From: Sphaerolaimus hirsutus
Lineage: Eukaryota > Nematoda > Chromadorea > Monhysterida > Sphaerolaimidae
Reading direction: 5' to 3'
DNA: 64,000 nucleotides
Assembly: GCA_964036195.1 (NCBI GenBank)
Contig: OZ038453.1
Span: forward strand, 26,684,352 to 26,748,351
The position numbers and the translations under genes are program-made. This document shows, piece after piece, positions 1 through 64,000 of this stretch. Numbering within the stretch: the first letter of the stretch is position 1; each line of letters opens with the position of its first letter. A model generated the notes under the pieces. It ran no database searches. It worked only from the letters and a program-made list of their open reading frames with translations, and was not told where the DNA came from.

Positions 1-1735
1 TGCGCCATGGACTCTGAAATGGTACCATTTTTATGGAGTGGCGCCATGGACTCAGAAATGGCGCCATTTTTATGGAGTCGCGCCATGGACTCGGAAACGG
101 CGCCATTCATATGGAGTCGCGCCATGGACTCGGAAGCGGTGCCATTTTTATGGAGTGGTGCCATGGACTAGGAAACGGCACCATTTTTATGGAGTGGTGC
201 CATGGACTCGGAAACGGCGCCATTTTTATGGAGTGGTGCCATGGACTCGGAAATGGCGCCATTTTTATGGAGTGGCACCGTGGACTCGGAAACGGTGCCA
301 TTTTTATGGAGTGGCACCATGGACTCGGAAACGGCGCCATTTTTATGGAGTGGCGCCATGGACTCAGAAATGGCGCCATTTTTATGGAGTTGCGCCATGG
401 ACTCGGAAATGGTACCATTTTTATGGAGTGGCGCCATGGACTCGGAAATGGCGCCATTTTTATGGAGTCCCGCCATGGACTCGGAAACGGCGCCATTCAT
501 ATGGAGTGGCGCCATGGACTCGGAAATGGCGCCATTTTTATGGAGTCACGCCATGGACTCGGAAATGGCGCCATTTTTATGGAGTGGCGCCATGGACTTG
601 GAAATGGCGCCATTTTTATGGAGTCACGCCATGGACTCGGAAACGGCGCCATTCATATGGAGTGGCGCCATTGACTCTGAAACGGCGCCATTTTTATGGA
701 GTCGTGCCATTGACTCGGAAATGGCGCCATTTTTATGGAGTCGTGCCATGGACTCCGAAAAGGCGCTATTTTTATGGAGTGGCGCCATGGACTCGGAAAC
801 AGCGCCATTTTTATGGCGTCGCGCCATGGACTCGGAAACAGCACCATTTTTATGGAGTGGCACCATGGACTCGGAAATGGCGCCATTTTTATGGAGTGGC
901 ACCATGGACTTGGAAACGGCGCCATTTTTATGGAGTGGCGCCATGGACTCGGAAACAGCGCCATTTTTATGGAGTGGCGCCATGGACTCGGAAATGGCGC
1001 CATTTTTATGAATTGCGCCATGGACTCTGAAATGGTACCATTTTTATGGAGTGGCGCCATGGACTCAGAAATGGCGCCATTTTTATGGAGTCGCGCCATG
1101 GACTCGGAAACGGCGCCATTCATATGGAGTGGCGCCATGGACTCGAAAATGGCGCCATTTTTATGGAGTCGCGCCATGGACCTGGAAACAGCGCCATTTT
1201 TATGGAGTTGCGCCATGGACTCTGAAATGGTACCATTTTAATGGAGTGGCGCCATGGACTCAGAAATGGCGCCATTTTTATGGAGTCGCGCCATGGACTC
1301 GGAAACGGCGCCATTCATATGGAGTGGCGCCATGGACTCGAAAATGGCGCCATTTTTATGGAGTCGCGCCATGGACCTGGAAACAGCGCCATTTTTATGG
1401 AGTTGCGCCATGGACTCTGAAATGGTACCATTTTTATGGAGTGGCGCCATGGACTCGGAAATGGCGCCATTTTTATGGAGTCGCGCCATGGACTCGGAAA
1501 CGGTGCCATTCATATGGAGTGGCGCCATGGACTCGAAAATGGCGCCATTTTTATGGAGTCGCGCCATGGACCTGGAAACAGCGCCATTTTTATGGAGTTG
1601 CGCCATGGACTCGGAAACAGCGCCATTTTTATGGAGTGGCGCCATGGACTCGGAAATGGCGCCATTTTTATGAATTGCGCCATGGACTCCACAGCAGCAC
1701 CATTTTTCTGGAGTGGTGCCATAAACACTAGAGCA
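1..1735 (+). repeat. 39-bp satellite array, left arm
   Basis: About 44 tandem copies of a 39-bp unit containing GGCGCC, CCATGG and ATTTTTATGGAGT blocks, cut by the window start. Units differ at a few recurring positions (GAAATGG/GAAACGG, GGCGCC/GGTGCC). Because 39 is a multiple of three and the unit lacks stops in most frames, long repetitive open frames appear on both strands. They are by-products of the repeat and not genes. The same unit returns in opposite orientation at 2953-7010. Confidence 0.97.
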
Positions 1736-1744
1736 GTGCCATAA

Positions 1745-2945
1745 ACACTAGAGCAGTGCCAAAAGTGACAATTTAAAAAACAAATTTTAACAAAACTGAA
1801 ATAAATGTAAAATTGGTTTTGTTTGATAAGTAGGTGATTATTCTGGTGATATTTCATAGGAATTTTGAATTTTTTTAACAAAAGTGAAATATATGTAAAA
1901 TTGGCTCTGCTTGATCAGCAGATGATTATTCTGATTATATTATCAAAACCAATTTGACACATATTTCAAAATTGCTGTGAAACATCACCAGAATAATCAT
2001 CTGCTAATCAAGCAGAACCAATTTTACATATATTTCACTTTTGTTAAAAATTTTCAAAATTGCTGCGAAACATCACCAGAATAATCATCTGCCAATCAAG
2101 CAGAACCAATTTTACATATATTTCAGTTTTGTAAAAAAAATTTCAAAATTGATAGTAAACATCACCAGAATAATCATCTGCTGAACAAACAGAACCAATT
2201 TTACATTTATTTCACTTTTGTTATGAAACATCACCAGAAGAATCATCTGCCGATCAAGCAGAACCAATTTTACATATATTTCACTTTTGTGACATTTTTT
2301 TCAAAATTGCTGTGAAACATCACCAGAATAATCATCTGCCGATCAAGCAGAACCAATTTTACATATATTTCACTTTTGTGACATTTTTTTCAAAATTGCT
2401 GTGAAACATCACCAGAATAATGATCTGCCAATCAAGCAGAACCAATTTTACATATATTTCACTTTTGTGACATTTTTTTCAAAATTGCTGTGAAACATCA
2501 CAACAATAATCATCTGCTGATCAAGCAGAACCAATTTTACATATTTCACTTTTGTAAAAAACTTTTTTTCAAAATTTCTGTGAAACATCACCAGAATAAT
2601 CATCTGCTGATCAAACAGAACCAATTTTACATTTGTTTCACTTTTGTTATGAAACATCACCAGAATAATCATCTGCCGATCAAGCAGAACCAATTTTACA
2701 TCTATTTCACTTTTGTGACATTTTTTTCAAAATTGCTGTGAAACATCACCACAATAATCATCTGCTGATCAAGCAGAACCAATTTTACATATATTTCACT
2801 TTTATTAAAAAAATTTTTTCAAAATTGCTGTAAAACATCACCAGAATAACCATCTGCTGATCAAGCAGAACCAATTTTAATTCTTTCACTTTTTTGATTT
2901 TTTTTCTTCAAAATTGCCATGAAACATCACCAGAATAACAGTTCT
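1745..2945. repeat. AT-rich ~89-bp tandem array between the satellite arms
   Basis: About 13 copies of a 67-92 bp unit sharing AACATCACCAGAATAATCAT, a GATCAAGCAGAACC block and TTTCACTTTTGT. Copies before about 1950 are in the reverse orientation and copies after about 1975 are forward. The symmetry centre of the whole 1-7010 inverted structure therefore lies near 1950-1970. No gene is seen. Confidence 0.93.
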
Positions 2946-2952
2946 GGGTTTG

Positions 2953-5900
2953 ACGAGTTTTGGAGTCCATGGTGCCACTCCATAAAAATGGTACCATTTC
3001 AGAGTCCATGGCGCAATTCATAAAAATGGCACCATTTCCGAGTCCATGGCGCCACTCCATAAAAATGGCGCTGTTTCCGAGTCCATGGCGCCACTCCATA
3101 AAAATGGTGCCGTTTCCTAGTCCATGGCGCCACTCCATAAAAATGGCGCCATTTCCGAGTCCATGGCGCCACTCCATAAAAATGGCGCCGTTTCCTAGTC
3201 CCTGGCACCACTCCATAAAAATGGCGCCGTTTCCGAGTCCATGGCGCCACTCCATAAAAATGACGCCGTTTCCTAGCCCCTGGCACCACTCCATAAAAAT
3301 GACGCCGCTTCCGAGTCCATGGCGCCACTCCATAAAAATGGCGCCATTTCCTAGTCCATGGCGCCACTCCATAAAAATGGCGCCATTTCCTAGTCCATGG
3401 CGCTACTCCATAAAAATGGCGCCATTTCCGAGTCCATGGCGCCACTCCATAAAAATGGCGCCGTTTCCTAGTCCCTGGCACCACTCCATAAAAATGGCGC
3501 CGTTTCCTAGTCCATGGCGCCACTCCATAAAAATGGCGCCGTTTCCTAGTCCCTGGCACCACTCCGTAAAAATGGCGCCGTTTCCTAGTCCATGGCACCA
3601 CTCCATAAAAATGGCGCCGTTTCCTAGTCCGTGGTGCCACTCCATAAAAATGGCGCCATTTCCTAGTCCATGGCGCCACTCCATAAAAATGGCGCCATTT
3701 CCTAGTCCGTGGCGCCACTCCAAAAAAATGGCGCCATTTCCGAGTCCATGGCGCCACTCCATAAAAATGGCGCCATTTCCTAGTCCATGGCGCCACTCCA
3801 TAAAAATGGCGCCATTTCCTAGTCCGTGGCGCCACTCCATAAAAATGGCGCCATTTCCTAGTCCATGGCGCCACTCCATAAAAATGGCGCCATTTCCTAG
3901 TCCATGGCGCCACTCCATAAAAATGGCGCCATTTCCTAGTCCATGGCGCCACTCCATAAAAATGGCGCCATTTCCGAGTCCATGGCGCCACTCCATAAAA
4001 ATGGCGCCGTTTCCTAGTCCCTGGCACCACTCCATAAAAATGGCGCCGTTTCCTAGTCCATGGCACCACTCCATAAAAATGGCGCCGTTTCCTAGTCCGT
4101 GGTGCCACTCCATAAAAATGGCGCCATTTCCTAGTCCGTGGCGCCACTCCATAAAAATGGCGCCATTTCCTAGTCCGTGGCGCCACTCCAAAAAAATGGC
4201 GCCATTTCCGAGTCCATGGCGCCACTCCATAAAAATGGCGCCATTTCCTAGTCCCTGGCACCACTCCATAAAAATGGCACCGTTTCCTAGTCCCTGGCAC
4301 CACTCCATAAAAATGGCGCCGTTTCCTAGTCCATGGCGCCACTCCATAAAAATGGCGCCATTTCCTAGTCCGTGGCGCCACTCCATAAAAATGGCGCCAT
4401 TTCCTAGTCCATGGCGCCACTCCATAAAAATGGCGCCATTTCCTAGTCCGTGGCGCCACTCCATAAAAATGGCGCCATTTCCTAGTCCGTGGCGCCACTC
4501 CATAAAAATGGCGCCATTTCCTAGTCCATGGCGCCACTCCATAAAAATGGCGCCGTTTCCTAGTCCCTGGCACCACTCCATAAAAATGACGCCGCTTCCG
4601 AGTCCATGGCGCCACTCCATAAAAATGGCGCCATTTCCTAGTCCATGGCGCCACTCCATAAAAATGGCGCCGTTTCCTAGTCCATGGCACCACTCCATAA
4701 AAATGGCGCCGTTTCCGAGTCCGTGGCGCCACTCCATAAAAATGGCGCCGTTTCCTAGTCCGTGGCGCCACTCCATAAAAATGGCGCCATTTCCTAGTCC
4801 GTGGCGCCACTCCATAAAAATGGCGCCATTTCCGAGTCCATGGCGCCACTCCATAAAAATGGCGCCGTTTCCTAGTCCCTGGCACCACTCCATAAAAATG
4901 GCGCCGTTTCCTAGTCCCTGGCGCCACTCCATAAAAATGGCGCCATTTCCTAGTCCGTGGCGCCACTCCATAAAAATGGCGCCATTTCCTAGTCCGTGGC
5001 GCCACTCCATAAAAATGGCGCCATTTCCTAGTCCATGGCGCCACTCCATAAAAATGGCGCCATTTCCTAGTCCGTGGCGCCACTCCATAAAAATGGCGCC
5101 ATTTCCTAGTCCGTGGCGCCACTCCATAAAAATGGTGCCATTTCCTAGTCCATGGCGCCACTCCATAAAAATGGCGCCATTTCCTAGTCCATGGCGCCAC
5201 TCCATAAAAATGGTGCCATTTCCTAGTCCATGGCGCCACTCCATAAAAATGGCGCCATTTCCGAGTCCATGGCGCCACTCCATAAAAATGGCGCCGTTTC
5301 CTAGTCCCTGGCACCACTCCATAAAAATGGCGCCGTTTCCTAGTCCATGGCACCACTCCATAAAAATGGCGCCGTTTCCTAGTCCGTGGCGCCACTCCAT
5401 AAAAATGGCGCCATTTCCTAGTCCGTGGCGCCACTCCAAAAAAATGGCGCCGTTTCCTAGTCCGTGGCGCCACTCCATAAAAATGGCGCCATTTCCTAGT
5501 CCGTGGCGCCACTCCATAAAAATGGCGCCATTTCCTAGTCCATGGCGCCACTCCATAAAAATGGCGCCGTTTCCTAGTCCCTGGCACCACTCCATAAAAA
5601 TGACGCCGCTTCCTAGTCCGTGGCGCCACTCCAAAAAAATGGCGCCGTTTCCTAGTCCGTGGCGCCACTCCAAAAAAATGGCGCCATTTCCTAGTCCGTG
5701 GCGCCACTCCATAAAAATGGCGCCATTTCCTAGTCCGTGGCGCCACTCCATAAAAATGGCGCCATTTCCTAGTCCATGGCGCCACTCCATAAAAATGGCG
5801 CCGTTTCCTAGTCCCTGGCACCACTCCATAAAAATGACGCCGCTTCCTAGTCCATGGCGCCACTCCATAAAAATGGCGCCATTTCCGAGTCCATGGCGCC

Positions 5901-7010
5901 ACTCCATAAAAATGGCGCCGTTTCCTAGTCCCTGGCACCACTCCATAAAAATGGCGCCGTTTCCTAGTCCATGGCACCACTCCATAAAAATGGCGCCGTT
6001 TCCGAGTCCGTGGCGCCACTCCATAAAAATGGCGCCGTTTCCTAGTCCGTGGCGCCACTCCATAAAAATGGCGCCATTTCCTAGTCCGTGGCGCCACTCC
6101 ATAAAAATGGCGCCATTTCCGAGTCCATGGCGCCACTCCATAAAAATGGCGCCGTTTCCTAGTCCCTGGCACCACTCCATAAAAATGGCGCCGTTTCCTA
6201 GTCCCTGGCGCCACTCCATAAAAATGGCGCCATTTCCTAGTCCGTGGCGCCACTCCATAAAAATGGCGCCATTTCCTAGTCCGTGGCGCCACTCCATAAA
6301 AATGGCGCCATTTCCTAGTCCATGGCGCCACTCCATAAAAATGGCGCCATTTCCTAGTCCGTGGCGCCACTCCATAAAAATGGCGCCATTTCCTAGTCCG
6401 TGGCGCCACTCCATAAAAATGGTGCCATTTCCTAGTCCATGGCGCCACTCCATAAAAATGGCGCCGTTTCCGAGTCCCTGGCGCCACTCCATAAAAATGG
6501 CGCCGTTTCCTAGTCCATGGCACCACTCCATAAAAATGGCGCCGTTTCCTAGTCCGTGGCGCCACTCCATAAAAATGGCGCCATTTCCTAGTCCGTGGCG
6601 CCACTCCATAAAAATGGCACCATTTCCTAGTCCATGGCGCCACTCCATAAAAATGGCGCCATTTCCTAGTCCATGGCGCCACTCCATAAAAATGGTGCCA
6701 TTTCCTAGTCCATGGCGCCACTCCATAAAAATGGCGCCATTTCCGAGTCCATGGCGCCACTCCATAAAAATGGCGCCGTTTCCTAGTCCCTGGCACCACT
6801 CCATAAAAATGGCGCCGTTTCCTAGTCCATGGCACCACTCCATAAAAATGGCGCCGTTTCCTAGTCCGTGGCGCCACTCCATAAAAATGGCGCCATTTCC
6901 TAGTCCGTGGCGCCACTCCATAAAAATGGCGCCATTTCCTAGTCCGTGGCGCCACTCCAAAAAAATGGCGCCGTTTCCTAGTCCGTGGCGCCACTCCATA
7001 AGAAGCCACT
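2953..7010 (-). repeat. 39-bp satellite array, right arm, with higher-order structure
   Basis: About 104 copies of the same 39-bp unit as 1-1735, now inverted. Rare variants recur at exact multiples: a seven-A variant at 3721, 4189 and 5437 (12 and 32 units apart), and a TGACGCCGCTT variant at 4587 and 5835 (32 units, 1,248 bp). This indicates a higher-order repeat of 32 units, made by block duplication. The repetitive open frames of more than 1,200 codons on both strands are not genes. Confidence 0.97.
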
Positions 7011-7029
7011 CTATAAAAATGGTGTCATT

Positions 7030-7520
7030 TGAGAGTAAATCTATGAGTGGACATACCGACATTCGGACAAAGATTTTTTGGAGATACCGACATTCGGAAA
7101 AAGTTTTTTTTGGAGATAACGAGTTTCGAGTGATTTTTTCAAAAAACAGGTTCAGATTTCTATACCGTAATTCGGATGATTTTTCCAATTTTGTATGGGG
7201 TTTTAGACAAATCAGTGCAATTCTATACCGTAATTCGGAAATAGATTTCTGACAGTGGAGATACCGAGTTTCGAGTGAAATAAATGTTGGCTTTTTGTGG
7301 ACATACCGAGATTCGAGTGAAATTTCATCAATTTCTGGGTGGACATACCGACATTCGGATGATTTTTTTTGTTTTTTTCAAGAATCGGTGTCTTTGTATC
7401 TCAGGAATGGAGTGAGATATTGAGAAAAAGAAAATTCTATAATGAACAAATATATATGCATATATCAGATCTGCACCTAACTCATTTTTTGTCATTTTGG
7501 TCCTTACCGACATACGGAAC
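7030..7520. repeat. Dispersed repeat with TACCGACATTCGG motifs
   Basis: Several copies of the short motif TACCGACATTCGG lie among AT-rich sequence. The same family is present in reverse orientation at 31180-31620, including a shared block ending GGTCCTTACCGACAT. Its class is unknown. It has no coding potential. Confidence 0.7.
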
Positions 7521-7530
7521 TAGATGCCTC

Positions 7531-8150
7531 AATTGTTGAAAAATATTTATTGAGGTTGTGCAAATTAAATTTCAGCATATCTAAAATATTTTTTCCCATA
7601 CAAGGGATATCAATAGGTGTATCACTGGCATGATTTTCCTTAGTCTAACCATTTACCTAAACTCGGCCAACATGAAACGAATCAGTGATTCGGCCCTTGG
7701 TTACCAATGACATATGTTTTTTAATTTGAACATGAATGGACGGATTCCATTCGGTTCACGATACATTTTATGCAAACTGACTTTTTATAACACAACGATA
7801 TGAATTTTACAGACATATCATTACAGAAACTTGGATTGTAAGGCCTTAGGTTGGATCTTATCGTCGCATCCCAGACAGATTCCTCCGAAAAAGGAATGAT
7901 ACATGAATTTGGCACACATCCAAATTCCTTGCGTTTCATACCAAAAAAATTTAAGACACACAATTTCTGTTCACGTCACTGATAATGGCAGCGTTAAGTA
8001 AACACAAGTTTCAACTAGTAAATAAGTGGGTCGCTATTTGCGGTCGCTTAATTGGATTCCGCGCCCATAATCGGTGACGCCAACAGAAATCGTGCATCTT
8101 TAAACTTGTTTGCCTGAAACGCAAGGCACCCGGACATTTGCCAAGTTTAA
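7531..8150. other. Unassigned single-copy sequence
   Basis: I see no gene, repeat family member or structured RNA here. The open frames are short and lack splice or compositional support. Confidence 0.5.
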
Positions 8151-8151
8151 G

Positions 8152-8646
8152 TATTCACAATCATACAAAAACGGCTATTTATAGAGGCCCCGGCCAAACA
8201 TCCCCTTTGAGACCGACAGGTGACAAATTTTCTGTTTTTAGACAAAACAAACAAAAAAATTTTCACCACGGACGTTTCTATTGCTGCTGGGGACCGGTCC
8301 CCGGTGGGATTTTGATCACTATCCAAAAATACAGTGATTGATGAAAATTCAATTATAATTAAAATAAGACTACCTAACCGCTAACTAACTAACTAAAGCT
8401 AACTACTCACTAAACAAAGGAGTACACGCATGCCAAATTTGAGACAAATCGAAATAAATTTATACACCCCCCAAAACAATGTGCATCAGCGTGTGTAACT
8501 GTCTTGCTGAAATTTTGTGCATGCAAATTTGGTGTTAATTACCATAATTAACATGCGACCAACCCATACACACCAATTATTGACTTTTGAAAAAATTGAT
8601 TTTTTTGCCGGGGACCGGTCCCCAGCTGGGGCTTATGTAAATAGCC
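8152..8646. mobile_element. TIR element with GGGGACCGGTCCCC palindromes
   Basis: The ends are inverted: GGCTATTTATAGAGGCCCCG on the left and GGGGCTTATGTAAATAGCC on the right. The interior holds GGACCGGTCCCC palindromes. A related, longer copy sits at 20875-21774. It is non-autonomous, with no transposase frame. The terminal motif does not let me assign a superfamily. Confidence 0.6.
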
Positions 8647-9051
8647 TACAAAAACCCCGTAGAACAATGACTTCCAAAAAGTCTGCCGAGTTTACCACTA
8701 ATTCTGTGTATGACAAAAGGGAAGTTAGCCTGATGCCACAAAAAGTAGATGAAGTGTTTTTTTTGTAAAGAAACTGAACCACAGAAGCAGATTTGAGAGT
8801 ACAAATACACTTTGGAATGATTTGGTAATAAGGCTCCACATAAATGGTGTAAAAACATAAGATTCATATTTTTTTTGTATCACAATTCAATGGTCATGCA
8901 TTTTGAGCAAAATGTTTTTTTTTCTGGAAAAACTGCTGCATTTCCACTGGTGTATTTGCACTTGGTTATAGCCCTGGTGATAGATTCACTACATCATGTT
9001 GTTTTACCCAATTTTACCAGAACATTTTAGTATGCTCAGCTGACCGCAAAG

Positions 9052-9441
9052 TACCGTATTACCTTGAAATACACCCCATGGGGGTTTATTATTTTGCCAG
9101 CAAAATTTGAGAAGGGGTCAATTCACGGGGAGGGGGTTATCTTATTTCGTCAGAAATTTTTGTAAGGATCTTAGTAAAAAGTAGTAATTTGCGTATGCAA
9201 AACAGGTAATAAATGTGTCCAAACAGTATATATATATGGATTGGACATAAAAACATAGATAGCTGCACAAACCAGTCTATGTGCAAATACATCATGTACT
9301 TTGCATACATGATGTACATCATTCGGTGGGGGGTATTTTGAGGGGGGATTATTATTTCCCCAGTCAATTTTGAGGGGGGTTAATTCGGGGGGAAGGGGGT
9401 GTTAATTCTAGGGGGGGGGGATAATTTGAGGTAATATGGTA
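9052..9441. mobile_element. CCGTATT-family MITE (TA target)
   Basis: TACCGTATTACCTTGAAATA at the left is mirrored by GAGGTAATATGGTA at the right. G-tracts and C-tracts lie just inside the ends. It belongs to the same family as 12233-12691, 26791-27234 and others. TA at both ends is the likely target-site duplication, as in Tc1/mariner-type elements. Confidence 0.7.
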
Positions 9442-9628
9442 TGTTCAGAATCCAACTATAATTTAATGAATAAAATCTTGTGATAAACTTCATAATTAAT
9501 CATTCCATAGTAAAAACGAAATATTGTGATGAAAAACTGTATAATTTGTGGTTCATTATTTAGATGTGTTATGTTATTTAGGTTTCCATACTACGTGTGA
9601 TGTTCACCGAGTATACCTGATACCAGAC

Positions 9629-10364
9629 TAGTGATGGAATGGCGCCATGGCACTGGCGCCATTTGAGGGCGCCAAAGGGCGCCGCGCCATGGCGCCATTG
9701 GCGCTTGGACCCCTTTTTCTGTGGCGCCCTGCTTTTAAAGGGCGCCAAAAAGGCGCCAAGAGCTTTTCAAGGTGAGTGCTGTGTAAATGAAAAACGCATC
9801 CGTGGATGATCTAAATTCGCCAGAAAACTGGACAAAGTGGTGTGAGTGGGTGCAAATCGTTCATCCAACGGTTTATCAGATGTGTCTGATGGATGAGAAT
9901 ACAAGAATGATGTACTGTCGAACTTGCAAAATCATAAAAAAACACATTCAAATCATTGCAATTCCGTTTTTGTCCATTTCAAGGAAACATTTATCGGAAA
10001 ATTCTATTTGAAGTGAATGGATGTCGTCAAATGACAATTTCCATTGTGTTTGAATTCGTCATGTAGATTTTATTAAAATTTTTTTGTTGCTAGTGTTGTT
10101 TTTGTTCATTACCTCCTGGTGAACGTGACATAAGAAGTAAATGCGTGTCCACGGTGCTGTAGCAACATTATTAGCACACACAGGGTGTTGTAGGCGCTTA
10201 TTATTCCTGGCGCCATGGCGCCCGTGGCGCTTGGCGCCCTTTTTCCGTGGCGCCCACTTTCCGAATGGCGCCATGGCGCCCTTGGCGCTTGGCGCCCACT
10301 TTCCAAATGGCGCCATTGCGCCCTTGGCGCCTGGCGCCTTTTTTCTGGCGCTTTTCCATCACTA
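9629..10364. mobile_element. Non-autonomous hAT-type element (TAGTGATGG ends)
   Basis: The terminal inverted repeats are TAGTGATGGAA...TTCCATCACTA. A perfect 8-bp duplication, TACCAGAC, flanks them at 9621-9628 and 10365-10372. An 8-bp duplication with such ends is typical of the hAT superfamily. Both subterminal regions are packed with GGCGCC palindromes. The middle (about 9770-10190) is shared in inverse orientation with 28982-29907. No transposase is present. Confidence 0.9.
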
Positions 10365-10455
10365 TACCAGACCATTCCTCCTGAACCATATTTCCTGAAC
10401 CTGACATTTGGACGTGAAAATTTAACAACAAAATTTGCATTTCATAGCTTTCAAC

Positions 10456-10612
10456 TAGTGATGGAATGGCGCCATAGCGCCCTTTTCTCTGGCGCCATCT
10501 GGCACCTGGCGCCATTATTTCGAATGGCGCCATGTCGCCCTTGGTGCTTGGTGCCATTTGGCGCCTGGCACCATTGTTTTGGTTGGCGCCAGAAATGGCG
10601 CCAAAATTCCAT
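10456..10612. mobile_element. Truncated TAGTGATGG/GGCGCC element
   Basis: The left end TAGTGATGGAATGGCGCC is intact and followed by dense GGCGCC/GGTGCC repeats. The right end is degraded and no target duplication can be recognised. Confidence 0.7.
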
Positions 10613-11412
10613 GAATAAATGTGACCAAATACAACATTTTTGAACATTTTATCGTAGGTCGTTACACAAAGACGTCAATGTACCGTATTTCCTCGAAATA
10701 CCACCCTCAAATAAAACCCCCGACCCTCGAAATACCTCCAGATTTTTTTCGAGCTGAGTAAAAATTACAATGTACATGATGTACAAGACACAATGTCCAT
10801 GCTGTATTAATCGATGCCAATTTGCATCACAACCACACATAAATACATATGACTAAATTTGTGGCCATCTACGTTGTACACTACCGTGCAGAATAGTTGA
10901 GACTTTTCACACATAGAGAAACAGTAGCCTGGGGGTCCACCACACTTTTTTGCTTCCCAATTTCTTGTCCCTTGCCCAATTTTGATGCCGTTTGAGTATG
11001 TTGGGGTTTGATGATGGGGCTACTACGAAAAAATTTTGTTTGCTCAAATAATCCCCCAGGCACGAGATATTTTATGCTTATTTTCCTGGGGTTTGCAGCA
11101 CGAAAATTTTGTTATTGAACAGTCTATAACATACTTTAGACAGAGAGAATTAATATGACAAAAAAGTTTTTTCAATATCTCTTTCCAATCAAAAGTTATA
11201 GCACTTACAAACTTCCATCTTCATTCCATCCAAAATAATTGCACATTACTCATTCACAGTTCGGCCAACTTTTCTCTCTATTAGAGCTGTTGCTGCCCTG
11301 TATTATGCATCAAGTTCGCGGTCCGCGCGCCGCCATAACAGCGCAGCGCGCAGTCGCATTAAGGCTGCCGTGGCGACGCGCGGATCATGGAAAGGGCAAT
11401 GCGTGGCCCGAG

Positions 11413-11419
11413 TATAAAA
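11413..11419 (+). promoter_or_regulatory. TATA box (TATAAAA) in a GC-rich core promoter
   Basis: A perfect TATAAAA follows a CpG-rich stretch (11320-11400) with several GCGC motifs and precedes a pyrimidine-rich leader. The first ATG of the downstream frame is about 100 bp away, a plausible distance for TATA, start site and short leader. Confidence 0.45.
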
Positions 11420-11515
11420 CAGCGCGGCCGGGTGATATCCCGGCAGTTGAGCAATTTCTCCCATTCTTTTTCCCGTTCCTTTTCTGTTCCCCATTTCCAT
11501 GCCCCTTGAGTGCAC

Positions 11516-11824
11516 ATGAAATGGCATTTTGACCCGTGGAACTTGTCGCGTGGCGACGATCCTAAATTCACCTACATCTCACACGCAAACGTTCCTCTCT
11601 TTCTCGGTCGCCAGCCCCCCTGGGAATCTAGCACTTGCTCGCTCAGAGTTCCCGTGGCTGGTCTTCTTGTTCGGAACCTTGGAAAGACACGTTTTGTATG
11701 TGCCGTGCATACAACAGAGCAAAGCCAAAACCTCAAATTTACACACCAAATAGCCCCACTCAGTAGTATGCCTACCCCCATTTCTGAGTTGCTGGCAATG
11801 AATGCAAAACTGCAGCAAAAATAA
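11516..11824 (+). CDS. Hypothetical 102-aa ORF inside the Tc1-like element
   Basis: This ATG-started frame begins MKWHFDPWNLSRGDD and ends MNAKLQQK. AATAAA overlaps or follows the stop at about 11819, so box, frame and polyadenylation-type signal are in order. I recognise no family. There is no signal peptide or membrane segment. It could instead be the start of a spliced gene whose first exon was captured. A chance frame cannot be excluded, because GC-rich DNA has few stops and another frame is open on the minus strand. Confidence 0.3.
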   Translation: MKWHFDPWNLSRGDDPKFTYISHANVPLFLGRQPPWESSTCSLRVPVAGLLVRNLGKTRFVCAVHTTEQSQNLKFTHQIAPLSSMPTPISELLAMNAKLQQK

Positions 11825-12232
11825 ATAAATGCCGCATTTCCATATATGCATTGCCATAAGCTGTTCATGCTTAGAATGTTTCTTGCTGCACACAGCGATG
11901 CAGGCAAGCAGTTGCCATGGTGAAAATTTTGTTAAAAAATGAACATAAGAATTGGATATAGGTAGACTTTAAAGTAAGATACTGGGTGGCTACTGCCCAA
12001 AACAAGAAAAGTCTCAACCATTCTGAAACATGAACAAACTGAGTTCATATGTTTGTACACTAGGAATATACACCGATTTGAACTCGAGGGGCGGTCATCC
12101 CGGGCATGTGTAGTCAACCCCTCAGGGTACCCATGTATAGTATCCAAATGTTTTGCATATCAACCATTTCGAAATTCTGGAAACATTAATCACGCAGCAC
12201 AAGAAGTCTCAACTATTCTGCATGGTAGTGTA

Positions 12233-12691
12233 TATACCGTATTTCCTCGAAATACCCCCGGGGGGTTTATTTTTGCAGAGTGAGAATTTTGAGGGGGGGT
12301 TAAACGAGGGGGGGGGGGTATTTCGAGGGGGGTTTATTATTTTTTCGCCAGAAATTTTTTGAAATCCCAGTACTAAAATGTCGTCTGAAACGTACGCAGA
12401 CGTCGAAAAATGCAACAAAAATCGCCATTTATAAGACTCTAAAGACATTTATAAGTGTGTAGACGTACAAACACTGTTCTAACATAACAGAGTCATCGTT
12501 TTTAACGTGTGTTCTGCATTGCCCAGATGACAAACAGCAGCCTTTGTCATTTACGTTCTCTATACACTAAATTTGGGGGGGGGTATTTCGAGGGGGGGGG
12601 GGTTATAAGTTCATAGTGTCCATTTTGAGGGGGGTATTTCGAGGGGGGGGGGTATTTCGAGGGGGAGGGGGTATTTCGAGGAAATACGGTA
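12233..12691. mobile_element. CCGTATT-family MITE
   Basis: TACCGTATTTCCTCGAAATA at the left and the inverse, CGAGGAAATACGGTA, at the right. Long G-runs (up to 9-10 G) flank the interior. The interior (ACGTACGCAGACGTCG, TAACGTGTGTTCTGCATT) is shared with 26791-27234 and, more diverged, with 34373-34843. It abuts the right end of the Tc1-like element. Confidence 0.85.
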
Positions 12692-13207
12692 AGTGTAAAT
12701 ATAGGTATCCTGTTTTATCACTTTTATTATCAGTTTTGGGTATGTAAAAGCCCATCTTTACTGCGAACTGTCTTAAAATGTATTGGGAAAAAAAACAAAT
12801 ACCCCTCGAATCAACCCCATCCCCTTGAAATGGCTACTCGAAATTTGCACTTTGAAAAATCTATGTTCTAATACGTGAAATATGTTCTATATGTTAATAT
12901 GTCTATATGTAATAAATATGTTATAAAAAATATGTTTCGGGTGTACTAGTTTTAGATATATTACCCATTTTTTTCATGATTTCCCCCTTTTCTGCCTTCT
13001 ACACCTTGAAAAGCCCATTACTTATATTTAACCACTGGTTTGTGCGTAGTGTCTAAATAGACTGTGTGGAATTGATACAGCTCACACATAGTGATAAAAA
13101 TTTATACACAACATAATGGAGTGAATCTGCATCATGATAAGTGCAATTTTGGGTAGAAATATAGCTAGTAAACCATGCATGAAATGTAAACGACCCACTA
13201 TGTGCAG
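12692..13207. other. AT-rich sequence with a decayed CCGTATT relic
   Basis: Only short remnants such as ACCCCTCGAATCAACCCC are recognisable. No gene is seen. Confidence 0.4.
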
Positions 13208-13316
13208 ACAACCTGATGACTTGAAAACAACCATGCATGACCGAATGAAGAATGCGGTGCAAAGGGAAGTCACAGCTGTGCACGCCACACCACAACAAGG
13301 CCGCATTCCCAGGACG
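13208..13316 (+). CDS. Candidate internal exon, 109 nt, phase 2 to 0
   Basis: It is bounded by an acceptor (ACTATGTGCAG) and a strong donor (ACG/GTAAGC). The frame QPDDLKTTMHDRMKNAV... is open, hydrophilic and without cysteines. The 2-to-0 phase matches other exons here (28431-28782, 61207-61291, 62994-63075). No partner exon was identified nearby. The opposite strand is also open, so strand is not certain. Confidence 0.3.
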
Positions 13317-14699
13317 GTAAGCCCCAAATGGAATTTGCCGCAGCCATGAAACATTTTAATTTTTCCGTTAATTATACATTTATTACCCCCATGTTTTTTT
13401 TTTTTCATTCATTAATAGGTAGATTTAATCAGAACTGACTAGTCGCAAAAAATCCATTTTATTCATTTTTGCCATTTACCTGATTTTGACAGATTGTAAT
13501 TTGAAAGTGTAGTGTCTGAAAATGGGCTTGAAAAGTGTGGAATTTTGTCAAGTCAGAAAGGTGTGTACTCTGTTAGCACGTTTTAGCACCTAAAAAGATA
13601 ACCTTCGAATTTCCCCTGACCAAGAGTATTTTATTTAGGAATAGATAATGGGTGGAAAGTGGCAGTTAACAATCAACTACTCAATTAAAACATACGTACT
13701 TGTGACACGCACAGAGCACAGCATGAAGTGAAGAGCACAGTGTTGCCAATTAAAATCCCATCACCTAGGGCAATCTGGTGAACTCAAAAGTGCTAGTGTT
13801 GTTATAGTGTGTACCTTTGCCCTAGTTTCCACCCATTACCTGGCAATGAGGTAACCTTGGAAAAAACCCGCAAAACATATTTTTAACAACATTGGTTGGG
13901 CAGGCAATGAAATGTTTTTGCCTGAGCGGCCCAGGGTGATAACAGAGCAACACACCACCTGTTCCAATTGGAACAGTAATTAGAGAATAAAAGCCCATTT
14001 GTGATAGTTCAAAAAATGATAATTAGTGAAGTATTTAATTATGTTTATGCCCCCTGTGTTTTCGAATTTACACTGTTTTTATTTTACCAAGTAATTATTC
14101 GCCTGTGCATTTTGTTTTGCATTTTATTGCAGTTTTCACGTGATCATTGTTTTTGCCTTATTTCATTAGTTACTGTCAATTGTTGTGTCTTGAAATTAAT
14201 ATTCAATTGTGATACGGTAAAATATTGCTGATTATAAAATTCACTGTTTTTGCAGTTTTTGCACCCACTAGAGGTTTTACGACTCATTTGTGCTAATGTG
14301 AATTGACTCCGATCATTCACTAAATAAAGTTCCTGTGCAACCAACTTGGTCCCCTCCCCCTGAAGTATTAGTAATTGTATGACGGCTAACTGAAACTTTT
14401 TCGATTTATTTGAATTTAATTCATGAATTAACCAAAACACAACATCGGCAGATTACGAAGGGGTTGGTAAGTTGATGTGTCTGTCCCCAGGAACTAGCCA
14501 GGACCTCAAGGGGTACTGGTGCTGTTCCTGAATTGTGTGTCAAACTCCCCATACCATAAAAACAACTAATTAATGAACCAACACGCATTCAGCGCATAAG
14601 GACCGGAAAACGCCAATTTTCCGCCGCGGTGATCCGACGAGTGGCATAATTGAGAAGGAAAGTGGAAAATTAGTATAAAAAAAAAGTAAAATATCTGAC
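13317..14699. other. No recognisable feature
   Basis: AT-rich sequence with short open frames on both strands and no convincing splice-bounded exon. A consensus donor GTAAGT occurs at 14466, but the only preceding acceptor would leave a 15-nt exon. Confidence 0.4.
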
Positions 14700-15089
14700 A
14701 AAATCACTTTGGCGCTGGCGCCATTGGTGCTTGGCGCCATCCTTTCCTGGTGCCTTTAGCGCTTGGCGCCATTGTCCAAAAAAGCGCCATGGCGCTCTTG
14801 GCACTTAGCACTAAAACGCTCTGGCACCATTGGCGCTTGGGGCCGTGGTCTAGAAAAGCGCCATGGCGCTTTTGGCGCTTGGCGTTAGAAGTATATCGCT
14901 TTTTCCATCACTAGCTGGGAGTATTTCGAGGGGGGTTAATTCAAGTGGTATTTGAAGGAAATACAGTAACATATTGCTCTTCTAAAAAAGCTCCTGTTAT
15001 CATTTACATACTAAATAGCGGCTTTTATCGTTGGCACCATTTTCTCTGGCGCCCGGCGCCATTTTTCCTCGCGTATTTCCATCATTAGT
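14700..15089. mobile_element. GGCGCC-rich hAT-like fragments
   Basis: Two decayed pieces. 14700-14914 ends CTTTTTCCATCACTA, the right end of the TAGTGATGG family. 15030-15089 ends with the variant TTTCCATCATTAG. The left ends are lost. Confidence 0.6.
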
Positions 15090-15140
15090 TTCAACCTATA
15101 TTTATATTTATAGAAATAAACTTGGTAGCATTAAACCAAC

Positions 15141-15401
15141 CTTTACACTGCATGCCAAAGCATGTTTCGCTGACGGAACACATGTGGAATCCACAAAACC
15201 ACGTCTTGAGTGTTTTCTTGAGCAATCAACATTGTCACTCGCAAAATCCCATTTCCCACAGCACCAGCATTCAATCTTTGGTTGGGGTACAACAAGATGG
15301 CACTTGTAATACATACCATTTACCTCATGACTGGTGTATGGGAGGGATACAAAGTCTGTGCCATCTGAGCAGCCAACGGTAATCGTGTCCTCCTTTAGAA
15401 C
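15141..15401 (-). CDS. Candidate Cys-rich extracellular exon, 261 nt, phase 0 to 0
   Basis: On the minus strand the acceptor is ATATACTGCAG and the donor is AAG/GTTGGT, a donor type used repeatedly in this window. The 87-codon frame has eight cysteines, including ECWCCGKWDF and CVPSAKHALAC. This looks like a disulphide-rich ectodomain module. Spacing and phase allow joining to the upstream exon at 19591-19755, but that join is inferred. I do not recognise the fold. Confidence 0.45.
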
Positions 15402-15447
15402 CTGCAGTATATGAGCCTGGTGAGTTGATGCACAGTTTACATGTGAC

Positions 15448-16377
15448 CAGGGTTAGTTTTATAAAATATATTTGTATACAAATTGTATAAAAATTGTATA
15501 AAACTGTATTTTATTTTAATTCTATTCTTGTTTCATTTTATTTTATTTTATTCTTGAATGTCGTTAATAAAATAAAATGATACCATTTTACAAAAATGTT
15601 ACAAAGTTTTTTACAAAAAAATCAGAATCTGGCATGCAAGACCAGAAAATCGTTTTCATTAGATCTAAACATGAAAACCAAATAAAGTGACAAACTTTTC
15701 CATTGCTTCAAAAAAATTGCATGCAGTAGGTATTGTGAGCTAGTTGCAAGTGCAAAGTTACAATTATAGATAACAATAATTTGCATTTTCAGTAGAAGGA
15801 ATACTGGAACTGCTGGGTGCATTTGTAAAATGTTTTGCAAAGTGTCAATTGTCATGACAAATGTAAAGTAAAATGTCAATTGTTATGCAAAATGTCAAGT
15901 GTCATGTCAAATGTAAAACAAAGTGTCAATTGTCATGACAAATGTCATGCAATATGTATATTGTGTATCCAAATCTCATGTGTTTTTTGTATCCAAAGCA
16001 TCTGTTTTGTATCCAAATGTTCACATAAAATTATGATACAAAACAAAAGAATGAATTACAAAACATAAAATTTGGTTGCAATTATTTGACAATTGACACT
16101 TTACTTTACATTTATCATAACAATTAACATTTTGCATGACATTTTACATGACATTTGACACTACAGGGCTAAAAACTACCCTATTTCTGTAAATAAACAG
16201 GTAGAAACTCAAGCAACAAGATAAAATTTTTACAAAAAATATATTTGAAAAAATTCGAATTTTTATACAATTTTTTTTTTGAAATTTCCCATTTTATTCT
16301 ATTTTATTTTATACTTAAATTTTCCATTTTATTTTTAATTTTATTTTTAATTTTTTTCTGAGATTTTGCCAACCCTG
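15448..16377. mobile_element. AT-rich hAT-like element (CAGGGTT...AACCCTG)
   Basis: The ends are CAGGGTTAG and TTGCCAACCCTG. The flanking octamers CATGTGAC and ATTGTGAC match at six of eight positions, an eroded target duplication. The interior is ATTTTATTTTA-like repeats. The better-preserved relative at 27272-28114 has a perfect 8-bp duplication. Confidence 0.65.
15838..16170. repeat. Nested fold-back repeat of TGTCAATTGTCATG units
   Basis: Left arm motifs such as GTGTCAATTGTCATGACAAA are mirrored about 200 bp later (TTTGACAATTGACACTTTAC). It probably inserted within the AT-rich hAT-like element. Similar TGTCATGCAAAGTGTC words occur in the introner-like elements near 39-40 kb. Confidence 0.6.
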
Positions 16378-16493
16378 ATTGTGACTAGTGATGTTAAAAG
16401 TACCATGCCAATTAAAAACGCCAAGTGTCAAGACTGCCATGACAGTTTAGTGGATCATTGCATGAAGCAGTGATAGTAATGGGTAGTTGTGAT

Positions 16494-16888
16494 CAGGGTT
16501 GGCAAAAAACTGAAAAATTGAAGAATAAAATAAAATAAAATAGAAAATTAACAATATAATTAAAATTACAATTAACAATTCTACTAAAATTTACATTTTT
16601 GTAAAAAAAATTGTAAAATTGTATGAAAATTTTAATTTTTGTACAAGTGAAGGCTTTTTCAGTGAATGTGATGATGAAAAAGTTTGAAAATAAGTGATTT
16701 TGAGCAAACTTTCTCAAAAATACCCACTTTTACGTTTTCCAGGACAAAAGTAATTTACTCACATTTACTCATCTGTAAAAGTAAAAAAATAAATACTGTA
16801 CGTTTTCTGTACTCACCTGTGAGTAACAAATAAATACTTTACATTTACGTTTACTTTTGAAAAAGTTAAGTACTTTTAACAACTCTGC
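16494..16888. mobile_element. Mosaic of two hAT-like element ends
   Basis: It starts with CAGGGTTGGCAAAA (family of 15448-16377) and ends with TTTTAACAACTCTG (family of 18359-19171). No flanking duplication is seen, so this is probably two truncated elements joined by insertion or deletion. Confidence 0.5.
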
Positions 16889-17091
16889 CAAACACACGGT
16901 TTTTTTACCTATTTTTAGCCAATTTCACTTATATTTAGAGCGATTTAAAAATTGTTGGCTAACTGCCAACTTCACATAAGGGCTATAAAACTGTCACAAG
17001 GTAATGTGAATGTGGCAAACGCAAATTGGGAACTTGCGCCGCCTAAGCTGGGGGTCTTTCAACGGGGTATTTCGAATAAATACGGTATGTG

Positions 17092-17560
17092 TAGTGATGT
17101 GAAAGCGCCATGGCGCCAAATCAAGAAGCGCCATGGCGCTTTTGTCGCTTGGCGCTATTTTTGACCGGCGCCTGGAACAAAATGCCTGGCGCTGGCGCTG
17201 GGCGCTAGCGCCAAAGCAAAAAGCGACATGGCGCTTCTGGCGCTTGGCGCCATTTTGCTCTGGCGCCATTGGCGCTTGGCGCTAGAGGTCGGAAAAGCGC
17301 CATGGCGCTTTTGGCGCTTTGGCGCCAAAGTTCTGTTGCTTTTCACATCACAAGTAGTGATAGAAAAGCGCCAGGAAAAACGGCACCAGGCGCCAATGGC
17401 GCCATGGCGCCATTCAAAAAAGTGGCGCCGGGCGCCGAAGGGCGCCCGAGAAAATGGCGCCAGGCGCCAATGGCGTCATGGCGCCATCTGAAAAAATGGC
17501 GCCGGGCGCCAAAGGGCGCCAGAAACAATGGCGCCAGGCGCCAAAATGGCACCAACAATA
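17092..17560. mobile_element. Two adjacent GGCGCC-rich hAT-like elements
   Basis: The first runs from TAGTGATGTGAAAGCGCC to GCTTTTCACATCACA (about 17092-17352). A second starts TAGTGATAGAAAAGCGCC and decays before 17560. Both are filled with GGCGCC and GGCGCTT words. Confidence 0.65.
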
Positions 17561-17959
17561 AAATTCACTTTTTCAGCATATATATCATCACAGAAATATT
17601 TTTAGGATGCAAAGTGTTATGCCATCTTTTCTGATGGTTAAAAACCACAAAAACTCATTTTATCATGAATAGAATGTGCCATATTTCCTGGAAATAAGCC
17701 TAGTGGGTTTAGTATTTCATCAGCAAATTTTGAGGGGGTCAATTCAAGGGGCTTACTCAAGGGGGATCTATAATTTCGCCAGGTAGATTTTTTATTTCGC
17801 CAGGTATAATATTTGCACAAGGTGTCAAAAAGGTGTCACAAGGTGTCACAAGGTGAAATTTTGACTAATGTGAAGGTCACAAGCGCAAATTGGGACCTTG
17901 CGTCGCCTATGATTATATCAGTTGAGTTGGTAATTTAAGGCAAAATAACATGCAACCAT

Positions 17960-18302
17960 CCCTCTTAAGGCGCCAAGGGCGCCATGGCGCCATTCGGAAT
18001 GTGCGCGCCTGGCGCCAAGGGCACCACGGAAAGATGGCGCCAAGCGCCAAGGGTGCCAGGGCGCCATTTGAACAAAAGGGCGCCAGGCGCCAATGGCGCC
18101 AGAATAGATACCATATTTCTTCTAATAGAAGAGCGCCATTCTGTTATTGTCAACTTTTTTACCTGCCATTCTATTGGAGACGCCCGTCTATTTACTTCGT
18201 GGATCAAATAAAGTCAAAAAGTATACATTCTTTAGGAGACGCCCTTCTATTTGAGACTCACCCTTCTATTGGAGACCCGCCCTTCTATTAGAAGTAATAT
18301 GG
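17960..18302. mobile_element. GGCGCC fragment followed by a CCATATTTCTTCTAATAG MITE
   Basis: 17960-18107 is GGCGCC-rich. 18111-18302 starts CCATATTTCTTCTAATAGAA and ends with the inverse TTCTATTAGAAGTAATATGG, with internal TTCTATTGGAGAC repeats. Relatives lie at 26647-26790, 28210-28372 and 57311-57510. Confidence 0.65.
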
Positions 18303-18358
18303 ACGTAATAAGAAAATACCCTGTGATCTAAATATCACACTAGTGACGTAGTGCACAC

Positions 18359-19171
18359 CAGAGTTGTTAAAAGGTACGAACGTTTACTCGAAATATACGC
18401 GTACGCGAGTACGCGGTGAATACGTTTACATATACTTTTTAAAAAAGTAACGTACTCACATGTACGCGTACATTTTTGAGGCATACGCGTAAAGAAAATG
18501 TATTTCTGTGAATTCAATTTGGCACATATTTATAAGGTGACTACGCTGCAACTTACTTTATTTCCTCGAAATACCCTGGGAGTGATTGTTTTATAGTGAA
18601 AATTTTGAGGGGAGTTTAACAAGGGCGGGTATTTCGAGAGTTTTTACATTTCGCCAGAATTTTTCAGAACTCTCAGCACTAATTCATTCTTTGTAACATA
18701 CGCTGAGGTAGAAAAATGCAACAACAAGCTCAAGGTATTAGAGTATTTTTATTGACTTACATATATATGTATGTAAATATAGATGATATATACTCTGTTC
18801 TAACGTGACTTGGTCATTGTTTAAACATGTGTTCTGCATTTCACAGAACACAAACTGAAGGTTTTAATATTTACGTTCCATTTACGTTCAATTTGGGGGG
18901 GGGGGGGCTTTCGACAAGGGGTCAATTATTTAATTTGTAGGGCCATTTTGAGGGTTACCTATATTTCAAAAACGTACCCAGTTCTACATATTCTATGAAG
19001 AAAAGTGCTCGCTTTTGCATTTTAATGGGGAAAAAATTTTGTACTCACATTTACGCGTGCGTACGAGTAAAAAATAAGTATTTTACATTTTCGATACTTT
19101 GTGGTGAGTAAAAAATAAATACTTTACGTTTACATATACTTTTAAAAAGTTCAGTAATTCTAACAACTCTG
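18359..19171. mobile_element. hAT-type element (CAGAGTTGTTA ends) with perfect 8-bp TSD
   Basis: CAGAGTTGTTAAAA...TAACAACTCTG is flanked by GTGCACAC on both sides (18351-18358 and 19172-19179). The CAGAG start and 8-bp duplication fit hAT. The interior has TACGCG words and a nested CCGTATT-type relic near 18560-18950. It has no transposase. Confidence 0.88.
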
Positions 19172-19394
19172 GTGCACACATTACACAGGTCCGTTCACTT
19201 TCTCCATGGTGTATCAAGCAAAAATGATATAGGCAACAATCTTCTTATCCGCCTGATGCGTCTGATAAACTGTTGGATGAAAGATTGTTGTTTCGTCCAC
19301 TCGCACCACTTCATCCATTTTTGGTGCGAATTTCCATTGTTCACGCATGCGCTTTTCTAATTTTTATGGGTTTTTTTCGATTTACGCAGTACTC

Positions 19395-19505
19395 GCCTTG
19401 AAACGCTGCTGGCGCCATTTTGGCGCCCGTTTTGGGCAGGGCGCCAGGCGCCAAGGGCGCCACGGAAAAAGGGCGCCAAGCGCCAATGGCGCCATGGCGC
19501 CTTTC
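19395..19505. mobile_element. GGCGCC-rich hAT fragment
   Basis: A short block of GGCGCC/GGCGCCAAG repeats like the subterminal parts of 28982-29907. Both ends are missing. Confidence 0.6.
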
Positions 19506-19590
19506 AGAAAGTAATCCATTTGTAATCATGGTCCATGGTATGAGTTACGTAGCTGTTTTTCCATACAAGCAACTCTGGTGTGAAACTCAC

Positions 19591-19755
19591 AAACGGACAC
19601 ATTGAGTGGGTCAGAGGCTTAGTGACTTGTGGGCATGGGGGATTCACCACGCACGTCTGCTGTGCATTGCCAACTACGTGGGGACAGCTGCCTGCAGGGT
19701 AGCAGCCCTCGCCTATGGGTGCACCTTCAAAGGTGTCACAAGTAGATACATCTTT
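19591..19755 (-). CDS. Candidate Cys-rich extracellular exon
   Basis: The minus-strand frame is open from an AG at 19756 (or 19752) to a strong donor TTT/GTGAGT. It encodes about 55 residues with seven cysteines (STCDTFEGAPIGEGCYPAG, then SCPHVV, TCVVNPPCPQ, SMCPF). This density and spacing suggest a secreted or ectodomain module. It ends in phase 0, as required to splice to 15401-15141. No signal peptide is visible upstream. Confidence 0.4.
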
Positions 19756-20262
19756 CTTCACCAGAATAGAATGAATTGAGAGTCTGTTCCATCACGACGT
19801 TTGGACGTTGCAGTATCCATTTCACAAACCACAAATTTATGTTTTCGCTACGAACGATTACTTCTGTTGGGAAAGCCTATACTCCGCGGACCGCACCCAA
19901 AGCATTTTTCTGAAGGATATACGCCATCATGATGTCATCTTTAATAAACTAAAACTTCCAAAAGAAGAAAAACTATTTCAGAAAAAAAATTCGTCGACTG
20001 TGCCACTACAATTTGTAAAAAGCAGATGAACTAGTGAATTTAAGTATGAAAGTTGGCAAAACGTATGAAAATTTTGTGTGAAAAGTGGGGTAGAATTTCT
20101 CAAAGATTTCCTTTACAAATGTAAGGAAAAAGGAGATTTTTGGGGATAAATGTAATTTACATAAGTAAAAGTAGAACAAATTTACTTTATGTTTTTCATT
20201 ACATATAACTACACAGTATTGAACAAGAGCGTTTCAGCCTGGTTAGCCCGGTGTAAGTGTAC

Positions 20263-20433
20263 TAGGGTGTCAAAATTCCGTTTCCGTTTTCCGTTTCCGC
20301 CTTTCCGCAGGAAAATTTTTTACCTTTCCGTTTTCCGGCAGCTGAAATTTTTTACCTTTCCGTTTTCTGTTTACCGTAAAGAGAAAAATTTTTACCTTTC
20401 CGTTTTCCGTAGAAAAATTTTTTTGACACCCTA
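20263..20433. mobile_element. 171-bp hAT-like MITE (TAGGGTGTCAAA ends)
   Basis: TAGGGTGTCAAA...TTTGACACCCTA has a perfect AAGTGTAC duplication on both sides (20255-20262 and 20434-20441). The interior is CCGTTTTCCG repeats. A relative with CGGAAAATGG repeats lies at 56655-56906. Confidence 0.88.
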
Positions 20434-20874
20434 AAGTGTACCGTATTTCCTTGAATTACCCCTCCCTCGAAGTACCCCCCCAATTGAATCCTACCATAAT
20501 TCAATGAATCTTGTGATATTTCATAATTACTCATTCCATGATAAAAACGAAATATTATGATGAAAAAACTATAATTTTTGGTTCATTATTCAGATGGGTT
20601 ATGGTAGTTTTCAGCACTAAGTGTGATGTCCGCCGAGTATATGCATGAAGTTGTTGTTGCACAAACGAAAATTCCACTCAAAATTCAATCTATTTGCACC
20701 AGTCTCGCGCCACTGGGACACTGCAGTTCAGCTTTTGTGAGCACCGGGTTGTTAAAAATTATTGAATGTTAAATGTATGTTTATTTATACTAATGCCCAT
20801 ATTTATAACACATTAACCTCATTTAAAGTTTATTAGCAATGAATGACTTTTTTGTTGTTTCAATTGCGAATCAG
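20434..20874. other. CCGTATTTCC relic and unassigned sequence
   Basis: 20441-20600 resembles one end of the CCGTATT family (ACCGTATTTCCTTGAATTAC, then C-tracts and TTCATAATTACTCATTCC, shared with 9480-9560). The remainder is unassigned. Confidence 0.45.
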
Positions 20875-21774
20875 GCCCCAGTCGGGGAGGTAAAAAATAA
20901 ATAAATAAATAAAGTCAATAATTAGTGTGTATGGATTGTTTGCATGTAAATTAGGTTAATTAACACCTAATTTGCATGCACAAAATTTCTGCAAGGCGGT
21001 TACACACACCAATGCATATTCTTTCTTTTTTTTTGGGGGGGGGGGTGTATAAATTTATTTCAATTTGTTTCAAATTTGGCATGCGTATACTCCTTTGTGA
21101 GTTCACATGCCAAATTTTAGCTCAGAGCGGTTAGTGAGTCTTTTTTTACACTTCTATTTTCATTAATCACTGTATTTTTGTATGGTGATCGAAATCCCAC
21201 TGGGGACTGGTCCACGGCGGCAATAGAAATGGCCCCGACCATGGCCAAAAATCCCCAGTGAGAACATTTTTTTTCAGTAAACAAACAATTTTGGTCCCCG
21301 ACCGGGGATGTTTGTCCACAACAGGGGACAAAAATTGTTTGTTTACTGAAAAAAACATTTCTCACTGGGGATGTTTGGCCCTGGTCCGGGCCATTTATAT
21401 TCCTGCAGGGGACCAGTCCCCAGTGGGATCTCATTCACTATACAAAAGTACAGTGAACATCAAAAGTAAAAGAGTAAAACAAACAGAAGAACCTCTAACC
21501 GCTCTGACCTGAAACTTGGCATGCATACTCATTCAACGAAGGAGTACGTACATGCATGCCAAAATTGAGACCAATCGTGAAAAAAATTTTACACCCCCCC
21601 AAAGAATATGCATCATCATGTGTAACCGTCTTGCAGAAATTTTGTGCATGCTAATTTGGTGATAATTCACCTTATTAACATGCAAACAACCCATACACAC
21701 CAATTATTGACTTTTGAAAATTTTCATTTTTTGCCGTGGACAGGACCCCGGCCGGGGCCTCAGTAAATAGCCTC
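20875..21774. mobile_element. Longer relative of the GGGGACC-palindrome element
   Basis: It starts CAGGCCCCAGTCGGGG and ends CCCCGGCCGGGGCCT. It shares the CCAATTATTGACTTTTGAAA and TGCATGCAAATTTGG-type blocks with 8152-8646. The interior contains GGGGATGTTTG repeats in both orientations (21180-21430). No transposase frame is seen. Confidence 0.6.
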
Positions 21775-21837
21775 ACGAATCTCATTCCAAAACATGGCCA
21801 ATTTTGAGCAAATATAATCTCAGAAGGTCTCTCTAAT

Positions 21838-22262
21838 GCTGTGATTACAGCTCGGGCGTAAAATGGACCGGGCGTAAAATTGATTCTTAGGCTGAAAATA
21901 AATTACAGGTGAATGGATAAAGATATGGCGTTGTAATTTCAGTCAAATAAACCGCACATGCAGATGTTGCTTGTGTCCAAAGCACATCAGTTTATTTTAA
22001 TTGTACTAGAAGTTATGAATTTAGGCACAAATTTTTATAATTTTATGCCCTAATTTTACACAACTTACAGCGCATAATTGAAAAAATTGTGCTAAAATTC
22101 ATACCTCCCAGTACGATTAAAATAAACTCATGAGCTTTGAACACAAGAAACGACTGCATCTAAGCTTTCTTTGACTGAAATAACAATGCCGTAACTTTAT
22201 CCATTCATCTGTAATTAATTTTACGCCCAAAATCAATTTTAAGCCTGAGCTGTAATCACAGC
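21838..22262. repeat. Fold-back element with ~170-bp arms
   Basis: TGCTGTGATTACAGCTC at the left is mirrored by GAGCTGTAATCACAGCA at the right. The similarity continues inward through GTGAATGGATAAAG and TTTCAGTCAAA. It is non-coding. Confidence 0.8.
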
Positions 22263-22617
22263 ATAAAAATAAAACATAATTAAATCGCTTGTGTTATTTG
22301 GCAAATATAATTGAGGTGTCCAATTCTAAAAGTCCACAAGTCCAAAATATGAAATTTTTGAGTTAGGCCTGGAAACGTGATCTGGGGCTACTCCTGCACA
22401 TTTTTCATTATTTTTCATCATTTGTTGACCTCACATGCCCCTAAACGATAGTGTCAAATTTGACATTTTTTGGGAAAAATGCAAAAAACCAATCGAAAAT
22501 GAAGTCGATAAGTCCATTTAGTTCTGGGCTAAAAGTCGACAAGTCCATCATCCGCATATTTTTTGTCCGGAAAAAAAACAAGAAAGTCCACGATATCGAA
22601 AAACCATAACCTACTGG

Positions 22618-22765
22618 TGCGGTGCCTTTGGTGCTAGCACCGGCAACCCGCCGGTGCCCTTTGTGCCGGTGCGGTGCCATGTTTTTGCCGGTGCCCCAGG
22701 GTGCCAGGTGCCCTTTTCATGCCATGGGAGAGGTGCCGGCGCAGTGTGGTGCCTTTAACATCACC
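22618..22765. repeat. GGTGCC-rich element
   Basis: Dense GGTGCC/GCCGGTGC words and an end resembling TTTAACATCACCAC. It looks like a GGTGCC-composed counterpart of the GGCGCC hAT-like elements. Confidence 0.45.
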
Positions 22766-23867
22766 ACTTCAGATATATTTTTGTTATACTCTCCCACAGA
22801 AAAAAGGTATACAAAACTAAATCTATGTAAATTACATAAAATTGTAATCTACCTCGAATTATCCCCCCCCTTCAATTACCGCCCCCCCTCAAATTAACCC
22901 CCCCCCTTTTGATATGTGCTTATATTTTTATTCAATTTGAAGATCCCAGAGATTAGTAGAATGCTATCTACAACGTTCATGTTGTCAACATATTTATATC
23001 TATGAACATAAATCAAACATCTTCAGCAACCTTCAGAAAGTTATTACGTTCACATTTGTTACTTTCCAAAAACACTGTAATTTGAACAACTCTTATGATC
23101 CATGAAAAATGCACACAAGAACCCGATTGTGAAGTGCAAATGATTCATTTCCGATTTTCCTCGATAGTTCTCTATGGCCGAGATTTGAACGGTCAAGTTT
23201 CAGTGTGCTTTTCTCGCAATCGCGCTAGCCTCTAAACCCAGTGCTGGGGAACGATCTGCTGGATATTAGGTCGCCAATGCCCGGAACATAGTGTGATGTA
23301 GTTCATGTGTGCATCCGAAATTGCCTCCAAAACAATCCAAAAATGTCTTGATCGATAACGCGCTAGCAGGATACTTATGCAATATGCACGCAGTTTCGAA
23401 AAAAAATAAAAAAAGGCGCGGTTTCGTGTACAAAACAAAACAAAATAAAAATGAAAATCAATAAAATTTAAAAAATCTTCATCCGTTCAGTAGACAAGTT
23501 ACGTCCGATATTCGTAATATGGACGTAATTTGTCCGTTTTTTTATGCGTGGACAGAAACGGTACAATTGTACTGGCCGCGGAGGTAAACAGTCCTCCTAC
23601 CGTGCCCGACCTGTGCATGACACCAGAAAAGCCAATAAATTGTTTTGCACTAGGGGACACCCTGTAAGACGTCGCCGCGACCCCCAATTCATGCAAAGTA
23701 GAGGGGCGGTTGCGCCAATATTTCCCCCAAGTTTCAGCTTCTGGCGTGCTCTAGAACTGGAGATAGGATGTCACAAGTGAAATTAAAAATAGGGTGCTGG
23801 ATGTGACTGGGAAGGTGTTTATAATAAAAGCATGTGAATTGAAGGACTCGTTATCAGATTTTTATTT
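22766..23867. other. No clear feature
   Basis: 22850-22920 holds C-runs typical of the CCGTATT family. 23544-23780 has a 78-codon plus frame and an opposing minus frame without signals that choose between them. No gene is called. Confidence 0.35.
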
Positions 23868-24420
23868 TTGAGCTATTATCATTACTTTTATTTTTATATT
23901 TATATTTTTAATATTTTTTATTATTTTGATTTTATTTTTAAATAAAAATATTTTATGAATACAATTTTTATTGTTACCATGTTATTTTATTATTATATTT
24001 AATTCATTGTTAAATTATAATTATTTTTGTTGCTTATACTTTTATGTTTATACTTTTATTTGTTTATAGTTTTATTTGTATATATTTTTATTTAATTATT
24101 TTTTCAACATTTTCATTGTATTTTTCCAATACTTTATTCATTTACTTTTGTTGATTTTTGTAAAATTATTCTATCTATTCCTTTTATTTATCATTACAAT
24201 TTTATTTTTTCATGTTTTTATGTCGTTTTTAGTATTGTAATTTCATTTTTATCTAAAATTCAATTATTTTTGAAAATTTGATTACTTTTACTATGTTTAT
24301 TTATACTTGTATTCATTTTATTTTCTCATTTTCTTTTGTTATTTTTAGTATTTTGATTTCATTTTTATGTAAAATTTGATAATTTCATTTTTTAATTCTT
24401 TTTACACTGTTCTTTTCACT
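23868..24420. repeat. T-rich low-complexity tract
   Basis: About 550 bp of TTTTATTTTTA-like sequence with very few G or C. No unit length stays constant. Confidence 0.85.
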
Positions 24421-24750
24421 TCTCGCATAGGTCGCGCTTTTGTATATAGTCAGGTGGTCACTTTTTTAGTGTTCACTGCCTACAACCGAAACCATGAGGG
24501 CAGCGACAAGAAATAAATGCATGCAGGAGCGGACAAAAGCGCGAGCAATGTGCCCAACAAAATCAACAAAAAAGCGAGTTGGCCGACGGCCAAGAAATGA
24601 CGAAATCGTGATTTCCGTGCCAAAATCGATGTGATATACGTCATATTGCAATATCGGCGACGTTAAAGGCGTGATTTTACGAACCGCCTTGCTCACGGTG
24701 CTTGTGCGTGGATGCGGCTGCACTTGAAAAAATCTATCGGGCGTACGTAC

Positions 24751-25486
24751 CAGAGTTGTACAAATACTGGTATTTTTGGAAAACGTAAACGTAAACATAA
24801 ATACCTTTTCGAAATCAAAAGTATAAATACTAAAACGTAAGGTATTTTTAAAATACCGGGGAAAACGTAAAATAAAACGTAAACGTAAATATTATATCAA
24901 GTGTATTTTATACATATATTTAGAATGATGGGATCGGGATATTGAATTGGGATTGGAGTTGACATTTTGCGTTGTTGTCAACTACTGGGTGTAGGGGCCA
25001 TAAGGTGCCAAATCCGTAAAAGGAAAACTAAAAAATTATGAGTGAGAAGTAATGCCAAGTTGAATGGCAAGTAAAAATTGAAAGAAAAGTTTATTTGTAA
25101 GTGAAATGACAAGTTAAAAGACAAATGGTCAGTCATGAGAAAACCCTAAAAATGTTTTTGACTTTTTTTGCATTTCAGTTCTCCCTCACAAAAATACTTT
25201 CCTTCTACTTTTTACTTTTCACTTGCAAATTGGTGTTTGAGTTCTCCGATTGCGGCATTAGAACTCCTCAACATTAGAACATGTTGAACTCATCATATAC
25301 TATATTTGTCAAACAATACGGTTCCGTGTAGCATATTTTTACGTTTTCTCTGGTACCCGGGTAATTGTGCCAGGAAAACGTAACAAAGCGTAACGGTATT
25401 TTTGGAAAGCGTAAACGTAAACGTAAGTATAAATACCCGAATAACCGGGTATTTCGGGTAAACGTAAATACGTTTTCGCAACTCTG
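24751..25486. mobile_element. hAT-type element (CAGAGTTGTA ends) with perfect 8-bp TSD
   Basis: CAGAGTTGTACAAATAC...CGCAACTCTG is flanked by GTACGTAC on both sides (24743-24750 and 25487-25494). The interior is built of AAACGTAAACGTAAA words. It is in the same family as 18359-19171 and 29917-31158. Confidence 0.88.
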
Positions 25487-25724
25487 GTACGTACGCCTTG
25501 AAAAATCTTGTCCAAGGGCACCATAGCGTCTTTCAGAAAGTGGGCGCCAGGCGTCATGGAAAAAGGGCCTGGATCACAAACCGCGGCTGTTGTTTCATCT
25601 ACGTCGTCATTGCACTCAAATTGGGGATATTTCAAAGGGGTTTATAAATTCATAGTGGCCATTTTGAGTGGGGTATTCCGACGGAATACGGCATCTTCAT
25701 CCGCATTGGTTTCCGCTGAACACG

Positions 25725-26019
25725 CACAGCAAAAGATGGATCCGTGAAGCGTGTGGAAGCGGGTTGGATGCGCGTGAAGCGGCGCGCTTCCACACGCTTC
25801 CACCAACATCACGAAAATCTAGGTGAAGTGTCTTCCACACGCTTCCCGAACATATACATGTGTGTGGGAGCGCCTAATCAGAAAGCGTGAAGTGCCTTCA
25901 CGCAGATTTTCGTGATGTGCGTGGAAGCGCCTGCATGCTTGGTGAAGCGTCGGGAAGAATCGGCGTGAAGTCACTTCCCGACGCTTCACCGCGCATCCAC
26001 ACACCCATTTTTTGCTGTG
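25725..26019. mobile_element. CACAGCAAAA-ended MITE with GTGAAGCG repeats
   Basis: CACAGCAAAAGATGGAT at the left and ACCCATTTTTTGCTGTG at the right. The interior alternates GTGAAGCG/CGCTTCAC words, so it can fold extensively. Relatives are at 33428-33725 (GTGAAGTG version) and 37629-37932. Confidence 0.8.
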
Positions 26020-26155
26020 ACGATAAACATCTATTTCCGCGTAAGCTTTTTATTGCGTTATTCCGCACACAATCGAATAAAGCTTAGCCCTCGACATAAA
26101 GTCAGGCGAATTATTTTGGCTGACAATATTACATCCACATAAGTACGTACGCATT

Positions 26156-28782
26156 ATGATGCATCGGTTGCACGTGTTGGTGCTGTGTTTGTTGGCGGCG
26201 GGCGGCCGGGCTATGCCCTGCGACGGGCACCACGTCTGCTTGGGCGAGAAGTATTGCAGGGTGGTCGGTTTTTTGGGTGTCACATTCACATACCCCGCTT
26301 GTTTCGATGGCTCTGCGCCACTCATTTACTACCAGTGATCTTGGATTTTCGAAAGCACTTGAACGCCTTTGAACGCATTTGAACCTGTCACAATGAGCTG
26401 TCTGTCCTCGGAAAAAAGGTCCCAAGCGCCAAGGGCGCCATTCACGAACTGGGCCAAGCGCCAATGGCGTCACAGAAAAGGGCACCAAGCACCAATGGCG
26501 CCATGCTGTGGCGACGTTTGGCGCCCTCAAATGGCGCCAGCGACATGGCGCTATTCCATCACTACTTACTTGTTACGTATGTTCAGTTCAACACTGCATT
26601 TTTCCGCAAAATTGCTCTCCCCGAGGTTACGGTTTGTAGAGATTACCGTATTTCTTCTAATAGGAGAGCGCTGTTCTATTTTTCTCGTCAACTTTTTTTA
26701 CCTGTCGTTCTATTGGAGGTGCCGTTCTATTGGAGGCTGCCATTCTATTTTTTTCACCAATTTATATCACATATTTCTTATTTCAACATACCGTATTTCC
26801 TCGAAATACCCCTGGGGGGTTTATTTTTTCACAGTGAGAATTTTGAGGGGGGGTTAAACGAGGTGGGGAGGGGTATTTCGAGGGGGGGGGGGGTTATTAT
26901 TTCGCCAGAAATTTTTTGAAATCCCAGCACTAAAATGTCGTCTGAAACGTATGCAGACGTCGAAAAATGCAACAAATATCGCCATTTATAAGACTCTAAA
27001 GACATTTATAAGTGTGTAGACGTACAAACGTAAAGAATTTATAAGACGTACAAACACTGTTCTCACATAACAGAGTCATTGTTTTTAACGTGTGTTCTGC
27101 ATTGCCCGGATGACAAACCGCAGCCTTTGTCATTTACGTTCTCTATACACTAAATTTGGGGGGGGGGTATTTCGAGCGGGGGGTTTATAAGTTCATAGTG
27201 TCCATTTTGAGGGGGGTATTTCGAGGAAATACGGTAGCCTTAGTTTGAGTGATATTTTAATATATCAGAGCCATGGTTGGTTTTAGTAAAATTCTTTTTA
27301 CTAAAATTGTATTTTATTTTTATTAAAATTGTATTTTATTTTTATTTTATTCATGTTTCAGTTTATTTTATTTTATTCTGAAATGTCATTAATAAAATAA
27401 AATGAAACCATTTTACAAAAATTTTACAAATATTTTACACAATTTTTACAAAAAATCGGAAATCTTGGATGCAAGGACATAAAACAATGTGCATGCTGGA
27501 AGCATGCAGATGAATACAAAAAAAAAATTATGTAATTTTTTGACACAAGGTGAGGTAGGCATTTTGTATTTTGACCCTCAGGAGGTCCTCCTGGATATAT
27601 GCATCTAATTGCTCCTCCCAAGGGAAGATACCTAAAATTTTGTATTTTTTTTTTGGGTGGGGGGAGGGCTTGCGGGGTTCAATATATAGGCTTGTTCAAG
27701 GTATGGAACGAAGAAAATGGGAAACAAATCACATAAATTAGTGATCTTTAAGGTGAAAATATATTACCAAATGTGAAAATTTGCAATTTTGAGCAACGAT
27801 ATGTTTCAATCACAACAATGAAAGATACAACAAGGCACTAGTTCTGCGAATTGGCAGCTAGGAACTTAAGCAACATGATAGAAAACTTTCTATAGAATTT
27901 AACGGACACTCGAGTTTTTGTAAAATTTTACTAAAATTGTACAAAAATTCGAATTATTGTACAATTTTACTAAAATTTTACAAAAATTCGAATTTTAGTA
28001 AAATTGTATTTTTATTTTATTAATTTTCCATTTTATTTTATTTTATTTTATTCTCTAATTTTCCATTTTATTTTTATTTTATTTTTATTTTTTTCTGAGA
28101 TTTTGCCAACCCTGATCAGAGCATCAATTTGAAATGTCACACCTAAATATTTGGATGCTTTGAACATTTTCTCCATCCATTTTTGATATAATTTCGTGTT
28201 TTGGCACACTCCCAACACAATTTCTACATGCCGTTCTATTGGAGGTGCCGTTCAATTGGAGGCTGCCGTTCTATTGTTTTCGTGAGTGCAAAATTGTGCC
28301 AAAAACCTGCCGTTCTATTGGAGGTGACGTTCGATTGGAGGTATGCCGTTCTATTAGAAGAAACACGGTACTAATTGCGGGATTGCGTTAATTATAATTT
28401 CTCATAATTGGACATTTTCTCAACGCTCAGTGTAGAGTGCAAAATGGTTTTCGCGCAGACCGTAGCGCTGGACGGAAAGTATTCGGAACGGAGCACTTAC
28501 ACCGTTGAATGCGCGCACGAGCCCCTGGGCTGGGGCATGCAGCTCAAGTCCGCCGTGGGCTACATCTACACGTGCCAGTACGGGGCCGCCTCTGGCATCG
28601 CCTGCTCCTGCGACAGGGACGACTGTGCCAAAATGGACTACTTGAACACGGCTTTTTCTGCCGTGTTTGAACGCGCCGCCGACGACAGTATACAGCCAGG
28701 TGTAAACGGGAAAGTCTGCGCTGGTAGCGTGACATCGGTGAGCAGCAGATCCGCGGCATTTCCAACGATCTGTGCAATCACG
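26156..28782 (+). CDS. First two exons of a secreted or surface Cys-rich protein (26156-26250, 28431-28782)
   Basis: Exon 1 (95 nt) starts at one of two consecutive ATGs and encodes a signal peptide (MMHRLHVLVLCLLAAGGRA) followed by MPCDGHHVCLGE. The donor GTATTG gives phase 2. Exon 2 (352 nt) starts after an AG in phase 2, encodes a Cys-rich segment (CQYGAASGIACSCDRDDC) and ends at a good donor ACG/GTGAGC in phase 0. Joining them aligns the PCDxxxxC pattern with the first exon of the minus-strand gene at 60279, which supports the splice. The 2.2-kb intron carries several transposons. The next exon was not found with confidence. The family is not recognised. Confidence 0.5.
26420..26575. mobile_element. 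GGCGCC-rich hAT fragment
   Basis: It ends GCGCTATTCCATCACTAC, the TAGTGATGG-family right end, and is preceded by GGCGCC/GCGCCAAGG words. The left end is not intact. Confidence 0.6.
26791..27234. mobile_element. CCGTATT-family MITE, well preserved
   Basis: CCGTATTTCCTCGAAATACC and its inverse are flanked by TA at 26789-26790 and 27235-27236. The interior is nearly identical to 12233-12691, including long G-runs. Two near-identical copies 14 kb apart imply recent spread. A TTCTAATAG-type relic lies immediately to the left (26647-26790). Confidence 0.88.
27272..28114. mobile_element. AT-rich hAT-like element with perfect 8-bp TSD
   Basis: It is flanked by ATCAGAGC at 27264-27271 and 28115-28122. 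The right end TTTTGCCAACCCTG matches 16377. The left end CATGGTTGG is diverged. The interior is ATTTTATTTTA repeats and short TTTTACAAAA palindromes. Confidence 0.82.
28210..28372. mobile_element. TTCTAATAG-family MITE fragment
   Basis: Repeated CCGTTCTATTGGAGGTGCC blocks end with ATTAGAAGAAACACGGTA, the CCGTGTTTCTTCTAAT end in inverse. The left end is missing. Confidence 0.6.
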
Positions 28783-28981
28783 GTGAGCCCTCCCATGCAG
28801 TTGTGCAGTTTGCATCGAGTCGAGTGAAAGTAGAGTGTGTTCACACAGTTGAAGTGTGATGACAGTCACAAAAACATGAGAAACTTATGTTACTCAAATT
28901 ATAAGTTACGTATTCACAAGGATTGTGGATAATTATAAATACCAGGGTTTGTTTAATGCTGGTATGTTTGGATAGTGTAAG

Positions 28982-29907
28982 TAGTGATGGAAAAGCGCCA
29001 GAAAAAATGGCGCCAGGCGCCAAGGGCGCCATGGCGCCATTCGGAAAGTGGGCGCCAAGCGCCAAGGGCGCCACAGAAAAAGGGCGCCAGGCGCCAAGGG
29101 CGCCATGGCGCCATTCAGAAAGTGGGCGCCACGGAAAGAGGGCGCCAAGCGCCAAGGGCGCCATGGCGCCATTTGGAAAATAGGGCGCCAGGCGCCAAGG
29201 GCGCCAGGATAAAAACGTGGCTACAACACCATGCGTGTGCTAAAAATGTTTCTACGGCACCATTGTACGCGCATTCACTTCTTTATTCGCGTTCTCCAGG
29301 ATGTAATGAACAAAAACAAAGCTAGCAACAAAATTTTTTTGAATAAAATCCACATGACGACGAATTCAAACGCAATGGAAATTGTCATTTGACAACAATC
29401 CATTCATTACAAATAGACCTTTCCAAACAATCTTTCCTAATTGCAACGATTTAAATCCGTTTATTTCTGATTTTGCAAGTTAGACGGTCCATCATTCTTG
29501 TCGTTTGATCCGTCAGACAGATCTGGTGAACCGTTGAAACGAAAGATTTCCACCCACTCACACCACTCCGTCCATTTTTCTGGCGCATTTAGATTATCCA
29601 CGGATGCGTTTTTCATTTTTTTTTCGTTTACACAGCACTCACCGTGAAACCCTGCTGGCGCCTTTTTGGCGCCCTTCTAAAGCAGGGCGCCAGGCGCCAA
29701 GGGCGCCACGGAAAAAGGGCGCCACGGAAAAAGGGCGCCACGGAAAAAGGGCGCCAAGCGCCAAGGGCGCCATGGCGCCTTTCAGAATGTGGGCGCCAGG
29801 CGCCAAGGGCGCCACAGAAAAAGGGCGCCAAGCGCCAATGGCGCCATGGCGCGGCGCCCTTTGGCGCCCTCAAATGGCGCCAGCGCCATGGCGCCATTCC
29901 ATCACTA
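28982..29907. mobile_element. Non-autonomous hAT-type element with GGCGCC-rich ends
   Basis: TAGTGATGGAAAAGCGCC...GGCGCCATTCCATCACTA with a perfect AGTGTAAG duplication (28974-28981 and 29908-29915). It is 926 bp, in inverted orientation relative to the copy at 9629-10364, with a shared interior (GGATGCGTTTTTCATTT, TTGTCATTTGACAACAATCC). No transposase. Confidence 0.92.
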
Positions 29908-29916
29908 AGTGTAAGC

Positions 29917-31158
29917 CAGAGTTGTTATAAGTACTGAACTTTTTCAAAAGTACCCGTACCCATAAATACTTACATTTTCACCACGCTCAAAAAATACCTG
30001 GGTAAAATACTTTTTTTTTACCCAGTACTTGGGTAAAATAACGTAAAAGTATTTTATCACGTATTTTCGAGTAAATTGAGTATTTTTGAGTAAATTGAGT
30101 ATTTTTATTTTAGCTACATGGCTCACATCTTTTGGCTTGCATTCTAAGAAAGAAGTAAATAGGTATGGGGAGTTCCATTTTAAAAGTTCACAAGCGCCAA
30201 ATCCAGAAAAATTTGAGTGATCCAGAGTTAAGCGTGGATTTGACCTCCACGTATAGTTTTTCACATTTTAGAAAAAAAAGCGTTATAGTCCATTTTGTTC
30301 CCGAGATACAGTGGTACCGTTTTTCAGAAAAATCACAATTTTCACATAGAAAGTGCACATGTGACATATCCATCTCAGATCCCCTATGAAAAACAGGACT
30401 TTCATTTCGTAAGTGCACATATCCAAAAAATAGTTTCATTTTCAAAAATGCACGCGTGCTTCGGCGCGGCCGTGAAGAGCTGGCCGGAATTCCCATACAA
30501 AAAAAGTTTCATTTCCAAAAATGCATACGTGAATTTCCAAATCTATTTTGCACTATAAATCAAATATGCGTGCATATATTGATCTGAAAATTTAGGTAGA
30601 GGTACTTTTAGACACGGGCTTTGCAGTGATGTGATTCGTTTTATCCTACGATGCACCGTTAACAAGTTATTTCACATTTAATTTCAAATGTTCAGATTTG
30701 TTCTCAGTTTTGGGTGACTTACAAAATCTCACATAACTCCCTCAATATTTCCCGGCCAACAAAATTTGTGATTACAAAAATTGTAGAGAAATGTCGGATC
30801 TATCTGAAAAGTGCAGGGCAAGCGTCGTCCCCCAAACATAGCGCCGTCGGGCCAGCGTCAAACTTTAAAATGCGATTTTGGAAAATCGAAAAACTTGGGT
30901 ATATGCATTTTTAGAATGAAACTCGCCATATGAAGTACATATTTATATATGAATGCAAGCATAGATATAGTCACTTTTTTGCATTTTGTATGCTTCAATT
31001 GAATTTTCTGAAATACTCAAAGTATCCAGTACTTGTGAAAAAATACTGGGTACAATGGGTACTGGTACAATTGAAGTACTGTACCCATGGGTATTTACTC
31101 AGTATATGCTGTTTTACACATATTTTAGAGGCAAAGTAAATACCCAATATCAACTCTG
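29917..31158. mobile_element. hAT-type element (CAGAGTTGTTA ends) inserted next to the previous element's TSD
   Basis: CAGAGTTGTTATAAG...TCAACTCTG is flanked by GTGTAAGC at 29909-29916 and 31159-31166. Its left duplication overlaps seven bases of the duplication of the 28982-29907 element. It therefore inserted into that duplication afterwards. The interior 30182-30550 is shared with 61620-61790 and 62214-62400, so the element itself holds another dispersed repeat. Confidence 0.85.
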
Positions 31159-31179
31159 GTGTAAGCATGAACGAATCAT

Positions 31180-31620
31180 CTACTTCTGTATGTCGGTAAA
31201 GACCAAAATGAAAAAAATTGAGTTAGGAGCAGATTTGATATAAGTGATAAATTACCGAAATATATGGCACCATTCCCAAGATACAGAGGTCAGAGGCACT
31301 GATTTTTGAAGAAAAAACACAATAATTATCCAAATGTCGGTATCTCCACCTTGAAATTGATGAAATTTCGCTTGAATGTGGTATCTCCAAAAAAACTCAA
31401 CTCTCGTTTCACTTGGTATCTCCACTGCCAGAAATATATTTCAGAATTATGGTATAGATTTGCAAGCATTTGTCAAAATCCCAATATAAAATGAGAAAAA
31501 TCATCATGATTACGGTATAGATATTTGAACACGTTTTTTGAAAAATCACATGAATGTTGGTATCACCAAAAAAATCATTGTTCGAATGTCAGTGTCTCCA
31601 CTCATACTCATTTTCAAAAA
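31180..31620. repeat. Dispersed repeat with GGTATCTCCA/TGTCGGTA motifs
   Basis: Inverse copy of the family at 7030-7520; both share the block TTGAGTTAGG plus GGTCTTTACCGACA-type sequence. No coding potential. Confidence 0.65.
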
Positions 31621-31660
31621 AAGTTGCTGAAAAGTGCCCCGATTTTGTATAACACTCCTG

Positions 31661-31890
31661 GTGCCGGTTCCGCAAGTGGAAAAGTTAAGAGTTAAAACTC
31701 AAGAGTTGAGTAAAATGATAAATGATAAGTTAAGAGTAAAGTTAAAAGTTAAGAGTTGAGTAAAATCATTTGTCGTTTTACTCAACTCTTAACTCTTAAG
31801 TTTACTCATAACTTGTCATTTGTCATTTTACTCAACTCTTAAGTTTTAACTCTTAACTTTTCCACTTGCGGAACTGGCCCCTGGGGTTAG
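31661..31890 (+). mobile_element. Introner-like hairpin element, begins GT and ends AG
   Basis: It starts GTGCCGGTTCCGCAAGTGG and ends CCACTTGCGGAACTGGC followed by CCCTGGGGTTAG. The middle is an almost perfect hairpin of AAGTTAAGAGTT repeats. The ends match the intron at 35976-37034 (GTGCCAGTTCCGCAAATTGC). Flanking exon frames are not clear here. Confidence 0.6.
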
Positions 31891-31989
31891 GGGGAGAATT
31901 ACAGTAATCTGACTGTTTCCTGCTGTAGAATTGTCTGCTAATAAGATACTTGAGTTTGGGCATCATTCAACACATGTAAAGCCAACAAA

Positions 31990-32860
31990 TGAAATACCAA
32001 ATTTCCTCGAAATCCCTCCCCCCTCTCAAAATAGCCCCCTCAAAATGGACACTAGGAACTTATAACCCCCCCCCCCCCTCGAAATACCCCCAATTTCATT
32101 GTATAGAGAAAGTAGATGACAAAAACTCCGGGAAACGCAGAACACACGCGAAAAACAATGGCTGTGTTATGTTACAACAGGGTTTATACTGTCTACGTAG
32201 TTACATACAGTATTTCCTCGAAATACACCCACTTGAATTAACCCCCAGAGTTTTTCGAGCTGAGGAAAAAATACCCCCCCCCCCCTCGAAATACCCCCAG
32301 GGTTTTTATGAGCTGAGGAAAAAATACCCCCCCCCCCCGAAATACCCCGTCTGGTAAATGGTACATCATGTAAATAAAGTACATGATGAGTATCGATGTA
32401 TATCTGCATCGCAGCTACACATAGACTAGCGTGTACCTATCTACGTTGATATGTATGAAAATATCATGTGAGGTCACCTTTATCACTGTTTTGGGTACGT
32501 CAAAGCCCATTCTTTACTACCACACTTAACGAAAATTTCTAGCGAAATAATAAACCCCCTCTCGAAATACCCCCTCAAAATTTCCACTCTGAAAAAAGAA
32601 AAACCACCTGGGGCCTGGGGGTATTTCGAGGAAATACTGTAACTCTATAGAGTATTATAAATGGCAGTTTTTGTTGCATTTTTCGACATCTGTGTATGTT
32701 ACAAACAACAATTTAGTACTGGGATTTCAAAAAATTTCTGGCGAAATAATAACCCCCCCCCCCCAAGAAATACCCCCTTGTTTAACCCCCTCTCAAAATT
32801 TCCACTCTGAAAAAATAAACTCCCCGTGGGGTGATTCGAGGAAATACAGTACCTTGCGGC
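31990..32860. mobile_element. Cluster of CCGTATT-family copies, C-rich strand
   Basis: Several ends in a row (AATTTCCTCGAAATCCC near 31998, CAGTATTTCCTCGAAATAC near 32209, CGAGGAAATACTGTA near 32626, CGAGGAAATACAGTA near 32838) with C-runs of 9-12. It looks like two or three overlapping or nested elements. Confidence 0.65.
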
Positions 32861-33427
32861 TTGCATGTGGTCTGGAAATGATGCTTGCATGAATTTTTTT
32901 TGAAAATTATGTTAAAAAGTTAGCATAAAAAGATGTTTTTGGACATGATGCAATGATGCACCCTGCGCCAGATTTAATTCTCCCTACAGATTTTGTAGTA
33001 TAGGGCATCCGCCCGATAGATTTTCAACGTTCCCCCAGGTCGACGCACATGCACCGAGAGCAATGCAGTTCGTGAAATACAGGAAAGTTTACATCGACGT
33101 CGCCCATATTGCAATTAGCATTCAAAAAAATCACCGATTTTTTGGAAAATATATGTAAATATATCACTCCAATATTGGAAAAAATATAAATATATATAAA
33201 TCACTCTAGGTCTCCAGAAAATATAATTAAATTACTGAAAAAATAACTCTAAGCTCGAAAAAAATCTCAAAAAATCACTTGAGCTTTATTTCAATTTCAA
33301 GCAATATTCTGGGCTTTATTTACCATTTGCAAGCTCAAAAAATGTACTCTAAGGTACCACAGTACATTTATTATCATTCCACAAGCAGTATTCATTTATA
33401 CAGTATTTTACAAGTGAAAACAACAAG

Positions 33428-33725
33428 CACAGCAAAAAATGGGTTCGTGAAGTGTGTGGAAGTGCGCTCTGTGAAGGCACTTCCACTCACTGCCACACAC
33501 TTCACAAAGTTTTCGGTGAAGTGTCTTCCACTCACTTCACCTAGCTTCACGAAGACCGAAATTTGTGAAGTGCACTTCATGAACTTTTGCAGCATACTTT
33601 GCATGGTTCGTGAAGTGCGTGAAGCATCTGGGATGTAGTGAAGTGTCGTCACGCCGACATTGCGCATCTGCGTGAAGACACTTCAGGACACTTCACCGCG
33701 CATCACACACCCATTTTTTGCTGTG
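33428..33725. mobile_element. CACAGCAAAAAATGGG-ended MITE
   Basis: CACAGCAAAAAATGGGT and its inverse ACCCATTTTTTGCTGTG bound GTGAAGTG/CACTTCAC repeats. It lies inside the long-TIR element. Confidence 0.82.
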
Positions 33726-33870
33726 AAGCAAATATCACAGCAAAAATTCAACCTTCAGTTCAACCTCAATGAAAACTTCAAAAATATTTTGCACTGCAAA
33801 TATTTAGCTCTCAACCTATAGCGCCTGGTTGTGGCAATGGACGTTTTACTAAATAGGTGCTCATGCTCAG

Positions 33871-34920
33871 CACTTTTTCATTGGTGATGTGCTGTGAAAA
33901 CTCATTTTTGGGCACATGGCTATGTTTTGGCAAACATTGTGATGACACTAGTGGCTCTGGTGACACCATGGTGACAGTTTTCCACAGTTGTTCCCAATAT
34001 TTGACAACAGCCGACATTGTTGCATGTCACCAAGCATCGTCAGTTTTCAAAAATGGTAAACTGAGCATGCAATCACTGTAGAAAAATTTTGATCACATCA
34101 AATTGGTATTTTTTGATTTAAAGTCATGTTTTATTTCAGGAAAGTATGTTAAAAGATAGAGAGATGCTTTATACCTAAAACATAACCATAGAATTCATAG
34201 CAGGATGACATAAACAAAATGTTACTAAAACAGTTTACATTTTTGTCACATAAAAAATGAAAACTAATTGATAGTGATGTCACCATTTGCCATCATTTGA
34301 GTTTGAGTTGTGACCAAACTAGTGATTTGCCAACACCACCCACCAAAATTCATGCCATTTGTGAAAACTGAACATACTGTATTTCCACGAATTACAACCT
34401 ACGGGGTTTATTTTTTCAGAGTGGAAATTTTGAGGGGGGTCAAATGAGAGGGGGTCATCATTTTGCCAGAAATTTTTCAAATCCCATTACTAAATTGTTG
34501 TTTGAAATGTACACAAACGTCAAAAAAGGCAACAAAAACCGCAATTTATAACACTCTATGGACTTATATATGTATGTAGACAGTATATGACCAGTTCTAA
34601 CATCACACAGTCATTGTTTTTAACATGTGTTCTACGTTTCCCGGATCACAAACCACATTATGTTCTCTATTCAGTAAATTGGGGTGGGGTATTTTGAGGG
34701 GGGGACTATAAGTTCATAGTGCCCATTTTGAGGGGGTATTTTGCGACAGGGGGGGGGTTATAAGTTCATAGTACCCATTTTAGGGGGGTATTTCTCAACA
34801 GGGGGTATTTCAAGGGGGGGGGGGTATTTTGAGGAAATATGGTATATAGCATTCAGTAGTGGAAAACTTGATGGAAACATGTCACCATTTTTGGCTATTT
34901 CAGTTTTCAAAAAAGTCAGG
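33871..34920 (+). CDS. Two candidate exons upstream of the 35.9-41.5 kb gene (33871-34055, 34904-34920)
   Basis: 33871-34055 lies between CATGCTCAG and G/GTAAAC, phase 2 to 1, and encodes a Cys-containing module (GTWLCFGKHCDDTSG, later FHSCSQYL and VACHQ). Its CFGxxC resembles the CFGVMC of the exon at 37035. 34904-34920 is a 17-nt micro-exon between CTATTTCAG and AGG/GTGAAA, phase 1 to 0. It joins 34055 and 35855 in frame. Both lie inside the long-TIR element, so they may be captured or chance frames. Confidence 0.33.
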
Positions 34921-35854
34921 GTGAAACTAGTGTGTGTAGGCTAACAATATTTACCTGCTTCAAATACAATTTTAACCCAATAATGCTCTACATGAACAGA
35001 GAGATTTTCTGGCAAAAATCCCTGCAAATTTCTCTTGCAGAGATTGCATGTTTTAGTCATAAAGCGCAATCATTGCACCACAATGTATCAATTATGAGTG
35101 ATTTTCTCAGTGATTTTTTTTCAGATTTAAAAAATATATATAAATATATCACTCAGAATTTGGAAAAAATATAAATCACGGGTTATTTATATTTATTGTG
35201 ATTTTCGAAAATATAAATCACGGGTTATTTTTCGAATGCTAATTGCAATATGACGCGTTTTTCTTAGATTTTGGCCCGGAAATAACGATTTCGACATTTT
35301 TTGGCCGTCGGCAAACTTGTTCTTGTTTTTATTTTGTCGGGAATAACTCGCATAACTCGCGATTTTGTATTGTCCCGTTCGCACTTCTTAGTTTTCTCTG
35401 CCCTACAGCCGCGACATGAGGGCAGTGGAAATAAAGGAATGCCTGCACAAGCATACAAAATCGCGAGTTATGCGAGTAGCCCGCCCAACAAAATAAAAAC
35501 AAGAACGAGTTGGCCGACGGCCAAAAAATGTCGAAATCGTGATTTCCGGGCCAAAATCTAAGTAAAACGCGTCATATTGCAATATCGGCAACATCGATGT
35601 AAACTTTCCTGTATTTCACGAACTGCATTGCTCTCGGTGCGTGTGCGTCAACCTGGGGGAACGTTGAAAATCTATCGGGCGGATGCCCTAGGTATACTAC
35701 AAAATCTGTAGGGAGAATTAAATGTGGTCCCTTGACTCAAAATATTGGGTTTAGTCTGGCAAGAACCTCGAGTTCAGAGTCATGCCCATATTTCCCGATC
35801 GAGTTGAGTCAAATCTTCCATTTTCTCCCCCAATATGATTTGATGCATTTTCAG

Positions 35855-38800
35855 GTTGACGTCAATGGCCAGGCTGACTTTTCAACACTCCAGTTTAACA
35901 CAACAACTGGGAAATTCCAAGACTACAAAAATCGGACCAAATGTGACCACAATTTTGAAAATGTGGCCACAGCTGGTGCCAGTTCCGCAAATTGCAAAGT
36001 GAGAAGTGAAATGGCAAATGCGAAGTGAATTGAGAAGAAAATTGGCAAAAGTGAAGTGAAATGAGAAGTGAGAAGTGAATCGAGAAGTGAAATGAGAAGC
36101 GAAATTGCAAGTGAAAATAAAATAAAAAGAAATCATGGGATGACACTACATATGTAAACTTGGCAGCTAGTCAAAATTTCGAAATTTATTAATAAAAATA
36201 AAATAAGGCAAAAATTGCTTAAGGTTGGAATATAGCAATCTACCGTATTTTCTTGAAATTCATTTTTTCAGAGTGGATTTCAAGGCGGGCGGGGGGGCTT
36301 ATTCGAGGGGGAGGGGTCTATTATTTCGTCAGAAATTTTCACAAGATTCATAGTAAAGTATGCTTTTCTATACCCAAAACTGGTAATCAACGTGTCTAAG
36401 TAGGGTATATTTAGACATATCAACATCCATTGCAACACAAGCTAGTATATGTGTAGCTGCGATGCAAACTGCGACGAATGTATACATCATGTACGTTGCA
36501 TACATGATGTACATCATTCCAGATGGGGGGGGGGGTTCATTCACGGGGGGGGTATTTCGAGGATATACGGTATATATACGAAAATAGCAATTATGAATAC
36601 GAAAAAAATTACAAAATGGAACAACTTTTAGCGATTTTAAACGCTATATTCAAATTTTCTTTTGCTATATTTTAATCATAAATATGCAACTGGTAACTTG
36701 GACGTGGGCCAATCAATTTCCAATCAATCATGTGACCCGATCAATTTCATTACAAATATCGGCTGGCATGGTGTCAATGCCAATTATATTTGCATACACC
36801 ATGTTTGAAATGACATAACAAAAAAATCATTCAGGAATGTCTCTGAAATGAAATTGGTCCGGTGCAGTTCAGTATCCATTTAACAAAGTTTTTCCATTTA
36901 ACTTTCTACTTGCCATTTCACTTCTCATTTCACTTCACTTTTGCCAATTTTCTTTGCAATTCACTTCTCATTTCTCTTCGCATTTGCCATTTCACTTCTC
37001 ACTTCGCAATTTGTGGAACTGGCCTCTGGTGCAGGCACATACTGTTGTTTTGGCGTAATGTGTAACGCTGCATGTCCTGGCAACTCTGAATTTTACAACT
37101 CAAATCAGTGGCAGCAATGTGTGCCCCCCGTTGGTGTCTATGAGATCGACTGCTTTACGGTTGGAATCTTTGTATTTTGGTTGAACACACTACCCACTGG
37201 ATTTCAACTGATTTTAATGGTATTTAACTGAAATTGAGTTCAATTTAGATCACATGACAATTTTCTAGTGCACATGCGGCAAAATTAATATTGCCATCTG
37301 GATTTGAACATGGTTTCGCAACACATGCACAAAAATCCAAATGTAAACCATTCAACCCAGTTGACATCAGGTGTCACCAGATATTCAAAACCATTCAAAA
37401 CCACCCAAAACCACGCAGCGAGCCAAATCAGACTACTACGGGAACTCGATCACCCTGGGCGGGGGCTGCGCCACAACCCCAGAACTGAAAGAACAAGTGA
37501 AGCGGGATGATGCCCTGGTTTTGATCCAGCCGCTGGGACACGTGCACCATTGTGAAACTGGAGGGGCAGCTTGCAAGCACTACGCTTGTCTCACTGTCAT
37601 GGTTGGTTTGGGGGTGAGGGACTTGCACAGCAAAAACAGTGCTGGTGATCTGCCGTGATCTGTGGTGAAGTATCTTCGCGTAGAAGCTTGCAGGCACTTC
37701 AATGAACTTCATGAATTTCTAATGTGTTTTTTTTCTGTAAAAAATTTAGTAAACAAATGTGTGAAGTATCGGTGAAGTGCATTCCATCGGTGATAAGGCG
37801 TGATCAGGCTCTGAAGTGTGATCACGGGCAGTGAAGTGCCTGGTGATCAGGCATGATCAGGCTCTGAAGTGAGATCACAAGGGGCACTTCAGACCACTTC
37901 AGTGCACTTCATGAGCACATTATTTGCTGTGTTTGAGGTTTAGAAGACTCCACATATTCAAGGTAGGCATGGGATACTTGATGGGTACCAAATTCAGTGT
38001 CTAATTGGAATTTGGCACTGATCCAAAAATGAGACACAGATTACAATTAAGCAAACATTTTTGGTACAAAAGTCAAACATTTTTTAAGTTGTGAAAAACT
38101 GAAGACATTTCTTGCTGAAATGTGAAACGTCAAATTTGGCACAGAAATTTTGCAGTGCACCCAGCCCAGAAAAGTGATGCCCTTTTCATGTACAAACCCT
38201 TAAAACATCTAAAATATGTTTCAGGTGATTTGATAGGGCTGGTTCCACTGATAATGGTTAAAATGCTTCAACAGTAAAAACTTCCACACTTCAAAACCAA
38301 AATTACCCACCCCCCCCCCCCCTGCACAGAAATTCCAAGTGCACCCCAATGTGATCCTGTATGAGCCATCAGTGAGAAACAGTGCAGACAGCATCATAGG
38401 CAGCCACAGCACTCTGACCAATGTGACAACCTGGTGCCCGGACACATTCATCCACCATCACAGAGACAAGAAGACCAGGTGGCATTCCCAGACCCTGTGG
38501 AGTGCCCTGTAAATGCCCTGCCCCGTAAAATGCCATGTAAATGCATTTGCCAATTTACCACAAATTTTACATAACTTTTGACACTATGCAAGACATTTAA
38601 CATTTTACAGGGCATATTACATGCCTCTTGACACTTTTTATGGCCTTTGACATATTACAGGGCGTTTTACATGACTTTAAACACTTTGCATGGCATTTTA
38701 CATTTTACAGAGCATTTTACATGACATTCCATTTTACATAACCTTGCATGACATTTGACATTTTCAATGACTATTGACACTTTGCATGACATTTAACATG

Positions 38801-41506
38801 CACTTTCCAGGGCCTTTTACAGTGTCTGGGAGTGCCTTAGGGAGCTGGCCTTGGCAGCTGGCAAGTGTACTGACAGGCTCAGGATGTTGCAGCCTGCCTT
38901 TGTGGTGGTGACTTATTTGAGCGGTTGGTGGATTGGGAATTTAGATTCTATCTTTCATTTATTTTTTTCTAGTAGGACTTTTTGACTTTTCCAGTTTCCA
39001 GAGTCTTTTCCCACATTTGAAGTTCAAAAAATCTAATTTTGTTCTGATAAACCTGAATTAATACTATTTTTTTTGTTTCAGCGTCAATATCATGCCATAT
39101 GATTCAATGGATGTTGTTATAGTCAGGATCATTTCCACCCTTCATAGAATCACATCACAAAAGCTTAACATTAAAAAATAATTTGGACCTATTGGATCGC
39201 AGTTGTGGTCCTCACAAAAATACATATATGTTATCATCTACAAAACAATATCCCTCCCAGCGCATGAAAAGTATGTCATCTACTGTGCCATACACACCCA
39301 AAACAGTCATGAAAAACACCATGTGCATTACTCCACTGGGCAGTATGAAGCTGTGACAGAGTACCAGCCAGTGCTGAAGCAAACAGAAGTGCATCATGCA
39401 CAAGCTGCTGCCATTCCACCTGGTGAGACATGGGGGCACTCTCAGACCCTGTAAAAAGCTGTGTAAAATGTCAAATGTCATGCAAAGTGTCAGAAGTCAT
39501 GAAAAATGCCCTGCAACATGGCAACCGAGTTGGCATTTTGCAGGGAATTTTCCATGGCTTTTGACACTTTGCATCACTTTTGACACTTTGCATGACATTT
39601 GACATTTTACAGGGCTTATTACAGGGTCTGGGAGTGGCACATGCAGTGATTGTGATTTTGTAGGGGTTCATGCTGCTATTGCAGATCGATTTGCATGTGC
39701 AAATGTCGGTTAAAATGTGATGAGTGTGGGGTTTTGAGAGGCATCTTATTTTATTTTCTCTAGGGTTTTCTGCAGAGTTGTTAGAATTACTGAACTTTTT
39801 TCAAAGTATATGTAAATGTAAAGTATTTTTTTACTCACCACAAAGTATAGAAAATGTAAAATATACCTACTTTTTTACTCATACGTGTGTGTAAATGTGG
39901 GTACTTTTCTTGTGATTGTAGAAACGACTACTTTTTATCATAGAATATGTAAAAGTGGGCACTTATTTCGAGGGGGGTTATTTTGAGAGGGAGGGGGTAT
40001 TTCGAGGGGAGGGTGTAATCACCTGATATGTTTTAACCATGGTTTTCACATCCAAAACACATTAAGATCAAATCAAATTTTCCACACTGCAATCGCAGGT
40101 GTTACAAAGTTTGCTGAGGCACCATTGCCATCAGAACCATTCCACCAGCCTGGGGACATGGACGACATTCCTGGTGCTACTCTCAGACCCTTTAGAATGC
40201 CCTGTGAAATGTCACATGAAATGTCATGCAGTTTTAAAAGTCCTGTAAAATGCCCTGGGAAGTGGCAAATTTTTTATGCTTTTTACTGTTCATTTGACAT
40301 TTTTCTTGATATTTTGACACATTGCATGACATGAAACATCTCCCAGGGTATATTCCATTACTTTTTACCCTTTGCATGACATTTTGCATTTCACAAAGCA
40401 TTTTACATGACGTTTGACACTTTGCATGACATTTGACATTTGACAGGGAATTTTATAGTGTCTGGAAGTGCCCCCAGGACAGAAAGGGGACTGTGACATG
40501 CCGCAGAAAGTGAACGAACCTAGGAAATGGCCCAAAGAGAATGGACCAAGGATGGATTTTGTTGGGGAAGTTGATTATCCTGGTGTTGAGGGGCATGATA
40601 TTCCCGATTTTCATGTGAGTTGATTTACTAACAATTGCGATATAAAATATGTTATACCGTATTACCTCTAATTAACCCCCCCCCCCTTGAATTAACCCCC
40701 CTCGAAATACCCCCCCTAAATTTCGGCTGAGGAAATAATAACCCCCCCCTCGAAATACCCCCCTAAAATTGAGTGTAACGTGAACGTACATGACAAATAC
40801 CACAGTTTGTGATCTGTACAATGCAGAACACACGTTAAAACTGATGATTATATGATGTTAGGGAAGGGTTTTTGTGTATATACATGTTATATATATGCCT
40901 ATAAACACATATACATCTATGTAATTGTCCGATTTTTCTACGTCTGCGTATGGGGAATTTCCGAACATTTCTGGAAATAATAGACCCCTCTCGAATAAAC
41001 CCCCCCTCGAATTATCCCCCCTCAAATTTTGCTGGCGAAAAAATAAACCCCCTGGGGGTATTTCGAGGTAATACGGTAGTTTGATGTTTGTGAATTTTTG
41101 TAAAAAAGCACTCCTCAAAAAGCACCGATGGTTGTTGAAGTTATTTTCTGTGCACTGCTGCCAAATTGGCATATCTCACACAATCAGAAATGATTCTGAT
41201 GTCATTATAACGCCACTGCTGCATGTCCCTCTAATCAAAATTTTCTACTTTTGAAGAGAACACACATGTGATGCCTTTTGTGGTGAGTAGTGTAAGTGAC
41301 TACTATAATACCACAATTTTGACCCTCTTACAAAATAGACCAACCACCTATACAAATACCCCATTTTGATTGACAGGTCCCCCACCCCATTTTGATTGAC
41401 AGGTCCCCCACCCCATTGTGATTGTTTGTTTGATTACTTTTTGATTGACAGATAAACAGTGAGCGTTTATTCACCACCAGAAAATATGAGGCAAGGTTTC
41501 AGAATG
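35855..41506 (+). CDS. Multi-exon Cys-containing protein gene, partial at both ends
   Basis: Exons 35855-35975, 37035-37159, 37419-37601, 38330-38478, 38841-38923, 39261-39422, (39664-39696), 40099-40173, 40478-40614 and 41452-41506 all have AG/GT borders. Their phases chain without conflict (0>1>0>0>2>1>1>1>1>0>1). Products include a Cys-rich module (TYCCFGVMCNAACPGN, WQQCVPPVGVYEIDC), a module with GGGCATTPELK and HHCETGGAACKHYAC, then hydrophilic His-rich segments (HEKHHVHYSTGQ) and a Pro/Asp-rich part (FHQPGDMDDIPG, DFVGEVDYPGVEG). It is probably an extracellular protein. The family is not recognised. The 33-nt exon is optional because skipping it also keeps frame. Exon 41452 ends in phase 1; its continuation is not seen before the Polinton-like element. 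Confidence 0.6.
35976..37034 (+). mobile_element. Introner-like intron, GTGCCAGTTCC family
   Basis: The intron begins GTGCCAGTTCCGCAAATTGC and ends GCAATTTGTGGAACTGGC then CTCTGGTGCAG. The two ends are inverted repeats about 50 bp long built of AAGTGAGAAGTGAAATGG words. Splice sites coincide with the element ends. A CCGTATT MITE at 36243-36570 (TA target) is nested inside. Confidence 0.7.
37629..37932. mobile_element. CACAGCAAAA-ended MITE within an intron
   Basis: CACAGCAAAAACAGTG...ATTATTTGCTGTG with GTGATCAGG and GTGAAGTG words between, in the intron between exons 37601 and 38330. It is a diverged relative of 25725-26019. Confidence 0.65.
38479..38840 (+). mobile_element. Introner-like intron, CTCCCAGAC family
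   Basis: The 362-nt intron begins GTGGCATTCCCAGACCCTGT and ends ACAGTGTCTGGGAGTGCC then TTAG. The interior is built of TTTACATGACATTTGACAC words. Its ends are inverted repeats flush with the splice sites and the flanking exon frame is open. Confidence 0.75.
39423..39663 (+). mobile_element. Introner-like intron, CTCCCAGAC family
   Basis: Donor GTGAGACATG is followed by GGGGCACTCTCAGACCCTGT. About 200 bp later comes ACAGGGTCTGGGAGTGGCAC, then about 23 bp to the acceptor. The element is nearly but not exactly flush. Confidence 0.6.
40174..40477 (+). mobile_element. Introner-like intron, CTCCCAGAC family, exactly flush
   Basis: The 304-nt intron begins GTGCTACTCTCAGACCC and ends TAGTGTCTGGAAGTGCCCCCAG when followed to the acceptor. 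The element termini supply both GT and AG. The exons on each side are open in the same phase-1 frame, as expected if the element created the intron. Confidence 0.75.
40657..41076. mobile_element. CCGTATT-family MITE in an intron
   Basis: CCGTATTACCTCTAATTAAC and its inverse CGAGGTAATACGG are flanked by TA. C-runs and the ACAATGCAGAACACACGTTA interior identify the family. It lies between exons 40614 and 41452. Confidence 0.82.
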
Positions 41507-41730
41507 GTAAATATGAGTAAAATATCAATTATATGCAATGCTTTTTGGCACCAGAGATATCAAGCCAGATGATTTAGATATTAAAACATGTGCTTATTCA
41601 GACAAAAATATACACAAAATATCAAACATATGTAATGCTCAGGATACTTTAAGCACCATAGGAGATGAGGCCAGCTGAGGTAGACAATCAATGTGAGAAT
41701 ATAATGTCACAATGTTCACTGTATGCTTAA

Positions 41731-42087
41731 TTACAAAGCATCTTCAATCATATGTTTATATTCCTCACAGTCACTCAATTTAATCAATTCTATTGATTTC
41801 CTTACATATTTACTCAATATTAAAAATGTGTCAATGTTTTCATCTTCTTTTTCCTTATCAGCTAATCGCCGGCACATAAAATTTATTGCACATGATTTTG
41901 TTGGGAAATGAATTGTTTTATGGGTTTTCAAGTAATCTTGAAATATTTTTGTACGATCATCTATATTTGTATCAGTAAAATCACTCCAATTGATTTCGAT
42001 CATAAATCCATAGTAGATGTCAGCCTTTTCATACGAACCAATGAATCGTTTCAACTCTCTTAATATTTTGCTCTTTTTATTGGCCAT
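41731..42087 (-). CDS. Leftward Polinton gene of unknown function, 118 aa
   Basis: It starts MANKKSKILRELKRF and is charged, with CAINFMCRRLADKEKED and a C-terminal helix-like segment. There is no membrane segment and I recognise no family. Just upstream lies a branch-point-like TTACTAGA, a T-tract and TTATAG, a good 3' splice site (acceptor at 42120). With donor CAAG/GTTCAG at 42163 a 44-nt intron joins an upstream open exon (42164-42305) in frame, giving an alternative 176-residue product. A TATATAAAAGG box ends 3 bases before the upstream ATG, so that ATG may lie before the transcript start. I therefore prefer 42087. It diverges from PolB across the repeat-rich region. Confidence 0.55.
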   Translation of the reverse strand: MANKKSKILRELKRFIGSYEKADIYYGFMIEINWSDFTDTNIDDRTKIFQDYLKTHKTIHFPTKSCAINFMCRRLADKEKEDENIDTFLILSKYVRKSIELIKLSDCEEYKHMIEDAL

Positions 42088-42307
42088 ACCTTTAAGAAAA
42101 AAATCTGTGATTAACAAAACTATAAGAAAAAAAGATCTAGTAATTCATAAAATGTAACTGAACCTTGTAGACCATTAATTTGTTTTTCAATGAATGGATG
42201 CAAGTGGGTGTTTTTTGGGCGGGATAGCACGAGCGAGTTCCAGGCAATGTCCGTAGTTGCAGGCTTGTTTAAGATGCGATTCTGACTTGATAATAACATA
42301 GTCATCC

Positions 42308-42961
42308 TTTTATATATTTTATTATGGCAAAATGCCATATATTGCATGGCTAGATGCCAGCTTTACAACTGGAATTTGCCAGAAACTGGTTGTGCAATTG
42401 TGCAAACTGGTTTTAAATGTATGTAAAAACAAGTTTGCTGTGAACCCTCTACTAGATAATACATGGCAAAATGCCATATATTGCATGCCAGCTTTACAAC
42501 TGGAATTTGTCAGAAAGCTGGTTGTGCAATTGCATAAACTGGTTTGAGATGTATAAAAAAAACAACAAGATCCTCTACTAGATAATACATGGCAAAATGC
42601 CATATATTGCATGGCTAGATGCCAATTTGACAGAAACTGGTTGTGCAATTGCGTAAACTGGTTTGGAATGTATGCAAGACCCTCTACTAGATTATACATG
42701 GCAAATTGCCATATATTGCATGGCTAGATGCCATAACTGGAACTGGAATTTGCCAGAAACTGTTTGTGCAATGGCGTAAACTGGTTTGGGATGTATGCAA
42801 GATCCTCTACTAGATAATACATGGCAAAATGCCATATATTGCATGGCTAGATGCCAGTTTTACAACTGAAAGAGTTGTAACATCACGCAAACAGGTCTGC
42901 AAAGTACTCGAAAACAGGTTTGCTGTAAATACTGTAGTAGACAATACATGGCGAGATGCCA
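42308..42961. promoter_or_regulatory. Divergent promoter/possible origin with six NFI-type palindromes
   Basis: A unit of about 110-140 bp is repeated five to six times (CCATATATTGCATGGCTAGA, GCAATTGCATAAACTGG, CCTCTACTAGATAATACATG). Each unit starts with a TGGCN5GCCA palindrome at 42325, 42464, 42590, 42699, 42822 and 42949. All six keep TGGC and GCCA although the spacer bases differ (AAAAT, AAATT, GAGAT). TGGCN5GCCA is the core recognition sequence of nuclear factor I, which also binds adenovirus replication origins. A leftward TATATAAAAGG box is at 42307-42317. Confidence 0.65.
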
Positions 42962-42972
42962 GCTTATCTGGG

Positions 42973-42978
42973 TATAAA
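42973..42978 (+). promoter_or_regulatory. TATA box for PolB
   Basis: TATAAA lies 50 bp upstream of the ATG at 43023, placing a start site near 43000. This supports ATG 43023 over an in-frame TTG at 42996. Confidence 0.6.
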
Positions 42979-43022
42979 GTGCGCCCTCTGAGCGGTTGGA
43001 ATCATTCAGAAATAATTTAGCA

Positions 43023-46000
43023 ATGGCAGAGCAACAATCATACAAGCTGGTCGACGATCCACCAACATCCAAAACTCAAAGGTCATCAGAAACTTCATCG
43101 GATGAGGAGGTGAATGAAGGGGATATTTATGTTGAGGAAACAGATGAAGTTAGTTTGAATAGGCATTACGAATATCTCAAGGATAACATTAAGGAAATAG
43201 AAGATTCAGAACCAATGTGGAAACATTTATTTACTATTCAAGAGCCATGGTTTGAAAAAAATGGTAAATTTTACACAAACTATTATGTTTATAATGTTAA
43301 ATTTTCTTCCAATCTAGAAGACAAAGTAGTTGACCCTATCACATTTTTGGAATATATTTTAGCAAAATGCTTGCAAAAGATTTACATGGATTTGTTTTCA
43401 GATAAGGGAAATGATGAAAATAAACAATTATATGTCGGTATAAAAGTTATGTCTAAAAGCTTTGATCGCGGTTACATATTATCCAAAATGACACATATAA
43501 ATCAAGTTTCAGTTGCATCAATTTTGAATAGAGTAGAGATGATTTTTCAGTCTGCGGGGTTGGAAGATGATAATCTATTAAATGGATTTTCTGTTAATAT
43601 TACCACTGTAGAGAAGAAAAGTATGATTGCAAAAGGTTTCAATAGTATAACTAAACTTTTACCAGATACTAAAAGCAAGGTAGCTTATCATAAACGAACT
43701 CTGTATAACCCACCTTTTATTTTTTCATTGCGAGACCAGTGTTTACCCATATGTATTTTTATGGGACGTCAAAATTTAATTGCATCAGTAACAAAAAGAA
43801 ATAATTTTTTTGCGAGATACAAAAGGAAAAATAGATCAGGTAGGTTTCTCTTACTGGAAAAGGATGTCAATAATTTTATTGATTTTGCTACAGAAAAATT
43901 CATGTATAACAGACACAAAAATGACATGTTTGAAAATGTAAAAATATTGACAAAAGCAATTAATAATCATAAACCTATTTTGAAACATATACATTTTGGG
44001 TGTAGGGTGTGGGGTCTTGAAAATGGTGGGCTCGAGGTATTAATTGAAGAGTCATGTGGTAAGAAGAAAGTTACTTGGATTGATGTGTTGCATGATAAAG
44101 AGCATGTTGTCTTGATCAAATCTATAAAAGCATTAGCCAATTGTTATCGAGTAACCGATTGCTGTAATAAGATTATGTTTAAAAAAGATACTCTATGTAA
44201 ATGTCCCCAATCTACTTGTCCGATGTGTTACAACTCAGTAATATGTCCCATAGAAAAAGGTAAAGCAACTATTGTATGTCAGCGATGTAACAGATCATTT
44301 TATAATAGAATGTGTTATGAAAATCATTTAAAAAATACTTTTCCAGATAAAGCAAACTTATCCATAACAAAACTATACGATTCAGATCATTCAGATGAAG
44401 AAAGTAATGTGAATGAGAAAGATGTAGAAAAACTAGAAGGAAGAATCATGCCACCGTTAACTGTATGTCAATGCGTACAATTCTGTTTAAAATGTAAGAG
44501 AAAAATAATCATGTGTCAAAATCATGAAAATTGTGGTTTTACAAAATGTTCTTATTGCAAACAGTTTGTACCAATGGAGAAAACGTTTCGAGATCACCAG
44601 TTTGAATGTTTCTTACAGAAACCTTTACCATTCGAATATTTACACCCAACAAAACCATTCCAGTTAATATTTTATGATACAGAAACATTTCAAAAACCCG
44701 TAACAGAAAGTGTACAAAAGTGGGGTAGCGATAACAAGTCAGATGTGGTTCGCGTGGTACATTCAACTTATGCTATTTATTGCGTAAAAAGATGTGAAAA
44801 GTGTTTCTTTAGTGAGTATTCATGTAAATCATGTGCAGAGTGCACCAAATTTTTTTATGGATTGAATGCCATTGAGAAGTTTTATTATTTTTTGATGGAT
44901 TACAAGAAACATAACAATTTATTGGTCATAGCTCACAATTTGAGCTTTGACTTATGCGAAATTTTATCAATTTTTATAAAGAATGGGCAACTTCCAAATG
45001 TTTTACTTTCCAATGCACGTAGAATCTTTTACTTGCGTTTAAATAGTAAGATAAGTTTTTTGTGTTCACTAAAATATTTCCCTATGAGTTTGGCCCAGGT
45101 AGGGAAGGCTTTCAATTGTAAAGTAAGAAAAGGTAATTTTCCACACGGTGTTATATCACAATATAATCTTAATCATGTTTATGATCGACTTCCTTCAATT
45201 GAATGTTATGATGTGGACAATATGAAAGCTGATGAGCAAAAAACATTTTTGGAGTGGTATGAGAAAAATAAGTTTGAAGCATTTGACATTAAAAAAGAAT
45301 GTTTTGAATATATAAAGTCTGATGTGTTGGTATTACAAGAAGCATTTTGCAAGTTTTCAAAAGAAATTTTTGATAGTTTTGGTATTCTTCCACATTTAAA
45401 TTCCAAAAGCCTCAGTTCATTAGCAAATTTTTTATGGAAATCACAACATTTAGAACCATCAACCATCATCCACATTCCACCTCACAATAGCTTTAATATT
45501 GGAGATAACCAATCTAAATGGGCCTTGAGAAGCATAGTAGCGCTATCAAAATATTACGATAATCCGTACATTCAATATTCGAGATCGCAAGGAGGTGAGA
45601 AGGTTGTAATGTGTTTTGATGCTGACAAGAATGTTTATAGAAGTTTCAAAATAGATTGCGTTGTGTATAAAGATGCTGAGAAAAAAGAAATAGACTTTTT
45701 TAGAGAGATGCTCGGGTGCCTGTACCACAGCTGTAAAAAATGCAATACATCGAGATATGGTAAATTGAGACAGTCACATTTAACTCATAAAGAAAATTAC
45801 GACAACACAATGAGGAGGATAAATATGATCGAACAGCAAACAGGTAAGCGTGTTGAAAAATGGTGGGGTTGCGATATAGATCAATTGAGAAAAGATAGTA
45901 GGAAATTTGCACAAATTTTTAATGCAACTAAAGTCAGACCTCCGCTCAATATCAGGGATTCTTATTATGGTGGCAGAACAGAGTTATTCAGCTGTTTCGC

Positions 46001-47468
46001 AAGCACAAATAAAAATGGTAATTTATTCGACAATAATTTAGCAACAGAGTTTGATCCGAGTTTTACAATAAATGCAATAGATGTAGTTTCAATGTATCCA
46101 GCAGCTATGAAAAAATTCCCCATGCCCGTGAAGGCCCCTAGAGTAATGACGCAAGAAGAATTGAAATTTTTAAAGGGATATGCAGGAAAACCGTTACCAT
46201 TTAATGCGGGTGTTTTGCAATTGGAAATAATGCCACCGAATGACTTACTTTTACCATGCTTACCAATAAAGATTGATCAATTTTCTGTATACACTTTATG
46301 TTACAATTGCGCTAAAAAATATATGACAGGTAAAGAAAGAATGCCACCACCTGACGGATCATATAGGTGCTTGTGTACGAGTAAACAAAGGAAACTGTTT
46401 GGAACTTGGTCCGTTAATTGTATAAATATGGCTTTGGAAAGGAATTACAGAATTGTAAATGTATACGAGGCACTTATTTATGATAATGTGTCCCAATGGA
46501 CACCGGAAGCACCGGAAGAAGGCGTTTTTAGCAGTTTTATTGATAAAATTTTTACTCAAAAAGTTCTATCAGCTAAACACAACTTTAAAAGTGATGAGGA
46601 AAAACAGGAATTTTGTAAAAAGTTTTTCAAAATAGAGAAATGCTATTTAGACCCCGAGAAATTTGAAGAAAATGCAGCCAAAAGCAGGGTTTGCAAGTTA
46701 CTTCTCAACAGCTCATATGGACAATTGGGTTTAAACGCTCAAAAGTCTAAATATGTTTTTATCAAGGATGTTGGTAAATTTATGAATACAATTTTTTCAC
46801 CAGTAAATGAAATTGAAGAAGTTTTCATTATGAACCAAAATGTAGTTAGGGTCAAAATGAAAACTTCAAACGAATATGAATATAATTCACCCAATTCGTG
46901 TTTAATTTTAGCATTGTACATTACGAGTTATTCGCGTTCAATCTTACAGGATTTGTTGGAACAACTTAACTATAATCAATTACTATATACTGATACTGAT
47001 TCGTGTTATTACGTGGCTACCGAGAGCGATATTCATCCAAAAACCAATCCCGGGTTTCTGGGTGAACTGAGTTCTGAGGTACCGAATGATGAATTTGTAA
47101 GTGAATTTGTAGGTATCGCAAATAAGTTTTATTCAATGACATATAGAAAAAAATCTGACCCATGTAATGCATATACCGTATTAAAAGCCAAAGGTGTGAG
47201 GATGACAAATAAAAATAAATGTTTATTACAGAGTAATGAGCTTAAAAAGCAATTGATTTCATATTTTTCACCACACCTCTGTGCACCATATTATTTAAAT
47301 ACTGAAAATCTTACTTTTAGAAACAATCCCAGTTTGACTTCAATCACAACTAGTACACTTAATAAAAGGGTTCATTTTCAGTTGAAAAAACGTTATCATT
47401 ATTGGTTTGGAGACAGACCTTATTCCGTTCCTTGGGGTTTTTCTGGAATATTACCACATAATGGGTGA
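43023..47468 (+). CDS. polB: Protein-primed family B DNA polymerase
   Basis: 1,481 residues. It replicates the element from protein-primed ends. The exonuclease motifs are DTE (D552, E554), NLSFD (D643) and YIKSDV (D767). Polymerase motif A is DVVSMYP (D1020), motif B is KLLLNSSYG (K1225) and motif C is YTDTDS (D1324, D1326), so all catalytic residues are present. The roughly 550-residue N-terminal extension carries paired Cys motifs (CPQSTCPMCYNS, CQRCNRSFYNRMC, CVQFCLKCK, CGFTKCSYCK), as usual for Polinton polymerases. The ATG is preferred because it follows a TATA box. The 3' end overlaps the ATPase start by 8 bases. No intron or break is seen. Confidence 0.96.
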   Translation: MAEQQSYKLVDDPPTSKTQRSSETSSDEEVNEGDIYVEETDEVSLNRHYEYLKDNIKEIEDSEPMWKHLFTIQEPWFEKNGKFYTNYYVYNVKFSSNLEDKVVDPITFLEYILAKCLQKIYMDLFSDKGNDENKQLYVGIKVMSKSFDRGYILSKMTHINQVSVASILNRVEMIFQSAGLEDDNLLNGFSVNITTVEKKSMIAKGFNSITKLLPDTKSKVAYHKRTLYNPPFIFSLRDQCLPICIFMGRQNLIASVTKRNNFFARYKRKNRSGRFLLLEKDVNNFIDFATEKFMYNRHKNDMFENVKILTKAINNHKPILKHIHFGCRVWGLENGGLEVLIEESCGKKKVTWIDVLHDKEHVVLIKSIKALANCYRVTDCCNKIMFKKDTLCKCPQSTCPMCYNSVICPIEKGKATIVCQRCNRSFYNRMCYENHLKNTFPDKANLSITKLYDSDHSDEESNVNEKDVEKLEGRIMPPLTVCQCVQFCLKCKRKIIMCQNHENCGFTKCSYCKQFVPMEKTFRDHQFECFLQKPLPFEYLHPTKPFQLIFYDTETFQKPVTESVQKWGSDNKSDVVRVVHSTYAIYCVKRCEKCFFSEYSCKSCAECTKFFYGLNAIEKFYYFLMDYKKHNNLLVIAHNLSFDLCEILSIFIKNGQLPNVLLSNARRIFYLRLNSKISFLCSLKYFPMSLAQVGKAFNCKVRKGNFPHGVISQYNLNHVYDRLPSIECYDVDNMKADEQKTFLEWYEKNKFEAFDIKKECFEYIKSDVLVLQEAFCKFSKEIFDSFGILPHLNSKSLSSLANFLWKSQHLEPSTIIHIPPHNSFNIGDNQSKWALRSIVALSKYYDNPYIQYSRSQGGEKVVMCFDADKNVYRSFKIDCVVYKDAEKKEIDFFREMLGCLYHSCKKCNTSRYGKLRQSHLTHKENYDNTMRRINMIEQQTGKRVEKWWGCDIDQLRKDSRKFAQIFNATKVRPPLNIRDSYYGGRTELFSCFASTNKNGNLFDNNLATEFDPSFTINAIDVVSMYPAAMKKFPMPVKAPRVMTQEELKFLKGYAGKPLPFNAGVLQLEIMPPNDLLLPCLPIKIDQFSVYTLCYNCAKKYMTGKERMPPPDGSYRCLCTSKQRKLFGTWSVNCINMALERNYRIVNVYEALIYDNVSQWTPEAPEEGVFSSFIDKIFTQKVLSAKHNFKSDEEKQEFCKKFFKIEKCYLDPEKFEENAAKSRVCKLLLNSSYGQLGLNAQKSKYVFIKDVGKFMNTIFSPVNEIEEVFIMNQNVVRVKMKTSNEYEYNSPNSCLILALYITSYSRSILQDLLEQLNYNQLLYTDTDSCYYVATESDIHPKTNPGFLGELSSEVPNDEFVSEFVGIANKFYSMTYRKKSDPCNAYTVLKAKGVRMTNKNKCLLQSNELKKQLISYFSPHLCAPYYLNTENLTFRNNPSLTSITTSTLNKRVHFQLKKRYHYWFGDRPYSVPWGFSGILPHNG

Positions 47469-48201
47469 TAGATATTTTACTGATAATGATGTTCAATTCG
47501 CAAATTATGGCCAATCTTATTTAATAATTGGCCCGAGTAAATCTGGAAAAAGTAATTTTTGCTTAAAATTCTTAAAATCTGCATTGGATGGATCACTCAA
47601 TCTAGACGCGACACCAGACAAAGTATTGATATGTTCCGGCAGCAATCAGCACAACCATCCTGTTTATCAACAGTTACAACAGCTATACCCAGACAAAGTG
47701 GAAATTTTGGAGAGAAACAAAGTACCATCATTGACGTCTTTAGAAGATACAAATCTGGCCCAAATAGTCGTATTCGATGATATGCAATTGGTATTGCCAC
47801 GCTGGTACACAAACAGGCTGATTACTAATACAGTGAGTCATAGTAAAAAATTGATTGTATTACTACAATCACACGATCCTTTTCTGGACCACAGTCTTAA
47901 AATTATTAGAAGAAATTGTACATTTTTGATATTGTTCAGGTACCCAACTGAACATGTTATTCAAAATCTAGGGTCTAGTTGGTTTGGTCGAACTGAACAA
48001 AAGAAACGATTTATTCAGGCTTATGTAGATGCTATAAAAGAACCATTCGGTTATTTAATGGTCAATTTTCAAAACTCTAACCCCATTTTCCAGGCCCGAT
48101 CAAACATTCTCGGAGAGCGTGGCGATTACCAAATAATATACGACATTTCAGCAACAGCATCGGGTCAGAACAGTGAAAACTATTTCACTGTATCACAGTA
48201 A
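47461..48201 (+). CDS. FtsK/HerA-type genome-packaging ATPase
   Basis: 246 residues. Such ATPases pump the genome into the capsid. Walker A is GPSKSGKS (residues 24-31) and Walker B is IVVFDDM (D106, D107), followed by LIVLLQSHDP as the likely sensor strand. Length and order fit the A32-like packaging ATPases of Polintons and related viruses. The start ATG lies inside the last codons of PolB (ATGGGTGA overlap). A longer TTG-started frame would only add polymerase-overlapping residues. The stop TAA shares a base with the next ATG (TAATG). Confidence 0.9.
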   Translation: MGDRYFTDNDVQFANYGQSYLIIGPSKSGKSNFCLKFLKSALDGSLNLDATPDKVLICSGSNQHNHPVYQQLQQLYPDKVEILERNKVPSLTSLEDTNLAQIVVFDDMQLVLPRWYTNRLITNTVSHSKKLIVLLQSHDPFLDHSLKIIRRNCTFLILFRYPTEHVIQNLGSSWFGRTEQKKRFIQAYVDAIKEPFGYLMVNFQNSNPIFQARSNILGERGDYQIIYDISATASGQNSENYFTVSQ

Positions 48202-48545
48202 TGATGGGAAATGATAAATTGGTACCCAGAATAAAAAAATGTAAACTAAAGTTGAGAAAGATGGCAGCAAAGTCGAGTGATATGCAACTGAAACATTTTT
48301 TAAAGAGGACCAGCAATGATGTGATCTGTTCAATTGTAGATATATCATTAAATGTTGTAGAAAATGATGCATTGAGAAAAGTACTTACAAAATCTACTAA
48401 ACATTCACTTGATTATTTTATACCTATTTTAAAACTATTGTCAAATTGTCATTCTATAAAAAGGGCTAGAAAGCTACTTATAAGGCACGCTTCATTGCAA
48501 TTGATGAAATTACTCGTCAATGCAGTCGCTTCTAAAGTTGTATAA
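48201..48545 (+). CDS. Small basic helical protein, unknown (114 aa)
   Basis: A Lys/Arg-rich, mostly helical protein with a conserved-looking middle (KHFLKRTSNDVICSIVDIS) and end (RKLLIRHASLQLMKLLVNAV). Polinton-type elements often carry a small protein of this style close to their structural genes. I infer a virion or assembly role from position only. It overlaps both neighbours by one base, TAATG on each side, so it sits between two coupled start/stop junctions. Confidence 0.75.
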   Translation: MMGNDKLVPRIKKCKLKLRKMAAKSSDMQLKHFLKRTSNDVICSIVDISLNVVENDALRKVLTKSTKHSLDYFIPILKLLSNCHSIKRARKLLIRHASLQLMKLLVNAVASKVV

Positions 48546-49621
48546 TGTATATTCAACACAAGTCCAATTTGAGTGTTAATGATTTCAAGTATGTATTGAA
48601 GAAGTTTGTGGATCAAGAAATTGGAAAAGAACAATTACAAAATATAATTAATCAAATAATTAAAAGTAAAAGCTTAACTGAAAGGCAGAAGCTTCATTTA
48701 TTATACGCAGCTAGAAATAAAATTTCTGACATTTTGAATTCAAAAAGCGCACAAAAACAACAATCGTTTCCACAAATTTTTTTAACACCCCCCAACACAC
48801 CCTCACACCCGAATACACCCTCACACTCCAATACACCCCCAATCTCCAATACACCCCCAATACCTCCACACATTCAACAATCACCACCATCGCCACAGCC
48901 ATCCAATGATGGTGACAATGAAAGTGAACAGGAACCAGATAATTCATTACACGATTTTTACACCCCCCCAGTAACCCAAGGTCGTCCTAAAAAAAAGTCG
49001 GGCGCTAAGAAAAGAACATTATATCAAACATTACACAAAAGTCAGATGAAAAGTCGTCCCCGAAAGCTGAGAAAAATTGTGAGAGAAGATCAATCTCCAA
49101 ACAAGGTAGATTATATTAGCGATGATGGGAACAATACTCCATCAATTAGGCGCAGCTTAAAATACGATGATGACGGTTCGGATGATAATCCACGCATGAT
49201 AACACCCTCAATCAATAGTGGGACACCACATTTACAATTAAATACAGATGATTCACCATACATGATTTCAAAAATGAAGGAACTTCATACCAAGTTTAAG
49301 GATAAAGTACCAGTCAATATCCAAAATCAAATTTTAAGTCCAGATAGAAAAGTACCCTTATTGAATACAAATTACAGTCAAATTCTTCGCTATTTAGCTC
49401 ATAGGTATAAAAGCAAGAAACCGTTATCAAAGGTACATCCACCGGTAGGCTTTGATGAATTTTCAGATTACATCTATAAAATTGAAAGACACACTCGAGC
49501 ATCACATGAAGAAAAATTGAAAAACTTGCTTGGTAAAGGTGCAAAAAATATAATTAAAAGAAAGAAGCAGCCACGTGTAAAGCCAGCAATTGGTTGGTTT
49601 CAACAGAAATGCCGACTTTGA
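48545..49621 (+). CDS. Unknown protein with Pro/Thr repeat linker (358 aa)
   Basis: Three parts. A helical N-terminus of about 75 residues has an EQLQNIINQIIKSKSLTERQ-type segment. A low-complexity linker follows (NTPSHPNTPSHSNTPPISNT, then acidic and Lys-rich stretches). A C-terminal domain of about 100 residues (ILRYLAHRYKSKKPL... to GWFQQKCRL) ends it. The linker is encoded by repeated CCNAATACACCC-like 12-mers and may vary in length. No family is recognised with confidence; the position suggests a structural or assembly role. It begins at a TAATG junction and overlaps the integrase start by 13 bases. Confidence 0.75.
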   Translation: MYIQHKSNLSVNDFKYVLKKFVDQEIGKEQLQNIINQIIKSKSLTERQKLHLLYAARNKISDILNSKSAQKQQSFPQIFLTPPNTPSHPNTPSHSNTPPISNTPPIPPHIQQSPPSPQPSNDGDNESEQEPDNSLHDFYTPPVTQGRPKKKSGAKKRTLYQTLHKSQMKSRPRKLRKIVREDQSPNKVDYISDDGNNTPSIRRSLKYDDDGSDDNPRMITPSINSGTPHLQLNTDDSPYMISKMKELHTKFKDKVPVNIQNQILSPDRKVPLLNTNYSQILRYLAHRYKSKKPLSKVHPPVGFDEFSDYIYKIERHTRASHEEKLKNLLGKGAKNIIKRKKQPRVKPAIGWFQQKCRL

Positions 49622-50664
49622 GCAAAAAACAGGAGTCACTACTAAAATATATATGGTATGGTCGGTATAAAAAAGGTAGAATAACTGCCAAAAAAATCAC
49701 CCAAGGTTTGTTGTCACGTGCTCAGGTTTTGTACAATGAAGTAAAGAAATATGACAAAAAAATACAGCAACAACAAGTAGATGCCTGGTTAAAAAAACAA
49801 CCGGGTTACGTTTACGCTAAACAGGCAAAAAGATTGAAGAGATTTACACGACCAGTCATAAGTACGGGTTTATACGATTGTCTGAGTATAGATTTAGCAT
49901 TTTTAGGTCCGCCAAAAACTAATTATGGGAACACGGCAGTTTTATTAGCCGTGGATACTTTTTCAGATATGATTCACTTTAGGATATGTAAGAATAAATC
50001 AGCCAATCACATTACGCTAAAATTTGAAGAAATTTTAAGGGAAATCGAAGGTAGGGGTGGCTCAGTGGAAACAGTTTTTTGTGATTTCGCTGCAGAGTTT
50101 CTAAGTAAACAGTTTACAGAATTTTTGGAAAAAGAAAGGATCACTTTTACACCACTAGCATCCTATCAGAAAAATTCCCCAGTAGAAAAAGTGATTTCAA
50201 CAATTAGAATGAAATTGGCAAGGTTTTATGCAACAACAAAGCACCAACGTTATTACTTTGCGCTATCAAAAATAGTCAATTCAATCAACAGAACTCCCCG
50301 AGAGTATTTAAATGGCAAGGCACCCATACAGCTTACCATTTTAAATGATAGAGAAATTTTTAAGAAGCGATTTCAACCGAAGCTTGATCGTGGATCGATT
50401 AAAAATATACCTCAAAGTAAAAGACCAAAAGTGAAGTTTGATTTGAATGATCCTGTAAGAGTGAGAATTCATAAAACATTTGCCAAGTCAACAGATCAGA
50501 AGTTTTCATCAAATATATATTACATTGCGAAAATCAAAGATACATTTATACCGTATACATATTACATTTCAAAAGTTAAGGACGCAACACAGTCAGAAAT
50601 TTTACCAAAGGTTTATTACGCCGGGGATATTGTAAATGCTGAGGAAAATGGACAAGACCAATGA
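49609..50664 (+). CDS. Retroviral-type integrase (DDE)
   Basis: 351 residues. It inserts the element into host DNA. The rve core carries D95 (CLSIDLAF), D159 (FCDFAAEF) and E193 (SPVEKV), with 33 residues between the second D and E. The N-terminus is basic and helical (KKGRITAKKITQGLLSRAQ) and lacks a clear HHCC zinc finger. The C-terminus is basic with a YYIAKIKD-type repeat, and no chromodomain is evident. ATG 49609 is chosen over an in-frame TTG at 49594. The frame is intact. It overlaps the downstream one-TM gene by 17-29 bases. Confidence 0.93.
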   Translation: MPTLSKKQESLLKYIWYGRYKKGRITAKKITQGLLSRAQVLYNEVKKYDKKIQQQQVDAWLKKQPGYVYAKQAKRLKRFTRPVISTGLYDCLSIDLAFLGPPKTNYGNTAVLLAVDTFSDMIHFRICKNKSANHITLKFEEILREIEGRGGSVETVFCDFAAEFLSKQFTEFLEKERITFTPLASYQKNSPVEKVISTIRMKLARFYATTKHQRYYFALSKIVNSINRTPREYLNGKAPIQLTILNDREIFKKRFQPKLDRGSIKNIPQSKRPKVKFDLNDPVRVRIHKTFAKSTDQKFSSNIYYIAKIKDTFIPYTYYISKVKDATQSEILPKVYYAGDIVNAEENGQDQ

Positions 50665-50953
50665 TGACGTATATAAAAAGACTGTAGAACCTTTGATTTC
50701 AACCACTACTCGTACAAAGAACAACTCTTGTACGATAAATAAAAAGTTTGTCTTGCAAGCAGGCATCACATTTATTCAATGCTTAACCGTCATAATCATA
50801 TTAATATATCTTACAACGCATGTACCCAGTAAAACCATTTATGAGAAATCCCCAGAAATTTTGAGAGCTTTTTTGAGAATCTTTGATAGAAAGACGTCAC
50901 AAGATCAAGTTTACGATTTAATTTTTGCGAATCACAGAAACATTTCGAAATAA
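50636..50953 (+). CDS. Single-span membrane protein (105 aa)
   Basis: One hydrophobic segment lies at about residues 41-64 (GITFIQCLTVIIILIYLTTH), preceded by a basic Ser/Thr-rich head and followed by a charged tail. It has no signal peptide, so it is probably a tail-facing or type II/III membrane protein. In-frame ATGs at 50636 and 50648 are both possible. The gene ends in TAATG shared with the next start. Virus-like elements often encode such small membrane proteins; the role here is unknown. Confidence 0.75.
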   Translation: MLRKMDKTNDDVYKKTVEPLISTTTRTKNNSCTINKKFVLQAGITFIQCLTVIIILIYLTTHVPSKTIYEKSPEILRAFLRIFDRKTSQDQVYDLIFANHRNISK

Positions 50954-51987
50954 TGGAGGCAAAATCTAGTGAATATCATTTAGATTTAGTATTGGAACCA
51001 AATGAAGGATCATTGGCTTCAAATATGGTATATGATTTTCCGAGTAATATCCGATTCAACTTGTCACAAAATTGGGAGATGGCTTTATCTTCCATTGCAT
51101 TTTCACATATAGATAGGACGGAATGTGTTCTAGATAGTAATAAACAAGAAGAGTATTATTTGGTGTATGATTGCAATGGTAAATTTTATTTTGCTACAAT
51201 TAATTTTACAAATCTCATGACAAACAGGAAATTTTTGAAACTACCCACCAACAATGATATAATAAAATGTTTAAAAAATGCATTTGACAATGCAATAGAA
51301 TGTAAAGATTTGGGTGAATTAAAAGATATTGCTGGTTTATCACAATGGACTGAATTATTTGACATTATAGACAAGTATCAACGGAATGCAACAGATGAAC
51401 CCAAAAGGAGACGTCGGCATGTTCCATTTGAAACATTATATGACACAGATTATGGATTTATAAATGTAGGTAATGCATTGAATTTGTATGCATCAAAATC
51501 TTTGAGACCAACATCATCTTTAAGACCAAATGAAATGAAAATAACACCTACTCTAGATTTTGAGAGTTTTTTAGAAGATAAGTGTTTTAAATGTAAAACA
51601 AATGTTGAAATGATATTATTGTCAAATCGATTGAAAAATTTACTCTCAGTTGGTAGAAACTTGCTTATACACGAACAATTTATATATCCACATTTAGGAT
51701 TTTTCCGCGGTTACCAACAAGTATATATAGCGGAAGTTTCGTCACTTCAAAAAACATTATTCGGTTGCAATAAAGTGTCATTAGGAAACATATTTTTAGA
51801 CAGTTCACAAGTGATTCAGAAAGTTGATTATAAACCCAATATACAAAAGTTTTACCCATTTGATTCAGCTTATACAAACAGATTACAATTTAACTTGTTA
51901 CATGAAAACGGCTTAGCCGTAAAAGTGGCACCAAATACCAGAATATTTTTATCTCTAACATTGAGAAAAAGACCAATGTTGCAATAA
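50953..51987 (+). CDS. Probable minor capsid (penton-type) protein
   Basis: 344 residues. The N-terminal pattern (SLASNMVYDFPSNIRFNLSQ followed by WEMALSSIAF) and the C-terminal pattern (VKVAPNTRIFLSLTLRKR) match a virion protein family seen next to the major capsid gene in animal Polintons, which I take to be the minor capsid or penton type. That assignment is from memory of the family pattern. The middle has a RRRRH basic patch that might be a processing site. It starts at TAATG and abuts the next gene without spacer. Confidence 0.62.
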   Translation: MEAKSSEYHLDLVLEPNEGSLASNMVYDFPSNIRFNLSQNWEMALSSIAFSHIDRTECVLDSNKQEEYYLVYDCNGKFYFATINFTNLMTNRKFLKLPTNNDIIKCLKNAFDNAIECKDLGELKDIAGLSQWTELFDIIDKYQRNATDEPKRRRRHVPFETLYDTDYGFINVGNALNLYASKSLRPTSSLRPNEMKITPTLDFESFLEDKCFKCKTNVEMILLSNRLKNLLSVGRNLLIHEQFIYPHLGFFRGYQQVYIAEVSSLQKTLFGCNKVSLGNIFLDSSQVIQKVDYKPNIQKFYPFDSAYTNRLQFNLLHENGLAVKVAPNTRIFLSLTLRKRPMLQ

Positions 51988-52422
51988 ATGGATAATCCTA
52001 CGGCTGAAAAAGAGTGCGCTAAAATACACAAATTTAACTATGGAGTTTTGAAAATGCCAGAGCCCTCATTTTACAAAAAGAATATTGAAAAACAGTCAGA
52101 TTTCATTGGTATGACGGGATTAGGAGCACCTGACATTCACATTACTAGGTCATTAGCGGAACCAATTATCACGACAGAAAATCAAACAGCTGTGAAAAAA
52201 GATGATAATGCTGCTAAAAAAAAGAAAAAGAGACGGAAAGGCAGCAGTAAAGTGGTGGTTGGCAAAGGTGTCAAGGGTAAGGGTCGCCGACGACGGGGCA
52301 CAAAAAGGTTAAATATATGGAAAAAAACAAAAGGTATGGGTGGTCAGAAAAAAGGTAAAGGGCGCAGAAAGCGTAAAAGTAAGAAGAAATTTCCTGTAAC
52401 AATCCCAGTCTTCCCTCGTTAG
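51988..52422 (+). CDS. Lys/Arg-rich core-like DNA-binding protein (144 aa)
   Basis: The first 70 residues are ordinary. The rest is extremely basic (KKKKKRRKGSSKVVVGKG, GKGRRRRGTKR, KGKGRRKRKSKKK). This resembles condensing core proteins of adenovirus-like virions in composition, not in traceable homology. The ATG directly follows the TAA of the preceding gene. Its own TAG is followed after one base by the TATA box of the major capsid gene. Confidence 0.7.
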   Translation: MDNPTAEKECAKIHKFNYGVLKMPEPSFYKKNIEKQSDFIGMTGLGAPDIHITRSLAEPIITTENQTAVKKDDNAAKKKKKRRKGSSKVVVGKGVKGKGRRRRGTKRLNIWKKTKGMGGQKKGKGRRKRKSKKKFPVTIPVFPR

Positions 52423-52423
52423 T

Positions 52424-52430
52424 TATATAA
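52424..52430 (+). promoter_or_regulatory. TATA box for the major capsid gene
   Basis: TATATAA lies two bases after the core-protein stop and 55 bp before the capsid ATG. A CTCAGTCAGTTG initiator-like stretch sits about 25-30 bp downstream. This is the only intergenic space large enough for a promoter between 47461 and 53930, suggesting separate late expression of the capsid. Confidence 0.6.
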
Positions 52431-52484
52431 ATGCAGTCAGATTTTTGAATCTCAGTCAGTTGAACAGTCTTCTTTTTTTTAAAA

Positions 52485-53930
52485 ATGGCTGCATCCACAT
52501 CTAATATACAAGGCTCAACCACATTCCAGCCCCAAACCATTTTAAAGCAGAAGGTAGATCCAACGTCTTCATTTGTGACCCCGAATGAGTTGGCGTATTT
52601 CAGCGCGCCTCAAATCGACTCTACGTTTGTTCAATCTCAACTTTTGGAAATACCATTATCAATACAACACAATGAATTCAACTCATCATGGACATGGACG
52701 TTAGATTCCAGTCAATACTATATCGATTTGTCAAACATTTTTGTTCGTATGCAAATTTGCGTAGTGCAAGAGAATGGAACACCCATTCCAACTCTGAGAA
52801 ATGTCCCAGGCGTAGACGGTGGACCCGCAACGCAAGAAAGTATTACTGATAAAGTGGCACTAATTCCTGGATTTGGTGCAACTTGTTGGCGTACAGTAAA
52901 AGTGTTTAGTAAAGATGCTTTGGTCGTTGATGTCACCGACAATTTTGGATATTTGGTACATTTGAGGCATAAATTACTTTCAGATCAAGAGAAACACTAC
53001 AAGGAATTAGAAACTGAAGGATTTTTCAATGAGGATTATGAACAGATCAGAAAACTAGAGAATGAAGGTTATAAAAAAAGAGCAGAGCAAATTGCCGGAA
53101 GTCGAACTTGCATAACTTTTTCAAAATTGGCTCTAGACCTTTTTTCAACCCGTCGTTATTGGCCGGCAGGTTATAGTCTTACATTTGAACTAGTAAGACA
53201 TGCCGATCAATTTTGTTTAGAGTGTTTCGATGCGGGGCTAGCTCCTAATGCCCAAAGATACAAAATCCAAGTAAAAAAAATTCAATTATTTGCTTTACAC
53301 TTGCAACCGAGTGCCGAATGTGCCATCGCAGTAGAAGAAGCAGCTATAAGTCGACCATTAAAATTACATTTTCTCAATACTCGAGTTATAAGAGTTAACA
53401 TACCCGGCGGTTTAAAACAAACCTCCCAGCAAGCGATATACGTGGGAAAATTACCTAGTTTTTGTATTGTTCAGATGCTGACTGGTGATAATTATTTGGC
53501 GCAGGATGTTACAAAACCAAAATTCAGTTTCCCAGCACACAAAATTGAAAGGGCAACCATGCTCTTCGGTGCAACTAGACACCCACTAGTCCCTTATTAC
53601 TTTGATACCAATAATGCCAACGCAACAGACCAAGGATACGCCTTGGCGTTTCGAGAATTATATAGATGTTTAAAGAAAAATTTTAATGTACAAAATTGTC
53701 TCACTTTAGGTGAATTTAAAAGCGACATGTTTGCATTGAGTTTTGATCCAGTTGTATGTAAGGTTGATAATTCAATGACTGATTTATTTTCAGTAGGTTC
53801 ACTCGGTCTCGATTTTGTTTTTCATAATACCACCCCCCCTGAAGGTCTAGTTATACTAGTTTATTGCTTCTCAATTGCATCATTACATTTGCACGCTGAC
53901 CGCACTATTTTATCAAATGCCAATTACTAA
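52485..53930 (+). CDS. Major capsid protein (double jelly-roll hexon type)
   Basis: 481 residues, the usual size for Polinton/adintovirus capsids. It forms the pseudo-hexameric capsomers. Supporting features are the N-terminal strand-rich region (FNSSWTWTLDSSQYYIDLSN), the turn-rich central part and the C-terminal strand block (FALSFDPVVCK, LDFVFHNTTPPEGLVILVY, ending DRTILSNANY), which fits the second jelly-roll end. The ATG has its own TATA box. The stop overlaps a strong hairpin. The frame is intact. Confidence 0.85.
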   Translation: MAASTSNIQGSTTFQPQTILKQKVDPTSSFVTPNELAYFSAPQIDSTFVQSQLLEIPLSIQHNEFNSSWTWTLDSSQYYIDLSNIFVRMQICVVQENGTPIPTLRNVPGVDGGPATQESITDKVALIPGFGATCWRTVKVFSKDALVVDVTDNFGYLVHLRHKLLSDQEKHYKELETEGFFNEDYEQIRKLENEGYKKRAEQIAGSRTCITFSKLALDLFSTRRYWPAGYSLTFELVRHADQFCLECFDAGLAPNAQRYKIQVKKIQLFALHLQPSAECAIAVEEAAISRPLKLHFLNTRVIRVNIPGGLKQTSQQAIYVGKLPSFCIVQMLTGDNYLAQDVTKPKFSFPAHKIERATMLFGATRHPLVPYYFDTNNANATDQGYALAFRELYRCLKKNFNVQNCLTLGEFKSDMFALSFDPVVCKVDNSMTDLFSVGSLGLDFVFHNTTPPEGLVILVYCFSIASLHLHADRTILSNANY

Positions 53931-53963
53931 GACAACGAATTTGGTGGTGGTATTCGTTGTCTT
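53929..53963 (+). terminator. Hairpin at the capsid gene 3' end
   Basis: AAGACAACGAAT and ATTCGTTGTCTT form a perfect 12-bp stem with an 11-nt loop, followed by TTTGTC. The last two bases of the stop codon are in the stem. No AATAAA is seen close by. It may mark transcript ends, as hairpins do for giant-virus and virophage genes, or stop read-through into the protease. Confidence 0.55.
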
Positions 53964-53989
53964 TTGTCTAGTGGTAGTGTAGTAGCGGT

Positions 53990-54016
53990 GGAGAGAGAGA
54001 GAGAGAGAGAGAGAGA
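53990..54016. repeat. (GA)n microsatellite upstream of the protease
   Basis: About 13 GA units between the capsid and protease genes, ending 25 bp before the protease ATG. Two ATGs at 54016 and 54022 open a short upstream frame that ends before the real start. Confidence 0.9.
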
Positions 54017-54040
54017 TGGTGATGAGGAGAAGTTGATGTC

Positions 54041-54553
54041 ATGGAGGTGCTAGACATCAAAATTATTATACAACATGATAACGTGTTGCAAAATAGTGCC
54101 AGCTGTATCAATTTAGATGACAATGAACTAGGTAAAATCTCAGTGGGTAAAGGAGCAGTTTGCTTCTTAAATTACCCAGAAGTAACGTGGGGGCATTTTA
54201 TTTCATTGTATAGAATTTCGTACAATCACGTATTCATTTTTGATTCACTTGGTAGGAAAAACTTGACGCAACGAGTGATAAAGGATATAAAATTGCAGTT
54301 TATGGGTGACTGCATTTTTTCAATAAATGAAAATGTGATACAAAGCAAAGCTGCAGATACTTGCGGCTTATTCGCACTTTGTTTTTTGAAAATTATGTTA
54401 CTATGTAAGGCAACAACAACTGGCCATGTTGTTTTACAAGTGATTTCCCTCATAAAGAGACATAACATTAAACAATTATTCAAGTTACTGTTCAAGACAA
54501 TTCCATTCGGGAAATTGTCAACCAGTGCCAAAAATGTGATAAAAAATGAATAA
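54041..54553 (+). CDS. Adenain-like cysteine protease
   Basis: 170 residues. It is the maturation protease of the virion. The catalytic set is visible: H52 (TWGHFISLY), D68 (FIFDSLG), Q101 (VIQSKAADT) and C108 (DTCGLFALC), in the order and spacing of adenovirus-type (C5) proteases. The frame is intact. It lies downstream of the capsid gene after a GA microsatellite and is the last clear Polinton gene. Confidence 0.92.
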   Translation: MEVLDIKIIIQHDNVLQNSASCINLDDNELGKISVGKGAVCFLNYPEVTWGHFISLYRISYNHVFIFDSLGRKNLTQRVIKDIKLQFMGDCIFSINENVIQSKAADTCGLFALCFLKIMLLCKATTTGHVVLQVISLIKRHNIKQLFKLLFKTIPFGKLSTSAKNVIKNE

Positions 54554-54607
54554 ATCACAACAATCATTTTTTGGAAATTGATGGATCGTTATAGTCAGAT
54601 TGTTCAT

Positions 54608-54628
54608 CGGGGTGGGGTCCCCACCCCG
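54608..54628. terminator. GC-rich hairpin after the protease gene
   Basis: CGGGGTGGGG and CCCCACCCCG pair with a one-base spacer, 55 bp downstream of the protease stop. It could be a transcription-end structure or part of a decayed element terminus. Confidence 0.4.
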
Positions 54629-54784
54629 TGATACGGCAGCAGACATATTCTGATTTGGGTTCCTAGTTGTCATCTCATCGTTTTTCATTGTCATCGCTGC
54701 TGCGCAGCTCATCGTCTGTCATTGTGTTGCTGGAGAGGGGTTCCTCAAATCTTAAAGGTGACAGCATTCACCCACGTATCACGT

Positions 54785-55008
54785 GACTCGGTAAAGTGTA
54801 ATGTCATCTTTTATTGGCAGGTTACCAAATCTCAGACTACATTCACCCAAGCATCAAATTACAACTTGGCAAAGTGCCACGTGACATTGTGACTTGGTAA
54901 AGTGTAATGTCATCTTTTACTTTGCCAAGTTCAATCTCAGACTAACCATGTGTAATGTCATCTTTTAGTGGCAGGTTGCCAAGTTCAATCTCAGACTAAC
55001 CATATAAG
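54785..55008 (+). promoter_or_regulatory. Promoter with repeated motifs, NFI-type sites and a TATA box
   Basis: TGTAATGTCATCTTTTA plus AATCTCAGACTA recur three to four times. Perfect TGGCN5GCCA palindromes are at 54867-54879 and 54969-54981, with a one-mismatch site at 54815-54827. TATAAG at 55003-55008 lies 75 bp before the ATG at 55083. Confidence 0.5.
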
Positions 55009-55082
55009 AGGAGGCCATCTTTCAGTACTTTTCACTTCACTCCGAATCAAACTCCGGAAAGACTACCGAGACAACTACGACA

Positions 55083-55486
55083 ATGGCAATGAATGCTTCC
55101 ATGGCGGTCAATGGCGCCGCCGTCATAAACCCATACACCGGGGATAAAGAAGAAGTCACGGCCTGCAATGGGACATGCCCATGGCACAGAGCCGGTATGT
55201 TTTTTTGAAAAAATAGGGTTTTTTCTTTTTTTTTGGTAAAAAATAGGGTTTTTTCTTTTCTTTTTTGGTAAAAAATAGGGTTTTTTCTTCTTTTTTTTGG
55301 TAAAAAATAAGGGTGCCGCGCCCCCTATTTTTTACTTTTCCTATTTTTTACTTTTTTCCTATTTTTTACACCTAAAAAAACCTAAAAAAACCCTAAAAAC
55401 CAAAAAAAAAACCCTAAAAAACCTAAAAAAAAAACCCTAAAAAAAAATATGCAGTGTGCCGCAACGAGATGGCAATGATGAAGTGA
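55083..55486 (+). CDS. Small two-exon gene, 48 aa (55083-55194, 55455-55486)
   Basis: Exon 1 encodes MAMNASMAVNGAAVINPYTG followed by DKEEVTACNGTCPWHRA and ends at the donor G/GTATGT. Exon 2 follows ATATGCAG and adds 11 residues with one Cys before TGA. The product is short, with three cysteines and no signal peptide, and I do not recognise it. The promoter order (repeats, TATA, leader, ATG) supports a real gene. The A-rich sequence before the acceptor is a weak point because there is no pyrimidine tract. It shares NFI-type sites with the PolB upstream region, so it may belong to the Polinton or simply share the motif. Confidence 0.35.
55195..55454. repeat. Low-complexity intron of GGGTTTTTTC and AACCCTAAAAA repeats
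   Basis: TTTGGTAAAAAATAGGGTTT repeats on one side and AAACCCTAAAAA repeats on the other are roughly complementary, so the intron can fold on itself. Confidence 0.65.
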
Positions 55487-55699
55487 TTTTATGTGATTCC
55501 CATTTTTTGGTGTGATTGTTTTTTTAAGCATTCTGTGTGCCCATGCTTGTTTTTATTTTTTAAACGGTTAAAAAAAACGGCGGAGTTTTTTAAATGGTTA
55601 TGTGGATAGTTTTTTTAGGTATGGTATGGTATCACTATACCAGTGCTGCGCAGTCTTTTCCTCCAATATGCCACTTTACTTCTTCATTTACGTGATAAA

Positions 55700-55870
55700 C
55701 AACAACTCATACAAAAAAGTAAATGCCATCATCTGCACAATAAACAGTTAAATGCCATCATCTGCACAATAAACAGTTAAATGCCATCATCTTCACACTG
55801 ATATACCAAAAAAGTGAAATGCCATCATCTTCACAATTTTATACCAAAAAAGTGAAATGCCATCAAAAAG
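55700..55870. repeat. Tandem AAATGCCATCATCT repeats
   Basis: Five to six copies of AAATGCCATCATCTGCACAA- or ATACCAAAAAAGTG-type units, about 28-45 bp apart, downstream of the small spliced gene. AATAAA occurs in two of them. Confidence 0.7.
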
Positions 55871-55890
55871 CGAATGCCAAATAATGGACT

Positions 55891-56025
55891 CCAACACACT
55901 AGTTGACATTGCAAAAAAAATGTCAACTTTTTAAAAGCATTGACAAAAAAACAACAATCATTATGCTCTACCACATGGGAAATCACATGTTGACATTTTT
56001 TTTGCAATGTCAACTAGTGTGTTGG
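55891..56025. repeat. Fold-back MITE, ~37-bp arms
   Basis: CCAACACACTAGTTGACATT at the left and AATGTCAACTAGTGTGTTGG at the right are perfect inverted repeats, continuing into the A8/T8 tracts. Confidence 0.85.
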
Positions 56026-56309
56026 GGCCCAACCAAATGAAAAATTAGAGCACTGAAAAGATTAAAGCACCGTGATAACTAGAATGCATGTGATCAATAC
56101 TAGAATGCGTGACTGAGAAATTTAGTCTCTGTAACTTGGTTATCATTCAATCTCACTCAACAACACCCCATGAACCTACACAAAGTCCTCCAGAGACAAT
56201 TTAGGAATGTCCTCAAAAAAAATGACTAAAAAATGGGACTGTATGCAAATGGCAATGTGATCAAAGTGTAAAGTGTCAATAGTAAAAAGGCACCTCACAA
56301 AAAGGCACC

Positions 56310-56406
56310 ACTCCACTCCCAGACACTGTAAAATGCTCTGAAATGTTACGCTGCAAAGTGTAAATTTGATGTACATTTCAGACCATTTTACAGTGTCCGG
56401 GAGTGG
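56310..56406. repeat. Solo hairpin of the CTCCCAGAC introner family
   Basis: ACTCCCAGACACTGTAAAAT at the left and ATTTTACAGTGTCCGGGAGT at the right. It is the same termini as the introns at 38479 and 40174, but here outside any recognised gene. Confidence 0.7.
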
Positions 56407-56654
56407 CGACATATGCAATGAAATGATGCATCACCTCAAATATACACCTCAACACTGGTTGGGTGTATATGTGCGCGTGTGTGCTAGTGGTCTGAAAAGC
56501 GCGTGTGCACAAAATTTCCATATACACCCAACCAATCAGCACACTAGCTCCTCCCCTCCCCCACAAAATGGGAGTGTATGTGAAATGGCATTTGTGTAAA
56601 GTGTCAATAGTAAAAATGCAAAAAGGCACAACATAAATGGCGAGATGGCTAGGG

Positions 56655-56906
56655 TGTCAACAAAACTTTATGGATTCGCACTTGCCGGAAAATGGAAAAA
56701 TTCTGCCTGCGGAAAGCGGAAATGGAAAAATTTACACTTGCCGGAAAAAACGGAAACGGAATTTTTGCACTTGCCGGAAAACGGAAATGGAAATTTTTTG
56801 CACTTGCCGGAAAAAGGAAACGGAAATTTTTTGCGTTTGCCGGAAAATGGAAATGGTAAAAACTTTGCCTGCGGAAAGCGGAAATGGAAAACGGAAAGTT
56901 GACACA
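56655..56906. mobile_element. TAGGGTGTCAAC-ended MITE with CGGAAA repeats
   Basis: It runs from TAGGGTGTCAACAAAAC to GTTGACACACCC and is filled with TTGCCGGAAAA units. Relative of 20263-20433. No duplication is recognised. Confidence 0.65.
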
Positions 56907-57310
56907 CCCGGCTGAGAACACTGTAAAATGCCCTGTAATGCCATGCAAAAAATTATTATCTTCCCTTCTTTCACTGACACTTTGCAGCATGGCATTACAG
57001 AGCATATTACAGAGTTGCGATATATGCAATGTATATTTTTTATGATGCGTCTCCTTCCCACCGATATACACCTCTGTGTGAAACAAAAACAACCTGGCTG
57101 GGTGCATATGCATGCGTGTATGGTCTGAAATGCGTTTGGTGCGTGTGTGGATTGTGTAATTTGCATATACACCCATCAATACCGCCCCTCACTAGAAACA
57201 CCGACACAAAAAACTTCACACCATCCACTCGCCTGTCCACCGCGTGCAGACCCGCCCACTCAAACTGCATTGGTTACGGTAGGGTAGAATTGAAAGTGAT
57301 ATAACAAATA

Positions 57311-57510
57311 CCATATTTCTTCTAATAGAATGACATGCCTCCAATATAACAGTTTTGGCCCTTTTTTTCACTGACAAAAAGAATAGAATGGCAGCCTCCA
57401 ATAGAATGGCACCTCCAATAGAATGGCACCTCCAATCCAATAGAATGGCAGGTAAAAAAAAAAAGTTGATGAAAAAATAGGACGGCACCATTCTATTAGA
57501 AGAAATACAG
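57311..57510. mobile_element. TTCTAATAG-family MITE
   Basis: CCATATTTCTTCTAATAGAA at the left and TTCTATTAGAAGAAATACAG at the right, with CCTCCAATAGAATGG repeats within. It ends 10 bp from the stop codon of the minus-strand gene. Confidence 0.8.
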
Positions 57511-57519
57511 TGAGTTTTT

Positions 57520-60279
57520 TCAACCTGAATCCTCGCGAATGCCGCCAGCAGCTCCAGCCACTGGACCCACCAAGCGGGCCACTGGGGTGCGGACCGAACG
57601 CGGGGCGCGGCCGAGACTGGCCGAACGCGCTGCACCACGCCCAAACGAACGCATCGGGCTACCATCACCGAGTCCGGACTGATCGAGGTTGGCCTGGTGG
57701 GACGACACCCTGGCCAGGTCGTCTGAGTGATAGACAAAGCTGTTTATGCAATCATTTTATTATTTTGCATGCAAAAAAATCTAAATTTCACGGAAAGCTT
57801 CAGTTTTTTTTTGCATGCAAAATAATAAAATGGTGAAATACCAACCGCGCAGCATGTTGAAATCTTGCATCATAACCTGCTGCTGCTGAAGCATCTGGCG
57901 CACCTGGGGTAGAGTTAGAACCACCGAGTATCGAGTATCAAGCATCAAATATTGAATATCGAATATTGAATATCAAGTATTGAGTATCGAATATCGACAT
58001 TGAAAAGTCATGTGATTGTAACTCTAGCAACCAAATCGCGCATGTCTCCATCTCCACCGTGCCCAAAAGCATCCATGAAACCAAAATCGCGAAGCTCGAT
58101 AGCCCCGCCGCCAGCACCCGCGACGCCGTTGCCGCCGCGGTGAGCGCGGTAGCGCTTCTTGATGTATTCCATCAGATCCTGGGATGCGGATAAGATTTTG
58201 CGTAAATTTTATGCAGTGTTTAATGCACTCCAGCGGTAATCTCACCCCTATCCAGTGCTTCAGAGATGCTCCAAACACCCAGGTTGTGTTGGTAAAGATG
58301 GCCTGGTACAAGACACCGGTCAGATATATCAATGTGAAGAATTTGCCGTATTCCTCGTTGTTGTCGACAACATCTTGCAGCTGAAATGGTTTGATAAGAT
58401 TGCAGAGTATGTTATAATTGGTGTTGAAAGAGAATAACATTTATGCAAATAAATTGAGTCTCTTTCAGCACCAATAATTTGTGTTCTAAATACCTTTGAG
58501 TTTTCCTCCACAACAACAGATTTTGCATTATCTACATTCACCACTGGAGCTATCAGAGTAGTCGGAGAAGCGGGCACCCTGTCAGAAACATTGCACTATT
58601 TTGTCAGCTAATGAGCTATCAAACCGTCACAGATCGACTCACGAGGTGGATGTGATATATCTCTCGCATAAAATTGCAAAATATTGTTTATCATCCAACA
58701 CCATTTCCACAGCTTTGTGAAATCCACATTTGGGTGGGATGTTTGATGTGGTGACTGGTGGGGTGGTCAGGGGTGGAGTGGTGGGGGGTGTCGTGGTTGG
58801 AGTGGTGGAGGGTGTCGTGGTCGGATCCAGGGAGGGACACGGGGTAGTGGGGGGTGCGGGTGTCGTGGGCCGCGGGGGTATCTAAAATATGTATGGTATT
58901 ACGTGATTGGTAATGAAATGTGACCCATTTCATTAAAATCACACACCCAGATAATGCGTGGGGTCGGCGGAATGCACGGCTCACATGGACACGTCTTAGC
59001 GCATGAATCACAGTGGCACGTGGTGCGCATCACCACACACCGCTTGATTTCACCCTTTTCTTTATAATACATGTATCTCTTTGGTGGGTCGATCGGTGAG
59101 GTGGTTGTAAAGGGCTCAGTTGTCACCACAAACACCGTGGTACCAGCTCCTTCCATATCAACACCACCCAGAGTAGGCTCAGTTTGCTGTATGAGTTGTT
59201 GTCTTGGTAAATAGCATTCCAAAAATTATGTTTTTCAGAAAATATAATGGAATCGCGACCTGCACACTAGTTGCTGGTCCATGTCAACTCGTCTTCACGC
59301 AGAGCGATCTGCGAGTGCGACATGCAGCATAATTTTTCAACTTTCTCTAAATCGCCACACTTGCAGATCGCTCTGCGTGAAGACGAGTTGACATGGACCA
59401 GCAACTAGTGTGCAAGTCGCCAATGTAATTTCATAAATCTCTCAAATCTCCCATAATTTTCATTAAAAATATAAATCTCCCAATATTTTTTGAAATGCTA
59501 CAGAAGAACACGCCATTTTCTTTTTCAAAAACTGACCATTTCAGTCATCATCTTGGCCACCGCCCACCCATTCTTGGCAGCGGTGCTGGTGCCACCCGTG
59601 GTGCTGCTGGTTGTGCCAGCGGTGATGCTGCTGGACACCAGGCTATCGGACACGCCGCCAGCCGAAGCCTAGCAAAATATGACATTGCTGTGAACAGATT
59701 CACGGTGCGTGTAAACAGCCAAACAGACCGTGATGGTGCATTCGAAGTCATTGAGATTCGTAAACAGCTTGCGCATGTTATTGCACAAACTACTGAAGGG
59801 TGCAGTGACCACGGCGCCCGTGATGGTGCTGTCAGCCAGATATCTGTGGTTGGCATTTCACCATTGCACTCATGATTTCTAAATTTCATATTTGTTCAAA
59901 TGTATTTACTTTTACTCGATAAATACATATACTTGAGTACACATTTACTCATTTCACATTTATCAATGTATCAAAAATAGTCACGTTTACGTTTTTCTGA
60001 GGGAAAAAATATGTTTACTCATGTTTACTTGTAAGTAAAAGTAACTTTACATTTTATTTGAGTATACTTTCAAAAAGTTTGGTAACTTTTATAACTGTGT
60101 TAATTCACAAAAAATATAAAATGTTCGAACCCTGTCAAGTCGTATTCGGCTTTGACGATGCACGTCGCTTTCGGGCCAAAGCAAGTGCACAGAATGTTGT
60201 CACAAGGGCCACCAGTCAACCCGGTGCACGCCACCATGCACAGCAGCAGAACGATGAGTACTTTGAAAGCCATCTGCAT
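57520..60279 (-). CDS. Ten-exon membrane-anchored Cys-rich surface protein, 500 aa
   Basis: Exons in coding order: 60279-60131, 59843-59729, 59668-59537, 59186-58947, 58881-58643, 58578-58494, 58380-58246, 58178-58032, 57903-57846, 57722-57520. Every junction has AG and GT, phases agree throughout, and the sum is 1,503 nt with one stop. Order of parts: signal peptide (MAFKVLIVLLLCMVACTG), Cys module (GGPCDNILCTCFGPKATC), Ser/Thr-rich stretch, second Cys cluster (CHCDSCAKTCPCEPC), Thr/Pro mucin-like stalk, probable membrane segment (FFTLIYLTGVLYQAIF), Gly-rich region, Gln-rich helix and a basic Arg/Ser tail. This reads as a type I cell-surface protein. The family is not recognised. Donors GTTCGA and GTTGCT are weak, and the acceptor at 59187 could instead be nearby. 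The start could be 60273. Confidence 0.62.
59266..59419. repeat. Intronic fold-back repeat, ~55-bp arms
   Basis: ACTAGTTGCTGGTCCATGTC and its complement about 90 bp later, continuing through GAGCGATCTGC. It lies in the intron between exons 59537 and 59186. Confidence 0.85.
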
Positions 60280-60411
60280 TTTGGTAAACGCGTGATGTAA
60301 ATTTTTGTCATGTCAGACCCCACTAGGGTTCAAACAGGTTCAAACCGAATCCCAAAAAATCCACGTTTTTGCAGTCCAAATCCTGATCCCAAAATCCTGG
60401 TTGGCTGCAGT

Positions 60412-60588
60412 GTACAAGAAAAGCGCCAAGTCTGACGCGGTCTATTTTCAGACCAGTACGCATCCGTCAACCACGCTGATAGGTAATTCATCGACTAAAT
60501 CACCTCTTGTCAGCATCAGCGCAGTTGACGGATGCGTACTGGGCTAAAAATTGACCGCGTTAGACTTGGCGCTTTTCTTGTAAACCCC
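60412..60588. repeat. Fold-back repeat, AAGAAAAGCGCCAAGTC arms
   Basis: ACAAGAAAAGCGCCAAGTCT is mirrored by AGACTTGGCGCTTTTCTTGT, with an inner pair GTACGCATCCGTCAAC/GTTGACGGATGCGTAC. Parts recur near 61130 and 61500. Confidence 0.85.
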
Positions 60589-60599
60589 TGTCGCAACCA

Positions 60600-61130
60600 G
60601 TTTTTATGTCACGTGATCCAAAAAATATTTATAATCCGATTGAATCGCGGCATTTCTGATGCCAAAAATAGCGCATCAAATATTTTTTAAAGGGGTGCCA
60701 GCCCGAAAAAATGTCCCATCTTGCTTGGCATTTTTCCAGGATAATTTATTAGCTTTTCCAGTTTTTTTCGGGGTGGCGCCCCGTCCAAAAAATATTTGGT
60801 GCGTGATTTTTGGCATCAGAAGTGACGCGATTAAATCGGATTATAAATATTTTTAGATCGTGACACAAAAAAACTGGTTATGACTGGGTTGTTGCCAAAA
60901 GTCACGCACCAAATATTTTTGAATGGGTGCCAGCTTGAAAAAAAGTCCCATCTAGCTTGGCATTATTCCAGGATAATTTATTTGCTGCAACCCTAATTGC
61001 AACCAGTTTTTTTCGGAAAAATAATTGGTGCGCGATTTTTGGCATTAGAAATGATGCGCCTAAATTAGATGATAAATATGTTTGGATCACGTGACACTAA
61101 AACCAGTTGCGATGGGTTTGATATTTACCA
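60600..61130. repeat. Diverged duplicated segments with AAATATTTTT/GGCATC motifs
   Basis: Two similar stretches (about 60640-60860 and 60890-61090) share AGGATAATTTATT, TGCCAGC..GAAAAAA and ATTTTTGGCAT words, partly in inverse orientation. No coding support. Confidence 0.5.
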
Positions 61131-61206
61131 GATAAGCGCCAAGTCTGACGCGCATACCAGTTACCCATAGCCAACGTAAAAAATGAACCCACCCTCCAGA
61201 ACGTAC

Positions 61207-61291
61207 TTTTTTTATTCCACACAATGGCCAGCTCCTGGGCAGCTTGTTGAGCTCCTCGTCGTTGCCGTTAGCCACTCGCACGCCGCAAAAC
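61207..61291 (-). CDS. Candidate exon, paralogue of 62994-63075
   Basis: Acceptor ATATTGCAG and donor AAA/GTACGT, 85 nt, phase 2 to 0. It encodes FCGVRVANGNDEELNKLPRS plus eight residues. The exon at 62994-63075 has the same borders and FCGVR, DEELNKLP core. Two such exons conserved as protein but differing at silent sites support coding function. It lies upstream of the 60279 start, so it belongs to another transcript or an alternative 5' region. Confidence 0.5.
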
Positions 61292-61320
61292 CTGCAATAT
61301 CGTGAATTTTATTGAGCCTT

Positions 61321-61471
61321 GTAAAGTGTAAAGTAAAGTGTCAAATGTCATTTTTAAAATGTAAAGTGACGTGTCAAATGTTATGCAGAGTTCAGTAATA
61401 AAATATTTGCTTTTTTTTGGTTTTGATTCACATTTTACATGACATTTGACACTTCACTTTACACTTTACAT
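61321..61471. repeat. Fold-back repeat of AAGTGTCAAATGTCAT words
   Basis: GTAAAGTGTAAAGTAAAGTG and the inverse CACTTCACTTTACACTTTAC bound an AT-rich loop. It resembles the interior words of the CTCCCAGAC introner family. Confidence 0.7.
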
Positions 61472-61789
61472 CACTTGGGACTATCACCTGGTCTGAAACT
61501 TGACCGCGTCGGGCCTGGCACTTTTCTTGTAAGCGTCAACCAGCCCGACAGAACCTGTTTTTCAGCTTGCATGCCTTCCAAAAAAAAAATATCTTAAACC
61601 CAAAATTAGTGACGCACCAAGTGCCAAATCCAGAAAAATCGAGTTAGCTGTGGATTCGACATCCACGTATAATTCTGCCCATTTTGGTAAAAAATCAATG
61701 TTTTAGTCCATTTCGTTCCCGAGATACAGTGGTACCGTTTTTCAAAAAAATCACAATTTTCATATCGAAATTGCACATACCGTATTACC

Positions 61790-62213
61790 CCCCAATATAA
61801 GGCATCCCTCTAATATAAGGTACCCTCTAATATAAGTTATAACTTTTTGGCTATTTTGAACGCGATGAAATAAGTATAAGGTCTAATATAAGGCATACCT
61901 CTAATACGACACAGCTGGCTGCGTGCCAAAACACGCAAAACAATAGAAAATAGTTCCTAAACATGGCGGAAAAATGATGAAAATGGTACCGAAGGGCACT
62001 GCGATGACTCTTCATCGACTTCCGCCGCTGAAAAGTGTCAGTTTACGGCGGCACTATTCACTAGAAACTTTGAATTGTTTACCAGATGAAAACCTGGCGA
62101 AAAATTGAAGGTACCCTCTAATATAAGGTACCCTCTAATACAACGTATAACTTTTGGCTCTTAAAATCTGACAAAAACAATATAAGGTATACCTTATATT
62201 AGAGGTAATACGG
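61790..62213. mobile_element. CCGTATTAC-ended MITE with TAATATAAGG repeats
   Basis: CCGTATTACCCCCCAATATA at the left and the inverse AGAGGTAATACGG at the right, flanked by TA. It interrupts the dispersed repeat that is uninterrupted at about 30345-30378, showing TA duplication on insertion. Confidence 0.82.
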
Positions 62214-62219
62214 TATCCA

Positions 62220-62960
62220 TCTCAGATCCCCTATGAAAAACAGGACTTTCATTTCGTAAGTGCACATACCCATGTCGGACCACCGGAGTTTCATTTCATA
62301 AGTGCACATATCCAAAAATAGTTTCATTTCCAAAAGTGCACGCGTACTCCGGATCGCTCACGAAGAGCCGGCTGGATTTCCCATACAAAGCAATTTCATG
62401 AATTTTAATTATTTTGATTGCCAGCCGACAAAATTTAGGGACACAAAAATTGTAGACAAATGTCCGAGATATCTAAAAAGTGCAGGGCGAGCTTTGTCGC
62501 CCAAACATGGCGCTGCCGGTCTAGCGCCAAACATAAAAAGCGATTTTGAAAAAACGAAAAATCTGGATATGTTAACTTTTTGGAATGAGCGATTTCATGA
62601 ATTTAAACACAAAAATTGTAGACAAATGTCCGAGATATCTAAAAAGTGCAGGGCGAGCTTTGTCGCCCAAACATGGCGCTGCTGGTCTAGCGCCAAACAT
62701 AAAAAGCAATTTTGAAAAAACGAAAAATCTGGATATGTTAACTTTTGGAATGAGCGATTTCATGAATTTTAATTATTTTGATTGCCAGCCGACAAAATTT
62801 AGGGACACAAAAATTGTAGACAAATGTCCGAGATATCTAAAAAAGTGCAGGGCGAGCTTTGTCGCCCAAACATGGCGCTGCCGGTCTAGCGCCAAACATA
62901 AAAAGCGATTTTGAAAAAACGAAAAATCTGGATATGTTAACTTTTGGAATGAAAGTCCCA
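62220..62960. repeat. Three tandem ~190-bp copies of a dispersed repeat
   Basis: AAATGTCCGAGATATCTAAA, GGGCGAGCTTTGTCGCCC and GGATATGTTAACTTTT recur at about 62457, 62622 and 62821. A single diverged copy is at 30720-30915. Open frames across it are repeat products. Confidence 0.85.
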
Positions 62961-62993
62961 CATGCCACATACCCCCCACCCCCCAGGACTCAC

Positions 62994-63075
62994 TTTTTTC
63001 CACACGATGGTCACTCCGCTGGGCAGCTTGTTGAGCTCCTCGTCGCTGCTGTTGGTAGATCGTACGCCGCAAAAC
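62994..63075 (-). CDS. Candidate exon, paralogue of 61207-61291
   Basis: Acceptor AAATCGCAG and strong donor AAA/GTGAGT, 82 nt, phase 2 to 0. It encodes FCGVRSTNSSDEELNKLPSG plus seven residues. A gap of one codon and several substitutions separate it from the 61-kb copy while the reading frame is kept. Because both are 2-to-0, they cannot be consecutive. They are alternative exons or parts of two gene copies. Confidence 0.5.
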
Positions 63076-63269
63076 CTGCGATTTCATGAATTTTTATTAT
63101 TTTGATTGACATTTTGGCACCTCCAATTTTTTTGCAAACATGTGAGCGTGTTCCAGCCTGAATTTTGGTTTTTGCCTGGTTTTTGGCATTTTGCCACATT
63201 TTTTTGCATCAAAAACGGTCAACGCGACCAGTTTTCAAGCTGGAACTCGCTCCAAATCAGCCAATGGAA

Positions 63270-63605
63270 AATGACCACCTTTTGGTCGACCCAGCCAACC
63301 AGAACAGGCTTTGCAGCAAAAGTTACGACGCCAAAATGTTTGGCGTCGCAAATTTTGTTGCAAAGCCTGTTCTGGTCAGCTATGTCAATTATCAAATATC
63401 AAGTATACTGCGAGAAAAGACATGCGATAAAATTGGCTGACCGTGACGCCAAAATGTTTGGCGTCGTAACTTTTGTTGCAAGGCCTGTTCTGGTCAGCTA
63501 GAACAAAATTTTGCAGAAAAATTCAAATTATGTCAGCCAACCAGAACAGGCTTTGCAGCAAAAGTTACGACGCCAAACATTTTGGCGTCACGGTCAGCCA
63601 ATTTT
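63270..63605. repeat. Inverted repeats with CCAGAACAGGCTTTGCAG
   Basis: Three copies of CCAGAACAGGCTTTGC/GCAAAGCCTGTTCTGG in alternating orientation, with GACGCCAAAATGTTTGGCGTC palindromic centres. Confidence 0.75.
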
Positions 63606-64000
63606 ATCAGATTTTGTTCATACAATATTTGATAAAAAGCGCCAAACTTTTAAAATACTGACGACTGTCGGCGTTCAACTTTTAAAAAATGGGCCACTGC
63701 CCACAAACTTCCACGCACCTTGTGTAAACAGACCATAAAACATAAAAGTGACACGTTTCTCACTTTAATTAGCAAATGTTAGATAAAATCTGGTCGGAAA
63801 GATGCTCGCGGTGCATCAAATAAATTTGCCTGCGTGTGGGAATTATTTTACTAGATAAAATCTTTATAGTAATAGTAAATTACTAATGAGTACAATGATA
63901 CTATAACTTATGGAGCGAAACATGTGATAATTTCTAAAAAATGTAGTAGCTGCTTATTGTGATGGTTAACTGAGTTTTCCGACCAGCGGAGTTTTTCGTT
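63606..64000. other. No recognisable feature
   Basis: AT-rich sequence without a supported exon or repeat family. Confidence 0.4.

Follow-up and report, generated by a model that had tools for sequence, protein, structure and literature searches.

A family of short palindromic elements in Sphaerolaimus hirsutus is best read as a non-autonomous cut-and-paste DNA transposon (MITE) that makes 3-bp CWG target duplications and acts as an introner, a reading to which a probability of roughly 0.87 is assigned. In the window (the whole 64-kb stretch of DNA that was analysed) two predicted introns of one gene begin and end precisely with such elements. Elsewhere in the genome, related copies split conserved protein domains in phase.

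Under the proposed mechanism, a sense insertion into an exon at CAG would give CAG/GTGCC...CCCCCAG/exon. The first two bases of the element would then be the donor GT, and the copied target CAG would supply the acceptor AG. Because the donor comes with the element and the acceptor with the duplicated target, splicing would take out the element together with one target copy, bringing the old message back and restoring the original reading. A reversed copy would present GG at the would-be donor, as exemplified by the second element of the window gene. Splicing of the element introns is predicted from their borders in the sequence.

Elements of the window gene

The core terminus CACTCYCAGAC has four exact occurrences in the window (two forward, two inverted) and none in 20 simulated windows. 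There are likewise four inverted core pairs, where 20 simulations gave 0.05 on average and never more than one; these pairs delimit the elements E1 to E4 (Table 1).

Table 1. Elements and neighbouring predicted exons and introns, in window positions, with their differences from three paralogues of the window gene
Feature	Position	Strand	Description	Difference from paralogues
Exon before E1	38330..38478	+	Open frame; phase 2, ending in ...KKT-AG; its final CAG is the left target copy	1–2 substitutions/149 bases, 0 indels
E1, sense introner	38479..38840	+	Flush with predicted intron GTGGCATTCCCAGAC...GTCTGGGAGTGCCTTAG	17–21 substitutions/330–353 bases, 3–4 indels
Exon after E1 (R-ELALAAGKCTDRLRMLQPAF)	38841..38906	+	Frame joins, phase 2	0–1 substitutions/66 bases
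Exon before the intron holding E2 (...AAAIPPG)	39281..39422 (start approximate)	+	Open frame	2–3 substitutions/141 bases
Predicted intron holding E2 (IPPG/VTKFAEAP, phase 1)	39423..40098	+	Placed by reading frame only	
E2, reversed copy inside the 39423–40098 intron	39433..39640	-	Target duplication ATG/ATG	
Exon before E3 (VTKFAEAPLPSEPFHQPGDMDDIP-G)	40099..40173	+	Last bases CTG are the left target copy	0–1 substitutions/74 bases
E3, sense introner	40174..40477	+	Flush with predicted intron; CTG on donor side, CAG on acceptor side	12–15 substitutions/290–302 bases, 2–3 indels
Exon after E3 (QKGDCDMPQKVNEPRKWPKENG...)	40478..40614 (end approximate)	+	Open frame	1–2 substitutions/137 bases
E4, short related element outside the gene	56310..56409	.	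Degenerate ends, no recognisable target duplication	

A sequence-only reading of this stretch had proposed that three introns of one gene carry inverted copies of one terminus, that the outer two take their splice sites from the element ends with the exons in phase, and that a transposon had created them. This reading is supported for E1 and E3, whose ends fall at predicted splice borders in phase 2 and phase 1, respectively; the joined exons read ...DTFIHHHRDKKTR / ELALAAGKCTDRLRMLQPAF across E1 and ...EPFHQPGDMDDIPG / QKGDCDMPQKVNEPRKWPKENG across E3. It does not extend to the middle intron. E2, with the ends GGGGCACTC...GAGTGGCAC, is not flush because it is a reversed copy that sits inside a longer intron; it begins 10 bases into that intron, and the frame-consistent intron end lies well past its own end. 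The occurrence of the termini outside genes, at 56310, was borne out in so far as E4 is a related element, albeit one with degenerate ends. Neither E2 nor E4 constitutes an intron on its own.

Three paralogues of the window gene (L004–L006) are located on the same chromosome (C4, near 26.34, 26.46 and 26.51 Mb), and all three elements are present in each. The exons adjacent to the elements differ from those of the paralogues by 0–3 substitutions and no indels, whereas the elements vary more. The acceptor of E1 is CCTTAG in the window gene and CCCCAG in all three paralogues. The nearest non-element intron (38907–39081) is also little diverged between the paralogues, at 3–6 of 168–175 positions. 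A putative small exon at 39082–39126 is as variable as the elements (3–4 of 45) and for that reason is not claimed. The joined window gene, as a query that included guessed joins in its middle, matched nothing in Pfam, and a protein search with it found no relative.

Several other features are apparent in the window. A Polinton/Maverick-like region at 42978–54553 contains long ORFs that match DNA_pol_B_2 (4.6e-35) and, weakly and below the Pfam cut-off, the rve integrase; several more large ORFs lie beside these. Two long arrays of a 39-base unit, with several frames open, occupy 2–1722 (~44 copies) and 2964–7001 (~104 copies). A dispersed repeat, GGGGGTATTTCGAGG and its reverse, recurs in introns and intergenic DNA (39974–40017, 40680–40717, 40979–41027 and 12629–12681).

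Ends, copy number and target site of the family

The 348-Mb assembly (762 contigs) was scanned for further copies. With E2 as the query at least 101 matches were obtained (40 scored of 3128 candidates), many places being counted on both strands because the element is a palindrome. The genome-wide search for the terminus that the sequence-only reading had put forward as a check returned thousands of exact ends: 3158 right ends followed by CWG (1604 + 1554) and 2302 left ends preceded by CTG (1143 + 1159), with 0 for the reversed-pattern control in both cases. These figures count the ends of copies anywhere in the genome rather than exonic copies, and they miss copies with altered ends.

The family consensus is a 189-bp hairpin or palindrome, GTGCCACTCCCAGAC...GTCTGGGAGTGCCCC, and the aligned termini read (CWG) GTGCCACTCCCAGAC ... 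GTCTGGGASTGCCCC (CWG). The consensus folds into a single hairpin with 89 base pairs and a loop of 3 bases. Nothing outside the loop is unpaired except the four outermost bases on either side, which are unlike: GTGC at one end and CCCC at the other. Oriented copies of less than 260 bases were used for the consensus and the divergences; there were 30 of these, including one L006 duplicate. Divergence from the consensus ranges from 1.6 to 9.5 %, with a median of 5 %.

Target sites were tabulated for 32 oriented, non-duplicate copies. Loci L001–L005, L012, L027, L034 and L043–L050 were left out as unrelated or duplicates, E4, L020, L032 and L037 were set aside as of unclear orientation, and the removal of three L006 rows, duplicates of E1–E3, reduced the table from 35 copies to 32. 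Orientation was called from the terminal letters (a T as the second base and CC at the opposite end), so that agreement among those letters is partly by construction. A CWG is found on the left of 30 of the 32 copies and on the right of 22. Seventeen have an identical 3-bp duplication (11 CAG, 5 CTG and 1 CAT; 16 are thus CWG), six have two differing CWGs (four CTG/CAG, two CAG/CTG) and nine are otherwise imperfect. The flanks widen the target to ACCWGGT. A 4–8 bp target duplication, with a CACTA-type reading, was considered and dropped once further copies showed CWG.

A viral collection was also scanned. The element interior had 0 matches there, and the terminus had two (on one contig with phage-like ORFs and on one other), the remaining element being missing at both. 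Within the window, inverted-repeat elements at 15824–16165 and 61320–61476 have an introner-like interior (CATGACATTTGACAC...) without the CACTCYCAGAC ends, and possibly represent related families.

Copies that split conserved domains

Four junctions produced by joining exons at the element borders lie within Pfam domain matches above cut-off. In the pore region of an iGluR gene the joined exons read SYTANL/AAFLTVERM, and the junction falls at residue 84 of a Lig_chan match spanning residues 7–107 (2.9e-35). In a guanylate cyclase gene they read ACEHL/SAHSE, with the junction at residue 54 of a Guanylate_cyc match spanning 8–72 (2.2e-17). The Innexin domain (4.1e-26) runs across the innexin junction, TDAW/EQYTENY. 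A second junction of the iGluR gene, KDIR/RNGLEE in its amino-terminal domain, is covered by ANF_receptor (8e-7). The innexin and guanylate cyclase genes lie on C7 and the iGluR gene on C16. Amnionless (4e-5) and MSP (2e-5) matches cross junctions below the Pfam cut-off, while Neur_chan_LBD (above cut-off), CUB and CUT_C (both below) lie near a junction without crossing it. When aligned to PDB sequences, the iGluR pore (5e-49) and innexin (2e-12) show no gap where the exons join. The guanylate cyclase alignment has a one-residue gap a few residues ahead of the junction; the iGluR amino-terminal domain gives a weak match (6e-4), and there a gap of two residues closely follows the junction.

Similar predicted introns, with both borders at element ends, are found in E1, E3, the guanylate cyclase gene (L008), innexin (L015/L066), twice in the iGluR gene and in an Amnionless-like gene (L024). 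Exons for innexin, a kainate-type iGluR, a neurotransmitter-gated channel and guanylate cyclase, with weaker matches to Amnionless and cuticlin, point to an animal genome.

All domain-matched copies are in element-sense orientation. Ten sense ORFs, picked by eye from 22 candidates, were compared with Pfam: eight match a domain at E ≤ 0.1, three of these matches being above cut-off, and the other two match nothing. None of 14 antisense ORFs (nine queries; 27 distinct candidates) matched Pfam, although the sense ORFs, by contrast, had been picked by eye. An automatic test of ORF length in sense versus antisense found no strand bias (33 oriented copies, p = 0.25). No exonic reversed copy was found in a search that was not systematic. 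When six copies from C1 were examined in the order listed, three (L083, L084, L086) had a clear left end (≤2 mismatches) and none had homology support. L084 (CTG/CTG) has a long sense ORF, but is not counted because it has neither Pfam nor PDB support; L088 has a long ORF as well, but its left end is misplaced.

Innexin paralogues and alternative explanations

At the point where innexin L015 and its tandem relative L066 carry an element, the innexin genes L053, L054 and L055 are uninterrupted (FTKAMEQYTENYC, FTGPMEQYTENYC). Since L053 and L054 are near-identical, this amounts to two independent presence/absence comparisons, both between paralogues inside one genome. The innexin loci (30 of 133 matches, 99 kb) contain eight inverted core pairs, one of which is counted twice through overlapping loci and some of which are doubtful, against 0 in each of five simulations.

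The introns might instead be older than the elements within them. Existing donors such as CAGGT resemble the target ACCWGGT, so that an ordinary MITE entering pre-existing introns would often lie at intron starts and would give some flush cases. E2 lies inside an intron, as expected from this, and in one innexin locus (L072:1155–1294) a copy starts at the donor position of an intron that apparently runs ~200 bases further; this copy perhaps inserted at an existing donor that resembled the target. In E1, E3, the guanylate cyclase and innexin copies and both iGluR copies, however, both ends lie at the borders and the duplication rebuilds an unbroken coding sequence. Together with the three innexin paralogues that have no intron at that point, these flush copies make entry into pre-existing introns an improbable explanation. 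Likewise, it is very unlikely that the copies in exons go unspliced and represent recent or damaging insertions into broken or polymorphic gene copies. An iGluR copy flanked by CTG/CTG, for which no AG yields an intact product, would fit such damage, yet the flanking exons are open and conserved, further iGluR exons recognised by eye are open, the copies have moved 1.6–9.5 % from their consensus, and in the four paralogous window genes the exons were conserved while the elements drifted.

An RNA-borne introner that spreads by reverse splicing would match intron borders exactly, like the fungal families in the cited part of the introner survey PMC9860276. Terminal inverted repeats, 3-bp duplications and reversed and extragenic copies are instead the marks of a DNA transposon, and transposition through RNA is accordingly regarded as highly improbable. 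An intron-making DNA transposon, as the sequence-only reading had suggested, is backed by the exact ends found genome-wide, the CWG duplications and the in-phase domain splits in other genes, as well as by window-gene paralogues with conserved exons and variable elements and innexin paralogues without the intron.

The acceptor-side target copy

Where the target is CTG, the copied acceptor would begin as TG, and a T to A change would then make AG. CTG on the donor side with CAG on the acceptor side is found in E3, the guanylate cyclase copy, the copy adjoining a CUB domain, L036 and innexin L066. These genic copies have the look of a fixed T to A substitution that created the AG, and selection may have acted on the acceptor-side target copy. 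The opposite arrangement, CAG/CTG, is present in L025 and L028. Of the first 100 right ends in the list, 60 have CAG on the acceptor side (p = 0.057); among 27 CTG-left copies paired with a listed right end, the right copy is CAG in seven and CTG in 20.

Two domain-supported copies, L033 and L025, have TG instead of AG at the acceptor border. L033 (L051:4872–5060) is the CTG/CTG copy inside a conserved exon of an otherwise open iGluR gene, and a TG acceptor is needed there: use of the AG that lies 19 bases upstream would disrupt the reading frame, and use of the next downstream AG would cost seven conserved residues. Either GT-TG splicing is in use at this copy or the copy is not functional. 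For L025 an in-frame AG lies nine bases downstream.

A staged birth of introns may tentatively be proposed, in which a CTG insertion first gives a tolerated GT...TG intron (the iGluR CTG/CTG copy) and this becomes a GT-AG intron later through a single T to A change in the acceptor-side target copy, as in innexin, guanylate cyclase and E3; the CWG within ACCWGGT would be a pre-adapted exon junction. This sequence of events is at present the less favoured possibility. If it is true, insertions on the sense strand would do almost no harm, owing to the choice of target itself.

Relation to known systems and significance

The target of zebrafish Harbinger3 resembles CACCWGGTC, to which the target found here, ACCWGGT, is similar; Harbinger3 is not known to make introns. 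According to the cited part of PMC4482050, target duplications of 3 bp with the sequence 5′-CWG-3′ characterise NuwaI, a group within the PHIS superfamily that occurs mainly in animals. The CWG duplications of the present family thus point to the NuwaI group of PIF/Harbinger (PHIS), and the family is probably derived from a PIF/Harbinger-type MITE that would have been mobilised by a NuwaI-like transposase of that type. The cited part of PMC4482050 attributes to the NuwaI group a DDE transposase together with a Myb/SANT protein, whereas the present family is known from the short non-coding element alone.

Introners as such are already known. With the DNA-transposon introners in the cited part of PMC9860276 the family shares many similar introns flush with the element, inverted repeats and target duplications. 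The same part of that survey includes families in Chrysochromulina that bear their own donor and obtain the acceptor from the duplication, as is proposed here; those families have a 4 bp duplication and no inverted repeats, in contrast to the 3-bp CWG and inverted repeats of the present elements. The animal host and the apparent conversion of CTG into CAG in the acceptor-side target also differ from the introners surveyed there, which among animals occur in only two groups in the part cited. No report of this family was found in the open literature on introners with Harbinger, MITEs and animals, a search outside which lie subscription journals and preprints, and the species may be in the supplementary list of PMC9860276. 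The present introner thus seems to be a new animal family.

The origin of new introns is an old question, and few animals are reported to have introners. With its thousands of exact-end copies, its paralogues with and without the intron and its apparent stages of acceptor repair, this genome would allow intron gain to be followed stepwise. The route from target site to splice site is unusually transparent, and the question of GT-TG splicing is testable. The family would also allow a test of whether the target preference of a transposase predisposes it to intron-making.
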